Assembly (NCBI GenBank): GCA_017623515.1
Contig: JAGAOV010000011.1
Location: 1-48,049, forward strand
Reading direction: 5' to 3'
DNA length: 48,049 nucleotides
Source of the DNA: Ruminococcus sp.
Lineage (GTDB): Bacteria > Bacillota > Clostridia > Oscillospirales > Ruminococcaceae
Position 1 is the first letter of the stretch. Every line of letters begins with the position of its first letter. Below the pieces are notes generated by a model. The model saw nothing but the letters and a program-made list of their open reading frames with translations, made no database searches and was not told where the DNA came from. Both the position numbers and the translations under genes were made by a program. Below, piece by piece: positions 1-48,049 of the stretch.

Positions 1-22
1 TCTTATCCATTCTCTTTCTCAA

Positions 23-138
<116 letters not shown>

Positions 139-175
139 ACTCTTTTTGCAGAGCCTTCAAAAACTCTGCATATAT

Positions 176-251
176 TCCCCTATAGCTCAGTCGGTAGAGC
201 ACTCGGCTGTTAACCGAGTTGTCGTTGGTTCGAGTCCAACTGGGGGAGCCA
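176..251 (+). tRNA. tRNA-Asn (anticodon GTT)
   Basis: A full cloverleaf can be folded. The acceptor stem TCCCCTA pairs with TGGGGGA, the D stem is GCTC/GAGC, the anticodon stem CTCGG/CCGAG holds loop CTGTTAA with anticodon GTT, and the T arm GTTGG/CCAAC holds loop TTCGAGT. The CCA end is encoded at 249-251. It lies directly after 5S rRNA, so it is probably co-transcribed with the rRNA operon. Confidence 0.97.
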
Positions 252-259
252 TACTGGAC

Positions 260-300
260 AAATCCGAACCCCTCAGGTGGTTCGGATTTATTCGTTTTTT
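260..300 (+). terminator. Intrinsic terminator of the rRNA/tRNA transcript
   Basis: An 11-bp perfect stem AAATCCGAACC / GGTTCGGATTT (260-270 and 279-289) with an 8-nt loop is followed by TATTCGTTTTTT. It sits 9 nt after the tRNA CCA end, where the rRNA-tRNA transcript should stop. Confidence 0.9.
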
Positions 301-352
301 ATCCCGGACGACCTGTGTTCGGGTTGATTGTATAGTATAAATAGAAACAATT

Positions 353-390
353 AAGGCAGCTGACTCCTAAATCCGGTGCAGCTGCCTTTT
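353..390 (+). terminator. Terminator-like hairpin
   Basis: AAGGCAGCTG (353-362) pairs with CAGCTGCCTT (379-388), followed by TTTT on the plus strand. It could act as a second terminator for the upstream rRNA/tRNA unit. On the minus strand it lies about 80 nt past the stop of the membrane-protein gene at 468, but the T run there is weaker. The rest of 301-420 shows no gene. Confidence 0.6.
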
Positions 391-421
391 GTGCTATATG
401 CAATATTTTTTAATTTCTATT

Positions 422-463
422 CTGTAGGCTCTATCTGGTTTCCCCAACTTATATTATAGAGTC
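422..463 (-). mobile_element. Solitary ISL3-family insertion-sequence end
   Basis: Read on the minus strand, this 42-bp stretch matches the left end of the ISL3-type element at 47693 onward. The run from AGTTGGGG through CCAGATAGAGCCTACAG is identical, and the outer part (GACTCTATAATATA versus GGCTCTATACTAAA) differs at a few positions. The element end contains its own hairpin, ATAGAGTC (456-463) with GGCTCTAT (427-434). The outer tip faces the gene ending at 468, so the element body should have extended towards the tRNA, but no transposase is left there. It is best read as a deletion relic. Confidence 0.7.
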
Positions 464-467
464 GATT

Positions 468-959
468 TTATTCACTTTTCTTAAACAGTGACTTTGCCAG
501 AAGTCCAGCACCGGCAGCAACCATGCCGAACATGAGAACATATTGCCAGAGTGATGCTGTAATAGGTCTGAATCTGACGCTTGTGATAAGCGTAATAAGA
601 ATAATAAGTACGCCCAGTGCAATAACGATACCAGGGATGGTCTTTTTCTCCAAAAAGAAAGCAAGACCGATGCCTATAAACAGTGGAACGAGCATAAGTC
701 CGGTTGCAAGAGGTGCGCCTATACCCATGCTGCCCCAAATGCTGCCCCAAGAGAAGGACACTACAAATGAATTGAATATCCAGTAGAGTCCGCCGCCGAG
801 AAGCAGAAATCCCATGAGAAATTCAAGGAGAGGATTTGACTGTTTTTTAGGCTTTACTGCCGCAGCAGCCACAGCCTTTTCATGGCGTTTTGCCTTTTTG
901 TCAGCCTCTTCTGTTTTCATTTCCTCTTCAAGCTTCTTCATTTCCTTATCTAAATCCAT
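468..959 (-). CDS. Small membrane protein of unknown function
   Basis: A 163-residue protein I do not recognise. Residues 1-40 are highly charged (Lys/Glu-rich, likely a coiled-coil or flexible cytoplasmic segment). Four hydrophobic segments follow at about 44-66, 82-104, 106-125 and 135-156, ending in a basic Lys-Lys tail typical of inner-membrane proteins. The start overlaps the 3' end of the upstream amidohydrolase gene by 14 bp, so translation is probably coupled and the gene is the last of the fabD-aroE-aroK operon. The stop lies 4 bp from the ISL3 relic. There is no catalytic motif; the function is unknown. Confidence 0.8.
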   Translation of the reverse strand: MDLDKEMKKLEEEMKTEEADKKAKRHEKAVAAAAVKPKKQSNPLLEFLMGFLLLGGGLYWIFNSFVVSFSWGSIWGSMGIGAPLATGLMLVPLFIGIGLAFFLEKKTIPGIVIALGVLIILITLITSVRFRPITASLWQYVLMFGMVAAGAGLLAKSLFKKSE

Positions 960-2106
960 TGTTTACACATTCCTTTCCGTCTATCATAACGAACCAAGGA
1001 TCTTCTCTTAAATCGAGAGGATCTTTTCTGTACATCTGGAGATCTGCATCCATGCCCTCTGCAATGCTTCCCATACGTTCCTCCACGCCGAGAATACATG
1101 CTGAACCCTTTGTAATGCTGTAGAGTGCGTCATCCTCACTCATACCGCCTTTTACAGCAAGAGCCGCTGTTGCAGATAGATACTGTATAGGAATAACTGT
1201 ATGGTCAGTGCATATTGCAATGTTAATGTCATGCTTTCTGAGGATCGCCGGAGCTTCTATGGTGAGGTTCTTCATTTCCGGCTTACACCTGTCGCAGAGG
1301 ATAGGGCCGCATATTACAGGTACGCCTGTTTTTTTAATAATCTCCGGAATGAGGTGTGCCTCTGTTCCGTGTACAATAACAGCATCAAGGTGAAATTCCT
1401 TTGCAATGCGTATTGCTGTACAAATATCATCCGCACGGTGACAGTGGAAGTGTGCTTTCATATCGCCCTTTAATAAAGGTATAAGTGCTTCACACTTTGC
1501 ATCAAAATCCGGAAGTTCGCTGTCCTCTTCGGCAGCCTCGCAGTCTGAAAGGTAACGCTTTGCCTTGTACAGTCCTTCACGTATGATTGCAGCAGCAGCC
1601 ATTCTGGTTTTCGGAGATTCATCACGACCATTGTAAACGCTTTTTGGGTTTTCGCCCAGTGCGAATTTCATTCCTGCCGCAGCAACAGCCATATCATCAG
1701 CGCATGTGCCAGTTGTTTTCATTACCAGCATTGAGCCACCGCAGGTATTTGCGCTGCCAGGTGATGTCATAACTGTTGTAACGCCGCCCATTACAGCTTC
1801 CTTAAAGCAGTAGTCATAGGGGTTTACCCCGTCGATGACACGCATTTGAGGAGTAAAGGGATCGGAGGCTTCGTTGCAGTCGTCACCCTCGAAATCAAGA
1901 CCGTTTTCGAGTATACCCAGATGCGTATGAGCGTCAATGAATCCGGGCAGGAGAATACTTCCCTCAGCGTCAATATCCTCAAATTCTATAACTTCCGGAA
2001 CTCCATCGCATACCTTGACGATCTTACCGTTTTCCACACAGACAAAGCCTCTTTCAATAATGCCTTTGTCCGTCATGGTGTGTATCCTTGCATTATATAT
2101 CTTCAT
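946..2106 (-). CDS. Metal-dependent amidohydrolase (imidazolonepropionase-like)
   Basis: A 386-residue amidohydrolase-superfamily enzyme: an N-terminal beta sandwich, then the metal-binding TIM barrel. Visible ligands are HTH at about 60-62 (in GFIDAHTHLG), HFHCH at 219-223, HGTEAH near 246-251 and the catalytic Asp in CTDHT near 301. The sequence resembles imidazolonepropionase-type hydrolases of cyclic amides, but the substrate cannot be assigned and there is no histidine-degradation context. I chose the ATG at 2106 because AAAGGAAA lies just before it; an in-frame ATG at 2121 is possible. It sits between aroK (15 nt upstream) and a membrane-protein gene that it overlaps. Confidence 0.88.
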   Translation of the reverse strand: MKIYNARIHTMTDKGIIERGFVCVENGKIVKVCDGVPEVIEFEDIDAEGSILLPGFIDAHTHLGILENGLDFEGDDCNEASDPFTPQMRVIDGVNPYDYCFKEAVMGGVTTVMTSPGSANTCGGSMLVMKTTGTCADDMAVAAAGMKFALGENPKSVYNGRDESPKTRMAAAAIIREGLYKAKRYLSDCEAAEEDSELPDFDAKCEALIPLLKGDMKAHFHCHRADDICTAIRIAKEFHLDAVIVHGTEAHLIPEIIKKTGVPVICGPILCDRCKPEMKNLTIEAPAILRKHDINIAICTDHTVIPIQYLSATAALAVKGGMSEDDALYSITKGSACILGVEERMGSIAEGMDADLQMYRKDPLDLREDPWFVMIDGKECVNNGFR

Positions 2107-2122
2107 CCGATTTCCTTTCATA

Positions 2123-2623
2123 TTACATAAGGTTCAGCAGTTTCTTTATTCGTGCCGCAGTTTCCTCCGGCGTATCAGCAGGGGAGACTGTAAGTGTTGA
2201 TTGCCTGCGGTAAACGGCTGCACGGTCATCAAATATTTTCTGAAGCTGTTCCATTGTGCTTCGCTGAACGATTGGACGGTTCTTATCATCCTTTATTCTG
2301 TCATAGCATATTTCAAAGGTCTGATCAATGAGTATGATATGCGCATCCTTTTCACGGGCAGCAGCCGCTGTTTCCGGATTAAGCATTGCACCGCCGCCGC
2401 AGGAAACAACAGCGTTTTTGTCACAAAGTTTCTGTACTGTTTCAGCTTCAACAGTACGGAAGTAAGGTTCGCCCTTCTCGGCAAATATCTGAGGAATACT
2501 CATACTCTCCTGCTTTACTATTTCATCATCAGTATCAATAAGAGGCATACAGAGCATTTCTGCAAGTGCCTTTCCTATGGTAGACTTTCCGCATCCCATA
2601 AATCCACAGAGAAATATGGTCAT
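2123..2623 (-). CDS. aroK: Shikimate kinase
   Basis: A 166-residue cytosolic kinase that phosphorylates shikimate with ATP in aromatic amino-acid synthesis. The P-loop is GFMGCGKST at residues 7-15. The shikimate-binding DTDD motif lies near 30, FRTVE near 55, and the GGGAM glycine-rich segment near 76; the conserved lid Arg is in NRPIV. Length is normal for the family. Its start overlaps the end of aroE by 4 bp (ATGA), so the two shikimate-pathway genes are coupled. Confidence 0.95.
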   Translation of the reverse strand: MTIFLCGFMGCGKSTIGKALAEMLCMPLIDTDDEIVKQESMSIPQIFAEKGEPYFRTVEAETVQKLCDKNAVVSCGGGAMLNPETAAAAREKDAHIILIDQTFEICYDRIKDDKNRPIVQRSTMEQLQKIFDDRAAVYRRQSTLTVSPADTPEETAARIKKLLNLM

Positions 2624-3474
2624 TCTGCCGCACCTGCCTTTTCAGGAAACTGTATTCTTACACATTCTTCCAGTTCATCTATGATACTTTGAACCTGTTC
2701 TTCTGTATAGAAGTCACCGTCCCACAGCTCATGAGCTTTTACTGCCTGAAGAACCAGCATTGCACAGCCGCCCACAGCGATTTTTCCCAAAGCCTTTGCT
2801 TTTTTCACAAGGACAGTTTCCACGGGATTATATATAACGTCATATACATAGCTGCATTTTTCAATAAGCGAATCGCTTACAGGACAAGCATCAGTCTGCG
2901 GATACATGCCTACAGGTGAGGAATTGAGTATCACATCAAAGCATTCGTCGATGTCAGTTATCAGCACAGTGCGAATCTTGGCATCCGGCTTCATTTCAAG
3001 TATCTCTTTTGTCAGAGCCGCCGCTTTTTCGGTACTGCTTGGGCGTATTCCGATAGTCAGGTCTGCACCGTGAAGCACAGCCTCAACAGCCATCATTCTG
3101 CCAACGCCGCCGCAGCCTATAAGAAGCACTTTGCCGTCCATAGGGAAATTCTTTACAGAATCTGTAAAGCCGTCGCAGTCAGTGTTATAGCCGATAAGTT
3201 TGCCGTTTTCATTCACAACGCAGTTCACAGCGTTATAACGCCTTGCAGATTCTCCTATTTCATCCAGAAAAGGAATTATACTCTGCTTATGGGGAATAGT
3301 TACATTAAAGCCTTTAAATTCTTTGAGAGATTCAGCCTTTGCAGAAAGCTTCTCCGGTGAGATTTCAGTCAGGTCATAGTGTGCTTCTCTGTACTTGATG
3401 GCGAAAAGTCTTTCATGTATCATAGGAGACATGGAATGTCCCAGTGGATACCCGATAAGCGTATATTTCTGCAT
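2620..3474 (-). CDS. aroE: Shikimate dehydrogenase
   Basis: A 284-residue NADP-dependent enzyme reducing 3-dehydroshikimate to shikimate. The substrate motif GHSMSPMIH is at 12-20, the catalytic Lys at 63 in NVTIPHK, and Asp99 in NTDCDGF. The nucleotide-binding loop GCGGVG follows in the C-terminal Rossmann domain. The ATG overlaps the fabD stop (TAATG), so translation is coupled to a fatty-acid gene, an unusual pairing of pathways. Confidence 0.95.
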   Translation of the reverse strand: MQKYTLIGYPLGHSMSPMIHERLFAIKYREAHYDLTEISPEKLSAKAESLKEFKGFNVTIPHKQSIIPFLDEIGESARRYNAVNCVVNENGKLIGYNTDCDGFTDSVKNFPMDGKVLLIGCGGVGRMMAVEAVLHGADLTIGIRPSSTEKAAALTKEILEMKPDAKIRTVLITDIDECFDVILNSSPVGMYPQTDACPVSDSLIEKCSYVYDVIYNPVETVLVKKAKALGKIAVGGCAMLVLQAVKAHELWDGDFYTEEQVQSIIDELEECVRIQFPEKAGAAE

Positions 3475-4382
3475 TATGCAGTCACCTCACTGAGAGTTGC
3501 GCAGTTTTCGCAGTGTTTAGCAGTAACATCTGAGAGAGTCTTTTTAACCAGCCCCGTGAGAACGTTCTTCGGGCCGAACTCCACAAATGTATCAAAGCCC
3601 TGTTCCTGCATCTGTGCAAGCTCTGCTGTAAAACGTACCGGAGATACGATATGCTTTGCCAGAAGAGCAGGCATATCGGAGAAATCTGTCAGCTCTGCAC
3701 CAAGAACGTTTGAGAAAAACTTGCACTTCGGCTCACTGAACTTAACATCCTTTACAGCTTCATAGAATTCATCAGCGGCAGGCTGCATAAGCTTTGTATG
3801 GAATGCACTTGCAACAGCAAGCATCTTTGCTCGTGCCTTTTTATCAGCAGCAGCCTCGGCAGCAGCAGCAACAGCCGCTTTTTCGCCGGCAATAACAGTC
3901 TGGAGAGTGGAGTTGTAGTTTGCTGGAACAACATAGCCCTCGGTCTCCTCGCAGAGCTTTTCAACCTCCTCAGCAGATATTTTCAGGACAGCACACATTG
4001 CACCCTCTGCATTTTGTGCAGCCTTGTCCATAGCCTCTGCACGAGCCTTGATAACCTTGAAGCCATCCTCAAGGGAAAGCATGCCAGCTGCAACCATAGC
4101 CGCATATTCGCCCAGAGAATGACCTGCCACGCCCTCGTATGTATAACCCTTCTTCTTTGCAGCTTCAAGGCATACCAGAGATGTTGCCATAATAGCAGGC
4201 TGTGCATAGATAGTACGGGAGAGAGTTTCAGCATCGGATTCAGCAATGATTTTCTTCAGATCGAAGCCAAGGACAGAAGAGGCTGTCTCATAGATGTAGT
4301 CAAGTGACGGATCAGCCGCCGCAAGATCAAGTCCCATTCCTGTATACTGTGAACCCTGTCCGGAAAAGAGTGAAATAGTCAT
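3474..4382 (-). CDS. fabD: Malonyl-CoA:ACP transacylase
   Basis: A 302-residue enzyme that loads malonyl from CoA onto acyl carrier protein. The nucleophile motif GHSLGEY places Ser89, the partner His is 195 in ASAFHTKL, and the N-terminal GQGSQ oxyanion loop is at 8-12. A run of alanines near 168-180 is a low-complexity insertion. It heads the minus operon with aroE, aroK, the amidohydrolase and a membrane protein. It is divergent from the other fab genes, which is atypical because fabD normally lies next to fabG in clostridial clusters. An AGAAAGGAT ribosome binding site precedes the ATG. Confidence 0.95.
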   Translation of the reverse strand: MTISLFSGQGSQYTGMGLDLAAADPSLDYIYETASSVLGFDLKKIIAESDAETLSRTIYAQPAIMATSLVCLEAAKKKGYTYEGVAGHSLGEYAAMVAAGMLSLEDGFKVIKARAEAMDKAAQNAEGAMCAVLKISAEEVEKLCEETEGYVVPANYNSTLQTVIAGEKAAVAAAAEAAADKKARAKMLAVASAFHTKLMQPAADEFYEAVKDVKFSEPKCKFFSNVLGAELTDFSDMPALLAKHIVSPVRFTAELAQMQEQGFDTFVEFGPKNVLTGLVKKTLSDVTAKHCENCATLSEVTA

Positions 4383-4402
4383 GTAAAAACCTATCCTTTC
4401 TG

Positions 4403-4427
4403 ATTATATTGGCGTTTTGTGCAAAAC
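4403..4427 (-). promoter_or_regulatory. fabD -10 element with overlapping palindrome
   Basis: On the minus strand TATAAT (4408-4403) lies 20 nt before the fabD start. No good -35 is seen. The palindrome GTTTTG-TG-CAAAAC (4414-4427) lies just upstream of the -10, where a regulator could act. It could also be chance in AT-rich DNA. Confidence 0.45.
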
Positions 4428-4503
4428 TACCTGATTTGCCATACAGTTTTTGTGCAAGAGAAATGAAACATCACAAAATCGCAGAAAAATGTAGGAGTAG
4501 TCA

Positions 4504-4532
4504 TTGCAAAACTCACCAGAATATTGTATAAT
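4504..4532 (+). promoter_or_regulatory. Promoter of the fab/acc operon
   Basis: TTGCAA (4504-4509) and TATAAT (4527-4532) are separated by 17 bp, a strong sigma-A promoter. Transcription should begin near 4539, about 100 nt before fabH, giving a structured leader. Confidence 0.8.
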
Positions 4533-4551
4533 ATAAGAGTGTTTGATTTTC

Positions 4552-4581
4552 AGCAGAAAAACGCTCCCAGAGCATTCTGCT
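4552..4581 (+). other. Hairpin in the fabH leader
   Basis: AGCAGAA (4552-4558) pairs with TTCTGCT (4575-4581) around an inner stem GCTC/GAGC (4563-4566, 4570-4573). The hairpin lies within the predicted 5' untranslated region and has no following T run, so it is not a terminator. It could stabilise or regulate the message; the role is unknown. Confidence 0.5.
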
Positions 4582-4637
4582 CCTCTAATCATATCACAAA
4601 TTTCAATTAAACACAATAGGAACGGAGGAATTTTTCC

Positions 4638-5648
4638 ATGGGTCTTCATATTTTAGGTACCGGAAGCTACATGCCGGAAAAAATACTGACAAACGATGAC
4701 TATAAGGAATTTATCGAGACAAACGACGAATGGATCCGTACACGTACAGGAATAAGCTCCAGACATATAGCAACAGGCGAGCCGACATGGTATATGGGCG
4801 CACAGGCGGCAAGATCTGCAATTGAGGCTGCTGGTATTGATCCGGCTGACATCAGCCTTGTTATCGACACCTCTGTTACTCATGATTATGCTACACCTTC
4901 AACCTCATGTATTATTCAGCGTGAAACAGGTGCAGTTAATGCGGCATGCTTTGACCTGAATGCGGCATGTGCAGGCTTCGTATACGCAATGGACATGGCT
5001 CACCGTTTCCTTAAAACAGAGGAAACTGCAAAGTATGCTCTTGTTGTGGCAAATGAACAGCTTTCAAAGATCACAAATTACGAGGATCGTTCATCCTGCA
5101 TTCTCTTCGGCGATGGTTCTGCTGCCGCTGTAGTTGAATACGACGCAAACGCCCTCTATTCAAGTCACCTCGGCGCAGACGGAACAGGCGCAAAGCATCT
5201 CTTTGCAAAGCATACTGAATACAATTCTCCCTTTGCAGAGGAAAGCAAGCTGAAGAAAAAGTGGCATGATTTTGAAGAAGATCTTCAGGGAAGATTTGCT
5301 CACTGCATGAAGCAGGACGGCAAGGAGGTATACCGCTTTGCAACACAGGCAATGCCCAAGGCTGCAAAGGCTGCCGCTGAAAAGATAGGACTTGCTCTGA
5401 GCAGTCTGGATAAGATCATACCTCATCAGGCAAATATCAGAATTATCGAAACAGCTATGAAGAACATGAAGCTTTCCATGGAAAAGGCTGTTGTAAATAT
5501 CAAGAATCACGGTAATACATCCAGTGCGTCTATTCCGATCGCACTTGACGAGGCTGTACGCTCCGGTGAAATAAAAAGAGGAGACAAGATCTGTCTCGTA
5601 GGCTTTGGCGCAGGACTTACCTATGCTGCGGCTATCCTTGAATATTGA
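4638..5648 (+). CDS. fabH: 3-oxoacyl-ACP synthase III
   Basis: A 336-residue condensing enzyme that starts fatty-acid synthesis by joining acetyl-CoA to malonyl-ACP. The Cys-His-Asn triad is visible: Cys111 in NAACAGF, His263 in PHQANIR and Asn293 in NHGNTSS. Slightly longer than usual because of a charged insert near 203-220. First gene of the plus-strand operon, with GGAGG before the ATG at 4638. Confidence 0.97.
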   Translation: MGLHILGTGSYMPEKILTNDDYKEFIETNDEWIRTRTGISSRHIATGEPTWYMGAQAARSAIEAAGIDPADISLVIDTSVTHDYATPSTSCIIQRETGAVNAACFDLNAACAGFVYAMDMAHRFLKTEETAKYALVVANEQLSKITNYEDRSSCILFGDGSAAAVVEYDANALYSSHLGADGTGAKHLFAKHTEYNSPFAEESKLKKKWHDFEEDLQGRFAHCMKQDGKEVYRFATQAMPKAAKAAAEKIGLALSSLDKIIPHQANIRIIETAMKNMKLSMEKAVVNIKNHGNTSSASIPIALDEAVRSGEIKRGDKICLVGFGAGLTYAAAILEY

Positions 5649-5699
5649 TGATATAGGCATAAACCAATCCACATAGACATGATGAAAGGAAAACGCATT

Positions 5700-6626
5700 A
5701 TGAAAACAAGAATTACAGAGCTGCTTGGCTGTCAGTATCCTCTGCTTCAGGGCGGTATGGCATGGGTTGCGGAAAGCACACTCGCAGCAGCAGTTACAAA
5801 CGCCGGCGGCTGTGGAATCATCGCAGGCGGCAGCGCACCTATTGATTATCTTCGTGAGCAGATAAGAATCTGCAAGTCCAAGGTAGGAGACAAGCCTTTC
5901 GGCGTGAACATCATGCTCATGAGTCCCAATGCGGAAGAGCTTGCGCAGCTTGTTATTGATGAAAAAGTTCCTGTTATTACAACTGGAGCAGGCAATCCCG
6001 GCAAGTACATGGAAGCATGGAAGGCAGCAGGCATCAAGGTTATCCCTGTAGTTCCCTCCGTAGCTCTTGCTAAACGTATGGAAAGAAGCGGCGCAGACGC
6101 AGTTATTGCTGAGGGTACAGAATCCGGCGGTCATATCGGCATGAACACAACAATGTGTCTCGTTCCTCAGGTAGTTGACGCAGTAAGCATTCCTGTTATC
6201 GCAGCAGGCGGCATTGCTGACGGCAGAGGCGTTGCAGCGTCCTTTATGCTGGGTGCAGAGGGCGTTCAGATCGGTACACGTTTCCTTGCTTCTGATGAAT
6301 GCCAGATCCACGAGAACTACAAGAATCTCGTTGTAAAGGCAAAGGACACCGACAACCAGATCACAGGCTTCTATTCAGGCAGCCCGTGCAGAAGCGTAAA
6401 GACAAAGTATACAAAGAAACTTCAGGAGATGGAGAAGAACGCAGCTCCGCCGGAGGATTTCGAGGCTCTTACAGTAGGCTCGCTCCGCAAGGCAGCAGTT
6501 GACGGCAACGTTGACGAGGGCTCATTCCTCTGCGGACTTATTGCAGGTATGGTAAACGACATCCGTCCCTGTAAGGATATTATCGAAGAAATGATGGCAG
6601 ATGCTGAGAAGCTTCTGGGCAGATAA
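5700..6626 (+). CDS. fabK: Enoyl-ACP reductase II (FMN type)
   Basis: A 308-residue TIM-barrel flavoprotein of the nitronate-monooxygenase superfamily that carries out the last reduction of each elongation cycle. Seen: the N-terminal YPLLQGGMAWV motif, AEGTESGGHIG near 138-148 and AAGGIADGRG in the phosphate-binding part. It replaces FabI, which is absent here. I chose the ATG at 5700, preceded by AAAGGAAAA; an in-frame ATG 21 nt upstream has a poorer site. Between fabH and fabG. Confidence 0.95.
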   Translation: MKTRITELLGCQYPLLQGGMAWVAESTLAAAVTNAGGCGIIAGGSAPIDYLREQIRICKSKVGDKPFGVNIMLMSPNAEELAQLVIDEKVPVITTGAGNPGKYMEAWKAAGIKVIPVVPSVALAKRMERSGADAVIAEGTESGGHIGMNTTMCLVPQVVDAVSIPVIAAGGIADGRGVAASFMLGAEGVQIGTRFLASDECQIHENYKNLVVKAKDTDNQITGFYSGSPCRSVKTKYTKKLQEMEKNAAPPEDFEALTVGSLRKAAVDGNVDEGSFLCGLIAGMVNDIRPCKDIIEEMMADAEKLLGR

Positions 6627-6644
6627 GCGAAAGGAGAAAATATT

Positions 6645-7385
6645 ATGGCAGTTGCACTTATCACAGGCGCATCACAGGGTATCGGCGCATGTATCGCAGA
6701 GCGTCTTGCAAAGGACGGCTTTGACGTAGCTATCAACCACTTTCCAAGCGACAGCGACAAGGCTAACGCTGAAAAGGTTGCAGAGGCATGCCGCAGCTAC
6801 GGCGTAAAGGCTGAGCTTTTTGCAGCAAATGTTGCAGATTACGCACAGTGCGAAGCAATGGTAAAGGCAGTTAAGGAACAGCTCGGCAGCATTGACGCTC
6901 TGGTAAATAACGCAGGCATCACAAAGGATGGTCTCCTTCTCCGTATGTCCGAGGAGCAGTACGACGCAGTTATCGCAGTAAACCAGAAGAGCGTTTTCAA
7001 TATGATAAAGCTGGTAGGCGCAGTTATGCTCCGCCAGAAGCACGGCAGCATAGTAAGCCTTGCGTCTGTTGCAGGTCTCTACGGCAATCCCGGTCAGATG
7101 AACTACTCTGCATCTAAGGCAGCTATCGTTGGTATGACAAAGACAGCCGCTAAGGAGCTTGGTTCAAGAGGTATCACTGTAAATGCAGTAGCTCCGGGAT
7201 TCATCAAGACAGCTATGACAGATGCTCTCTCCGATGATGTAAAGAATGCTATGATGAAGCAAGTTGCTATGGGCAGATACGGCACACCGGAGGAGATCGC
7301 AAGCGTGGTTTCATTCCTTTGCTCCTCTGACGCAAGCTATGTTACCGGTCAGACTATCGAGATCTCCGGCGGTCTTATGATGTAA
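6645..7385 (+). CDS. fabG: 3-oxoacyl-ACP reductase
   Basis: A 246-residue short-chain dehydrogenase reducing 3-ketoacyl-ACP with NADPH. The cofactor motif TGASQGIG is at 7-14, NNAG at 88-91, and the catalytic set Asn113, Ser141, Tyr154 and Lys158 (YSASK) is intact. Normal length. It starts 18 nt after the fabK stop with AAAGGAG. Confidence 0.96.
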   Translation: MAVALITGASQGIGACIAERLAKDGFDVAINHFPSDSDKANAEKVAEACRSYGVKAELFAANVADYAQCEAMVKAVKEQLGSIDALVNNAGITKDGLLLRMSEEQYDAVIAVNQKSVFNMIKLVGAVMLRQKHGSIVSLASVAGLYGNPGQMNYSASKAAIVGMTKTAAKELGSRGITVNAVAPGFIKTAMTDALSDDVKNAMMKQVAMGRYGTPEEIASVVSFLCSSDASYVTGQTIEISGGLMM

Positions 7386-7432
7386 TTTTCCCACTTAAAT
7401 CTATTTAAGCAGAAAGGAAATAATAAAAAACT

Positions 7433-8671
7433 ATGAGAAAAGTAGTTATTACAGGTATGGGTACTGTAAATCCTCTGGGCTGCGGAATTGATGCATTCTG
7501 GAAGAACGTACAGGCAGGCAAATGCGGTATTTCAACTATAGATAAGTTCGATCCAACAGAGGTAGGCGTAAGCGTTGCAGGTATTGTACGTGATTTCGAG
7601 CCTACAGATTATTTCGACAAGAAGGACGTTCGTCACATGGAACGCTTCACACAGTTTGCAGTAGCCGCTGCAAAGCAGGCTATCGAGGACTGCGGCAGTG
7701 ATATGAAAGACCTTGATCCTTATCGCTGCGGCGTTATTATCGGCTGCGGTATCGGCGGTCTGGAAATGACTGAGCACGAGCATATCAAGTACATGGAAAA
7801 AGGTCCGAACCGTGTTTCACCTTTCTTCGTGCCTATGATGATCTCCAACATGGCAGCAGGCGAGATCTCCATGAAGACAAACTTCCGTGGCGACAACTTC
7901 GCAACTGTAACAGCATGTGCTTCATCCACACACGCTATTGGCGAAGCATTCCGCAAGATCAAGGACGGCTACCTTGACGCTTGTATCTGCGGCGGTACTG
8001 AGTCTACTGTAACAGAATTCACCATCGGCGCATTCAAGACCATGAAGGCTCTTACCCGTGAGACAGATCCCATGAAGGCTTCAACACCTTTCGACAAGAA
8101 CAGAAGCGGTTTCGTTCTGGGTGAGGGTGCAGGCGTTCTCATGCTTGAGGAATACGAACATGCAAAGGCAAGAGGTGCGCATATCTACTGTGAAATTGCA
8201 GGCTATGGCGCAACATGCGACGCATATCACATGACATCTCCGTCACCGGAATGCGAGGCTGCTGCAAGAGCTATGAAGAATGCCTACGAAGAAGCAGGTC
8301 TTTCCGCTGAAGATGTTGACTATATCAACGCTCACGGCACATCCACAGGTCTCAACGACAAGTACGAGACCCGTGCAGTAAAGATCGCTCTGGGCGAAGA
8401 AAATGCACGTAAGGTAAAGATAAACTCCACAAAGTCTATGACAGGTCATATGCTGGGCGGTACAGGCGCAGTTGAAGCTATTGTATGCGCACTGACTATT
8501 GAGAACAGCTTTGTTCACCAGACTATTGGCTTTACAACACCTGACGAGGAATGCGACCTTGACTACTGCACAGACGCACCGGTGGAAATGCCTGTAAACG
8601 CTGCCCTTTCCAATTCTCTTGGATTTGGCGGTCATAATGCTACACTGTGCTTCAAGAAGCTTGCAGATTAA
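7433..8671 (+). CDS. fabF: 3-oxoacyl-ACP synthase II
   Basis: A 412-residue elongating condensing enzyme. Catalytic Cys162 lies in TACASS, His301 in NAHGTSTG and His339 in MTGHMLGG, the Cys-His-His triad of KAS I/II. KSMTGH and the C-terminal NSLGFGGHN are typical. It follows fabG after 47 nt; its stop is close to the accB ribosome binding site. Confidence 0.97.
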   Translation: MRKVVITGMGTVNPLGCGIDAFWKNVQAGKCGISTIDKFDPTEVGVSVAGIVRDFEPTDYFDKKDVRHMERFTQFAVAAAKQAIEDCGSDMKDLDPYRCGVIIGCGIGGLEMTEHEHIKYMEKGPNRVSPFFVPMMISNMAAGEISMKTNFRGDNFATVTACASSTHAIGEAFRKIKDGYLDACICGGTESTVTEFTIGAFKTMKALTRETDPMKASTPFDKNRSGFVLGEGAGVLMLEEYEHAKARGAHIYCEIAGYGATCDAYHMTSPSPECEAAARAMKNAYEEAGLSAEDVDYINAHGTSTGLNDKYETRAVKIALGEENARKVKINSTKSMTGHMLGGTGAVEAIVCALTIENSFVHQTIGFTTPDEECDLDYCTDAPVEMPVNAALSNSLGFGGHNATLCFKKLAD

Positions 8672-8682
8672 GGAGACAGAAG

Positions 8683-9126
8683 ATGTATAGTATTGAAGAG
8701 ATCAAGGAGCTGGCTAAAACAGTCTCCGAATATAAGCTTGGCAAGATAAAGATCAAGACAGATGACGAGGAACTTGTTATCGAGGGAAAATGCTGTCACA
8801 AGCCTCATCCCATGCCGTCTGTAACTCCGGCTGCACCTGCGGCAATGCCCGCTGCACCGGCAGAAGCACCTGCCGCACCGGCTGAAAAGTCCGGCAATGT
8901 GGTTAAAGCTCCAATTGTAGGTACATTTTATGCAGCAGCTTCACCTGAGGACGCTCCCTATGTAAAGGTAGGCGATACCGTTAAAAAGGGCGATGTGCTG
9001 ATGATAATCGAGTCTATGAAGCTTATGAATGAGGTAACAAGTGATTTTGACGGCGTGGTAGAGGAGATTCTTGTAGCAAACGGTGATGCTGTTGAATATG
9101 ACCAGCCGCTTATGCGTATTGTCTGA
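8683..9126 (+). CDS. accB: Biotin carboxyl carrier protein of acetyl-CoA carboxylase
   Basis: 147 residues. A short helical N-terminus is followed by a Pro/Ala-rich linker (about 42-68) and the biotinyl domain with Lys113 in ESMKLMNE, the biotinylation site. It carries carboxybiotin between AccC and the AccDA transferase. The start at 8683 has AAGGAGA 6 nt ahead, 11 nt after the fabF stop. Confidence 0.96.
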   Translation: MYSIEEIKELAKTVSEYKLGKIKIKTDDEELVIEGKCCHKPHPMPSVTPAAPAAMPAAPAEAPAAPAEKSGNVVKAPIVGTFYAAASPEDAPYVKVGDTVKKGDVLMIIESMKLMNEVTSDFDGVVEEILVANGDAVEYDQPLMRIV

Positions 9127-9143
9127 GACAGGAGGAAAAGATA

Positions 9144-9581
9144 ATGGCAGAGGTTCTGATGAACAGAGAACAGATCATGGAGGTTATTCCTCACAGAGAT
9201 CCGTTCCTGCTGATAGATGAAGTCCTTGAAATGGAGGACGGCAAGCGTGTTGTAGCACGTAAGTATATGAAGGAGGATGACTACTGGTTCAAGGGCCATT
9301 TTCCGGAAAAGCCTGTAACACCGGGCGTTCTCATGGTAGAAATGCTTGCACAGGCAGGCGCAGTATGCATCCTTTCACAGCCTGAATTCAAGGGCAAGAT
9401 CGCTCTTTTTGCAGGTATCGACAAGGTTAAGTTCCGTAAGCAGGTAGTACCGGGCGATGTTCTGGATCTTGAAGTCGAGATCATCAGCCAGAGAGGGCCT
9501 ATCGGCGTTGGAAAGGCTGTAGCTTCTGTTGACGGCAAGAAGGCTGTAACCTGCGAGATTAAGTTTGCTGTAGAAAAGTAA
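9144..9581 (+). CDS. fabZ: 3-hydroxyacyl-ACP dehydratase
   Basis: A 145-residue hot-dog-fold dehydratase. The active site His52 (GHFPEKPVTPGV) and Glu66 (MVEMLAQ) are present, as is the N-terminal IPHRDPFLLID motif. No FabA/FabM-type isomerase is visible in the window. Located between accB and accC as in many clostridia. Confidence 0.96.
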   Translation: MAEVLMNREQIMEVIPHRDPFLLIDEVLEMEDGKRVVARKYMKEDDYWFKGHFPEKPVTPGVLMVEMLAQAGAVCILSQPEFKGKIALFAGIDKVKFRKQVVPGDVLDLEVEIISQRGPIGVGKAVASVDGKKAVTCEIKFAVEK

Positions 9582-9592
9582 GGAATAGACAC

Positions 9593-10951
9593 ATGAAATT
9601 TCAGAAGGTTTTAATAGCAAACAGAGGCGAGATTGCAGTACGTATAATTCGTGCATGCCGTGAGCTTGGTCTCCACAGCGTGACTGTCTATTCAACTGCG
9701 GACAGATCAGCTCTTCATGCAAAGATCGCTGACGAGTCCGTGTGCATTGGCCCTGCTGCCACAAAGGATAGCTACCTCAACATGCAGGCACTCATTGCAG
9801 CATGTAAAAATACAGGTGCAGAAGCCATTCATCCCGGCTTCGGTTTTCTTTCCGAAAGTGCAGAATTTGCCGCACTCTGCAAGGAACATGGTATAACATT
9901 CATAGGCCCGTCTCCTGAATCCATCTCTATGCTGGGCGACAAGGCACGTGCAAAGGAAACGATGAAGGCTGCCGGAGTACCGGTAATTCCGGGTTCTGAA
10001 GGCGTTCTGAAGGACGCTGATGACGCAAAGCGCATAGCTGAGGAAATCGGCTATCCCGTTCTTGTAAAGGCTTCCGCAGGCGGCGGCGGACGTGGTATCC
10101 GCAGAGTTGACAGTCCGGAACAGATGGAACAGCAGCTCACTCTTGCAAAGGAGGAAGCACTGAAATTCTTCGGTAATGACGAGGTTTACCTTGAAAAGCT
10201 GATTGTCGGCCCTCATCACGTTGAAATTCAGATACTTGCGGATTCCTTTGGAAATACAGTGGCTCTCGGTGAGCGTGACTGTAGTATGCAGCGCAGAAAC
10301 CAGAAGGTCATAGAGGAAAGCCCAAGTCCGCTTATGACTGACGATCTCCGTCAGAAAATGCAGGACGCTGCCGTAAAGGCTGCAAAGGCTGCCGGCTACT
10401 GCAACGCAGGAACTATTGAATTTCTCGTAGACCACGAACGCAATTTCTACTTTATGGAAATGAATACACGTATTCAGGTTGAACACCCTGTAACTGAATT
10501 TGTAACAGGCATTGACCTCGTACAGATGCAGCTCCGCATTGCACAGGGCGAGGCTCTTCCTTTTGTACAGGATGATATAAAAATAAGCGGACATGCGATT
10601 GAATGCCGCATTAATGCAGAAAATCCGGAGCTTGATTTCCGTCCCTCTCCGGGTACAATATATTCGATCTATACACCCGGCGGCCCTGGTGTGAGAATCG
10701 ACAGTGCAGTATATCAGGGCTACACCATTCCGCCCTACTACGATTCAATGATAGCGAAGCTTATTGTACATGCACCCTCCAGAAAGGAAGCTATTATGAA
10801 AATGCGCTGCGCACTTGCAGAATTCATAGTTGACGGAATTGATACAAACATTGATTTTCAGCTGAAGCTACTGAAAAACCAGAATTTTGAAGATGGCGAT
10901 TATGACAATGCCTTTCTCACATCATATCTGGAGCAGCTGAAAAAATCCTAA
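9593..10951 (+). CDS. accC: Biotin carboxylase subunit of acetyl-CoA carboxylase
   Basis: A 452-residue ATP-grasp enzyme that carboxylates the biotin on AccB. It shows the N-terminal ANRGEIAVRIIRA motif, HPGFGFLSE, the glycine-rich KASAGGGGRGI ATP loop, EMNTRIQVEHPVTE and the RINAENP segment. Full length. It starts 11 nt after fabZ. Confidence 0.97.
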   Translation: MKFQKVLIANRGEIAVRIIRACRELGLHSVTVYSTADRSALHAKIADESVCIGPAATKDSYLNMQALIAACKNTGAEAIHPGFGFLSESAEFAALCKEHGITFIGPSPESISMLGDKARAKETMKAAGVPVIPGSEGVLKDADDAKRIAEEIGYPVLVKASAGGGGRGIRRVDSPEQMEQQLTLAKEEALKFFGNDEVYLEKLIVGPHHVEIQILADSFGNTVALGERDCSMQRRNQKVIEESPSPLMTDDLRQKMQDAAVKAAKAAGYCNAGTIEFLVDHERNFYFMEMNTRIQVEHPVTEFVTGIDLVQMQLRIAQGEALPFVQDDIKISGHAIECRINAENPELDFRPSPGTIYSIYTPGGPGVRIDSAVYQGYTIPPYYDSMIAKLIVHAPSRKEAIMKMRCALAEFIVDGIDTNIDFQLKLLKNQNFEDGDYDNAFLTSYLEQLKKS

Positions 10952-10996
10952 GGAAGCAGAAAGGCTGCGAAAGCAGCTGTAAATGGTGATACGAAT

Positions 10997-11872
10997 ATGG
11001 CTAATACAAATATGTTAGAAGATTTGTTTAAAACGGTAACGAAACGTTTTAACGGTGATGAGCCTGAGCCGGCAGTGCCGATGTTCAAGTGTCCTCGCTG
11101 CGGCATTTCAACTCCTCAGAAGAAAATGACAGAGCTGGGAAAGGTCTGCCCCAACTGCAAGTATCATGCCAGACTGACAGCTGCTGAAAGAATCGCAATA
11201 ACTGCCGATGCTGATTCCTTTGAGGAATTCTATGCCGATCTTTGTTCCGCAGATCCCCTTGAATTTCCGGGATATGCTGAAAAGGTAACTGAACTTCAGG
11301 CGAAAACAGGTCTTAATGACGCTGTAGTTACAGGCAAATGCACAATTAAAGGCAGCCCAGCTATGCTCCTTGTAATGGATTCACGCTTTATGATGGCATC
11401 CATGGGAAGTGTTGCCGGCGAAAAGATAACAAGAACCTTTGAGTATGCAGCAGAGCATAAGCTCCCTGTAGTAGCGTTTACTGCTTCAGGCGGCGCAAGA
11501 ATGCAGGAGGGTATAATCTCTCTTATGCAGATGGCTAAGACCTCTGCGGCTGTACAGATGCACAGTGAGGCTGGACAGCTGTACATAACAGTCATGACCG
11601 ATCCTACAACAGGCGGTGTAACTGCATCCTTTGCCTCATTAGGTGATATTATCATTGCAGAACCCAAGGTTCTCATCGGATTTGCAGGAAGACGTGTTAT
11701 TGAAGGCACTATCAAGCAGCATCTTCCGGATGACTTCCAGCTTGCTGAATTCCAGCTTGAGCATGGTTATGTTGACATGATAGTTCACCGTAAGAAAATG
11801 CGCAGTACCCTTTCACATTTGCTGAAACTCCATGGTTACGCTGCACAGCCAAAGAAACAGGAGGAGTGCTGA
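10997..11872 (+). CDS. accD: Acetyl-CoA carboxylase carboxyltransferase beta subunit
   Basis: A 291-residue crotonase-fold subunit with an N-terminal zinc ribbon (Cys32, Cys35, Cys51, Cys54). [11 protein letters not shown] and the RRVIEGTI segment identify the beta subunit, which with AccA transfers the carboxyl group to acetyl-CoA. Its stop is separated from the accA ATG by a single base. The Shine-Dalgarno sequence is weak (GGTGAT). Confidence 0.96.
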
Positions 11873-11873
11873 T

Positions 11874-12695
11874 ATGGAAACAATAAACATGAGAACCGCA
11901 TGGGAAAGACAGCTCCTCATACGTGACAAGACAAGACCTACTATAAGAGATTACCTGCCGCTGATCTTTGAGGATTTCTATGAACTCCACGGTGACAGAG
12001 GTGTGGGTGACGATGGTGCGATACTTGGCGGAATAGGCAGACTGAACGGTCAGCCTGTTACCATAATTGCTGAAGTAAAGGGCAGAAATATTGAGGAAAA
12101 TAAGGCTTCAAATTTTGCCATGCCGCATCCTGAGGGATACCGTAAGGCTTTGAGACTTGCAAAGCAGGCGGAGAAATTCCATCGCCCTGTTATCTGCTTT
12201 ATTGATACCCCCGGTGCATTCTGCGGAGTTGAAGCGGAAAAGCGTGGTCAGGGTGAAGCTATTGCACGTAATCTGGCTGAATTCATGTCTCTTAGAACTC
12301 CTGTTGTATCTGTTGTTCTTGGTGAAGGAGGAAGCGGCGGCGCACTTGCCCTCGGTGTTTGTGATGCACTTGCAATGCTGGAAAATGCCCTTTATTCAGT
12401 CATATCTCCCAGAGGGGCAGCCTCTATTCTCTGGAAGGATGCAGCCCGTGAACAGGAGGCATGTGAGGTTCTCCGCATAACAGCTGAGGACATGGTTGAA
12501 TTTGGTGTTGCAGAAGCTATTATTTCTGAGTCGGATACAGGCACATCTAACGATTTGGACAAAATCGCAGAAAATCTGAAAGAATATTTGGTGAAAACGA
12601 TAGCAGAAAAATGCGGAAAAGATATTGACCTTTTGCTGAAAGAAAGGTATACTAAGTTTAGGAAAATCGGTGTGTTCACAGAGACATGCCGATAA
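11874..12695 (+). CDS. accA: Acetyl-CoA carboxylase carboxyltransferase alpha subunit
   Basis: 273 residues. ELHGDRGVGDD, PHPEGYRKALR, IDTPGAFCG and GEGGSGGALAL are alpha-subunit motifs; the last two form the oxyanion pocket. It is shorter at both ends than proteobacterial AccA, as in other Firmicutes. The start at 11874 follows AGGAGTGCT inside the end of accD, suggesting coupling that keeps the subunits equimolar. Confidence 0.96.
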   Translation: METINMRTAWERQLLIRDKTRPTIRDYLPLIFEDFYELHGDRGVGDDGAILGGIGRLNGQPVTIIAEVKGRNIEENKASNFAMPHPEGYRKALRLAKQAEKFHRPVICFIDTPGAFCGVEAEKRGQGEAIARNLAEFMSLRTPVVSVVLGEGGSGGALALGVCDALAMLENALYSVISPRGAASILWKDAAREQEACEVLRITAEDMVEFGVAEAIISESDTGTSNDLDKIAENLKEYLVKTIAEKCGKDIDLLLKERYTKFRKIGVFTETCR

Positions 12696-12751
12696 TATAA
12701 ATCCACGGTATGTATTAACATGCCAAATATAAAATATGGAGGAATTTAGAA

Positions 12752-12979
12752 ATGACATTCGACAAGATTAAGGAACTCATCGTTGACCAGCTGGACGTTG
12801 AAGAGGACAAGGTTACTATGGAGGCTAACATTCAGGACGATCTGGGTGCTGACTCTCTGGACATCGTTGATCTCGTAATGTCTGTTGAGGACGCTTTCGA
12901 GGTTAAGATCGAGGATGAGGATGTTGAGAACATCAAGACTGTTGGTGACATCGTTAACTACATCGACAACGCTGAATAA
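12752..12979 (+). CDS. acpP: Acyl carrier protein
   Basis: A 75-residue acidic four-helix protein. Ser35 in GADSLDIVD takes the phosphopantetheine arm. It ends the operon rather than lying near fabH or fabD, with a GGAGG site 10 nt before the ATG and a 56-nt gap after accA that may allow extra translation or processing. Codon use is biased (GTT, GAC, CTG), as in highly expressed genes. Confidence 0.97.
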
Positions 12980-13000
12980 GAATATCTATTAATGCAAAAA

Positions 13001-13035
13001 GGGCGGCTGTACATCGTGCAGCCGCCTGTTTTTTA
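13001..13035 (+). terminator. Terminator of the fab/acc operon
   Basis: GGCGGCTGT (13002-13010) pairs with GCAGCCGCC (13018-13026), followed by TGTTTTTTATT. It lies 22 nt after the acpP stop. Confidence 0.9.
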
Positions 13036-13037
13036 TT

Positions 13038-13068
13038 GGCTCTCTGTCATATGATAGAGAACCTTTTT
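13038..13068 (+). terminator. Second hairpin between acpP and alr
   Basis: GGCTCTCTGTCAT and ATGATAGAGAACC form a near-perfect palindrome followed by TTTTT on the plus strand. It could back up the first terminator; on the minus strand there is no useful T run after alr. Confidence 0.5.
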
Positions 13069-14194
13069 ATTCCGCAATAATTCTCGGCACTCTTTTTGAA
13101 ATACCGCAGATTATCTCATAGCCGATAGTTCCGTAAAGTGATGCCAGCCAGTCTGCGGTAATATCACAGTCACCGAAAAGAGTAACTTCATCGCCGGATT
13201 GAACGTCTGCCGGAACATCAGTAACATCCAGCATCATCTGATCCATGCAAACTCTTCCCACTATAGGACAGGGAACACCATGTACCAATGCCTTTCCCTT
13301 GCCCGAAAGCAGTCTTGCATAACCATCAGCATAGCCTACAGTTACAGTAGCTATTCTGCGTTCTTCAGAGGCAGTGTAGGTTCTTCCGTAGCTTATGCAG
13401 TCACCTGCATATACAGTCTTGACCTGAGAGATAACGCTCTTGAATGTCATTACGGGCTTTATATCCACAGGAACAGGCACAGGATAATTCGGTGAGAGAC
13501 CATACATAATAATTCCCACACGAGCAAGGGTACATCTTTCATTAGGCTTGTAAACGCTTGCTGCACTGTTCATGCAGTGAACATGAGGAAGCTTGTGTCC
13601 CATATCAGAGAGCCTGTCATATACCTCAAAAATTCGCTCCTCCTGCTGTCTGGTGTAAAGAACATCCTCCTCTTCCGGAGAATCAGCAGCAGCAAAATGG
13701 GTGTAGATGCCTTCAATGGAAAGCATTTTCATGTCAAAAAGCGGCAGAAGCTCCTCTGTGCATGTTAAAGCGTCCCTGCTGCGGAAGCCTATTCTTCCCA
13801 TGCCAGTATCAAGCTTAATATGACAGCGAACCGGAGATTCAGCATACTGGCAAAGCTCTTTAGCATATTCCAGAGATACAATGCCCTGTATAATATTGTA
13901 TTTAGCAATATCGGGTGCGCATTCGGGAGGAGTATAACCGAGAATGAATATCTCAGCATCATGGCATACATGGCGGACGGAAAGTGCTTCCTCAAGATTT
14001 GATACTGCAAACCAATTTACGCCCATTTCAGAAAGCTTTCTGCAAACAGCCTCATCGCCGTGACCGTATGCATTAGCCTTTACAACAGCCATGTATTCGG
14101 TTTTTTCAGGAAGAGCCTTGCGCACCTCTTCCACATTGTGAGCAAGTGCATTAAGGTTTATTTCTGCCCATGCACGGTGAAGTATCTTTTTCAT
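13067..14194 (-). CDS. alr: Alanine racemase
   Basis: A 375-residue PLP enzyme making D-alanine for peptidoglycan. Lys39 in AVVKANAYGHG binds the cofactor; the second catalytic Tyr lies in ISYGRTYTA near residue 265, and CMDQMMLDVT is the C-terminal substrate segment. I chose the ATG at 14194 (MKKILHRAW), preceded by AGAAGG; upstream in-frame starts run into the divergent promoter. It converges on acpP and diverges from a SLOG-fold gene. Confidence 0.95.
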   Translation of the reverse strand: MKKILHRAWAEINLNALAHNVEEVRKALPEKTEYMAVVKANAYGHGDEAVCRKLSEMGVNWFAVSNLEEALSVRHVCHDAEIFILGYTPPECAPDIAKYNIIQGIVSLEYAKELCQYAESPVRCHIKLDTGMGRIGFRSRDALTCTEELLPLFDMKMLSIEGIYTHFAAADSPEEEDVLYTRQQEERIFEVYDRLSDMGHKLPHVHCMNSAASVYKPNERCTLARVGIIMYGLSPNYPVPVPVDIKPVMTFKSVISQVKTVYAGDCISYGRTYTASEERRIATVTVGYADGYARLLSGKGKALVHGVPCPIVGRVCMDQMMLDVTDVPADVQSGDEVTLFGDCDITADWLASLYGTIGYEIICGISKRVPRIIAE

Positions 14195-14237
14195 GAAAAT
14201 AACCTTCTTTCTGCGTGAAAAATACATGCAGCAAAGC

Positions 14238-14266
14238 TTGCAAAATTTCACGGAATGATTTATAAT
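14238..14266 (+). promoter_or_regulatory. Promoter of the SLOG-family gene
   Basis: TTGCAA (14238-14243) and TATAAT (14261-14266) are 17 bp apart, about 30 nt before the ATG at 14297. Confidence 0.8.
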
Positions 14267-14296
14267 TATACTGATATATTAAACGGAGGCGATGCT

Positions 14297-14980
14297 ATGC
14301 CGCAGCTTATAAGATCACCTGAAAATAACGACATTACTTTCATGCAGCACCGTGATAAGACTATATGCCTTACTGGACACCGCACGGAAAAATTTCTTGA
14401 CGCACCTATCGGAGATGAAGCTATTACTATAAATACCATAAGATCAATTCTTACAATGATGCTTGCAGACGCTTATGACCGTGGTGCAAGATATTTCATA
14501 ATCGGAATGGCAAGAGGAGTTGATCTGTGGGCTGGCGAGGAGCTTTTATATATGAAGAGGGTTCTTCCTGATGTACATATTATAGCGGCAGTCCCCCATA
14601 TGGGGCATGAACACAGTATTCACGGCACGGATGCGGATATTATGTACAGTATCGGAGAAGCTGCCGACGCAGTTATATGTGTTTCTGAAAATTACTCTAG
14701 CTGGTGCTTTCTCCGCAGAAATGATTATATGCTCCGGAACTCCTCGGCTGTACTTGGCGTAATTCACAAAGACGAGGGCGGAACTGCCTATACGCTTAAA
14801 AACGCCGTAAAATACGGCGTAAAGAAGCGTGTAGCTGATGTAACAGACTATCATAGAATGATCCCTCTGATGGAACGTTATCCACAGGTTTATCGAATGA
14901 CAATGCCATCACAGAGGTATGCGTTCTGGGAATACAGACCTCGGCTTTTGTATCAGTGCGGTTTGTTTTCGCAGGAGTGA
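14297..14980 (+). CDS. SLOG-fold (YspA/DUF1273-like) protein
   Basis: 227 residues. The segment TICLTGHRTEKF (about 22-33) and FIIGMARGVDLWAGEE (about 67-82) are the nucleotide-binding signatures of the SLOG superfamily of Rossmann-like proteins (DprA, YpsA, LOG). Such proteins bind or hydrolyse nucleotide-derived ligands, but the role of this subgroup is unknown. A Cys-rich middle (DAVICVSENYSSWC) follows. The start has GGAGG 7 nt ahead. It is a single-gene unit between alr and queH, and its 3' end overlaps queH convergently by 28 bp. Confidence 0.8.
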   Translation: MPQLIRSPENNDITFMQHRDKTICLTGHRTEKFLDAPIGDEAITINTIRSILTMMLADAYDRGARYFIIGMARGVDLWAGEELLYMKRVLPDVHIIAAVPHMGHEHSIHGTDADIMYSIGEAADAVICVSENYSSWCFLRRNDYMLRNSSAVLGVIHKDEGGTAYTLKNAVKYGVKKRVADVTDYHRMIPLMERYPQVYRMTMPSQRYAFWEYRPRLLYQCGLFSQE

Positions 14981-15618
14981 CCTTCCTTTTCTCTTTCTCT
15001 CTGCACCTTGCTGTAAACACATCCGCAGAAATCCTGTCTGTACAGGTCATATTCCTTTGAAAGCTCAATAGAACGGAAATAACCGCCCTTTTTCTTGAAG
15101 TCGGAGTAAAGCCATACTGCACCGTATTTTGCTGCAAGCTCTGCACCGGCTTCATTGATGAAGGGTGCATCTTTATGCGGACTTATGGAAAGAGTAGTTG
15201 TAACAAAATCCGCACCGTATTCCTTTGCAGCCTTTACAGTTTCCTCAAGGCGGTGAGCGATACACTTCCTGCATCTCTCTCCACGCTCCGGCTCTTCCTC
15301 AAGCCCTTTTGCAAGGCTGAGAAAACGTTCCGGCTCATATTCGCCGCTTATGACCTCTACAGGATTATTAAGCGGCAGCTCTGAAATAAGCCGTCTTACT
15401 TCGGAAAGTCTGTATTCATATTCCTTTTCAGGCATAATATTTGGATTATAAAAAAAGAGCCAGATAGAAAAATACCGGCTCAGCGTCTCCAACACGTAAC
15501 TGCTGCACGGCGCACAGCAGGCATGCAGGAACAGAACGGGTACTCTGTCCTTAGGAAGAGTTTTTATGGTCTGTTCCATTTTTACCTGATAATTTACCTT
15601 TGGACGGATTTCAGCCAT
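14953..15618 (-). CDS. queH: Epoxyqueuosine reductase QueH
   Basis: 221 residues. HACCAPCSSYV at about 32-42, the RCRKC pair near 115 and the C-terminal FCGCVYS supply the Cys residues that bind iron-sulfur and metal in QueH (DUF208). QueH makes the last step of queuosine synthesis in tRNA anticodons and is the non-cobalamin alternative to QueG. The ATG shares its A with the ricT stop region (1-bp overlap), so it is in the holB-ricT-queH operon. Confidence 0.92.
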   Translation of the reverse strand: MAEIRPKVNYQVKMEQTIKTLPKDRVPVLFLHACCAPCSSYVLETLSRYFSIWLFFYNPNIMPEKEYEYRLSEVRRLISELPLNNPVEVISGEYEPERFLSLAKGLEEEPERGERCRKCIAHRLEETVKAAKEYGADFVTTTLSISPHKDAPFINEAGAELAAKYGAVWLYSDFKKKGGYFRSIELSKEYDLYRQDFCGCVYSKVQREREKEGHSCENKPH

Positions 15619-16484
15619 TACTGTCCCTCCAGCTCACGGAGAGCTTTCAGCTCCTCGTGATTTACCTTTATACGGCTGTCCTTGAGAACTGTTACATCAT
15701 CTCTTGTAGTTTTAACAGGTACTTCTGACTGTTCTGTAAGCACCTTCAAAACGCCTGTGAGAGGATTTGTCTCAACTACCTTTCCCTTTGTGCCGTCTGC
15801 AAGAGCAACGATAGCACCGTTCTTTGGGGTGATCTTGAGAAGCTCTTCATAGGCATTCTGCTCATGCTTGAGACAGCACATAAGTCTGCCGCAGCAGCCT
15901 GATATTTTAGACGGATTCAGTGAAAGTCCCTGTTCCTTTGCCATTTTTATGGAAACCGGCTGGAAGTCCGCAAGGTATCCCTTGCAGCAGAATTCTCTTC
16001 CGCAGATACCGATTCCGCCCAGCATCTTAGCCTTATCACGTACACCTATCTGTCTCAGTTCAATACGTGTTCTGAAAACAGCCGCAAGATCCTTTACAAG
16101 CTCACGGAAGTCAACACGGTTTTCAGCCGTGAAGTAGAACAGAAGCTTGCTGTTGTCGAATGTGCATTCAACGTCTACAAGCTGCATATCCAGACCACGT
16201 AAAGCAATTTTTTCCTCGCATACAGCCGCAGCCTTTTCCTCCTTTTTGCGGTTAGCCGCTGCAATACGGAGATCGTCCTTTGTTGCAATGCGCACAACAT
16301 TTTTGAGAGGTGCTGAAATATCAGATTTCGGCACTTTTTTGTTAGCTATAATAACTTCGCCGCATTCAAGACCTCTTGCGGTTTCGGTGATGACCTGATC
16401 GCCCGTCTTCACCTGAATATCGTTCGGTGCAAAGTAATACACCTTGCCGCCGGCTTTGAAGCGAACGCCGATAATATCTACCAT
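15618..16484 (-). CDS. ricT: RicT / YaaT (PSP1-domain) iron-sulfur protein
   Basis: 288 residues with a PSP1 domain. Cys-rich signatures GICGREFCCKGYL and ISGCCGRLMCCLKHE are the Fe-S ligand motifs of the RicT subunit of the RicAFT complex, which in Bacillus aids RNase Y processing and phosphorelay control. holB next to ricT is the usual Firmicute order. I chose the ATG at 16484, preceded by GAAAGGAA; upstream in-frame ATG at 16553 would overlap holB. Confidence 0.92.
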   Translation of the reverse strand: MVDIIGVRFKAGGKVYYFAPNDIQVKTGDQVITETARGLECGEVIIANKKVPKSDISAPLKNVVRIATKDDLRIAAANRKKEEKAAAVCEEKIALRGLDMQLVDVECTFDNSKLLFYFTAENRVDFRELVKDLAAVFRTRIELRQIGVRDKAKMLGGIGICGREFCCKGYLADFQPVSIKMAKEQGLSLNPSKISGCCGRLMCCLKHEQNAYEELLKITPKNGAIVALADGTKGKVVETNPLTGVLKVLTEQSEVPVKTTRDDVTVLKDSRIKVNHEELKALRELEGQ

Positions 16485-16500
16485 ATATTCAAATTCCTTT

Positions 16501-17469
16501 CTATTTTCCGCCCATAAGCTCTGCACAGAGAGCCGTGAGGACAAGCTGCACATTTACATTTGCAGAGATGGCAGCATATGCTTTTCCGATACATTTATGA
16601 TAATGCTGACCTTTGGCAGCGGAGAGCCTTGCAGAAAGAGCAGACGCACCCTCATAGTCGCAGCCAGTACAGTGAAGTGAACTGTCGATTTTAAGAGCCA
16701 TAGCGTCCCTGAAAACGCATTCAAGCATATTCAGGATGGAAAGGGTACTGTTTCTGTCGCTGCCGGCTGAAAAAAACGCCCTCATAAGGTCGTATTCACG
16801 CTTATCTATTATACAACGAACCGCCTCTTTTGTCAATGCGGCAAGCCTTTGGAGGTTTTCATCCTCAAGGTAAGCAATGCACATGCCGATATTTCCATGA
16901 AAGCATGAGACCGCCTCGGCAGCGTTCTCTGGTGAATAGCCTCTTTCGATAAGGACAGAGGAGGCTTCCTGTTCTGTACATTGGGATATTCCAAAGGGAA
17001 CAAGGCGTGAGATAACTGTAGGCAGGAGCGTCTGACGTGAACCGGCTGTGAAGATGAAATGTGTGAAAGCCGGAGGCTCTTCTATTACTTTCAGAAGAAT
17101 ATTCTGTGATCTTACGTCCATATTATCACAGTCGCTGAAAATGTATATTTTTTTATCGCCGCTGTTTGGAGCGATAATTGCCTCGGAGCAGACGTTTCTG
17201 ACAGTTTCAGCAGAGAAGCCCTGAAGCTTTCCGGTATGCTGTACCCATATCACATCCGGATGAACTCCGGCGGCTATATTACGGCAGTTTTTGCATATAC
17301 CGCATGGCTTGCTGCCGCTGTCTGTACAGAGGAGCTTTTGTGCAAACCAGAGAGCAAGAGTCTTTTTTCCCAGACCTTTTTCACCGTAAAAAAGCAGGCA
17401 TTGGGCAAGACGTTTTCCCTCAGTCATTCTGGAAAGAGCATCACGAACATTCTTGTTTCCGCAGAGCAA
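16501..17469 (-). CDS. holB: DNA polymerase III delta' subunit
   Basis: A 322-residue clamp-loader AAA+ subunit. The degenerate Walker A GEKGLGKKT is at 29-37, the zinc Cys cluster in CGICKNC at 56-62 and the sensor region SRLVPF near 153-158. The start codon is TTG (17469), with AAAGGA 9 nt ahead; no in-frame ATG is nearby. First gene of the holB-ricT-queH operon. Confidence 0.92.
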   Translation of the reverse strand: MLCGNKNVRDALSRMTEGKRLAQCLLFYGEKGLGKKTLALWFAQKLLCTDSGSKPCGICKNCRNIAAGVHPDVIWVQHTGKLQGFSAETVRNVCSEAIIAPNSGDKKIYIFSDCDNMDVRSQNILLKVIEEPPAFTHFIFTAGSRQTLLPTVISRLVPFGISQCTEQEASSVLIERGYSPENAAEAVSCFHGNIGMCIAYLEDENLQRLAALTKEAVRCIIDKREYDLMRAFFSAGSDRNSTLSILNMLECVFRDAMALKIDSSLHCTGCDYEGASALSARLSAAKGQHYHKCIGKAYAAISANVNVQLVLTALCAELMGGK

Positions 17470-17500
17470 AATATCACATCCTTTCAGTTATGCTTATATT

Positions 17501-17529
17501 ATTATACAACATTTTTCTGCTTCGGTCAA
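17501..17529 (-). promoter_or_regulatory. Promoter of holB-ricT-queH
   Basis: On the minus strand TTGACC (17529-17524) and TATAAT (17506-17501) are 17 bp apart, about 30 nt before the TTG start of holB. Confidence 0.8.
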
Positions 17530-17603
17530 TACGAAAACAAAGCATGACAATGAATTTACCCAGCGCAGTAAATTGGTTCTTGCTGCGATATTGCAAAAAA
17601 CCT

Positions 17604-17631
17604 TTGACAATATGGAAAAATATGATATAAT
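17604..17631 (+). promoter_or_regulatory. Promoter of the GH5 glucanase gene
   Basis: TTGACA (17604-17609) and TATAAT (17626-17631) with a 16-bp spacer, about 40 nt before the ATG. Confidence 0.85.
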
Positions 17632-17670
17632 ATAGGCAGTGCTGCGGCACAACTACAAGGAGGAGTTTAT

Positions 17671-18837
17671 ATGAACATATCAAAGCTTACCGCACTGCTG
17701 CTGAGTACAGCGGCAGGAATAACAATGGTAACAGGCTGTGCAGAAAACAGCGGTTCATCCGGTGAAAAGGATTCCGGAATGTACACCATGCATGGTCTGA
17801 CAACTCAGGAATTTGTAACAGAAATGGGTGCAGGTATCAACCTTGGAAACACCTTTGAATCCTGCGGCGCATGGATAGATTCTGAAAGCGTTACAAACTT
17901 TGAAACAGGCTGGGGAAGTCCTGTTGTAACAAAGGAGCTTATCGAGGGCTACAAGAAAGAAGGCTTCGGCGCACTCCGTATTCCCGTGGCATGGTCTAAC
18001 ATGATGCAGGAAAATTACCAGATACATCCTGATTATCTTGCAAGAGTAAAGGAAGTGGTAGAATGGGCATTGGGTGCAGACCTTGCGGTAATCCTCAATA
18101 TTCACTGGGACAGCGGATGGTGGGAGAATTTTCCGACTGACAAGGAAAACTGCATGGAAAAGTACACCTCTATCTGGACTCAGCTCTGCGACGCTTTCGG
18201 AGAATACGGTGACAAGCTTATGTTTGAATCTCTCAACGAAGAAGCCGGATGGAGCAGTATCTGGGACAGATACTCAGGTACAGAAGAGCAGAAGGCTGAA
18301 TCTTATGCCCTTGTAAATGAGATCAATCAGACATTCGTTGACCTTGTAAGAGCAAGCGGCGGAAATAATGCAGAACGTCATTTGCTTATTGCAGGCTACA
18401 TAACAGACGTTGCCCTCACCTGTGATCCTCTTTATAAAATGCCTGAAGATCCGGCTGGAAAGTGTGCGGTTTCCGTACATTACTACACTCCTGCAACCTA
18501 CTGTATCCTGAAGCAGGACGCAGACTGGGGTAAGGCAAAGAAAGCTTGGGGTTCACCAAGAGACTACGGCGAACTTGAAACGAATATGGATATGCTCTAT
18601 GATACATTTGTAAGCAAGGGTGTACCAGTAATTATTGGTGAGTATGGTGTTGAGACTGCCAACAAGGAGGCAGATAATGTTAAGCTCTTTCTGTCTGCCG
18701 TTTCTACAGAGGCAAGGGAACGGGATATGTGTCCCATGCTCTGGGATATTACTGATGTATTCTATGACAGAACGACATTCCAGATGGTTGAAGAATACTC
18801 AGACCTCAATGAAATGCTTACTGTTCCTGTTGAATAA
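17671..18837 (+). CDS. GH5-family endoglucanase, lipoprotein
   Basis: 388 residues. A signal peptide ends in the lipobox VTGC (Cys23), so the enzyme should be anchored outside the membrane. GAGINLGNTFE near 53-63 is the GH5 (subfamily 4-like) entry motif; the acid/base is Glu190 in ESLNE, the nucleophile Glu324 in IIGEYG, with NIHWD (143-147) and SVHYYTP near 268-274 lining the site. It probably cleaves beta-1,4-glucan, mixed-linkage glucan or xyloglucan. It has no carbohydrate-binding module or dockerin. A strong AGGAGG precedes the ATG; it is monocistronic. Confidence 0.92.
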   Translation: MNISKLTALLLSTAAGITMVTGCAENSGSSGEKDSGMYTMHGLTTQEFVTEMGAGINLGNTFESCGAWIDSESVTNFETGWGSPVVTKELIEGYKKEGFGALRIPVAWSNMMQENYQIHPDYLARVKEVVEWALGADLAVILNIHWDSGWWENFPTDKENCMEKYTSIWTQLCDAFGEYGDKLMFESLNEEAGWSSIWDRYSGTEEQKAESYALVNEINQTFVDLVRASGGNNAERHLLIAGYITDVALTCDPLYKMPEDPAGKCAVSVHYYTPATYCILKQDADWGKAKKAWGSPRDYGELETNMDMLYDTFVSKGVPVIIGEYGVETANKEADNVKLFLSAVSTEARERDMCPMLWDITDVFYDRTTFQMVEEYSDLNEMLTVPVE

Positions 18838-18842
18838 ATCAA

Positions 18843-18880
18843 GAAAAGGCGGCTGTACACAATGCACAGCCGCCCTTTTT
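18843..18880 (+). terminator. Terminator after the GH5 gene
   Basis: GGCGGCTGT (18849-18857) pairs with ACAGCCGCC (18866-18874) followed by a T run; the A-rich left flank lets it serve the converging minus-strand operon too. The stem is almost identical to the one at 13001. Confidence 0.9.
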
Positions 18881-18910
18881 AATGCCGGAAATCAGCATAT
18901 TTATCAGAAT

Positions 18911-19840
18911 TTATCTGCGGTTACCGCCGCCGCCGCCGCCGCTGCTTGAACCGCCGCCGCCGCTTCTGCCGCCGCCGCTGCTTGACTCAATTTTGGTTCG
19001 TACCTGATACTGTCTGATAAATACATCAGACGGCTGTCCATACTGAACCTGATCGAATGACACATACTGGAGGCTTGATGGTCTGCTCTTGAACTTATAA
19101 TGTGATTTTACGGCAAAGAACATTATCACCGCTGCAATAAGACCAATCACTGCACCGATCATTATAGCTTTCCCCCAATTTACTGGTTTTGAATCTCTAT
19201 GGATGAGAGTTCCGTCGGATTCAATGGTAACATATTTCCCTGTATCCGGAACATAAAAGAAACGAACACTTCTGTCAGGGCCGCAGTCATAGTAGAATTC
19301 CAGATTATAGAGGAATTCTCTGACTGCTGAATAAACGTCCTCATTGCACCTTGGAAGATATGGGTTCATGTCATCAAAAATTGACTGAATTCTTCCTCCG
19401 TCGCTGAGATCTGTATAACCGGAGTAATAAAATCTTGCACGGTTTCTTGTGTAGATAAAATCATACGGAGAATAGCTCGGATCATCATGACCGGAAAGAT
19501 CCATGTACAGAACTATGCTGTCAGCGTCATAGCCGTAAGCGTCGGTACAGAGCTGTTCAGCAAAATCCATAGTACCGCTTTCGGTGTAAATAGTAGTGCC
19601 GCTTACAAAGATAAGTATATTCATATCTATGTATTCAGCCACTTCATGTATTTCATCGGTAAGCTCTTTTTCCTCTTCATCCGTAAGCATGTTAGCACCG
19701 TCAACAATATTGCTTTCAGACGGATTTATTGGAGTATCCTCATAAGCAGTCTCCTTTGCATAAGCCGGCAAAGAAAGCGCACCTGCACAAAGAACAGCAC
19801 TGAGAATAAATGCCGCAGAATTTTTTAAATATTTCATCAT
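18911..19840 (-). CDS. TPM-domain membrane protein (YdjH-like)
   Basis: 309 residues: signal peptide (about 8-29, ALSLPAYA), an extracellular TPM-type domain (NIVDGANMLTDEEEKEL onward, about 45-190), one transmembrane helix near 228-247, then a Gly/Ser-rich tail of about 25 residues. TPM proteins are membrane-quality-control or repair factors. The ATG overlaps the stop of the preceding zinc-ribbon gene (ATGA) with GGAGG 9 nt ahead. The order SPFH, zinc ribbon, TPM matches Bacillus ydjI/ydjG/ydjH, so a YdjH-like role is inferred. Confidence 0.82.
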   Translation of the reverse strand: MMKYLKNSAAFILSAVLCAGALSLPAYAKETAYEDTPINPSESNIVDGANMLTDEEEKELTDEIHEVAEYIDMNILIFVSGTTIYTESGTMDFAEQLCTDAYGYDADSIVLYMDLSGHDDPSYSPYDFIYTRNRARFYYSGYTDLSDGGRIQSIFDDMNPYLPRCNEDVYSAVREFLYNLEFYYDCGPDRSVRFFYVPDTGKYVTIESDGTLIHRDSKPVNWGKAIMIGAVIGLIAAVIMFFAVKSHYKFKSRPSSLQYVSFDQVQYGQPSDVFIRQYQVRTKIESSSGGGRSGGGGSSSGGGGGGNRR

Positions 19841-20934
19841 TGCAGGAATCCTCCTATGAGCGTTGCTATGGTAGTAACGGCAAGGAAAAGTCCGCTGCAT
19901 GCTATGAGGAGTTTATTCATATCAAGAGGCGGTGTACCTGCAAGCTTTCCGGTCTGACCGTTCATAGCAGAGCTGTAGGTCTTACCCTTGTAATGGTAGT
20001 TCATGAACCATACCGGCATGAGAGCGTATTCCTTTGCAACGCCCTTATAGCCTACATTTACATTAACTGCCTTAACTCCGCTGTAGCCTGTAACAGACTC
20101 ACGGAGCTTCTGGGAACAGCCTTCCTTGATACGCTCCTTTACACGTCCAACGGAGTCTTCCCATGTAACGTCATATTTTTCAGCAAGAAAGCCGCTTAAA
20201 TACTGCATGGAAAAATCACGGATGTCCTTGTAGTGGTAAGGCTCAATTGCGTCCATAAGTGCGTCCTCGATCTTCTTTGCACCATCTGAGGGTACACGCT
20301 GGAACGGAAAAGAACCGCTTCTCTTTACTGCATACTCCCTTATCTCTGTAATTCGGTAACTGCCGGATGTCCAGCTGCGTTTTCTTTCACCGATACATGA
20401 AAGACTTGCATTTGCAGTACAGCTTGTAAGCCAGAACGGAACGTATACTCCGCTCATCTTTTCAAGCTGTTGTTCGGATTTGAAGTCTTTTGGCAAAAAC
20501 CATTTGCTTTTGCACCATGTTTTAAAGCTTTCAAGAGCTTTTTCTCTTGTGTATGCAAATGGAATAACGTAATTCGGACGATATTCGCCTGTAAGTCTGC
20601 CGGCAAGAACAACTGGATTGTGGCAGTAATAACAGAATGTAGCCGCAGATGTCTCCTCAGCAATGATCTCTGCGCCGCAGGAATTGCAGGAATAAAGTCT
20701 TGTCTGTTCGGTGAATTCACTGTCCTCAAACTGAGAATAGTCGTTTTCACTTTCAAGAGTCTGAGCGTCAGGGTCTGCATTCTCTTCAGCCATCCTGTTG
20801 ACTTCATCGTACATTTTGGCGATTTCAGCTTCTTCAAAGTAACTGTCGCAGTAGTCGCAGCCGAATTTCTGTTCCTCTGGCTTGAAAGTCAGCTCACCGC
20901 CGCAATATGGACATTTATACTGAACTGTATTCAA
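19837..20934 (-). CDS. Zinc-ribbon membrane protein (YdjG-like)
   Basis: 365 residues. Two N-terminal zinc ribbons are seen: CPYC...CDYC (Cys8, 11, 26, 29) and CNSC...CYYC near 82-106. A long soluble domain follows, and one hydrophobic helix at 345-363. The start codon is TTG with AGAAAGGA 9 nt ahead. It resembles Bacillus YdjG, which with YdjH brings the SPFH protein YdjI to the membrane. It is separated from the SPFH gene by a 165-bp palindromic repeat but coupled to the TPM gene. Confidence 0.82.
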   Translation of the reverse strand: MNTVQYKCPYCGGELTFKPEEQKFGCDYCDSYFEEAEIAKMYDEVNRMAEENADPDAQTLESENDYSQFEDSEFTEQTRLYSCNSCGAEIIAEETSAATFCYYCHNPVVLAGRLTGEYRPNYVIPFAYTREKALESFKTWCKSKWFLPKDFKSEQQLEKMSGVYVPFWLTSCTANASLSCIGERKRSWTSGSYRITEIREYAVKRSGSFPFQRVPSDGAKKIEDALMDAIEPYHYKDIRDFSMQYLSGFLAEKYDVTWEDSVGRVKERIKEGCSQKLRESVTGYSGVKAVNVNVGYKGVAKEYALMPVWFMNYHYKGKTYSSAMNGQTGKLAGTPPLDMNKLLIACSGLFLAVTTIATLIGGFLQ

Positions 20935-21025
20935 TGGTTTTTTCCTTTCTGTAGTAGTTGTGGTTGATTATTCGGATACTATAAAATATATCGCACCAAT
21001 AAAGGATTCTGTCAGGAAACCTCTA

Positions 21026-21190
21026 AAAGCCTCCCCTTAGTAAGGGGAGGTGGCTGAGCAAAGCGAAGTCGGAGGGGATTGCAGAAAGAAAAGTAAACTT
21101 TAAGTTTTGATTTTTCTCGCTGGGTACAATCCCCTCAGTCAGCTTCGCTGACAGCTCCCCTGACAGCTCCCCTTACTAAGGGGAGCCTTA
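21026..21190. repeat. Large palindromic (MITE/REP-like) repeat
   Basis: The left arm (21027-21081) reads AAGCCTCCCCTTAGTAAG onward and ends in GGAGGGGATTG; the right arm (21127-21190) is its inverse and starts CAATCCCCTCAGTC. Each arm contains its own small hairpin CTCCCCTTA-TAAGGGGAG. Inside the right arm the 12-mer GACAGCTCCCCT is duplicated in tandem (21150-21161 and 21162-21173). No ORF is inside. It fills the gap between two genes of one operon, only 12 bp past the SPFH stop. Non-autonomous mobile repeats look like this; family name not assigned. Confidence 0.8.
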
Positions 21191-21201
21191 TGCGGTTGTT
21201 T

Positions 21202-22461
21202 TTATCCTCTCTTATTTCCGCAGTTTGTGCAGAAATTGCCTGTATTTGTAGTACCGCAGGAACACTGCCAGTCAGCAGAGGGCTTCTTGCTTCCGCAGTT
21301 AGTGCAGAAATTGCCTGTGTTTTCTGCGCCGCAGGAACACTTCCAGCCGCCTGCCGGTGCTGGCTTCTTGCCGCCGCAGTTTGTGCAGAAGTTGCCTGTA
21401 TTAGTATTTCCGCAGGAACACTTCCAGCCGTTTGCCGGAGCTGCCTGAGCCGCAGCCTGCTGCTGCATCTGCATCTGCTGCATATTTGCTGCGGATGCTG
21501 AACCCATAAAACTGCCTGCATTCTGCATGCCCATGCCCATAGCCATAAATGCCTGACCTGCGCCAGCTGAGTTGCTGCCGGCAGCTTCCATGCCTCTTGC
21601 AACTGCGCCCTGAACATAGCCTTCACGAACAGAAGCATCAGAGAGCATTGCGCCCTGATTGCGCATATTGATGAGCTTTTTGCTTTCCTCGTCGTAGCTG
21701 ATGCTGGAGATACCAACAGATCCGATCTCAACACCTCTTACATTCTTCCAGTCGTCATCCAGAACATCGCTCATATATTTAGCAAGCTTCATGCCCTGTG
21801 AAGGCAGTGTAGAGATACGAACACCGTCAACAGACATCTGACTGATAGTACTCTGGAGAGCTGTAAGGAATTCAGAATTGAACTGCTCATTTATATCCTC
21901 AAAGCTTACAACGCTCTTGTCACGCTGAGAGCATTCCATGTAGAACTTCAGCGGATCTGTTACTCTGATGGAATATGTACCGTGGCAGCGGAGGAAAAGC
22001 TCTGCATTATAGAAGTTATCGAAATACTGGAGGGCATTTCTTGTGCCGAACTTGATACCTCTGATTTCAGCGAGATTTACAAAGTAAACCTTCTGTGCGC
22101 TTGAGGGCTGACCGCCGAACTTGAATCTTTCCCATGTATCCTTGAGAGTATCGCCAAGCTGACCATTGAACAGTGAGGGAGCTGAGGACATGAATACCTC
22201 ATAGTAGCCTGCTTCTGCTGTATAGTCAATGATCTTGCCGTCTTCAACGAGGAACATCATCTGGTTCGGACCTACCACGATCTTTGAACCGTTTGAAATA
22301 ACATTCTCATTGCCTTTTTTGTTGCTGCTTCGTTTATTGCTTACCTGTACACCTCTGCACATAATTGTAGTTGCGCCCATATCGGGAGCTGCGATATAAT
22401 CAAGCCATGAATCAGCCAGCTGACCGCCGATTGCACCTGCTGCTGCTTTAATAAGTCCCAT
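21202..22461 (-). CDS. SPFH-domain protein with three C-terminal zinc ribbons (YdjI-like)
   Basis: 419 residues. An SPFH/Band-7-like domain (about 30-285) of the kind annotated as 'virion core protein-like' is followed by an Ala/Gln/Met-rich linker (about 295-345) and three near-identical ribbons of the form W-x-CSCG-x-x-NTGNFCTNCG near 348-417. Bacillus YdjI has the same domain and is drawn to stressed membranes by YdjG and YdjH. First gene of this minus-strand set, with its own promoter and a palindrome in the leader. No PspA gene is present. Confidence 0.88.
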   Translation of the reverse strand: MGLIKAAAGAIGGQLADSWLDYIAAPDMGATTIMCRGVQVSNKRSSNKKGNENVISNGSKIVVGPNQMMFLVEDGKIIDYTAEAGYYEVFMSSAPSLFNGQLGDTLKDTWERFKFGGQPSSAQKVYFVNLAEIRGIKFGTRNALQYFDNFYNAELFLRCHGTYSIRVTDPLKFYMECSQRDKSVVSFEDINEQFNSEFLTALQSTISQMSVDGVRISTLPSQGMKLAKYMSDVLDDDWKNVRGVEIGSVGISSISYDEESKKLINMRNQGAMLSDASVREGYVQGAVARGMEAAGSNSAGAGQAFMAMGMGMQNAGSFMGSASAANMQQMQMQQQAAAQAAPANGWKCSCGNTNTGNFCTNCGGKKPAPAGGWKCSCGAENTGNFCTNCGSKKPSADWQCSCGTTNTGNFCTNCGNKRG

Positions 22462-22496
22462 AGTAATTACCTCCGTAAATTATTGTTGTGATGTGA

Positions 22497-22516
22497 AAAT
22501 TCTCTAAAGAGAATTT
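22497..22516. promoter_or_regulatory. Palindromic operator or leader hairpin of the SPFH operon
   Basis: AAATTCTCT-AA-AGAGAATTT is a perfect 9+2+9 inverted repeat placed right at the predicted transcription start, 6 bp downstream of the -10. A repressor bound here would block initiation; an RNA hairpin is the alternative. Confidence 0.6.
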
Positions 22517-22522
22517 ACTTTT

Positions 22523-22551
22523 ATTATACCATAGCCGGTTGATGATTTCAA
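22523..22551 (-). promoter_or_regulatory. Promoter of the SPFH operon
   Basis: On the minus strand TTGAAA (22551-22546) and TATAAT (22528-22523) are 17 bp apart, with an extended TGG before the -10. Confidence 0.8.
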
Positions 22552-22593
22552 GAGGTTTTTACTCTTTTATTCACTTTTTTGTGCTGGTTGTAT

Positions 22594-22619
22594 AAAAAAG
22601 CTGATAGTGACGCTTTTTG
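22594..22619. terminator. Weak bidirectional hairpin after the arsC-like gene
   Basis: AAAAAGC (22595-22601) pairs with GCTTTTT (22612-22618), giving T runs on both strands. It lies about 20 nt past the stop of the gene at 22639. Confidence 0.5.
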
Positions 22620-22638
22620 CAAACTATAGAATTGGGTA

Positions 22639-23058
22639 TTATTGCCTTTGCTCATTCTTCATTCTAAGAATATACTCCCTAAGCTTCTTCACATTCTCAT
22701 CAATAGCACGGATGACCTCAATAAACTTCTCATCGCCCTGACCTGTAGGATCATCAAGTCCCCAGTTGAAGTTTGCCGCATCGGGCATATACGGACAGAC
22801 AACATTGCATCCCATAGATACGGCAATATCTACCTTGGGAATATCCTCAAAAAGCTTTGAATACTGCTCCTTTTCCATATCAATTCCATATATTTCCTTC
22901 ATAAGTCTTACAGCGTCACTGTTGATATGAGGCTTTGTTTCCGTGCCGGCGGAATAACAATCGCAAATATCAGAAAGATATTTTTTTCCAAGAGCTTCCG
23001 CTATCTGACTGCGGCAGGAATTATGTACACATATAAACGCTGTTTTAATATTACTCAT
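22639..23058 (-). CDS. arsC: ArsC-type arsenate reductase / low-molecular-weight phosphatase
   Basis: 139 residues. The CX5R loop CVHNSCR places Cys10 and Arg16, followed by SQIAEA, and DDPTGQGDE near 104-112 holds the general-acid Asp: features of thioredoxin-coupled arsenate reductases. No arsenite pump or ArsR gene is next to it, so a housekeeping phosphatase role is possible. I chose the ATG at 23058, preceded by AAAGGAAG, rather than a longer upstream frame. Single-gene unit. Confidence 0.85.
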   Translation of the reverse strand: MSNIKTAFICVHNSCRSQIAEALGKKYLSDICDCYSAGTETKPHINSDAVRLMKEIYGIDMEKEQYSKLFEDIPKVDIAVSMGCNVVCPYMPDAANFNWGLDDPTGQGDEKFIEVIRAIDENVKKLREYILRMKNEQRQ

Positions 23059-23112
23059 TATTCTTCCTTTCTGAAAAGACAGGCTGTTTCCTATAATAGA
23101 ACCAATAAAATA

Positions 23113-23141
23113 ATTATAGCACATGTTCCTGTCAAATGCAA
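23113..23141 (-). promoter_or_regulatory. Promoter of the arsC-like gene
   Basis: On the minus strand TTGCAT (23141-23136) and TATAAT (23118-23113) are 17 bp apart, with TGC before the -10 (extended). Confidence 0.65.
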
Positions 23142-23188
23142 ATATAACTATCATAATTCTATATTCAAGGGCATTTTCACAAGAGAAC

Positions 23189-23217
23189 TTGACATTATAG
23201 GCGAATTCTGTTATACT
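23189..23217 (+). promoter_or_regulatory. Promoter of galK-galE
   Basis: TTGACA (23189-23194) and TATACT (23212-23217) are 17 bp apart. Transcription should start near 23224, leaving a leader of about 165 nt before galK that contains the conserved leader element. Confidence 0.8.
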
Positions 23218-23282
23218 TTATACATAAGATCAGCTTAAAGCAAAGCTTTCATAAGGAGTTTCTTTAAAAACATCCCTTAATG

Positions 23283-23363
23283 CAGCACCGCCCAAGTCTT
23301 GCCTGACGGCTCTGTACGTCATCTGCCGGCGCATCTGATGCACAGGCTTTATGCGGTGCCGCC
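23283..23363 (+). repeat. Conserved leader element, copy A
   Basis: This segment shares GCCTGACGGCTCTG, ACGTCAT and GCTTTATGCGGTGCCGCC with the minus strand at 42311-42371, in the same order and spacing apart from an insert of about 20 nt here. It can fold: GCACCGC (23285-23291) with GCGGTGC (23353-23359), and TGACG/CGTCA around an 8-nt loop. It lies in the galK 5' leader. Either a dispersed repeat or a cis-acting RNA. Confidence 0.7.
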
Positions 23364-23389
23364 CTAAATTTATTATACAAGGAGCGGTT

Positions 23390-24682
23390 ATGAAGATCAC
23401 TGACATCATAAAAAGTATCAAGGACGATAGATTCAATAAAGTTTTCAGAGAGCTTTATGGCAATTCTGAAACAGCACTGAAATATCAGAAGGAACGTTAC
23501 ATAAAAGCAGCAGAACGATTTTCGGAGCTTTTTCCGGAGAGGACTGATGTAAGAATATTCTCCGCTTCCGGAAGAACCGAGATAGGCGGCAATCATACTG
23601 ATCACCAGCACGGATGTGTGCTTGCAGCGGCAGTAAATCTTGACGCTGTTGCTGTAGTCGCTTTCCACAATGACGGTGTTATCCGTGTTAAATCCGAGGG
23701 ATATGATAAATTCAAGGTATCTCTCAGTGAGCTTTCTCCAAAGAAACATGAAAAAGGTTCACCGGCAATCGTCAGGGGAATTGCGTCAAGATTTGCTTCA
23801 ATCGGTGCAGAAATAGGCGGCTTTGACATGTACAGCACCTCTGATGTACTTACAGGCAGCGGCGTTTCTTCCTCCGCCGCATTTGAAACACTTATCGGTA
23901 CAATAATTGATACCGTTTACAACGGCGGAAATGCCGGTGCTGTTGAAATCGCAAAAATCGGTCAGTATGCAGAAAATGTATACTTCGGCAAAAACAGCGG
24001 TCTCATGGATCAGATGGTTTCTTCTGTAGGCGGACTGGTCGGAATCGACTTCCGTGATACGGAAAATCCGGAAATAAGACGCTTTAATTGTGATTTTGAG
24101 GAATACGGCTACTGTCTCTGTATCACTGACACCAAGGGCAGCCATGCAGATCTCACACCCGATTACGATGCTGTGCGCAGCGAAATGGAAGAAGTTGCAT
24201 CATACTTCGGAAAGCCTTACCTCAGAGAAGCCAACGAGAATGATTTCTACAAGGCACTCCCAGAGCTTCGCAAAAAATGCAGCGACCGCAGCATTCTCAG
24301 AGCAATACACTTCTTCAGCGAAAACAACAGAGCTGTTCTTGAAGCAAACGCCCTTCGTGACGGTAATATTGAATACTTCCTTGCGCTGGTGCGAGAATCA
24401 GGAGATTCCTCTGCAAACTACCTCCAGAATCTCTACTCATGTTCAAAGCCGCTGAATCAGGAAATACCTCTTGCAATCGCTCTCAGTAAGAAAATACTCG
24501 GCGGCAGCGGTGCTGTAAGAGTTCACGGAGGCGGCTTTGCAGGAACTATTCAGGCGTTCGTTCAGCTTGAAAAGGCTGATGAATATATAAGGGAGATGAA
24601 CCGCATTTTCGGTGAAAACTCCTGTCAGAGACTCCGTATCAGACCATACGGAGGAATTGAAATCACTAAGGAGGATTTTTAA
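23390..24682 (+). CDS. galK: Galactokinase
   Basis: A 430-residue GHMP kinase that phosphorylates galactose at C1 (Leloir pathway). The galactose motif GRTEIGGNHTDHQHG is near 62-76, the ATP loop TGSGVSSSAA near 154-163, and the C-terminal GHMP motif GGGFAGTIQAF near 382-392. The long form has an extended N-terminus like other clostridial GalK. The ATG at 23390 has AAGGAG 6 nt ahead. galE follows after one base, so the two are an operon. Confidence 0.93.
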   Translation: MKITDIIKSIKDDRFNKVFRELYGNSETALKYQKERYIKAAERFSELFPERTDVRIFSASGRTEIGGNHTDHQHGCVLAAAVNLDAVAVVAFHNDGVIRVKSEGYDKFKVSLSELSPKKHEKGSPAIVRGIASRFASIGAEIGGFDMYSTSDVLTGSGVSSSAAFETLIGTIIDTVYNGGNAGAVEIAKIGQYAENVYFGKNSGLMDQMVSSVGGLVGIDFRDTENPEIRRFNCDFEEYGYCLCITDTKGSHADLTPDYDAVRSEMEEVASYFGKPYLREANENDFYKALPELRKKCSDRSILRAIHFFSENNRAVLEANALRDGNIEYFLALVRESGDSSANYLQNLYSCSKPLNQEIPLAIALSKKILGGSGAVRVHGGGFAGTIQAFVQLEKADEYIREMNRIFGENSCQRLRIRPYGGIEITKEDF

Positions 24683-24683
24683 C

Positions 24684-25676
24684 ATGAACATACTTGTTTT
24701 AGGCGGTGCAGGCTATATCGGCTCTCACACAGCAAAAGAACTCATCAAAGCAGGACATAACACTATCATTGCAGACAGCCTTGTTACAGGATACAAGAAT
24801 GCAATTCCTGAACAGGCAAAATTCTATAAAGGCGATCTCAGAGATTTTGATTTCCTCGATAATCTTTTCAGCAGCGAAAAAATTGACGCTGTTATTCACT
24901 TTGCAGCATTTTCACTTGTAGGTGAAAGCGTTACCGATCCGCTGAAATACTATGACAACAACCTCTGCGGTACAAAGGTTCTCCTTGACGCTATGGTTAA
25001 ACACGGCATTGACAAAATCGTTTTCTCCTCTACAGCGGCAACTTACGGTGAACCGGAGAACATTCCGATTCTGGAAAGCGACAAAACCTGTCCTACAAAC
25101 CCTTACGGCGAAACAAAGCTTGCTATGGAAAAGATGTTCAAGTGGACTGCGGCAGCTCATGGTATGCGCTATGTTTCCCTTCGTTATTTCAATGCATGCG
25201 GTGCAGATGAAAGCGGTGAGATAGGTGAAGCTCACAATCCGGAAAGTCATCTCATTCCTCTTATCCTGCAAGTTCCAAACGGCAAGCGTGAGTACATCTC
25301 AATTTTCGGCACAGATTACGATACTCCTGACGGTACATGTATCCGTGATTATATCCATGTAACAGACCTTGCTCAGGCTCATATTCTTGCAGTGGAGTAT
25401 CTGGCAAAGGGCGGCGAAAGTGATATTTTCAATCTCGGAAACGGCGTTGGATACTCAGTACGTGAGGTTATCGAAACTGCAAGAGAGGTTACAGGTCATC
25501 CTATACCTGCTGTCGAAATGTCAAGACGTGCAGGCGATCCGGCAAGACTGGTTGCCTCAAGCGAAAAAGCAAGAAGCATTCTCGGCTGGAAGCCTGTTCA
25601 TGACAGCCTCAGCGAAATTATTGCAAGCGCATGGAAATGGCACAAGAACCATCCTAATGGTTATAATGAAAAATAA
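24684..25676 (+). CDS. galE: UDP-glucose 4-epimerase
   Basis: A 330-residue extended short-chain dehydrogenase. GGAGYIGSH (7-15) binds NAD; the catalytic Ser/Thr is in FSSTAATYGE and the Tyr/Lys pair in NPYGETKLAME. It interconverts UDP-galactose and UDP-glucose. AAGGAGG lies inside the end of galK. Confidence 0.95.
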   Translation: MNILVLGGAGYIGSHTAKELIKAGHNTIIADSLVTGYKNAIPEQAKFYKGDLRDFDFLDNLFSSEKIDAVIHFAAFSLVGESVTDPLKYYDNNLCGTKVLLDAMVKHGIDKIVFSSTAATYGEPENIPILESDKTCPTNPYGETKLAMEKMFKWTAAAHGMRYVSLRYFNACGADESGEIGEAHNPESHLIPLILQVPNGKREYISIFGTDYDTPDGTCIRDYIHVTDLAQAHILAVEYLAKGGESDIFNLGNGVGYSVREVIETAREVTGHPIPAVEMSRRAGDPARLVASSEKARSILGWKPVHDSLSEIIASAWKWHKNHPNGYNEK

Positions 25677-25693
25677 TAGCTGACCACAAAACA

Positions 25694-25730
25694 AAAACCT
25701 GTCCGTCAAAAACTGCGGACAGGTTTTTTC
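25694..25730. terminator. Bidirectional terminator between galE and glucokinase
   Basis: AACCTGTCCG pairs with CGGACAGGTT around a 10-nt loop; T runs follow on both strands, serving the converging galE and glucokinase genes. Confidence 0.9.
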
Positions 25731-25741
25731 ATATGGCTATT

Positions 25742-26683
25742 TTATTTTGCATTTCCGAGGAATGCCGCACCGATAATACCTGCGTCATTACCAAGCTTTG
25801 CAATTACGATTTCAGCGTTCTTAGGAGAATTTCTTGTGTAGTTCTCCTTAGCAACGATCTCCTTCATAGGCACGAGAAGCGGATCGCCCTCATTGCATAC
25901 GCCGCCGCCGATGCACAGTACATCCGGCTGGAAAATGTTGATAGTATTGGTAACACCTGCTGCAAGGTGCTTGATATACTTGTCAACTACAGCCTTTGCA
26001 GATGCGTCACCGGAACGCATGTGGTTGAATGCAGTTCTGCCGCTGATTTTATCTTCCTTTGCCATAGAGCTATCCGGATTATCAGCAATGGCTTCCTTAG
26101 TCATGCGTATAAGACCTGTTGCAGAGGAGAATACCTCAAAGCAGCCCTTTCTGCCGCATGTACACTGCGGGCCGTCTACAGAGATAACTGTATGACCGAT
26201 TTCAGCACCGCCGAAGTTTGAACCGCAGTAGATCTTGCCGTCAATGACGATACCGCCGCCAACGCCTGTACCAAGAGTAATGCATACTGCGTTCTTAGCA
26301 CCCTTTGCTGCACCTGCTACATATTCACCATAGGCTGCTGCATTTGCGTCGTTCTCGATAAATGCAGGCTTTCCAAGACCTTCTTCAAGATACTTCACCA
26401 TAGGTGTATTTATGAAGCCAAGGTTGTTTGAGTATTCAATGATACCTGTTTCGCTGTTTGCAATGCCGGGTGTTCCCATGCCTACCCATTCAATCTGCTC
26501 CATTGTAAGACCTGCATCCTCAACAGCCTGCTTTGCAACCTTGATGATGTCAGCAGCAATTTCCTGTTCAGGTCTTGGAAGATTTGTTTTTACACTGGAT
26601 TTTGCAATGATCTCATAGTTTTCATTTACCACGCCTGCAACGATATTTGTACCGCCCAGATCTACGCCGATATAATACTTCAT
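25742..26683 (-). CDS. glk: ROK-family glucokinase
   Basis: 313 residues. IGVDLGGTNI at the N-terminus is the phosphate loop, END-AN-A the sugar/catalytic segment, and the zinc motif CTCGRKGCFE near 173-182 marks the ROK family. Most likely glucose 6-kinase. Last gene of the GH74-GH25-manA-glk set, so it could phosphorylate glucose released from beta-glucans. The ATG is preceded by GGAGGAATT. Confidence 0.92.
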   Translation of the reverse strand: MKYYIGVDLGGTNIVAGVVNENYEIIAKSSVKTNLPRPEQEIAADIIKVAKQAVEDAGLTMEQIEWVGMGTPGIANSETGIIEYSNNLGFINTPMVKYLEEGLGKPAFIENDANAAAYGEYVAGAAKGAKNAVCITLGTGVGGGIVIDGKIYCGSNFGGAEIGHTVISVDGPQCTCGRKGCFEVFSSATGLIRMTKEAIADNPDSSMAKEDKISGRTAFNHMRSGDASAKAVVDKYIKHLAAGVTNTINIFQPDVLCIGGGVCNEGDPLLVPMKEIVAKENYTRNSPKNAEIVIAKLGNDAGIIGAAFLGNAK

Positions 26684-26704
26684 AATAATTCCTCCGTTTT
26701 GTGT

Positions 26705-27682
26705 TTATTTATATTCTTCCTTAGGCGGAAGATATGTTTCGATATATCTGATGCTGCCATTTATGCGGCATACGCCTGTACCAGCCGGCAGCAGAATGCT
26801 GTCGCCCTTTTTGATCTGATAGTCATGAGATTCAGTGAAAAGCAGTCCCATGCCATCTGTTACAAGTATATGTGTAAAAGAGTTGTTCTTCACTTCAAAT
26901 TTTCTTTCGTTGAGAACTGTAATACTGTTGGTGACAAAGTACTGACAATAAGAAAGCGTCTGCTTCTCGCCCCACGGAAAACGCCATACTGGATATGGAT
27001 TTTCCCATACACCGGGAGTAAGCTTTGCTGCTTCTATGGCATCATCTATGTGAAGAGGACGTTCCTTTCCGTCTGCATCAAGTCTTTTATAGTCATAAAG
27101 ACGATAGGTTAGATTTGAATTCTGCTGAACCTCTGCCAGAAGTATTCCCTTTCCTATAGCGTGGATAGTTCCTGCCGGAATGTAGAATACATCGCCTTTT
27201 TTTACAGGAACATATTTCAGGACTATATCAAGTGTACCCTTTTCAGCATGCGATCTCAGTTCTTCCTTGGTAAGCGTTGCAGACAGTCCGTATACGATCT
27301 CTGCGCCTTCATCTGCGTCAAGAATATACCACATTTCAGTCTTTCCGTTTGAGGAACCCTTTGACCGAGCATATTCGTCATCAGGATGAACCTGTACTGA
27401 AAGAGGTTCTTTTGCGTCAATGAGCTTTATAAGGGGTACATTATTCACATGCTCACAGTCTGTTCCAAGGATCTGTTTTCTGCCATGCGCCTTTATATAG
27501 CTTGTCAGAGACACATTGCCGTTCTTGCCGCCTGCTACAATGGAGCAGCCGTCGTTATGACATGAAAGTTCCCAGCTTTCTGCAATATTATCTCCTGAGC
27601 TTTTCTTGCCGAAGAGCTTCTTCAGCTTCTGTCCTCCCCAGATATAATCCTTTGTTACGCTTTTCAGAAATAATGGCTCCAT
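26705..27682 (-). CDS. manA: Class I mannose-6-phosphate isomerase
   Basis: 325 residues of cupin fold. Zinc ligands are visible: VQVHPDDEYA, Glu in KTEMWYIL and His in PAGTIHAIGKG. It interconverts mannose-6-P and fructose-6-P. It overlaps the preceding GH25 gene by one base (TAATG) and precedes the glucokinase. Confidence 0.93.
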   Translation of the reverse strand: MEPLFLKSVTKDYIWGGQKLKKLFGKKSSGDNIAESWELSCHNDGCSIVAGGKNGNVSLTSYIKAHGRKQILGTDCEHVNNVPLIKLIDAKEPLSVQVHPDDEYARSKGSSNGKTEMWYILDADEGAEIVYGLSATLTKEELRSHAEKGTLDIVLKYVPVKKGDVFYIPAGTIHAIGKGILLAEVQQNSNLTYRLYDYKRLDADGKERPLHIDDAIEAAKLTPGVWENPYPVWRFPWGEKQTLSYCQYFVTNSITVLNERKFEVKNNSFTHILVTDGMGLLFTESHDYQIKKGDSILLPAGTGVCRINGSIRYIETYLPPKEEYK

Positions 27683-28503
27683 TATTCTGATGTCTCCTTT
27701 CTGTACACAGCAAAGTCAGGTGAAAGTCCGAACTGCTTGTAGAAGTCCTCTTTGCTGCCGTTATAAACATTTAAATCAATCGGAATATCATCCGCCCAGA
27801 GTCCCGGAAGATAACCATTAAAGCTGTACTGCCAGAATGCCCAGTCTGCAAGCGGTTCACAGCTTGTATTGCTCATCCATATATCGCAGTCGCTATACGA
27901 GCCGAGGATGTACTTTATATAGAGATTCGATGATGTGTAAATGATAGGTGTTACCCCGTAGTGTTCTTCAAGCTTTTCTATCATTGCATCGAGTATCTCA
28001 TGAACCTTTTCTTTTGAAGGAGGATTCAGAATTACTTCCTCATTATAAAGCTCAAGGTCAAGTACCGGCGGCAGACTGTTTGCCTGCTTAGGAACGATTG
28101 ATATAAAATTTTCTGCCTGAGTTTCTCCGGAGCTTTCAAAGCTGACAAAATGATATGCGCCCACATAAACTCCTGCATTACGTGCATTTGTCCAGTTTTC
28201 CGTAAAGCGTTCATCCTGATGTATGCTGCCCTCTGTAGCCTTTATAAAGGCAAACTGAACGTGGTCATCAGCTCCGAGTACATCCCAGTCTATTTCTCCC
28301 TGATAATAGGAAACATCCACTCCTCTTACAGGATAATCCTCTTCAGATGGAAGCTGCGCTGGAATATCACCGTTTACCGCACGGTAAAAATTCCACACAC
28401 GCACACCTGTATACCCCAAAAATCCCAGCAATGCAAGTACTAAGATAAGTGCGATCCACCTTTTGATATAAGGTGCTGCTATGTTCTGGTTTTTTCTGCT
28501 CAC
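27682..28503 (-). CDS. GH25 lysozyme-like muramidase, membrane-anchored
   Basis: 273 residues. One N-terminal transmembrane helix (about 14-35) is followed by a GH25 domain: GVDVSYYQGEIDW near 60-72, GAYHF, and the catalytic pair in VLDLE near 147-151; the C-terminal DLNVYNGS is typical. It would cleave the glycan strands of peptidoglycan outside the cell. The start codon is GTG, overlapping the GH74 stop (GTGA), with a weak Shine-Dalgarno sequence, so it probably depends on coupling. Confidence 0.9.
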   Translation of the reverse strand: MSRKNQNIAAPYIKRWIALILVLALLGFLGYTGVRVWNFYRAVNGDIPAQLPSEEDYPVRGVDVSYYQGEIDWDVLGADDHVQFAFIKATEGSIHQDERFTENWTNARNAGVYVGAYHFVSFESSGETQAENFISIVPKQANSLPPVLDLELYNEEVILNPPSKEKVHEILDAMIEKLEEHYGVTPIIYTSSNLYIKYILGSYSDCDIWMSNTSCEPLADWAFWQYSFNGYLPGLWADDIPIDLNVYNGSKEDFYKQFGLSPDFAVYRKETSE

Positions 28504-30683
28504 TTTTCAATATCACCCATAATTATTCCTCGTCCGTTTGTGGCAATGTATACTCTTCCGTATACGTTGCTGTCGCCGGTTATATAACCGCTGCTGCCGT
28601 TCAGATTTCCGAACAGATGCTGCTCGTCATTGATGCGTACCCAGCTTTCGCCCTTGTCTCCGGACATATAGATTCCGCTGCCGTTTGTGCCGTCATTTCC
28701 TATAGCGTAAATAACAGGATAACTGTTTTCATCCTTTGCAGCACCAAAGCCTATGGCATTGATTTCGGAGAGAGTCTTGATGTTGCTGAAGGTTTTTCCG
28801 CCGTCCTCTGAAAACATAATAAGAGAACCTGTTGCAAGCCATACATGCCCTTCCTTGCCGGCTATAGTTTTAGGAACTGCGCTGTCTGCAATGAGTGTGC
28901 CTGTTGATTCAAAATTCACGCCGCCGTCATGTGAAACATAAAACAGTCCATCGTATGCCGCATAGAATGTGGACGGATCGACTCTATCCGCAACTATATC
29001 TGCACCAAAGCCTATTCCCTCTGTGTAATACCATGTTTCACCAAAATCAAATGTTACATAAACCTGTCCTGAAGCGTTAGCCGGAGCCCATACAACAGAA
29101 CTGCCGTCTGCCGCTACTGCAATATGTCCGCCCTGTGAGGGTTCAGGAAGAGTTTTCATCTTATTCCATGTGCTGCCGCCGTCCTTAGTATATACAACAG
29201 CATCTCTTTCCTCTGTTGTATACACAGCGATCATAGGATTCAGAAATGCACAGTCAAGATCACATGCCTTGCCGTTCTTCATGAAATGTGCGTCATCGGG
29301 GCATACTGTTACATCCATATGAGCAAAACCGGTAAGGTCGCCCATAATTGAATAAAGCTCCGGTGCGCCCTCCTGTGCAGGAGGAGAAACCATCTTGAAG
29401 ATAGCTGTTTCTTCAAGTCCGTATGCGTCAAATGCAATGGTAACAGGTTCGGTTTCGTACTTTGTCATATTGGTTGTTGAAAAGATCGTTGCGCCTGTGC
29501 CGTACATTATCTCATCTGAATTGAATGGGTTGATATTTATATCGGCGGTCCACCAGCCGGTTTTCGCCTGATTTTCACCTCTGCCCCAGTCAAGCCAGCC
29601 GCATTCGGATGTATCCATCTGGTAATTCATTTCTTTGGTCTTGTCATTGAAAAGACCTGTCCATGTAGAGCCGCCGTCATTGGAGTAATAGATATTATCG
29701 CCCTGATCAGACCACCAGCCAAGAGTTGAAACTACGAGAGTATCCGGCTTCTGTGCGTCAACTGAAACACCGCCGAAGCCGCCGTATCTGCCGTCGTCAA
29801 GGTCAGGTGTAATATCTGTGAATGTGCCGGAGGCAAGCTCGTATTTATAGACCTTGCCGGCTGCGGGAGACATATTCGGACCGCAGTTATCGGAGTAAAC
29901 GATATACATATTTCCGTTTGGCGAAATATCAGCCTGAAGAGGGTACATGCCCTTTTCATTTGCAGGAAGTGCCTCCCATGTGCTGCCGTTGTCGCTGCTC
30001 TTATAGATGCACACGCCGTCAGTCATAGCCACACCTGCGTACATATCCTCAGAATTCGGATCGAACTCAACCCACATGATACCTATATTATTGCTTTCCT
30101 GAGAATAATTACCCTCAACAGGGAAAGATTCGCACTTATTCCAGCTTTTTCCGAAGTCCTCAGACTTCCAGAGACCGGCGTTTCTTGTACCCATCCATAT
30201 TTCCTTGTTGTTATTGGGGTTTACCATAAGGCGTTCGCCTGTGCCACGGCCGGACTGGTTGCCGCCGCATTCAAAGGGAACATCAACCTGTGTCCATGTT
30301 TCGCCGTAGTCATCTGACGCAAACATTGCCCCCGGTGAACCCATATAAGTACCGCCGGCGAAATATACACGCTTAGGCTCTACAGGATCAGCAGCAACGC
30401 TTTCGATGCCGATATAGTTCCAGTTTTCCGCACCCAGAAAATCGGTAAGCGGCTGCCATGTATCATTATCTCTTGAGCTTCTGCGGTAAAGACCGCCTAT
30501 ATCAGTTCGTGCGTAAACAAGTCCTTCTTCACCTGTATTATACACCATACCTGTGACGTATCCGCCGCCGCCCATTGCAACATTGCTCCATATATAATCT
30601 TCAGCGGTTATGCTTCCGCATGCTGTAGTCGTCATAAGCATTGCTGCTCCAAGAACCGCTGCTGTTATCCTTTTAAGTTTCAT
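28500..30683 (-). CDS. GH74-family xyloglucanase, lipoprotein
   Basis: 727 residues. Lipobox TTAC gives Cys22. Two seven-bladed propellers with many sialidase-like S-x-D-x-G-x-T-W repeats (for example ASDDYGETW, SSDNGSTW, SNDGGSTW, SGDKGESW). The expected catalytic Asp pair is Asp61 in YARTDIGGLYR and Asp449 in YSIMGDLTGF. It would cut xyloglucan outside the cell. It has no dockerin or binding module. The ATG at 30683 follows GGAGGAGC. It leads an operon with GH25, manA and glucokinase. Confidence 0.92.
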   Translation of the reverse strand: MKLKRITAAVLGAAMLMTTTACGSITAEDYIWSNVAMGGGGYVTGMVYNTGEEGLVYARTDIGGLYRRSSRDNDTWQPLTDFLGAENWNYIGIESVAADPVEPKRVYFAGGTYMGSPGAMFASDDYGETWTQVDVPFECGGNQSGRGTGERLMVNPNNNKEIWMGTRNAGLWKSEDFGKSWNKCESFPVEGNYSQESNNIGIMWVEFDPNSEDMYAGVAMTDGVCIYKSSDNGSTWEALPANEKGMYPLQADISPNGNMYIVYSDNCGPNMSPAAGKVYKYELASGTFTDITPDLDDGRYGGFGGVSVDAQKPDTLVVSTLGWWSDQGDNIYYSNDGGSTWTGLFNDKTKEMNYQMDTSECGWLDWGRGENQAKTGWWTADININPFNSDEIMYGTGATIFSTTNMTKYETEPVTIAFDAYGLEETAIFKMVSPPAQEGAPELYSIMGDLTGFAHMDVTVCPDDAHFMKNGKACDLDCAFLNPMIAVYTTEERDAVVYTKDGGSTWNKMKTLPEPSQGGHIAVAADGSSVVWAPANASGQVYVTFDFGETWYYTEGIGFGADIVADRVDPSTFYAAYDGLFYVSHDGGVNFESTGTLIADSAVPKTIAGKEGHVWLATGSLIMFSEDGGKTFSNIKTLSEINAIGFGAAKDENSYPVIYAIGNDGTNGSGIYMSGDKGESWVRINDEQHLFGNLNGSSGYITGDSNVYGRVYIATNGRGIIMGDIEK

Positions 30684-30731
30684 TTTGCTCCTCCAGTTGG
30701 CAGAACACACCTGCCCATACTACTATATATA

Positions 30732-30760
30732 ATCATACACGAAATCTTCCGTTTCGTCAA
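30732..30760 (-). promoter_or_regulatory. Promoter of the GH74 operon with internal palindrome
   Basis: On the minus strand TTGACG (30760-30755) and TATGAT (30737-30732) are 17 bp apart. The spacer contains ACGAAA-N7-TTTCGT, an inverted repeat well placed to be a repressor site. Confidence 0.7.
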
Positions 30761-30910
30761 CTGTTTTTTTGTATCTTTATGCAAAAGATTTTGCTTCTTT
30801 TTCAAAAGCTGGGTAAATAGAATCCATGTGAGAAGCATACTAACCAAGGTTCGCCTTTACTAAGGAGAGGACTTTTGAGGTGTGTCCTTAAGAAAAACGA
30901 TAAATATATC

Positions 30911-30954
30911 TGAAAAACCGTCTGCTGCACGTTATATGGTGCAGCAGACGGTTT
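30911..30954 (-). terminator. Terminator of the XRE gene
   Basis: AAACCGTCTGCTGCAC and GTGCAGCAGACGGTTT form a 16-bp stem followed on the minus strand by TTTTTC. It begins at the XRE stop codon. The remaining intergenic sequence at 30780-30910 shows no gene. Confidence 0.85.
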
Positions 30955-31180
30955 ATGTTTTGGATGGTTTAGGGTATGGCTGTTTAACGTCGGTTCGTTT
31001 CATAAGATAGTCCACACTTGTATTATAGAAATCTGCAAGCTTCAACCATACAGCAGTTGGAATATCATTTTCACCCGTTTCATATTTGGAATATCCTGTC
31101 TGTGACATTTTAAGATATTCAGCAATTTGTTTTTGTGTGAGATCAGCATCTTCTCTAAGGTCTCTTATTCTGTTCTGCAT
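30953..31180 (-). CDS. XRE-family transcriptional regulator
   Basis: 75 residues, almost entirely a Cro/C1-type helix-turn-helix: IRDLREDADLTQKQIAEYL followed by MSQTGYSKYETGEN (about 26-39). No ligand or oligomerisation domain. I chose the ATG at 31180, 7 nt after AAGGAG; upstream in-frame ATGs at 31186 and 31210 fit the Shine-Dalgarno worse. It is divergent from a 60-residue gene, with a palindrome over its own -10, so it is probably autoregulated. Confidence 0.88.
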   Translation of the reverse strand: MQNRIRDLREDADLTQKQIAEYLKMSQTGYSKYETGENDIPTAVWLKLADFYNTSVDYLMKRTDVKQPYPKPSKT

Positions 31181-31202
31181 AGTCATACTCCTTAATTCCT
31201 TT

Positions 31203-31221
31203 GGTATCATTATATGATACC
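31203..31221. promoter_or_regulatory. Palindromic operator over the XRE promoter
   Basis: GGTATCAT-TAT-ATGATACC is a perfect 8+3+8 palindrome. Its minus-strand copy contains TATAAT, so a bound repressor would cover the XRE -10 element. Confidence 0.65.
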
Positions 31222-31234
31222 CTGAAATAGAGTA

Positions 31235-31263
31235 TTGACTTTTAACCTGTTTCAGGTTATAAT
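31235..31263 (+). promoter_or_regulatory. Promoter of the 60-residue gene with operator in the spacer
   Basis: TTGACT (31235-31240) and TATAAT (31258-31263) are 17 bp apart. The spacer holds the palindrome AACCTG-TTT-CAGGTT (31244-31258), a likely repressor site distinct in sequence from the one at 31203. Confidence 0.8.
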
Positions 31264-31286
31264 TAGAACTGAAAGGTGGTGATATT

Positions 31287-31469
31287 ATGTCTGGATATAA
31301 AGAAGCGTACTATAAATTATTTACGGCAATTAGTGAGACATCAGACCTTATCGAAAATCTTCTTCCTGAAATTGAAGAAGAAAATAAAGCAAAGAAGCTG
31401 CTTGAGGTACAGGTTAAAAACCTTAAAACCATACAGCAGCTTACAGAAGAACTCATCATATCGGATTGA
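31287..31469 (+). CDS. 60-residue acidic helical protein
   Basis: No family recognised. The protein is mostly charged and predicted helical (heptad-like Leu/Ile spacing in the EIEEENKAKKLLEVQVKN stretch). It is real by context: perfect promoter, AAAGGTGG ribosome binding site 8 nt ahead, own terminator and divergent XRE neighbour. It could be the regulator's effector, an anti-repressor or a small stress protein; no evidence separates these. Confidence 0.7.
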   Translation: MSGYKEAYYKLFTAISETSDLIENLLPEIEEENKAKKLLEVQVKNLKTIQQLTEELIISD

Positions 31470-31487
31470 TAGTTGAATTTAACCAGA

Positions 31488-31517
31488 ATGAGGACAGTCA
31501 TCGACCGTCCTCATTTT
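31488..31517 (+). terminator. Terminator after the 60-residue gene
   Basis: AATGAGGAC pairs with GTCCTCATT (11-nt loop), followed by TTTAC. It may also serve luxS from the other strand, with a weaker T run. Confidence 0.7.
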
Positions 31518-31522
31518 ACTTA

Positions 31523-31981
31523 TCATGAATAATTCATCATTTCCGGAGTGACTTTCAACAGCACCTCCAGATACTCTTTTGCATCTGCCTTAGCAGCTTC
31601 GAGGTCATGCTCCAGATAGTTTCCGCATTCAATACGGCTGTTGCCAGGGATGTCTCCTGTAAAATCAGCAATATACGCAAATGTCTCACGGAGAAGTACT
31701 ATAAGCTCTTCCTTTGAAACGTTATCTCTCAGAATGAGATAAAATCCTGTTCTGCAGCCCATAGGGCCTGCATAGATAACATCATCTGTATACTTTGAAT
31801 TGCGCACATACGTTGCAAGGAGATGTTCAATGGTATGCAGGGACTTAGGTGAAATGTAGCTGCCTGCATTTGGCTTTTTCATACGCAGGTCGTATGTCAC
31901 TGCGTCACCGTCTGTTCGTGAAACGTAAACGCCCGTTTCAAGGGTATCATGATTTACAGTAAAGCTTGCTATCTTTCTCAT
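31523..31981 (-). CDS. luxS: S-ribosylhomocysteine lyase (AI-2 synthesis)
   Basis: 152 residues. Metal ligands His49 and His53 (HTIEH) and Cys119, and catalytic Cys76 in GPMGCRTGF, are all present. It recycles S-ribosylhomocysteine and yields the autoinducer-2 precursor. It follows the lipoprotein gene by 15 nt on the minus strand, so it probably ends the htrA unit. Confidence 0.96.
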   Translation of the reverse strand: MRKIASFTVNHDTLETGVYVSRTDGDAVTYDLRMKKPNAGSYISPKSLHTIEHLLATYVRNSKYTDDVIYAGPMGCRTGFYLILRDNVSKEELIVLLRETFAYIADFTGDIPGNSRIECGNYLEHDLEAAKADAKEYLEVLLKVTPEMMNYS

Positions 31982-31996
31982 ATGAATTCTCCTGTT

Positions 31997-32692
31997 CTAT
32001 TCTTCGATCCAGCCGAATTTTATAATGCTTTCGTATGCGAACTCGTCGATTGAGGAAATGTCGCCATCACCGATATATTCTGTGTTGAGTATGCCCGTTA
32101 TCTGAGCCGGATAGCTTCTGGTCATCATGCCGGTATACTCTATTAAAATAAGGTCTCCCTCTTCAAATGAATCAAAAATAGCCATAAGAGCCGCATCATC
32201 TGTGATGATCTCTATTGGTACTTCGCTGTCCATTACCATTGCAGGATTGCCCTCTGCCGTACGGAAGAAAATCCCCTTATCCGTAATAATTTTCGGAGAA
32301 TTCTCCTCAGGATCACGGTGTCCCATTTCAATAAGGCTGTCAAGTGTGTTCTTATCAATATCCGTAATATCACCCTCTTCCAGAAGATCTGCGTCATATA
32401 CGTTGTGTATCTGACCGGGATAGCTTTCTGCTATCATGCCGTCGAATTCCAGACTTATGAGATCGCCGTCTGTGAATTCAGAGAACATAGCGTCATCATC
32501 AGTGCTGATGGTACATGGGCCTGTGCTGTCAATGACTATCATAGGCGTACCGGACTTGCCCCAGAGGAAACGTCCTTCTGTCATTGCAGTTTCAGGCTGA
32601 GTATCCGGCTCACCTTCTGAATCAGTTCCGCAGGCGGTAAATGAAGCAGCTGCCATAGCTGCTGCCAAAACTAAAGAAATCCCTTTTTTCAT
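31997..32692 (-). CDS. Lipoprotein with two tandem DUF3221-like modules
   Basis: 231 residues. Lipobox FTAC gives a lipid-modified Cys near residue 21. Two similar modules follow (about 42-115 and 130-205): each has TxxDDAxxxxF, GDLIxxE(F/Y), and G-M-x-x-SYP-x-QI. The SYPGQI signature resembles DUF3221-type small beta-barrel domains. Function unknown. It follows htrA by 12 nt and precedes luxS. AAGGAG lies 8 nt before the ATG. Confidence 0.8.
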   Translation of the reverse strand: MKKGISLVLAAAMAAASFTACGTDSEGEPDTQPETAMTEGRFLWGKSGTPMIVIDSTGPCTISTDDDAMFSEFTDGDLISLEFDGMIAESYPGQIHNVYDADLLEEGDITDIDKNTLDSLIEMGHRDPEENSPKIITDKGIFFRTAEGNPAMVMDSEVPIEIITDDAALMAIFDSFEEGDLILIEYTGMMTRSYPAQITGILNTEYIGDGDISSIDEFAYESIIKFGWIEE

Positions 32693-32704
32693 TATAATCA
32701 CTCC

Positions 32705-34309
32705 TTAATAATCGCCGGACTTATCCTCCATGAGCTTGAACTCAATAGTATAACTCTTTGATCTGAAGTCCTTTTCGCTTTCGCCTGTTTCAAAGGTTCT
32801 GCATTCGGCAGTGAGAACATCTCCTGCCTTGCAGTTATCAATAACTGCAAAGAGCTCATCGTAATTATTTACATCCTTTCCGTTTACGGAAACGATAATA
32901 TCATTTACAGCAAGGTCTGTATTCGCAATATCGCAGTCCTCGCTTATTTCAGTTATCCATATTCCCTCGGATATTGGACATTCCTCAAGACCGAATGTAC
33001 TTGCAAATTCCATCTGAACCTCCTCTGCCTCCATGGAAGCAAAGGTGATCCCTATGCGGACTCTTCCGCTTATATAGCCCTGATTCATAAGCTCCTCTGC
33101 AATGGGAAGAGCCTGATTTATGGAAATGGCGAAGCCGAGTCCCTCGTAGGTGCTGCCGAAATAAGAGGCGTATTTTGAGGATGTAACGCCTACTACCTGA
33201 CCGTACATATTTACCAGCGCACCGCCGGAATTGCCGGGACTGATAGCAGCATTGGTCTGTATGCAGTCCATGTAGAAGCCTGTAGAACCGCTGCGGATCT
33301 GTCTGTTCACTGCGGAAACTATACCATTTGTGACGGTGCTTGTGAGACCAGCGGGATTGCCTATAGCAACGACTTCTTCACCGACATTAAGCTCTTCGGA
33401 ATTTCCGAAGGTTGCTGGTACGAGGCTGCTTTTGCTTGTGCGGAGAACAGCGAGATCTGATTTGCTGTCATAGCCGACAAGCTCTGCTCTGGTCTCAACT
33501 TCATCATAGAAAAGCACCGTGAAGCTTTCGCAGTCCATAACGACATGGGCATTAGTCAGGATATATCCGTTTTCGGACATTATTATACCTGAACCGGTAC
33601 TGACGATTTCACCGGATTCATCACAGGCAGATATTTCCACGATAGAGGGACTTACAAGTGCAGCAATACCCTCTACATTATATTTTCCATCTTCATCAGG
33701 CTGTATATCATTGCTGAGTGCAGAAACAGGTTTGCTTTCCTGATACATTACAACTGTTTCGCTGTTTTTTTCATGAGTATCGGGAGTATATTGAGATGAA
33801 TAGTTTCCTCCTGCGTTTCCTGTTTTATATGCAACAATATCGCTTATAATGCAGTACAGGAAAATTGCCGCAAGGAGTCCGGCTGCAATTTTAAGAAGAG
33901 TGACGATCTTCTTCTGAGCCGGTGAAAGAGGCGGTGTAGTTTTCTTAGGCTTCTGAGGAACAGCCGGCTGCTGCATCATGGGGTATCCCTGAGGGTAAGG
34001 CTGCTGTGTGAACTGATTCTGCTGATACTGCTGTGTATATGGCTGGAACTGCTGCGGCTGTCTGTATGCCATGTTCTGCTGCACATATGGATTGTAAGGG
34101 GTATTTTGTTCTCTGTTCATAGTGCGGTAGGTTTGCTGTGCCGGATCGGTTGGATTCTGCTTGAATGCAGCATATGCATTGTTTACAGGTTCGGCTGGTG
34201 TGCTGTTTATTTCAGCGTCAGCCTCCTGTACAGTTTCCTCCGCATGAATGGTTTCCTCTGCCGGTACAGTACCGTTAATTTCATTCATCTCTGTTTTCTC
34301 TTCATTCAT
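32705..34309 (-). CDS. htrA: HtrA/DegP-type membrane serine protease
   Basis: 534 residues. A long cytoplasmic Gln/Pro/Tyr-rich region (1-130) is followed by a transmembrane helix (137-161), a trypsin-like domain with His255 (TNAHVV), Asp285 (SDLAVLR) and Ser361 (GNSGGAL), and a C-terminal PDZ domain (about 435-520). It degrades misfolded exported proteins. Its position after a two-component system recalls the CssRS-HtrA secretion-stress arrangement. AGAAAGGAT precedes the ATG. Confidence 0.93.
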   Translation of the reverse strand: MNEEKTEMNEINGTVPAEETIHAEETVQEADAEINSTPAEPVNNAYAAFKQNPTDPAQQTYRTMNREQNTPYNPYVQQNMAYRQPQQFQPYTQQYQQNQFTQQPYPQGYPMMQQPAVPQKPKKTTPPLSPAQKKIVTLLKIAAGLLAAIFLYCIISDIVAYKTGNAGGNYSSQYTPDTHEKNSETVVMYQESKPVSALSNDIQPDEDGKYNVEGIAALVSPSIVEISACDESGEIVSTGSGIIMSENGYILTNAHVVMDCESFTVLFYDEVETRAELVGYDSKSDLAVLRTSKSSLVPATFGNSEELNVGEEVVAIGNPAGLTSTVTNGIVSAVNRQIRSGSTGFYMDCIQTNAAISPGNSGGALVNMYGQVVGVTSSKYASYFGSTYEGLGFAISINQALPIAEELMNQGYISGRVRIGITFASMEAEEVQMEFASTFGLEECPISEGIWITEISEDCDIANTDLAVNDIIVSVNGKDVNNYDELFAVIDNCKAGDVLTAECRTFETGESEKDFRSKSYTIEFKLMEDKSGDY

Positions 34310-34328
34310 ATGATAATCCTTTCTGAAT

Positions 34329-34374
34329 CAAAAAAGGCGAAACACATGCAAAATGCATTCTGTGCTCCGCCTTT
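34329..34374 (-). terminator. Hairpin terminator between the kinase gene and htrA
   Basis: On the minus strand AAAGGCG ... CGCCTTT (34374-34368 with 34339-34333), with inner TGTG and TGCA pairing, is followed by TTTTTTG. It would end or attenuate the two-component transcript before htrA. Confidence 0.8.
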
Positions 34375-34385
34375 CAATAGTTGGT

Positions 34386-35885
34386 TTATGCTTCAGAGCC
34401 TTCTGTCTGAGATTTTTTCGGAAGAGTTACTTCAAATGCAGTATAAACATTTACTTCACTCTTAACGCCTATCTGACCTCCGTGCAGCTTGAGTATTCTG
34501 CGGATAATATCCAGACCGAGACCGAGACCTGTTTTATCCTGACTTCTGGAGAAATCGGATTTATAGAATCTGTCAAATATTCTCTGACATTCTTCTTTAG
34601 GTATACCTGCGCCGGTATTGCGGATAACAAAGTAAACCTTCTCCTTTGTTTCTTCCATACGAATTGTGATCGTACCTCCGGTATTTACAAACTTAGTGGC
34701 ATTTTCCATCAGATTGTAAACCACCTGTCCTATAAGATCACAGTCTCCCCACACATGCACAGTATCACAATCAAGACCTTCGAGAGTTATGTTTCTCGCT
34801 TCCATTCTCTGACTAAACATAACAGCTGTTCGGAAAACAAGATCATTAAGGGAGAACATCTCACAATTCATCTGAATAGTACCGTTTTCAAACTTGGTAA
34901 GATTGAGCATAGACGAAATAAGTATCTTGAGACGCTGCATTTCCTGAGAAACTATATACAGATAGTCTGTACGCTTTGCCTTTGGTATAGTACCGTCAAG
35001 CATACCGTCAACATATCCGCTGATTATAGTCATAGGTGTACGCAGCTCATGAGATACATTGGAAATAAAATCCGCCTGCTGCTGGCTTACATTTTTAAGA
35101 TTGGCAACATTGAGGTTTACAGACTGGATAATGTCCTTGTAAACTATGGAGCTGAAATTATCAGGATCAAGTGTTTCTGAATAATCACCCTGTGCATAAT
35201 CTCTGAGTATTTTTGCAAGAGCCGCCTCTGAGTTTTTATAGCTCTTTGAGTATTTATACTGGAATAAAGAGTATATTCCAAGCATAATCATTACAGAAAG
35301 CATACCTGTTACAAAAATGCATCTGATGAAATGTTCAATTTCATCTGTGAATGTGTTTGAAAAGAGGTAATAGACTGTATCTGAACCGTCGCCGTCTTTA
35401 ACAGTAAATTCAAATCCCAAGCACATCATAGGACGCTTTTCGTCCGGATTAAGTTTTGTCATTGTATCTGACGAAAATTCTCCGTTTTCCTTCACATCAT
35501 TCAGAACTAACCTCGGAACAATTACATTGCGTGATTCAATTCCTGAATTTTCAGAGCATGCAATACACACGCCGTCTGAATCAACAAGAAACAATGCCAT
35601 ATTGGTTTTTTCAGATGTACTGTCAAGCATATTCTGAACGTATACACCAGAAAAGGCTGCCCTTGATGAATTCTGATCAGAAATAACAGAATATTCCTCA
35701 AGTGATTCTATAATAGCATAGCTGCTAGCAGAGGTTCTTTCATAGACATGTTCTCTGAAAAGGTGTATGCCGCACAATCCTACTGCAACAGCAACCATTC
35801 CAAGAGCAAGAAAGCCTATGGCAGTAAGTCTCAGATAGGTGAACAGCTTATGCTGCTCCAGTGCAGGATGTAGATGCTCGGACAT
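34386..35885 (-). CDS. Sensor histidine kinase
   Basis: 499 residues. Two transmembrane helices (about 19-42 and 190-208) flank an extracellular sensor of about 145 residues. The HisKA box has phospho-acceptor His279 in SHELRTP, and the ATPase domain shows NLMENATKF, GAGIP and GLGLGLDI. The ligand is unknown. It starts 2 nt after the response regulator stop. Confidence 0.94.
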   Translation of the reverse strand: MSEHLHPALEQHKLFTYLRLTAIGFLALGMVAVAVGLCGIHLFREHVYERTSASSYAIIESLEEYSVISDQNSSRAAFSGVYVQNMLDSTSEKTNMALFLVDSDGVCIACSENSGIESRNVIVPRLVLNDVKENGEFSSDTMTKLNPDEKRPMMCLGFEFTVKDGDGSDTVYYLFSNTFTDEIEHFIRCIFVTGMLSVMIMLGIYSLFQYKYSKSYKNSEAALAKILRDYAQGDYSETLDPDNFSSIVYKDIIQSVNLNVANLKNVSQQQADFISNVSHELRTPMTIISGYVDGMLDGTIPKAKRTDYLYIVSQEMQRLKILISSMLNLTKFENGTIQMNCEMFSLNDLVFRTAVMFSQRMEARNITLEGLDCDTVHVWGDCDLIGQVVYNLMENATKFVNTGGTITIRMEETKEKVYFVIRNTGAGIPKEECQRIFDRFYKSDFSRSQDKTGLGLGLDIIRRILKLHGGQIGVKSEVNVYTAFEVTLPKKSQTEGSEA

Positions 35886-35887
35886 AA

Positions 35888-36586
35888 TTATTCTTCTTCC
35901 AGAGACTCAAACTTATAGCCTACGCCCCATACAGTCTTGAGAGACCATTTGTCGGATACGCCCTCAAGCTTTTCACGCAGACGCTTGATATGAACGTCGA
36001 TAGTACGGGAATCACCGTAATACTCAAAGCCCCATACTTCGTCCAGAAGCTGGTCTCTTGTGTATACACGGTTCGGATTGGAGGCAAGATAGAACAGAAG
36101 TTCGAGTTCTTTAGGAGGAGTGTCGATAACCTTGTTATCTACACGCAGCTCATAGCGAGTCATATTTACAGAAAGCTTGTCGTAGCGAACTTCCTTAACC
36201 TCTGCCTCAGCAGGTGCGGCTGCAACTCTTCTTGAGATTGCCTTGATACGTGCAACAACTTCCTTTGTATCAAAGGGCTTTACGATATAGTCGTCAGCTC
36301 CCAGTTCAAGACCGAGAACCTTGTCAAATGTATCACCCTTTGCTGTTATCATAATGATCGGTACAGAGGACTTTTTTCTGACCTCACGGCATACCTGCCA
36401 GCCGTCCATGCTAGGGAGCATTACGTCAAGCAGAATGATGTCGGGCTTCAGAGCGTTGAATTTCACCAATGCCTCTTCTCCGTCATAAGATAAGATAACG
36501 CTGTAACCGTCGTTCTCCAGATACATTCGCAGTACATCGCAAATACTCGGATCGTCGTCTACTACCAGTACTTTTTCAAGTGCCAT
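35888..36586 (-). CDS. OmpR-family response regulator
   Basis: 232 residues. The receiver has the DDD triad at 10-12, phospho-acceptor Asp54, Thr in MITAKG and the conserved Lys in IVKPF; a winged-helix DNA-binding domain (about 130-230) ends with the HIKRLREKL recognition helix. A possible extended -10 TGGTACAAT lies on the minus strand at 36661-36669, 75 nt upstream. It leads the TCS-htrA region. Confidence 0.94.
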   Translation of the reverse strand: MALEKVLVVDDDPSICDVLRMYLENDGYSVILSYDGEEALVKFNALKPDIILLDVMLPSMDGWQVCREVRKKSSVPIIMITAKGDTFDKVLGLELGADDYIVKPFDTKEVVARIKAISRRVAAAPAEAEVKEVRYDKLSVNMTRYELRVDNKVIDTPPKELELLFYLASNPNRVYTRDQLLDEVWGFEYYGDSRTIDVHIKRLREKLEGVSDKWSLKTVWGVGYKFESLEEE

Positions 36587-36669
36587 AATAATTCTCCTTT
36601 TTTACTTTTTTTACGTTGTAAGTTTAAAAAATGCAGTGAATATTTACAAACTGTACTTTTATTGTACCA

Positions 36670-36886
36670 TGTTTCTTTACAGCATATGTAGCTAAATAAA
36701 TAACGTTTTATTAACCAAATGTAAAATTATGAATTTAAAATTTATCTATCGTGTATTTGTAAATTCATGATACCATAAAATCGCCTGCATGATAAGTCGT
36801 TCATCTGACTTTATTGTATTTGTTGTGCAAAACAATAAATTTACGGTGAAACGATTGTACAAATAGCCGAAAATCTCAAAAGCTCT
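36670..36886. other. AT-rich intergenic region before groESL
   Basis: No gene is visible. It holds a 9-bp inverted repeat ATGAATTTA (36729-36737) / TAAATTCAT (36760-36768) and a smaller one TTGTT/AACAA near 36827-36842. Neither has a terminator-type T run; the role is unknown. Confidence 0.4.
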
Positions 36887-36912
36887 TGATTTTTTTCAAA
36901 AAGGTGGTAAAA

Positions 36913-36944
36913 TATAATTAGCACTCAGAGCGATAGAGTGCTAA
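36913..36944 (+). promoter_or_regulatory. CIRCE operator and -10 of groESL
   Basis: TTAGCACTC-N9-GAGTGCTAA (36918-36944) is a perfect CIRCE element, the HrcA repressor site. A TATAAT (36913-36918) abuts it, with TTGATT (36887) or a nearer T-rich block as -35. Heat-shock control by HrcA is expected; hrcA itself is not in the window. Confidence 0.95.
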
Positions 36945-36983
36945 CAATCGAGCGAAAAAGTGATAATGCAAGGAGGACATCAC

Positions 36984-37277
36984 ATGAACATCAAACCGCT
37001 TTTCGACAGAGTTTTAATAAAGGTTTCAGAGCCTAAGGAAGAAAAGACAGCAGGCGGACTTCTGCTTTCACCTAAGACAGTTACCGGTGAGCCTGTTACA
37101 GGCGAGATAATTGCCTGCGGCAATGGCAAGTACGCTGCTAACGGCGAGCTTATCCCTATGACTGTTAAGGTTGGCGACAAGGTTCTTCTCAATAAGAATT
37201 CTGGTCAGTCCATAAAGATCGACGGCGAGGACTACACACTGGTTTACGAGAGTGAAATCATTGCTGTTGCTGAATAA
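36984..37277 (+). CDS. groES: Co-chaperonin GroES
   Basis: 97 residues, full length. IKPLFDRVLIKV at the N-terminus, the mobile-loop region SEPKEEKTAGGLLL and the roof loop ACGNG are typical. It caps the GroEL ring. The ATG at 36984 is chosen for AAGGAGG 7 nt ahead. Co-transcribed with groEL under CIRCE. Confidence 0.97.
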   Translation: MNIKPLFDRVLIKVSEPKEEKTAGGLLLSPKTVTGEPVTGEIIACGNGKYAANGELIPMTVKVGDKVLLNKNSGQSIKIDGEDYTLVYESEIIAVAE

Positions 37278-37303
37278 AACAACAGTTTGTACTTTTATAA
37301 TGA

Positions 37304-38956
<1,653 letters not shown>

Positions 38957-38981
38957 TCGTTCTCCTTATAAGTTTATATTT

Positions 38982-39025
38982 AAAAAGGATGATGCAGGTG
39001 CTTTCTGCGTCAGCCTTTTAGTTTT
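38982..39025 (+). terminator. Terminator after groEL
   Basis: AAAAGGATGATGCAG pairs with CTGCGTCAGCCTTTT with one bulge, followed by AGTTTTATC. Confidence 0.75.
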
Positions 39026-39140
39026 ATCAAAAAAACATATAAATAAAAGTTTTTTGGTATTATAAGTGAGAGAAAAAGGGAGTTCAGTCGTATAATAAAT
39101 GAAAGGGAAAGCTTATCTTTTTCGGGAAGGAGGACAGCTG

Positions 39141-39695
39141 ATGGATAACGGTGCAAGTAGCTACCGCCGTTTTCTTGAGGGTGATAATGCCGGAATGGCT
39201 GAACTCATCCGTGAATATAAGGATGGACTTGCCTTATACCTTTGCAGCATTACAAGGAATATATGTGAAGCCGAGGAGCTTATGGAAGAAACCTTTGTAA
39301 GGCTGGCGGTAAACAAACCTGAATATACGGGAAAAAGTTCGTTTAAAACGTGGCTCTATACCATCGGGCGTAATTTGGCTATAGATTATGTACGCAGGCG
39401 CAAGTGGATAGCAGATATACCGGTGCATGAATGTTATAAGCTTACAGATGAACAGGATCTTGAAGCTATATACATACGTGAAGAACAGAAGGTTGAGCTG
39501 CGCAGTGCAATGCGTAAGCTGAAGCCTGATTACCAGCAGGTGCTTTGGCTGATATACTTTGAAGAGTTCAGCAACGCAGAAGCCGCTGTTATCATGCATA
39601 AAAGCAAGCGGCAGATAGAGAACCTGCTTTACAGAGCCAAAGTTAAACTGAAAAACGAGCTTGAGAAGGGAGGTTTCCGCTATGAAGGACTATGA
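39141..39695 (+). CDS. ECF-like RNA polymerase sigma factor
   Basis: 184 residues. Region 2 (about 14-80; ITRNICEAEELMEETFVRL and FKTWLYTIGRNLAIDYVRRR) and region 4 (about 115-175; LKPDYQQVLWLIYFEEFSNAEAA then the KSKRQIENLLYRAK recognition helix) are present, with no region 1.1 or 3. I chose the ATG at 39141, with AGGAGG 8 nt ahead, over 39099. Its last 14 bp overlap the start of a membrane-dockerin gene, the usual layout for a sigma factor and its membrane-bound regulator. No clear ECF promoter was found. Confidence 0.88.
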   Translation: MDNGASSYRRFLEGDNAGMAELIREYKDGLALYLCSITRNICEAEELMEETFVRLAVNKPEYTGKSSFKTWLYTIGRNLAIDYVRRRKWIADIPVHECYKLTDEQDLEAIYIREEQKVELRSAMRKLKPDYQQVLWLIYFEEFSNAEAAVIMHKSKRQIENLLYRAKVKLKNELEKGGFRYEGL

Positions 39696-41436
39696 GCAGG
39701 TCACGAGAGATGTTTTTCGCAAGAGAGATATATATCTGGAAAAACGAAGAAAGCGTATTGCTTATATTGAGAAAGGGGTATCTATTATGTCAATAGCTGG
39801 TATTTTAGTAGTATTAGGTCTGTGTACAAGTATGAGCAGCTCAATAGCTCCGGCATTACAGGATGAACCGAATGAAATAGATATAAATTCCGGTATCAGC
39901 ACTGTAACCTCCCAGACAGCACAGACAGAACAGACAGCACGAACAATACAGGACAGCACTGCTGTTCTTACAAGCACTGGTCTTACCAGTAAATCCGCAG
40001 AAAAAACTTCAAAAACCTCCGCTGCCATTACAGCAAATACAGCTTCATCAGCGGAAGCTGCTTTAACGGCTGTGAGAAATGTACTTACTTCAGATGCTGA
40101 AAATACATCAATACTTACATCAGCCGTATCCGGCAGCAGCGAATCAGGAACACTCATTTCATCAGACACATCTGAAACAACAGCATCAACATCAGAGACA
40201 TCAACATCAGCGACAGAAAGCACAAGCAGCACTGAAAGTGTGGATTCCACAGTGGAGGATGACGGCATATTCAGCTTTGCTTATAGACTCTGCGAAAACG
40301 GTTCACGTGAGCAGACTATCTACATCGACAAGGCAGAGCTTGAAAAGGGCGATTACACAATAAATACTGCCATCTACATTGAAACAGAGGATTCTCCGTC
40401 TGGTCTTATTAGTGCGGATGCAGGTTGGTTTGGTTTCGATAATAACGGCGACCGTACAAAATATATCACCTTTGACAACTGCTCTGCATATTCAGAAGAA
40501 AATGACCTTGTAACTACTGATGCAATGTATGCTGCGATTAAGGATAGTGATATTATTGACGGAGTAAATATCAATTCTTCCTTTGCACCATCATGTTTTA
40601 CGACCATACGTGAAAGATCAAGCGGTACTACACTGAAGCACTGGCCTTCAGCTCCGAGATATACTTACAGCACAATAAGTGTATCTAATCCCGGAAACTA
40701 TCCCAACGGCGATTATACGCTCTATTCTGCTGGTCCCTATAAGGTATACTTTACCAGAGACTATGACGGTAAAACCTATTATGTAGACCTTGAATATGAT
40801 GAGAAATCCGGAACTGCAACAGGAGTATGCGAGGAGCTGGAAGCTGGCGCTGCTTATGGTCCGGCTAATGTAAGAATTCACCATTACGACCCTGAAACTC
40901 CGGTAGATGAGCCTATTATAAAATCCTTTACACATGCTTGCCTCATAGATATATCTGCTCCAACAGAAGAATGGTTCGGCGGTGCATCAGATTATCTGCC
41001 ATTTGTAACGTTTGATTCTATTATTGATCAGGATACTCCGGCAGGTACTTATTATGTAGGCTTTACACCGACGAACATAGTTGGTTCTGAAATGAATGCG
41101 ATGTGCTGTAAAACAAGCATGGAGCTGCTTTTAGCCGAAAATGTTGATAAAGAGCATAACGATCAGTCCTACTGGCTGAAGATCGTAGTAGGCGATTCCG
41201 CTGAAACAGAAGATGACACAGCATATGACGTAAACCTTGACGGCACAATAGGCGTTGACGACGCAACAGAGGTTCTCAGCATCTACGCTGAAGCTGCCGC
41301 AGGAACTAATTCTGACATACAGATACAGCAGGCTGCAAATGTAAACGCTGACGTTGACGGTGATGGCGCTGTTACACTGTCCGACGCAACTGCTATTCTC
41401 ACCAGATATGCTGAAAAGGCTTCTGGTCTTGAATAA
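39682..41436 (+). CDS. Transmembrane protein with C-terminal dockerin; putative anti-sigma factor
   Basis: 584 residues. A basic cytosolic N-terminus (1-33, DVFRKRDIYLEKRRKR) is followed by one transmembrane helix (about 35-52), a Ser/Thr-rich linker (about 65-195), beta-rich domains (about 200-510) and a type I-like dockerin at 515-584 with both calcium loops (DVNLDGTIGVDD and DVDGDGAVTLSD). The short cytosolic part next to a sigma factor suggests sigma binding; the dockerin should grip a cohesin outside. Neither role is proven. GGGAGG precedes the ATG; the gene overlaps the sigma gene. Confidence 0.85.
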   Translation: MKDYEQVTRDVFRKRDIYLEKRRKRIAYIEKGVSIMSIAGILVVLGLCTSMSSSIAPALQDEPNEIDINSGISTVTSQTAQTEQTARTIQDSTAVLTSTGLTSKSAEKTSKTSAAITANTASSAEAALTAVRNVLTSDAENTSILTSAVSGSSESGTLISSDTSETTASTSETSTSATESTSSTESVDSTVEDDGIFSFAYRLCENGSREQTIYIDKAELEKGDYTINTAIYIETEDSPSGLISADAGWFGFDNNGDRTKYITFDNCSAYSEENDLVTTDAMYAAIKDSDIIDGVNINSSFAPSCFTTIRERSSGTTLKHWPSAPRYTYSTISVSNPGNYPNGDYTLYSAGPYKVYFTRDYDGKTYYVDLEYDEKSGTATGVCEELEAGAAYGPANVRIHHYDPETPVDEPIIKSFTHACLIDISAPTEEWFGGASDYLPFVTFDSIIDQDTPAGTYYVGFTPTNIVGSEMNAMCCKTSMELLLAENVDKEHNDQSYWLKIVVGDSAETEDDTAYDVNLDGTIGVDDATEVLSIYAEAAAGTNSDIQIQQAANVNADVDGDGAVTLSDATAILTRYAEKASGLE

Positions 41437-41468
41437 GATACAATGAAGCTTGATTCTGAATAGTTTTA

Positions 41469-41498
41469 TTCTGCCGTCCGGATAAACGGACGGCAGAA
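41469..41498. other. Perfect hairpin in the dockerin gene 3' region
   Basis: TTCTGCCGTCCG (41469-41480) pairs with CGGACGGCAGAA (41487-41498). It has a poor T run on both strands, so it may protect the RNA end or be a degenerate terminator. Confidence 0.5.
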
Positions 41499-41514
41499 TC
41501 TGTAAATAAAAGTT

Positions 41515-41556
41515 AATGCAGCTGCACCGTATATAAATGGTGCGGCTGCATTTTTA
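41515..41556 (+). terminator. Terminator of the sigma/dockerin operon
   Basis: TGCAGCTGCACC (41517-41528) pairs with GGTGCGGCTGCA (41539-41550), followed by TTTTTA. The minus-strand lipoprotein ends 14 nt away and may share it. Confidence 0.85.
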
Positions 41557-41568
41557 GTTCAGTGCAAA

Positions 41569-42294
41569 TTATGAGAGCTGAATTTCCTCGCCGGTAGAAT
41601 CATCTGTTCCGGAAGCAGTAAAGCGATCTACTGTATACCATGTGGTATTTGAATTATGGTCTCCTAAGTTATCATACAGCTGAATGGTAACTGTTCCGTC
41701 AGAGTTTGTTAAAGCAGCAGCGTTTGACGGTGTATAATCGTTATGTGCTGTGAAATAATTCAGTGCCATATCACAGAGTTCGGTATTGGAATAGAAATCC
41801 AGATTTTCAGGAGAAAGCTCCGGATCATGACTCATTTTAAACTGGCTGCCGTCAGGAAGTTCAAATACAACAAAAGAGGGATCTCCCTTTACTATCTTGT
41901 ACAGCATCTCATTATCAGAAGAACCAAAGCTGAAAACAGCTTCATTTATACCGATGGTGTAGCTAAAAGAAACACCTTTTCCGGATTCAAAATCAATAGT
42001 TCTGCCGCTGTTGACACCTTCATCCATGATGTAGTATCCTACCGGAATATCATTAGTTGATACGTGCCATACGCCTGATGTGAAAAATTTATCGTGTTCA
42101 GGGGCAATTTCAGTCTGTGCGCTTGTTTCGGCTTCGGTCTTGTTAGCTGTGGATTCGGCAGTATTATCCTGAGTTTCTGCTGATGTCTGGGTTGAAACAA
42201 CTTTAACAGAATTTTCGGATGTTTTTTCGCCGCAACCCACTAATGACATGGAGAGCATAGCTGTGATAAGAATGACTTTTAAATGTTTTTTCAT
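41569..42294 (-). CDS. Lipoprotein of unknown function
   Basis: 241 residues. Lipobox SLVGC gives a lipid-modified Cys at about 22, then a Thr/Ser/Glu-rich spacer (about 25-65) and a soluble domain with no recognised family; a motif FTSGVWHVSTNDIPVGYY opens it. Ala/Thr-rich spacers like this are common in surface lipoproteins. AAAGGAG precedes the ATG. It has its own promoter and a long leader containing the conserved leader element. Confidence 0.82.
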   Translation of the reverse strand: MKKHLKVILITAMLSMSLVGCGEKTSENSVKVVSTQTSAETQDNTAESTANKTEAETSAQTEIAPEHDKFFTSGVWHVSTNDIPVGYYIMDEGVNSGRTIDFESGKGVSFSYTIGINEAVFSFGSSDNEMLYKIVKGDPSFVVFELPDGSQFKMSHDPELSPENLDFYSNTELCDMALNYFTAHNDYTPSNAAALTNSDGTVTIQLYDNLGDHNSNTTWYTVDRFTASGTDDSTGEEIQLS

Positions 42295-42310
42295 TTCAAA
42301 TCTCCTTTAG

Positions 42311-42371
42311 GCGGCACCGCATAAAGCATATGACGTGCAGAGCCGTCAGGCGGGCTTTGTGTGGAGTTGCC
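42311..42371 (-). repeat. Conserved leader element, copy B
   Basis: Read on the minus strand, this segment shares GCCTGACGGCTCTG, ACGTCAT and GCTTTATGCGGTGCCGCC with copy A at 23283-23363. The TGACG/CGTCA hairpin is kept and its loop differs by one base. It lies in the 5' leader of the lipoprotein gene, ending about 5 nt before the ribosome binding site. Confidence 0.7.
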
Positions 42372-42396
42372 TTTATAATTGATAATTGATAACAGA

Positions 42397-42425
42397 ATTA
42401 TACCACAGCGATAAAACTTTGTCAA
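42397..42425 (-). promoter_or_regulatory. Promoter of the lipoprotein gene
   Basis: On the minus strand TTGACA (42425-42420) and TATAAT (42402-42397) are exactly 17 bp apart. It lies upstream of leader element copy B, so that element is transcribed. Confidence 0.88.
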
Positions 42426-42461
42426 TATGTACATTCCAATCGCATTTCGCATTTTTTGTGC

Positions 42462-42490
42462 TTGCACAATATTGGAATACGTGCTATAAT
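42462..42490 (+). promoter_or_regulatory. Promoter of the small basic protein and rtcB
   Basis: TTGCAC (42462-42467) and TATAAT (42485-42490) are 17 bp apart, with TGC before the -10 (extended). Start expected near 42497. Confidence 0.82.
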
Positions 42491-42569
42491 GTTTCGTAAA
42501 TACGGAGCATATACTATAGGACAGGACGAATACAAGGATTCGGAACACAGCAGTAAAACAGGAGGCACA

Positions 42570-42731
42570 ATGAAATTTACACCATATGAAAAACTAAGCA
42601 AAAAGGAAAAGAGAAAAATAAATCTGATGAAGCGAAAAAGCTGGAATGGAATAAATCCTGCAACAAAGGTTGTACCGGATAAAACAAAGTACAGCCGTAA
42701 GCGCAAGCATTCATCCGAATATACAGAATAG
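42570..42731 (+). CDS. 53-residue basic protein upstream of rtcB
   Basis: Very rich in Lys and Arg (KKEKRKINLMKRKSW, KYSRKRKH), with a central NPATKVVPDKTKY. It is real by context: promoter, AGGAGG 5 nt ahead of the ATG at 42570 and rtcB 7 nt downstream. Charge suggests RNA or ribosome binding. I recall similar small proteins beside RtcB in other Firmicutes but cannot name a family. Confidence 0.7.
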   Translation: MKFTPYEKLSKKEKRKINLMKRKSWNGINPATKVVPDKTKYSRKRKHSSEYTE

Positions 42732-42738
42732 AGGTATT

Positions 42739-43866
42739 ATGATAGAGATAACAGGAAAATATAATAAAGCAATAATATATGCAGATGAATTGGAAATTTC
42801 AGCGGAGGGACAGATCCGCAAGCTGCTTGACCAGAGCTTTACCGTGGGAAGTAAGATACGGATTATGCCTGATGTTCATGCAGGAGCAGGCTGTACAATA
42901 GGTACAACTATGACTATAGCAGATAAGGCTGTGCCTAATCTGGTAGGAGTTGACATAGGCTGCGGAATGGAGACAATAAAGCTTACAAACAAACGCATTG
43001 ACCTGCCGAAGCTGGACAGCTTTATTCATAAAAATATACCTGCCGGTATGGAGGTTCGTTCTGCGCCTCATAAGTATATTGAAAACACCGAACTTGAATT
43101 GCTGAGATGCTGGGAGCATGTAAATACCCAGCGTGGAGAACTGAGTCTGGGTACATTAGGCGGAGGAAATCATTTTATCGAAATTGATAAGGATGAAGAG
43201 GGAGATCTGTACCTTGTAGTGCATTCCGGCAGCCGCAATATCGGATTGCAGACGGCACAGTATTATCAGGATCAGGCTTATAAGCTGCTAAAAAGTAATG
43301 AGGATATTCCTTATGAACTTGCATATTGTGAGGGAAAGCTGCTGGATGATTATCTGCATGATATGAAAATATTGCAGGAATTTGCAGACTGGAACCGCCG
43401 TGCCATTGCAGATACGATAATGCGTGGCTGCAAGCTGCATGAGGAATCAAGATTTACAACGATTCATAATTATATTGATATGGAGCATATGATACTCCGT
43501 AAGGGAGCAGTTTCAGCGCAGTCAGGTGAAATGCTGCTTATACCCATCAATATGCGTGACGGAGCGTTGATATGTGAGGGGAAGGGTGATCCGGAGTGGA
43601 ATTATTCTGCACCTCATGGAGCAGGCAGGCTTATGAGCCGCAGCGAAGTAAAGCAGAGCTTTACATTAAGCGCATATAAAAAGGAAATGAAGGGTATATA
43701 TTCCACAACAGTCAACAGCGAGACTCTTGACGAATGCCCTATGGCGTATAAGGATATGGATACTATACTTTCTCAGATAGGCTCTTCTGTTAAAATACTG
43801 AAAAAGATAAAGCCTGTTTATAATTTTAAGGCTGGCGAAAATGCTGTCCGCAGGAAAAAGGCGTAA
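42739..43866 (+). CDS. rtcB: RNA-splicing ligase RtcB
   Basis: 375 residues. PDVHAGAGCTIG at 44-55, VDIGCGM with metal-binding Cys75, GGGNHF with His145, HSGSR with His162 and the APHGAGR motif with the guanylylated His293 are all present. It joins 2',3'-cyclic-phosphate or 3'-phosphate RNA ends to 5'-OH ends with GTP. The short form is like many bacterial RtcB enzymes. It follows the 53-residue gene by 7 nt; no Archease or RtcA gene is visible. Confidence 0.94.
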   Translation: MIEITGKYNKAIIYADELEISAEGQIRKLLDQSFTVGSKIRIMPDVHAGAGCTIGTTMTIADKAVPNLVGVDIGCGMETIKLTNKRIDLPKLDSFIHKNIPAGMEVRSAPHKYIENTELELLRCWEHVNTQRGELSLGTLGGGNHFIEIDKDEEGDLYLVVHSGSRNIGLQTAQYYQDQAYKLLKSNEDIPYELAYCEGKLLDDYLHDMKILQEFADWNRRAIADTIMRGCKLHEESRFTTIHNYIDMEHMILRKGAVSAQSGEMLLIPINMRDGALICEGKGDPEWNYSAPHGAGRLMSRSEVKQSFTLSAYKKEMKGIYSTTVNSETLDECPMAYKDMDTILSQIGSSVKILKKIKPVYNFKAGENAVRRKKA

Positions 43867-43882
43867 TGCTGTATAACATGAG

Positions 43883-43919
43883 AAAAACATCGTAGTTAAT
43901 ATCTGACTGCGATGTTTTT
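43883..43919 (+). terminator. Terminator after rtcB
   Basis: AAAACATCGTAGT pairs with ACTGCGATGTTTT around an 8-nt loop, ending in a T run. The following 120 nt to the GH94 promoter hold no gene. Confidence 0.85.
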
Positions 43920-44046
43920 GAAAGTTAAATTTCAGCATACCTTATATAATTGAATTCAGATGGATTGTCATAAATTTTAAGTTTATTGACAAACTGCTGT
44001 GATATACATTTATGATGGAAATTTTTTATTTTTTCACTAAAACCCC

Positions 44047-44075
44047 TTGCAAATTATCAGTATCCATGTTATGAT
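44047..44075 (+). promoter_or_regulatory. Promoter of cellobiose phosphorylase
   Basis: TTGCAA (44047-44052) and TATGAT (44070-44075) are 17 bp apart, leaving a leader of about 60 nt. Confidence 0.75.
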
Positions 44076-44140
44076 GTGAGTGATGCTGCTTTACGCAGAT
44101 TCACCAATGAAGGAAAATAAAATTAAAGGAGTTTATTTTT

Positions 44141-46549
44141 ATGAAATACGGTTTCTTTGACCTCCAGAATAAGGAGTATGTCATCACAAAGCCCGATACT
44201 CCCGCACCATGGTGCAACTACCTTGGTTCTCCGGAGTACGGCGCAATCATCTCTAACAATGCAGGCGGCTACAGCTTCGTTCAGTCCGGCGCAAACGGAA
44301 GAATCGCACGTTACCGCTTCAATTCCAACATGGCTCTTCCGGGACGTTATATCTATATCAGAGATAACGACACCGCTGATTACTGGTCTGCTTCATGGCA
44401 GCCTGTAGGCAAGCCGCTGGATACATACAAGAGTACATGCCGTCATGGTACTGCTTACTCTGTTATCAGTGCTGAATATGCAGGCATTACATCTGATGTT
44501 ACATACTACGTTCCCACAGGCGCAACATACGAGGTATGGCGTGCAGTAGTGAAGAACGATTCCGATAAGCCGAGAAATCTCTCTCTGTTCGGCTTCGTTG
44601 AATTCACAAACGACAACAACTACGAACAGGATCAGGTTAACCTCCAGTACACCCTGTTCATCACACGCACCTCCTTCGAGGGCAACAAGATCCTCCAGCA
44701 CATCAATGAAAACAGCGGCAAGGACGAAACAGGCTCTAACCACAGAGAGCGTTTCTTCGGCATGGTAGGCGCACCTGTTACAGGCTATAACGGTAATCTC
44801 GACAGTTTCATTGGCTCTTACCGTACATATTCTAATCCTATCGCTGTAGAGAACGGCAAGTGCGACGGCGTTATGAACTACAACTCCAATGCATGCGGCG
44901 CACTTCAGACTGAGATCACTCTCCAGCCCGGCGAATCAAGAGAGATCATCTACATCCTCGGTCAGAAGGACAATGCTCAGGCTGACGCTATCCTGAAGTC
45001 CTACGAAGAGGCAGGCAAGGTTGACGCAGAAGTTGCAGAGCTGAAGAACTACTGGCACAATAAGCTTTCCAATTTCTCTGTTGAGACTCCTTCCGAGGAA
45101 TTCAACAACATGATCAACGTATGGAACGCTTACCAGTGCTTTATCACATTCATCTGGTCAAGAGCCGCATCCTTTATCTACTGCGGTCTGAGAAACGGCT
45201 ACGGCTACCGTGATACTGTTCAGGATATTCAGGGTATCATTCACCTTGATCCGGAAATGGCTGCTGAAAAGATTCGTTTCATGCTGTCTGCACAGGTTGA
45301 CAACGGCGGCGGTCTGCCTCTGGTAAAGTTCAACCACAATGCAGGTCACGAGACTTGTCCGGATGAAAACGATGAAAACAGCGTATACGCTAAGGAAACA
45401 GGTCATCCGTCCTATCGTGCAGACGATGCTCTTTGGCTGTTCCCGACAATTTATAAGTATGTAGGCGAAAGCGGCAATACTGCTTTCTATGACGAGGTTA
45501 TTGTTTACGCAAACGGCGGAGAGGATACTGTTTATAACCATCTGAAGAACGCTATCCGCTTTTCTATGGAAAGACTGGGCGATCACAAGATGCCTGCTGG
45601 TCTCCACGCAGACTGGAACGACTGCCTGAGACTTGGCAAGAAGGGCGAATCTACATTCGTAGCATTCCAGCTCTACTATGCAATGTCCATGATCAAGGAA
45701 CTGGCTGAGAAGCGTAATGATACTGATTATGTGGCATATATCGAAAAGGTTCAGGCAGAACTTGGCGAAACACTTGAAAAGTGCTGGGATGAGGACAGAT
45801 TCATCCGTGGTATCCGTGAGGATGGTGTTATCGTTGGTGCTAAGAATGATCCTGAGGCTAATATGTGGCTGAATCCTCAGAGCTGGAGCGTTATCTCCGG
45901 TTTCGCATCCAAGGAGCAGGCTGACAAGGCTATGCAGTCCGTTGCTGATATTCTGGATACACCTTACGGTGCAAAGCTCCTTGAGCCGCCCTACAGAGAA
46001 CACTACTTTGACGGTGCGCTTATGCACATCTTCAATCCGGATACAAAGGAAAACGGCGGTATCTTCTCACAGTCACAGGGCTGGCTGATCCTTGCAGAAT
46101 CTCTGCTGGGCCACGGTGATGCTGCATTCCGTTACTTTATGGAAAGTTCACCTGCTGCAATGAACGATAAGGCTGAAATTCGTGTTCTTGAGCCGTATGT
46201 ACACGGTCAGTTCACTGAGTCTACTGCATCTCCGTATGCCGGACGCAGCCACGTACACTGGCTGACAGGTACAGCGTCTACAGTAATGGTAGGCTGCACA
46301 GAGGGTATCTGCGGTATGAGACCTGACGCTGATGGTCTGGTAATCAGTCCGTCTATCCCTGCGAAGTGGGATGGCTTCAAGATGACAAAGAAGTTCCGTG
46401 GCAAGCTGCTGAACATCAATGTTAAGAACCCGAACCATGTACAGAGCGGCGTTGCATCCATGACTGTAAATGGAAAGGCTGTAGAGGGCAATAAGCTCTG
46501 TGTATGCTGTCTGGAGGATGTAAACGAGGTTGAGATCGTTCTCGGCTGA
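44141..46549 (+). CDS. cbp: Cellobiose phosphorylase (GH94)
   Basis: 802 residues, no signal peptide, so cytosolic. An N-terminal beta-sandwich (about 1-290) is followed by an alpha/alpha barrel and a C-terminal beta domain. The catalytic Asp491 is in GLHADWNDCL; RNGYGYRDTVQD and GGLPLVKFNHNAGHE line the substrate and phosphate sites. It splits cellobiose with phosphate into glucose-1-phosphate and glucose, saving ATP. It is a single-gene unit with AAAGGAG before the ATG. Codon use is strongly biased (GGC, AAG, ATC), as in the chaperone and fab genes, suggesting high expression. Confidence 0.95.
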   Translation: MKYGFFDLQNKEYVITKPDTPAPWCNYLGSPEYGAIISNNAGGYSFVQSGANGRIARYRFNSNMALPGRYIYIRDNDTADYWSASWQPVGKPLDTYKSTCRHGTAYSVISAEYAGITSDVTYYVPTGATYEVWRAVVKNDSDKPRNLSLFGFVEFTNDNNYEQDQVNLQYTLFITRTSFEGNKILQHINENSGKDETGSNHRERFFGMVGAPVTGYNGNLDSFIGSYRTYSNPIAVENGKCDGVMNYNSNACGALQTEITLQPGESREIIYILGQKDNAQADAILKSYEEAGKVDAEVAELKNYWHNKLSNFSVETPSEEFNNMINVWNAYQCFITFIWSRAASFIYCGLRNGYGYRDTVQDIQGIIHLDPEMAAEKIRFMLSAQVDNGGGLPLVKFNHNAGHETCPDENDENSVYAKETGHPSYRADDALWLFPTIYKYVGESGNTAFYDEVIVYANGGEDTVYNHLKNAIRFSMERLGDHKMPAGLHADWNDCLRLGKKGESTFVAFQLYYAMSMIKELAEKRNDTDYVAYIEKVQAELGETLEKCWDEDRFIRGIREDGVIVGAKNDPEANMWLNPQSWSVISGFASKEQADKAMQSVADILDTPYGAKLLEPPYREHYFDGALMHIFNPDTKENGGIFSQSQGWLILAESLLGHGDAAFRYFMESSPAAMNDKAEIRVLEPYVHGQFTESTASPYAGRSHVHWLTGTASTVMVGCTEGICGMRPDADGLVISPSIPAKWDGFKMTKKFRGKLLNINVKNPNHVQSGVASMTVNGKAVEGNKLCVCCLEDVNEVEIVLG

Positions 46550-46581
46550 TAATTTACTGAAAATATAATGCAATAATAAAA

Positions 46582-46615
46582 GAGGAGCTGCGCAGATTTG
46601 TGCAGCTCCTTTTTT
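46582..46615 (+). terminator. Terminator after cellobiose phosphorylase
   Basis: GGAGCTGC (46584-46591) pairs with GCAGCTCC (46602-46609), followed by TTTTTTT. Confidence 0.9.
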
Positions 46616-46616
46616 G

Positions 46617-46635
46617 CTCTATACTAAGGGTTGAA
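46617..46635 (+). repeat. Short match to the ISL3 element tip
   Basis: GCTCTATACTAA followed by GTTG matches the first part of the IS end at 47694. The similarity stops there. It may be the trace of an older insertion or coincidence. Confidence 0.35.
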
Positions 46636-46659
46636 ATTTTTGGGAGGATGTGGTATAAT
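46631..46659 (+). promoter_or_regulatory. Promoter of the SF0329-like gene
   Basis: TTGAAA (46631-46636) and TATAAT (46654-46659) are 17 bp apart. The transcript should begin near 46666, after the first in-frame ATG (46662), so translation must begin downstream. The -35 lies inside the IS-like match. Confidence 0.7.
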
Positions 46660-46697
46660 GAATGAAAAATCTAACCGAAATTAGGACGAAAAATACT

Positions 46698-47228
46698 ATG
46701 CATACATGGTCGAAAATAAGAAGCAAATTGGAAAATGAATACCTTGCTGATTCTTTAAAAGGGCATATACGATATTTTGTCACATCATATAGTAAATGTC
46801 ATGATCACGAAGGCAGAGCGGCTATTTTATTAGACGGAAAGGAAATTATATCCGGAAGCTATTGCGAGCAATGGAGCAAGGCATCTCTTTTACCCAAAGA
46901 TGAAACACTTGAAACAAGATTGAAATATGAATTTCCATATATGGATAATACTGCGATTAAATATGGTCAGTTCGACCAGCGTTGTTTTTACTCTGCATTT
47001 TATGAATTCGACAATCAGAGTATTGAAAAAAGCCTTAATAGTGAAAATTTGCTTGTCCGTATATTTGCAATATTGGATAGGAGAGTCGGAAAGAGAAAAT
47101 TGAATAAATTAAAAAGCGGTATTGCGTCAGAGCCTGAAATCTTTCAAATATTTTACGCTATACGTACTAAAGCAGAGGGTTTAGGTGAAATGACGCAGGA
47201 TACATTAAGGCAGGAATATAAATCGTAA
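46698..47228 (+). CDS. SF0329-family conserved protein of unknown function
   Basis: 176 residues. The opening HTWSKIRSKLENEYLADSLKG, then VTSYSKCHDHEGRAAILLDGKEI, fits the conserved SF0329-type proteins found scattered in many bacteria; function unknown. No signal or membrane segment. I chose the ATG at 46698 because the predicted transcript starts after the upstream ATG at 46662. Its DNA is much more AT-rich than the preceding gene, with AAA/ATA codons, and it lies by an insertion sequence, so it may be acquired. Confidence 0.75.
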   Translation: MHTWSKIRSKLENEYLADSLKGHIRYFVTSYSKCHDHEGRAAILLDGKEIISGSYCEQWSKASLLPKDETLETRLKYEFPYMDNTAIKYGQFDQRCFYSAFYEFDNQSIEKSLNSENLLVRIFAILDRRVGKRKLNKLKSGIASEPEIFQIFYAIRTKAEGLGEMTQDTLRQEYKS

Positions 47229-47243
47229 TATACAGGTGAAATT

Positions 47244-47606
47244 ATGAAAGAGCAGATAGATGAAATTAAAGTTTTTAATGATGATGAGATTTCAGTGGGA
47301 AAATGGTTCTACGGCAAGCCGAATTTAACCCCTGATAAAAACGGAAATATAAGCATTATTACCAAGCTTTCCTTTGGACCTCTGGAGGTGTTTGAATGGG
47401 GCATCGACAGCAAAGGAAAGCCATATAGGATGTACTTATGGCTTGAGAACGATTTCTTTAAAACCGATAATTATGTTAAAGAAATTACTCATTCGGAATT
47501 AAAACAGCAAATAGAAAGTATGATTCAATTATCTGTCAGCAATAACCTTTCAGAATGGATACCAATTTATGAACAGGCTATAGGTATGCTGGAAGATAAT
47601 TCTTAA
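47244..47606 (+). CDS. Small cytosolic protein of unknown function
   Basis: 120 residues, no recognised family. It has a beta-rich front (WFYGKPNLTPDKNGNISI, LSFGPLEVFEWGID) and a helical back, no signal and no membrane segment. It follows the SF0329-like gene by 15 nt with AGGTGAA ahead, so the two are co-transcribed. Size and context would fit an immunity-like or accessory protein but nothing proves it. It is AT-rich like its neighbour. Confidence 0.7.
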   Translation: MKEQIDEIKVFNDDEISVGKWFYGKPNLTPDKNGNISIITKLSFGPLEVFEWGIDSKGKPYRMYLWLENDFFKTDNYVKEITHSELKQQIESMIQLSVSNNLSEWIPIYEQAIGMLEDNS

Positions 47607-47692
47607 TGCGAAAAGCAATGCAGCATTTCGCCATAATGAACGAAGAATAATTGCACACAGCTTCCTGTTATAAATCTTTCCTTAAAAAACCA

Positions 47693-48049
47693 GGCTCTAT
47701 ACTAAAAGTTGGGGAAACCAGATAGAGCCTACAGAAAAAAAAGAGCAAAAAAAGTAGAGCATATTTGGGTGAAATCTGTTAAAATGGAATTGAAAAGAAA
47801 CCATAACAGATAGGAGAACCAAATATGCTCTACAATTATTATACAGAAGAATTGCTTGGATTGCAAGAGGTAAAAGTAACAAATATCGAAGAAAAGGAAG
47901 AAAGTAAGCACATAAGCATTGAAATTCCCAAGAAACCTCACAGCTGTCCCTGCTGCGGAGAACAGACAGATACCATCCACGATTACCGCAAACAGAAAAT
48001 CAAGGATATTTCAGCGTTCGGCAAAGCGATAACCATAGTATACAGAAAA
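47693..48049 (+). mobile_element. ISL3-family insertion sequence, left part
   Basis: The element begins with the tip GGCTCTATACTAAAAGTTGG; GGCTCTAT (47693-47700) and ATAGAGCC (47722-47729) form a hairpin inside the end, as in other ISL3 elements. The transposase gene begins 132 nt in. The right end is outside the window, so completeness and target duplication cannot be judged. Confidence 0.85.
47825..48049 (+). CDS. ISL3-family transposase, N-terminal 75 residues (cut by window edge)
   Basis: Open to the end of the window. The protein starts MLYNYYTEELLGL and contains the zinc-finger pair CPCCG near 42-46, then IHDYRKQKIKDISAFGK, which is the N-terminal DNA-binding region of ISL3 (IS204/IS1001/IS1096/IS1165) transposases. 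AGGAGA precedes the ATG. Whether the full gene is intact cannot be seen. Confidence 0.9.
   Translation, partial: MLYNYYTEELLGLQEVKVTNIEEKEESKHISIEIPKKPHSCPCCGEQTDTIHDYRKQKIKDISAFGKAITIVYRK

Follow-up and report, generated by a model that had tools for sequence, protein, structure and literature searches.

An ECF sigma factor gene of a Ruminococcus sp. overlaps the gene for a predicted dockerin-bearing membrane anti-sigma factor and belongs to a large ruminococcal family of such pairs

The stretch of DNA analyzed here, which we call the window, comprises 48,049 nt of contig JAGAOV010000011.1 from a Ruminococcus sp. assembly (GCA_017623515.1) of 1.0 Mb that is 57% complete. On its forward strand, which carries all of the features described below, two overlapping genes form a unit bordered by terminator-like hairpins, one located after groEL (38990..39012) and one of 16 pairs located downstream (41515..41552); a consensus scan of the region identified eight such hairpins compared with 2.2 expected. 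The first gene (39141..39695) is preceded by the Shine-Dalgarno sequence AAGGAGG (39127..39133) and encodes a sigma factor of 184 aa. The second gene (39682..41436, with its ATG start at 39682) encodes a single-pass membrane protein of 584 aa, which we predict to be an anti-sigma factor with a dockerin. A first-pass annotation of this DNA had described an ECF-like sigma gene overlapping a membrane-protein gene by 14 bp (39682..39695), and its coordinates were correct. The Shine-Dalgarno sequence of the membrane gene, AAGGGAGGT (39666..39674), lies within the 3' end of the sigma gene, a position that suggests translational coupling of the two genes. Pfam analysis of the sigma protein revealed Sigma70_r2 (8.3e-15) and Sigma70_r4_2 (1.3e-13), both above cut-off, and the sigma70-ECF model TIGR02937 scored 90.9 bits (cut-off 42.9). 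The protein thus combines regions 2 and 4 at a small size and without region 3, as expected of an ECF sigma factor, and among solved structures it is closest in sequence to that of the ECF sigma factor SigW (5wuq_A, 1.1e-13).

The membrane protein begins with a basic cytosolic end (residues 1-33; 39682..39780; net charge +5), followed by one N-terminal membrane helix identified by hydropathy (about residues 32-52; annotated here at about residues 34-52, 39781..39837) and a linker in which Ser and Thr make up 44% of the composition (residues 53-190; 39838..40251). The short basic end, the single helix and the Ser/Thr linker proposed in the first-pass annotation were all borne out by these analyses. 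Beyond the linker lie an ectodomain (residues 191-509; 40252..41208), relatives of which were found in secreted dockerin proteins, and a C-terminal dockerin with two calcium loops (41224..41433). The ectodomain may consist of extracellular beta domains; its comparison with the PDB gave no significant match (connectase at 0.005, and a weak cohesin-like segment matching cohesins at 0.02-0.03). By hydropathy, the protein has the layout of an anti-sigma factor for an ECF sigma factor, namely a sigma-adjacent gene, a single membrane pass and an N-terminal cytosolic end. The cytosolic end matched no known anti-sigma family in Pfam, either in the window protein (E up to 1) or in 107 related partners (E up to 0.01), and it matched no solved structure; both results count against the interpretation that we favour below.

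The dockerin was examined by Pfam, by an HMM built from the host genome and by a PDB search. Taken alone, the domain scored weakly in Pfam (E 0.0025, 18.4 bits, below the cut-off of 22.9), and together with its neighbours in frame it reached 23.1 bits. Against an HMM made from 29 dockerins of the same genome it scored 4.5e-14, and on visual inspection its two calcium loops, DVNLDGTIGVDD and DVDGDGAVTLSD, seem intact; these two lines of evidence uphold the earlier description of an intact dockerin despite its weak score in Pfam alone. The closest dockerin structure was 8ajy_B, from ScaH (8.3e-6), with calmodulins scoring equally or better. Group-4 dockerins such as that of ScaH bind the ScaE cohesin at the cell surface, according to excerpts of PMC5301203. 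We also analyzed the host genome for cohesins. A profile search revealed two matches, one above and one below the cut-off, along with 43 dockerin matches at E 0.001. The first cohesin forms part of a 961-aa LRR-cohesin-dockerin protein. The second belongs to a protein of 306 aa with a signal peptide, a Thr-rich linker and a sortase-type C-terminus, for which hmmscan gave Gram_pos_anchor at 0.007 (below cut-off) and the top PDB match was a cohesin (1.1e-4). The cohesin family was not listed when both proteins were analyzed by hmmscan, in conflict with the genome and PDB searches and a point against the interpretation that we favour. A genome devoid of cohesin proteins would have spoken against the first-pass interpretation; the host encodes cohesin-like proteins, and candidate partners for the window dockerin thus seem to exist.

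Relatives of the sigma factor were searched with a sigma alignment (A1). Among 16 genomes of the genus, five contained clear members, with E values of at most 1e-58 (the next match scored 5e-23); at the family level, members were present in 71 of 396 sampled genomes at E 1e-25. At most eight candidates were scored per genome in the latter survey, and its copy numbers are lower bounds. Another scan for sigma relatives contributed at least 80 named loci. The gene pair is present in other Ruminococcus genomes, where the first-pass annotation had proposed to look for it. From the loci collected, 111 distinct pairs were extracted. The overlap between the two genes was 14 bp in 100 of these, 11 bp in five, 17 bp in three, -4 bp in two and 26 bp in one, and so frequent a recurrence of the 14-bp value indicates that the overlap is not due to chance. 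Six R. flavefaciens isolates carried 59 sigma copies at E 1e-25 (21 in FD-1 and 7, 8, 10, 8 and 5 in the others). One of these (L293), located at a contig end, lacks a partner, leaving 58 pairs that overlap by 14 bp in 45 cases, 11 bp in six, 17 bp in four, and 26, 8 and -18 bp once each. The second sigma of locus L254 was cut by the extracted stretch and is covered by L290. No relatives of the membrane protein were confirmed in viral contigs. Judged by sequence similarity, the window pair is one of a large ruminococcal family.

The membrane partners were compared in an alignment of 107 sequences (A3), which omits L128, L148 and L166 (truncated where the DNA ends) as well as L082 and L110 (start unclear); the window sequence replaces L033, and L065 was added. 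An N-terminal hydrophobic helix was identified by hydropathy in 107 of 107 partners, and the cytosolic end had a median net charge of +5, the lowest being 0. A topology that would put the dockerin inside the cell, which the first-pass annotation had regarded as counting against its proposal, was thus not found; its prediction of a membrane regulator encoded beside the sigma gene, with the dockerin outside, is supported by hydropathy. No second membrane helix exceeded the threshold in the 107 partners, a threshold that also missed internal signal-peptide-like stretches. Conservation was highest in residues 1-33 (2.17 bits), followed by the helix (1.77), the columns of the window dockerin (1.27) and the linker and ectodomain (0.63-0.92). 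At E 0.01, Pfam identified Dockerin_1 in 18 partners, LRR_5 in three and an M23 peptidase in one, with the ectodomains otherwise mostly unmatched, and no RsgI N-terminal domain was among the 16 Pfam families listed for the 107 partners (E up to 0.01). Conservation of the overlap, the helix and the cytosolic end rules out that the membrane gene is a chance open reading frame.

From gene order, topology and conservation, we infer that the partner is an anti-sigma factor. It could instead be a membrane-anchored cellulosomal protein that shares the sigma operon only as a target, as the lack of a known anti-sigma domain in the Pfam lists, the lack of a solved relative and the presence of dockerin genes among the likely targets (see below) would allow. 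We consider this unlikely, as the cytosolic end is kept over the 107 partners while the outside parts are exchanged. Moreover, the last 80 residues of the sigma factor covary with the cytosolic end in 20 FD-1 pairs (Mantel r = 0.29, P = 0.0045; r = 0.14, P = 0.044 for sigma versus ectodomain), although such covariation is also expected from shared descent of the pair alone.

A dockerin on a sigma regulator had at first been considered unusual. This view had to be changed, as sensors (the membrane partners) ending in a dockerin recur in 14 of 58 R. flavefaciens partners from six genomes and in 5 of 8 partners from the genus. G009:C146 and G009:C27 gave no partner and stand outside the genus count, and L176 and L271, which fell below the dockerin threshold, were counted as dockerin sensors from their C-termini. 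We also surveyed the next gene, defined as lying on the same strand at -30 to +250 nt. The survey covered 127 sensors followed by 600 nt or more of sequence; 80 of them had a next gene, and 66 of these were dockerin-less; in 35 of the 66, the next gene encoded a dockerin protein. In a control set of 41 loci flanked by 3 kb on each side, a dockerin lay downstream in 14 and upstream of the sigma gene in 6; two loci had one within the sensor itself, and 23 had none. This downstream-over-upstream excess (14 versus 6 of 41) is modest and counts against the interpretation that we favour; some hosts of the 41 loci may lack cellulosomes. The sensor ectodomain was homologous to the product of the next gene in 4 of 80 cases, at up to 73%. 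Genome G011 illustrates such an arrangement, with a sensor that has no dockerin followed by a gene for a secreted relative of its ectodomain that does. These arrangements point to a three-part unit of sigma factor, membrane anti-sigma factor and cellulosomal dockerin protein, the last two of which would be fused in the window. That sensor and dockerin protein are fused here and separate elsewhere suggests that they act jointly.

The dockerin sensors outside the genus provided a further indication of fusion. Using a simple rule of our own, we identified an in-frame internal ATG with a signal-peptide-like stretch in 24 of 25 of these proteins (the exception being L121), and a Shine-Dalgarno match of at least 6 preceded 17 of the 24 internal starts, with a match of 4 at three and none at four. 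Matches of at least 6 occurred at 17 of 34 signal-peptide internal ATGs compared with 8 of 828 other internal ATGs (P = 1e-20); eight of the 34 lie in dockerin-less proteins and have no Shine-Dalgarno sequence. No internal signal-peptide-like start was present in the window protein or in its four dockerin-bearing relatives from the genus. The dockerin part would then represent a third gene fused to the sensor, its own start mostly kept in R. flavefaciens and not kept in the window.

The internal stretches of the R. flavefaciens dockerin sensors, which would yield a secreted form, also fit a scenario in which the membrane helix is itself a cleaved signal peptide, in which case ectodomain and dockerin would be released to the cellulosome like any ordinary secreted dockerin protein. 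The motif A-P-A at residues 56-58, a few residues past the window helix, could be cut by signal peptidase and weighs against our preferred interpretation. The conserved cytosolic end, at about 31-33 residues, nevertheless exceeds the usual n-region of a signal peptide, and among 157 partners, five have A-x-A where the helix ends and 12 have it in a control stretch. The window protein does not belong to these five, its A-P-A lying further out, and we regard cleavage as very improbable.

To the question of what the dockerin does, a second answer deserves weight, if clearly less than the one we prefer: the dockerin may be a mere leftover of the fusion, with the ectodomain sensing a plant or host glycan or protein and cohesin binding having no part in signalling. 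Because the ectodomain has relatives among secreted dockerin proteins, sensor and dockerin could have arrived jointly. A dockerin is absent from the majority of sensors (44 of 58 in R. flavefaciens), and the dockerin subtype varies: those of L187 and L172 are nearest to the Group I dockerin 5m2o_B (7e-18 and 1e-12), whereas that of L205, like that of the window, is closest to ScaH among dockerins. Set against this, dockerins recur on sensors with different ectodomains, of the LRR type (L063, L069 and the near-identical L065), the window type and the R. flavefaciens type, and the same operon place is taken elsewhere by separate dockerin genes. The calcium loops look intact not only in the window but also in L063, a paralogue in the same genome with an LRR ectodomain and a dockerin. 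According to excerpts of PMC5301203, dockerins whose parent proteins contain LRRs mostly failed to bind any cohesin tested; this bears on the LRR paralogue and was counted against our preferred interpretation.

To search for regulatory sites, we examined the region upstream of the sigma gene. A promoter-like element (TGAGAG, 16 nt, CGTATAA; 39067..39095) ends 45 nt before the sigma ATG. The corresponding family element reads TGAGAg, 16-17 nt, CGTCTAAtA, with its second half at a median of about 48 nt before the sigma start. With up to 2 mismatches of 13, it was present in 74 of 111 sigma upstream regions compared with 24 of 2220 Markov-shuffled sequences, a test that is not independent because the consensus came from the same 111 upstream sequences. 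We predict that this element is an autoregulatory ECF promoter. Strict sites in the host genome numbered three (two autopromoters, one in contig C1) and the reversed control gave four, and a regulon in this genome is thus not claimed. The five pair-bearing genomes of the genus contained six strict sites, five of them in front of sigma genes; with sites nearly confined to sigma genes, no regulon is seen there, which argues against the favoured interpretation.

The six R. flavefaciens genomes contained 21 strict sites, three of them preceding sigma genes, compared with 7 sites in the reversed control. Two of the six had none, despite encoding 7 and 8 sigma factors, and this too counts against the interpretation that we favour. 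At the 18 strict sites other than those of sigma genes, the first downstream gene carried a dockerin in 8 cases (binomial P = 1e-6 at an assumed background of 5% of genes, and 8e-6 at 6.5%), including L324, the start of which lies 266 nt from the site. At least 96-148 dockerin matches were found per R. flavefaciens genome, with 150 candidates scored in each. The targets of the sigma factors thus likely include dockerin genes in R. flavefaciens. Several first genes recurred between isolates, named here from a reading of their sequences and not from a family search: an acyltransferase-like protein (L302/L304, 74% identical), a radical SAM-like protein (L327/L333, 83% identical), an NAD-binding-like protein (L331/L332, 95% identical) and, more distantly, a large membrane protein (L329/L330, 23% identical).

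Our preferred interpretation, to which we assign a probability of roughly 0.6 on the basis of sequence analysis, is that an ECF sigma factor, probably autoregulated, works with a membrane anti-sigma factor to which the dockerin, as a former third gene, is fused, placing the sensor in the cellulosome or coupling it to the cellulosome. The basic 33-residue end would hold the sigma factor at the membrane, and a change in the extracellular part would free it, by proteolysis or by release. In the family, the pair would often act together with a cellulosomal dockerin protein, the third component, whose gene lies directly downstream; in the window this third gene would be fused to the sensor and have no signal peptide of its own, so that the ectodomain is proposed to stay membrane-anchored yet be able to plug into a scaffoldin. 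The dockerin would then serve as the link of the anti-sigma factor to the cellulosome, and transcription is proposed to follow the state of the complex or of its substrate. Docking may be the signal itself or may place a sensor for something else, and the dockerin may also be a passive leftover. A bolder proposal, which we advance tentatively and with much less confidence, is that ruminococci read the assembly state of the cellulosome through three parts, the ECF sigma factor, the anti-sigma factor and a scaffoldin-docked dockerin protein, with sigma activity set by free or filled cohesins or by tension on the docked complex. R. flavefaciens might then make a tethered and a free dockerin protein from one gene, by way of the internal ribosome-binding site and signal peptide, and the soluble form could compete with or reset the sensor.

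In the portions covered of the open-licence literature on dockerins, on RsgI, ECF and anti-sigma factors and on regulation of the Ruminococcus cellulosome, the system is not described, and a prior description elsewhere is possible; excerpts of PMC12484212, PMC6507058, PMC3573020, PMC2721979, PMC2930009 and PMC5742341 contain no description of it. Regulation of the very large Ruminococcus cellulosome was said to be yet to be understood in an excerpt of PMC4081043 (2014). The family provides concrete candidates for this control, with 59 sigma factors in six R. flavefaciens isolates, a promoter-like element, likely dockerin-gene targets and sensors that could physically join the cellulosome. This opens cellulosome regulation to direct experiment in a species that matters for how ruminants digest fibre.

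Taken together, these data partly support the first-pass interpretation: the sigma and membrane-regulator pair and the predicted outside position of the dockerin stand, and its comparison with SigI/RsgI is narrowed to a working principle. According to excerpts of the papers cited, SigI lacks region 4 and has SigI-C (PMC6056542), SigI activates its own gene and cellulosomal genes (PMC6056542, PMC3413522), the C-terminal sensing domains of RsgI-like proteins in A. cellulolyticus are CBM3, CBM42, PA14, CBM35, peptidase or unknown, with no dockerin (Table 5 of PMC3413522), and the dedicated RsgI suite is used by Acetivibrio-type producers only (PMC11557425, 2024). Like SigI/RsgI of Clostridium (Acetivibrio) thermocellum and its relatives, the family described here combines multi-copy sigma factors with membrane partners whose ectodomains are exchanged, in cellulosome producers, and its promoter sites suggest that its sigma factors likewise activate their own genes and cellulosomal genes. 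In contrast to SigI, the window sigma factor has region 4, and its partner contains no RsgI domain among three Pfam families at E up to 1; this domain content rules out membership of SigI/RsgI. The window partner also differs from the A. cellulolyticus proteins in ending in a dockerin.

The arrangement also resembles other systems. In FecI-FecR-FecA cell-surface signalling, a sigma factor, a single-pass anti-sigma factor and a third surface protein are encoded in one operon. The family studied here likewise has a sigma factor and a single-pass predicted anti-sigma factor, often with a candidate third part, a dockerin protein that may touch the anti-sigma factor and is encoded next in 35 of 66 cases and fused in others. 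It differs in having no outer membrane or transporter, and in the nature of this third part and its fusion, in some members, with the predicted anti-sigma factor. CnrY, YhdL and RsiV are short-tailed anti-sigma factors of ECF sigma factors with one membrane helix. The window partner shares the short cytosolic end and the single helix; no sequence match to them was found, and its ectodomain, unlike theirs, carries a dockerin. Lastly, the window dockerin is, weakly (8.3e-6), closest to that of the R. flavefaciens group-4 protein ScaH among dockerin structures, and in contrast to ScaH-type proteins its parent is a predicted membrane protein encoded beside a sigma gene.

In-frame internal starts, with a Shine-Dalgarno sequence and a signal-peptide-like stretch, were identified inside the dockerin-bearing sensors (predicted membrane anti-sigma partners) of R. 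flavefaciens at loci L250/L172, L261, L274, L279, L297 and others. With such a start, a single R. flavefaciens dockerin-sensor gene may give rise to two products, a membrane form and a secreted form. Analysis of the isolate FD-1 revealed a domain common to the sensor ectodomain and the next secreted dockerin protein at L275 (73% identity) and at L179 (64% identity), as if the two proteins at each locus would share the same ligand. At locus L066 (7073-9928, genome:contig G011:C13), a sensor lacking a dockerin was followed by a secreted, dockerin-bearing relative of its own ectodomain.

No dockerin match at E 0.001 was found in the GH5 cellulase (17671-18837), BNR-repeat protein (28500-30710) or GH94 phosphorylase (44141-46549) of the window; we read these as carbohydrate enzymes that are not part of the cellulosome. 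Putative fatty-acid synthesis genes, named by reading ORFs, lie in series at 2620-12695.

Elsewhere in the window's own genome, locus L100 (G000:C15) encodes a single-cohesin protein with a sortase-type C-terminus (4434-5354). The neighbouring gene (5452-7707) codes for a secreted dockerin protein of 751 aa that contains long Thr/Ser repeats. The single-cohesin protein is a candidate anchor resembling ScaE, the R. flavefaciens cell-surface protein whose cohesin binds group-4 dockerins (PMC5301203).
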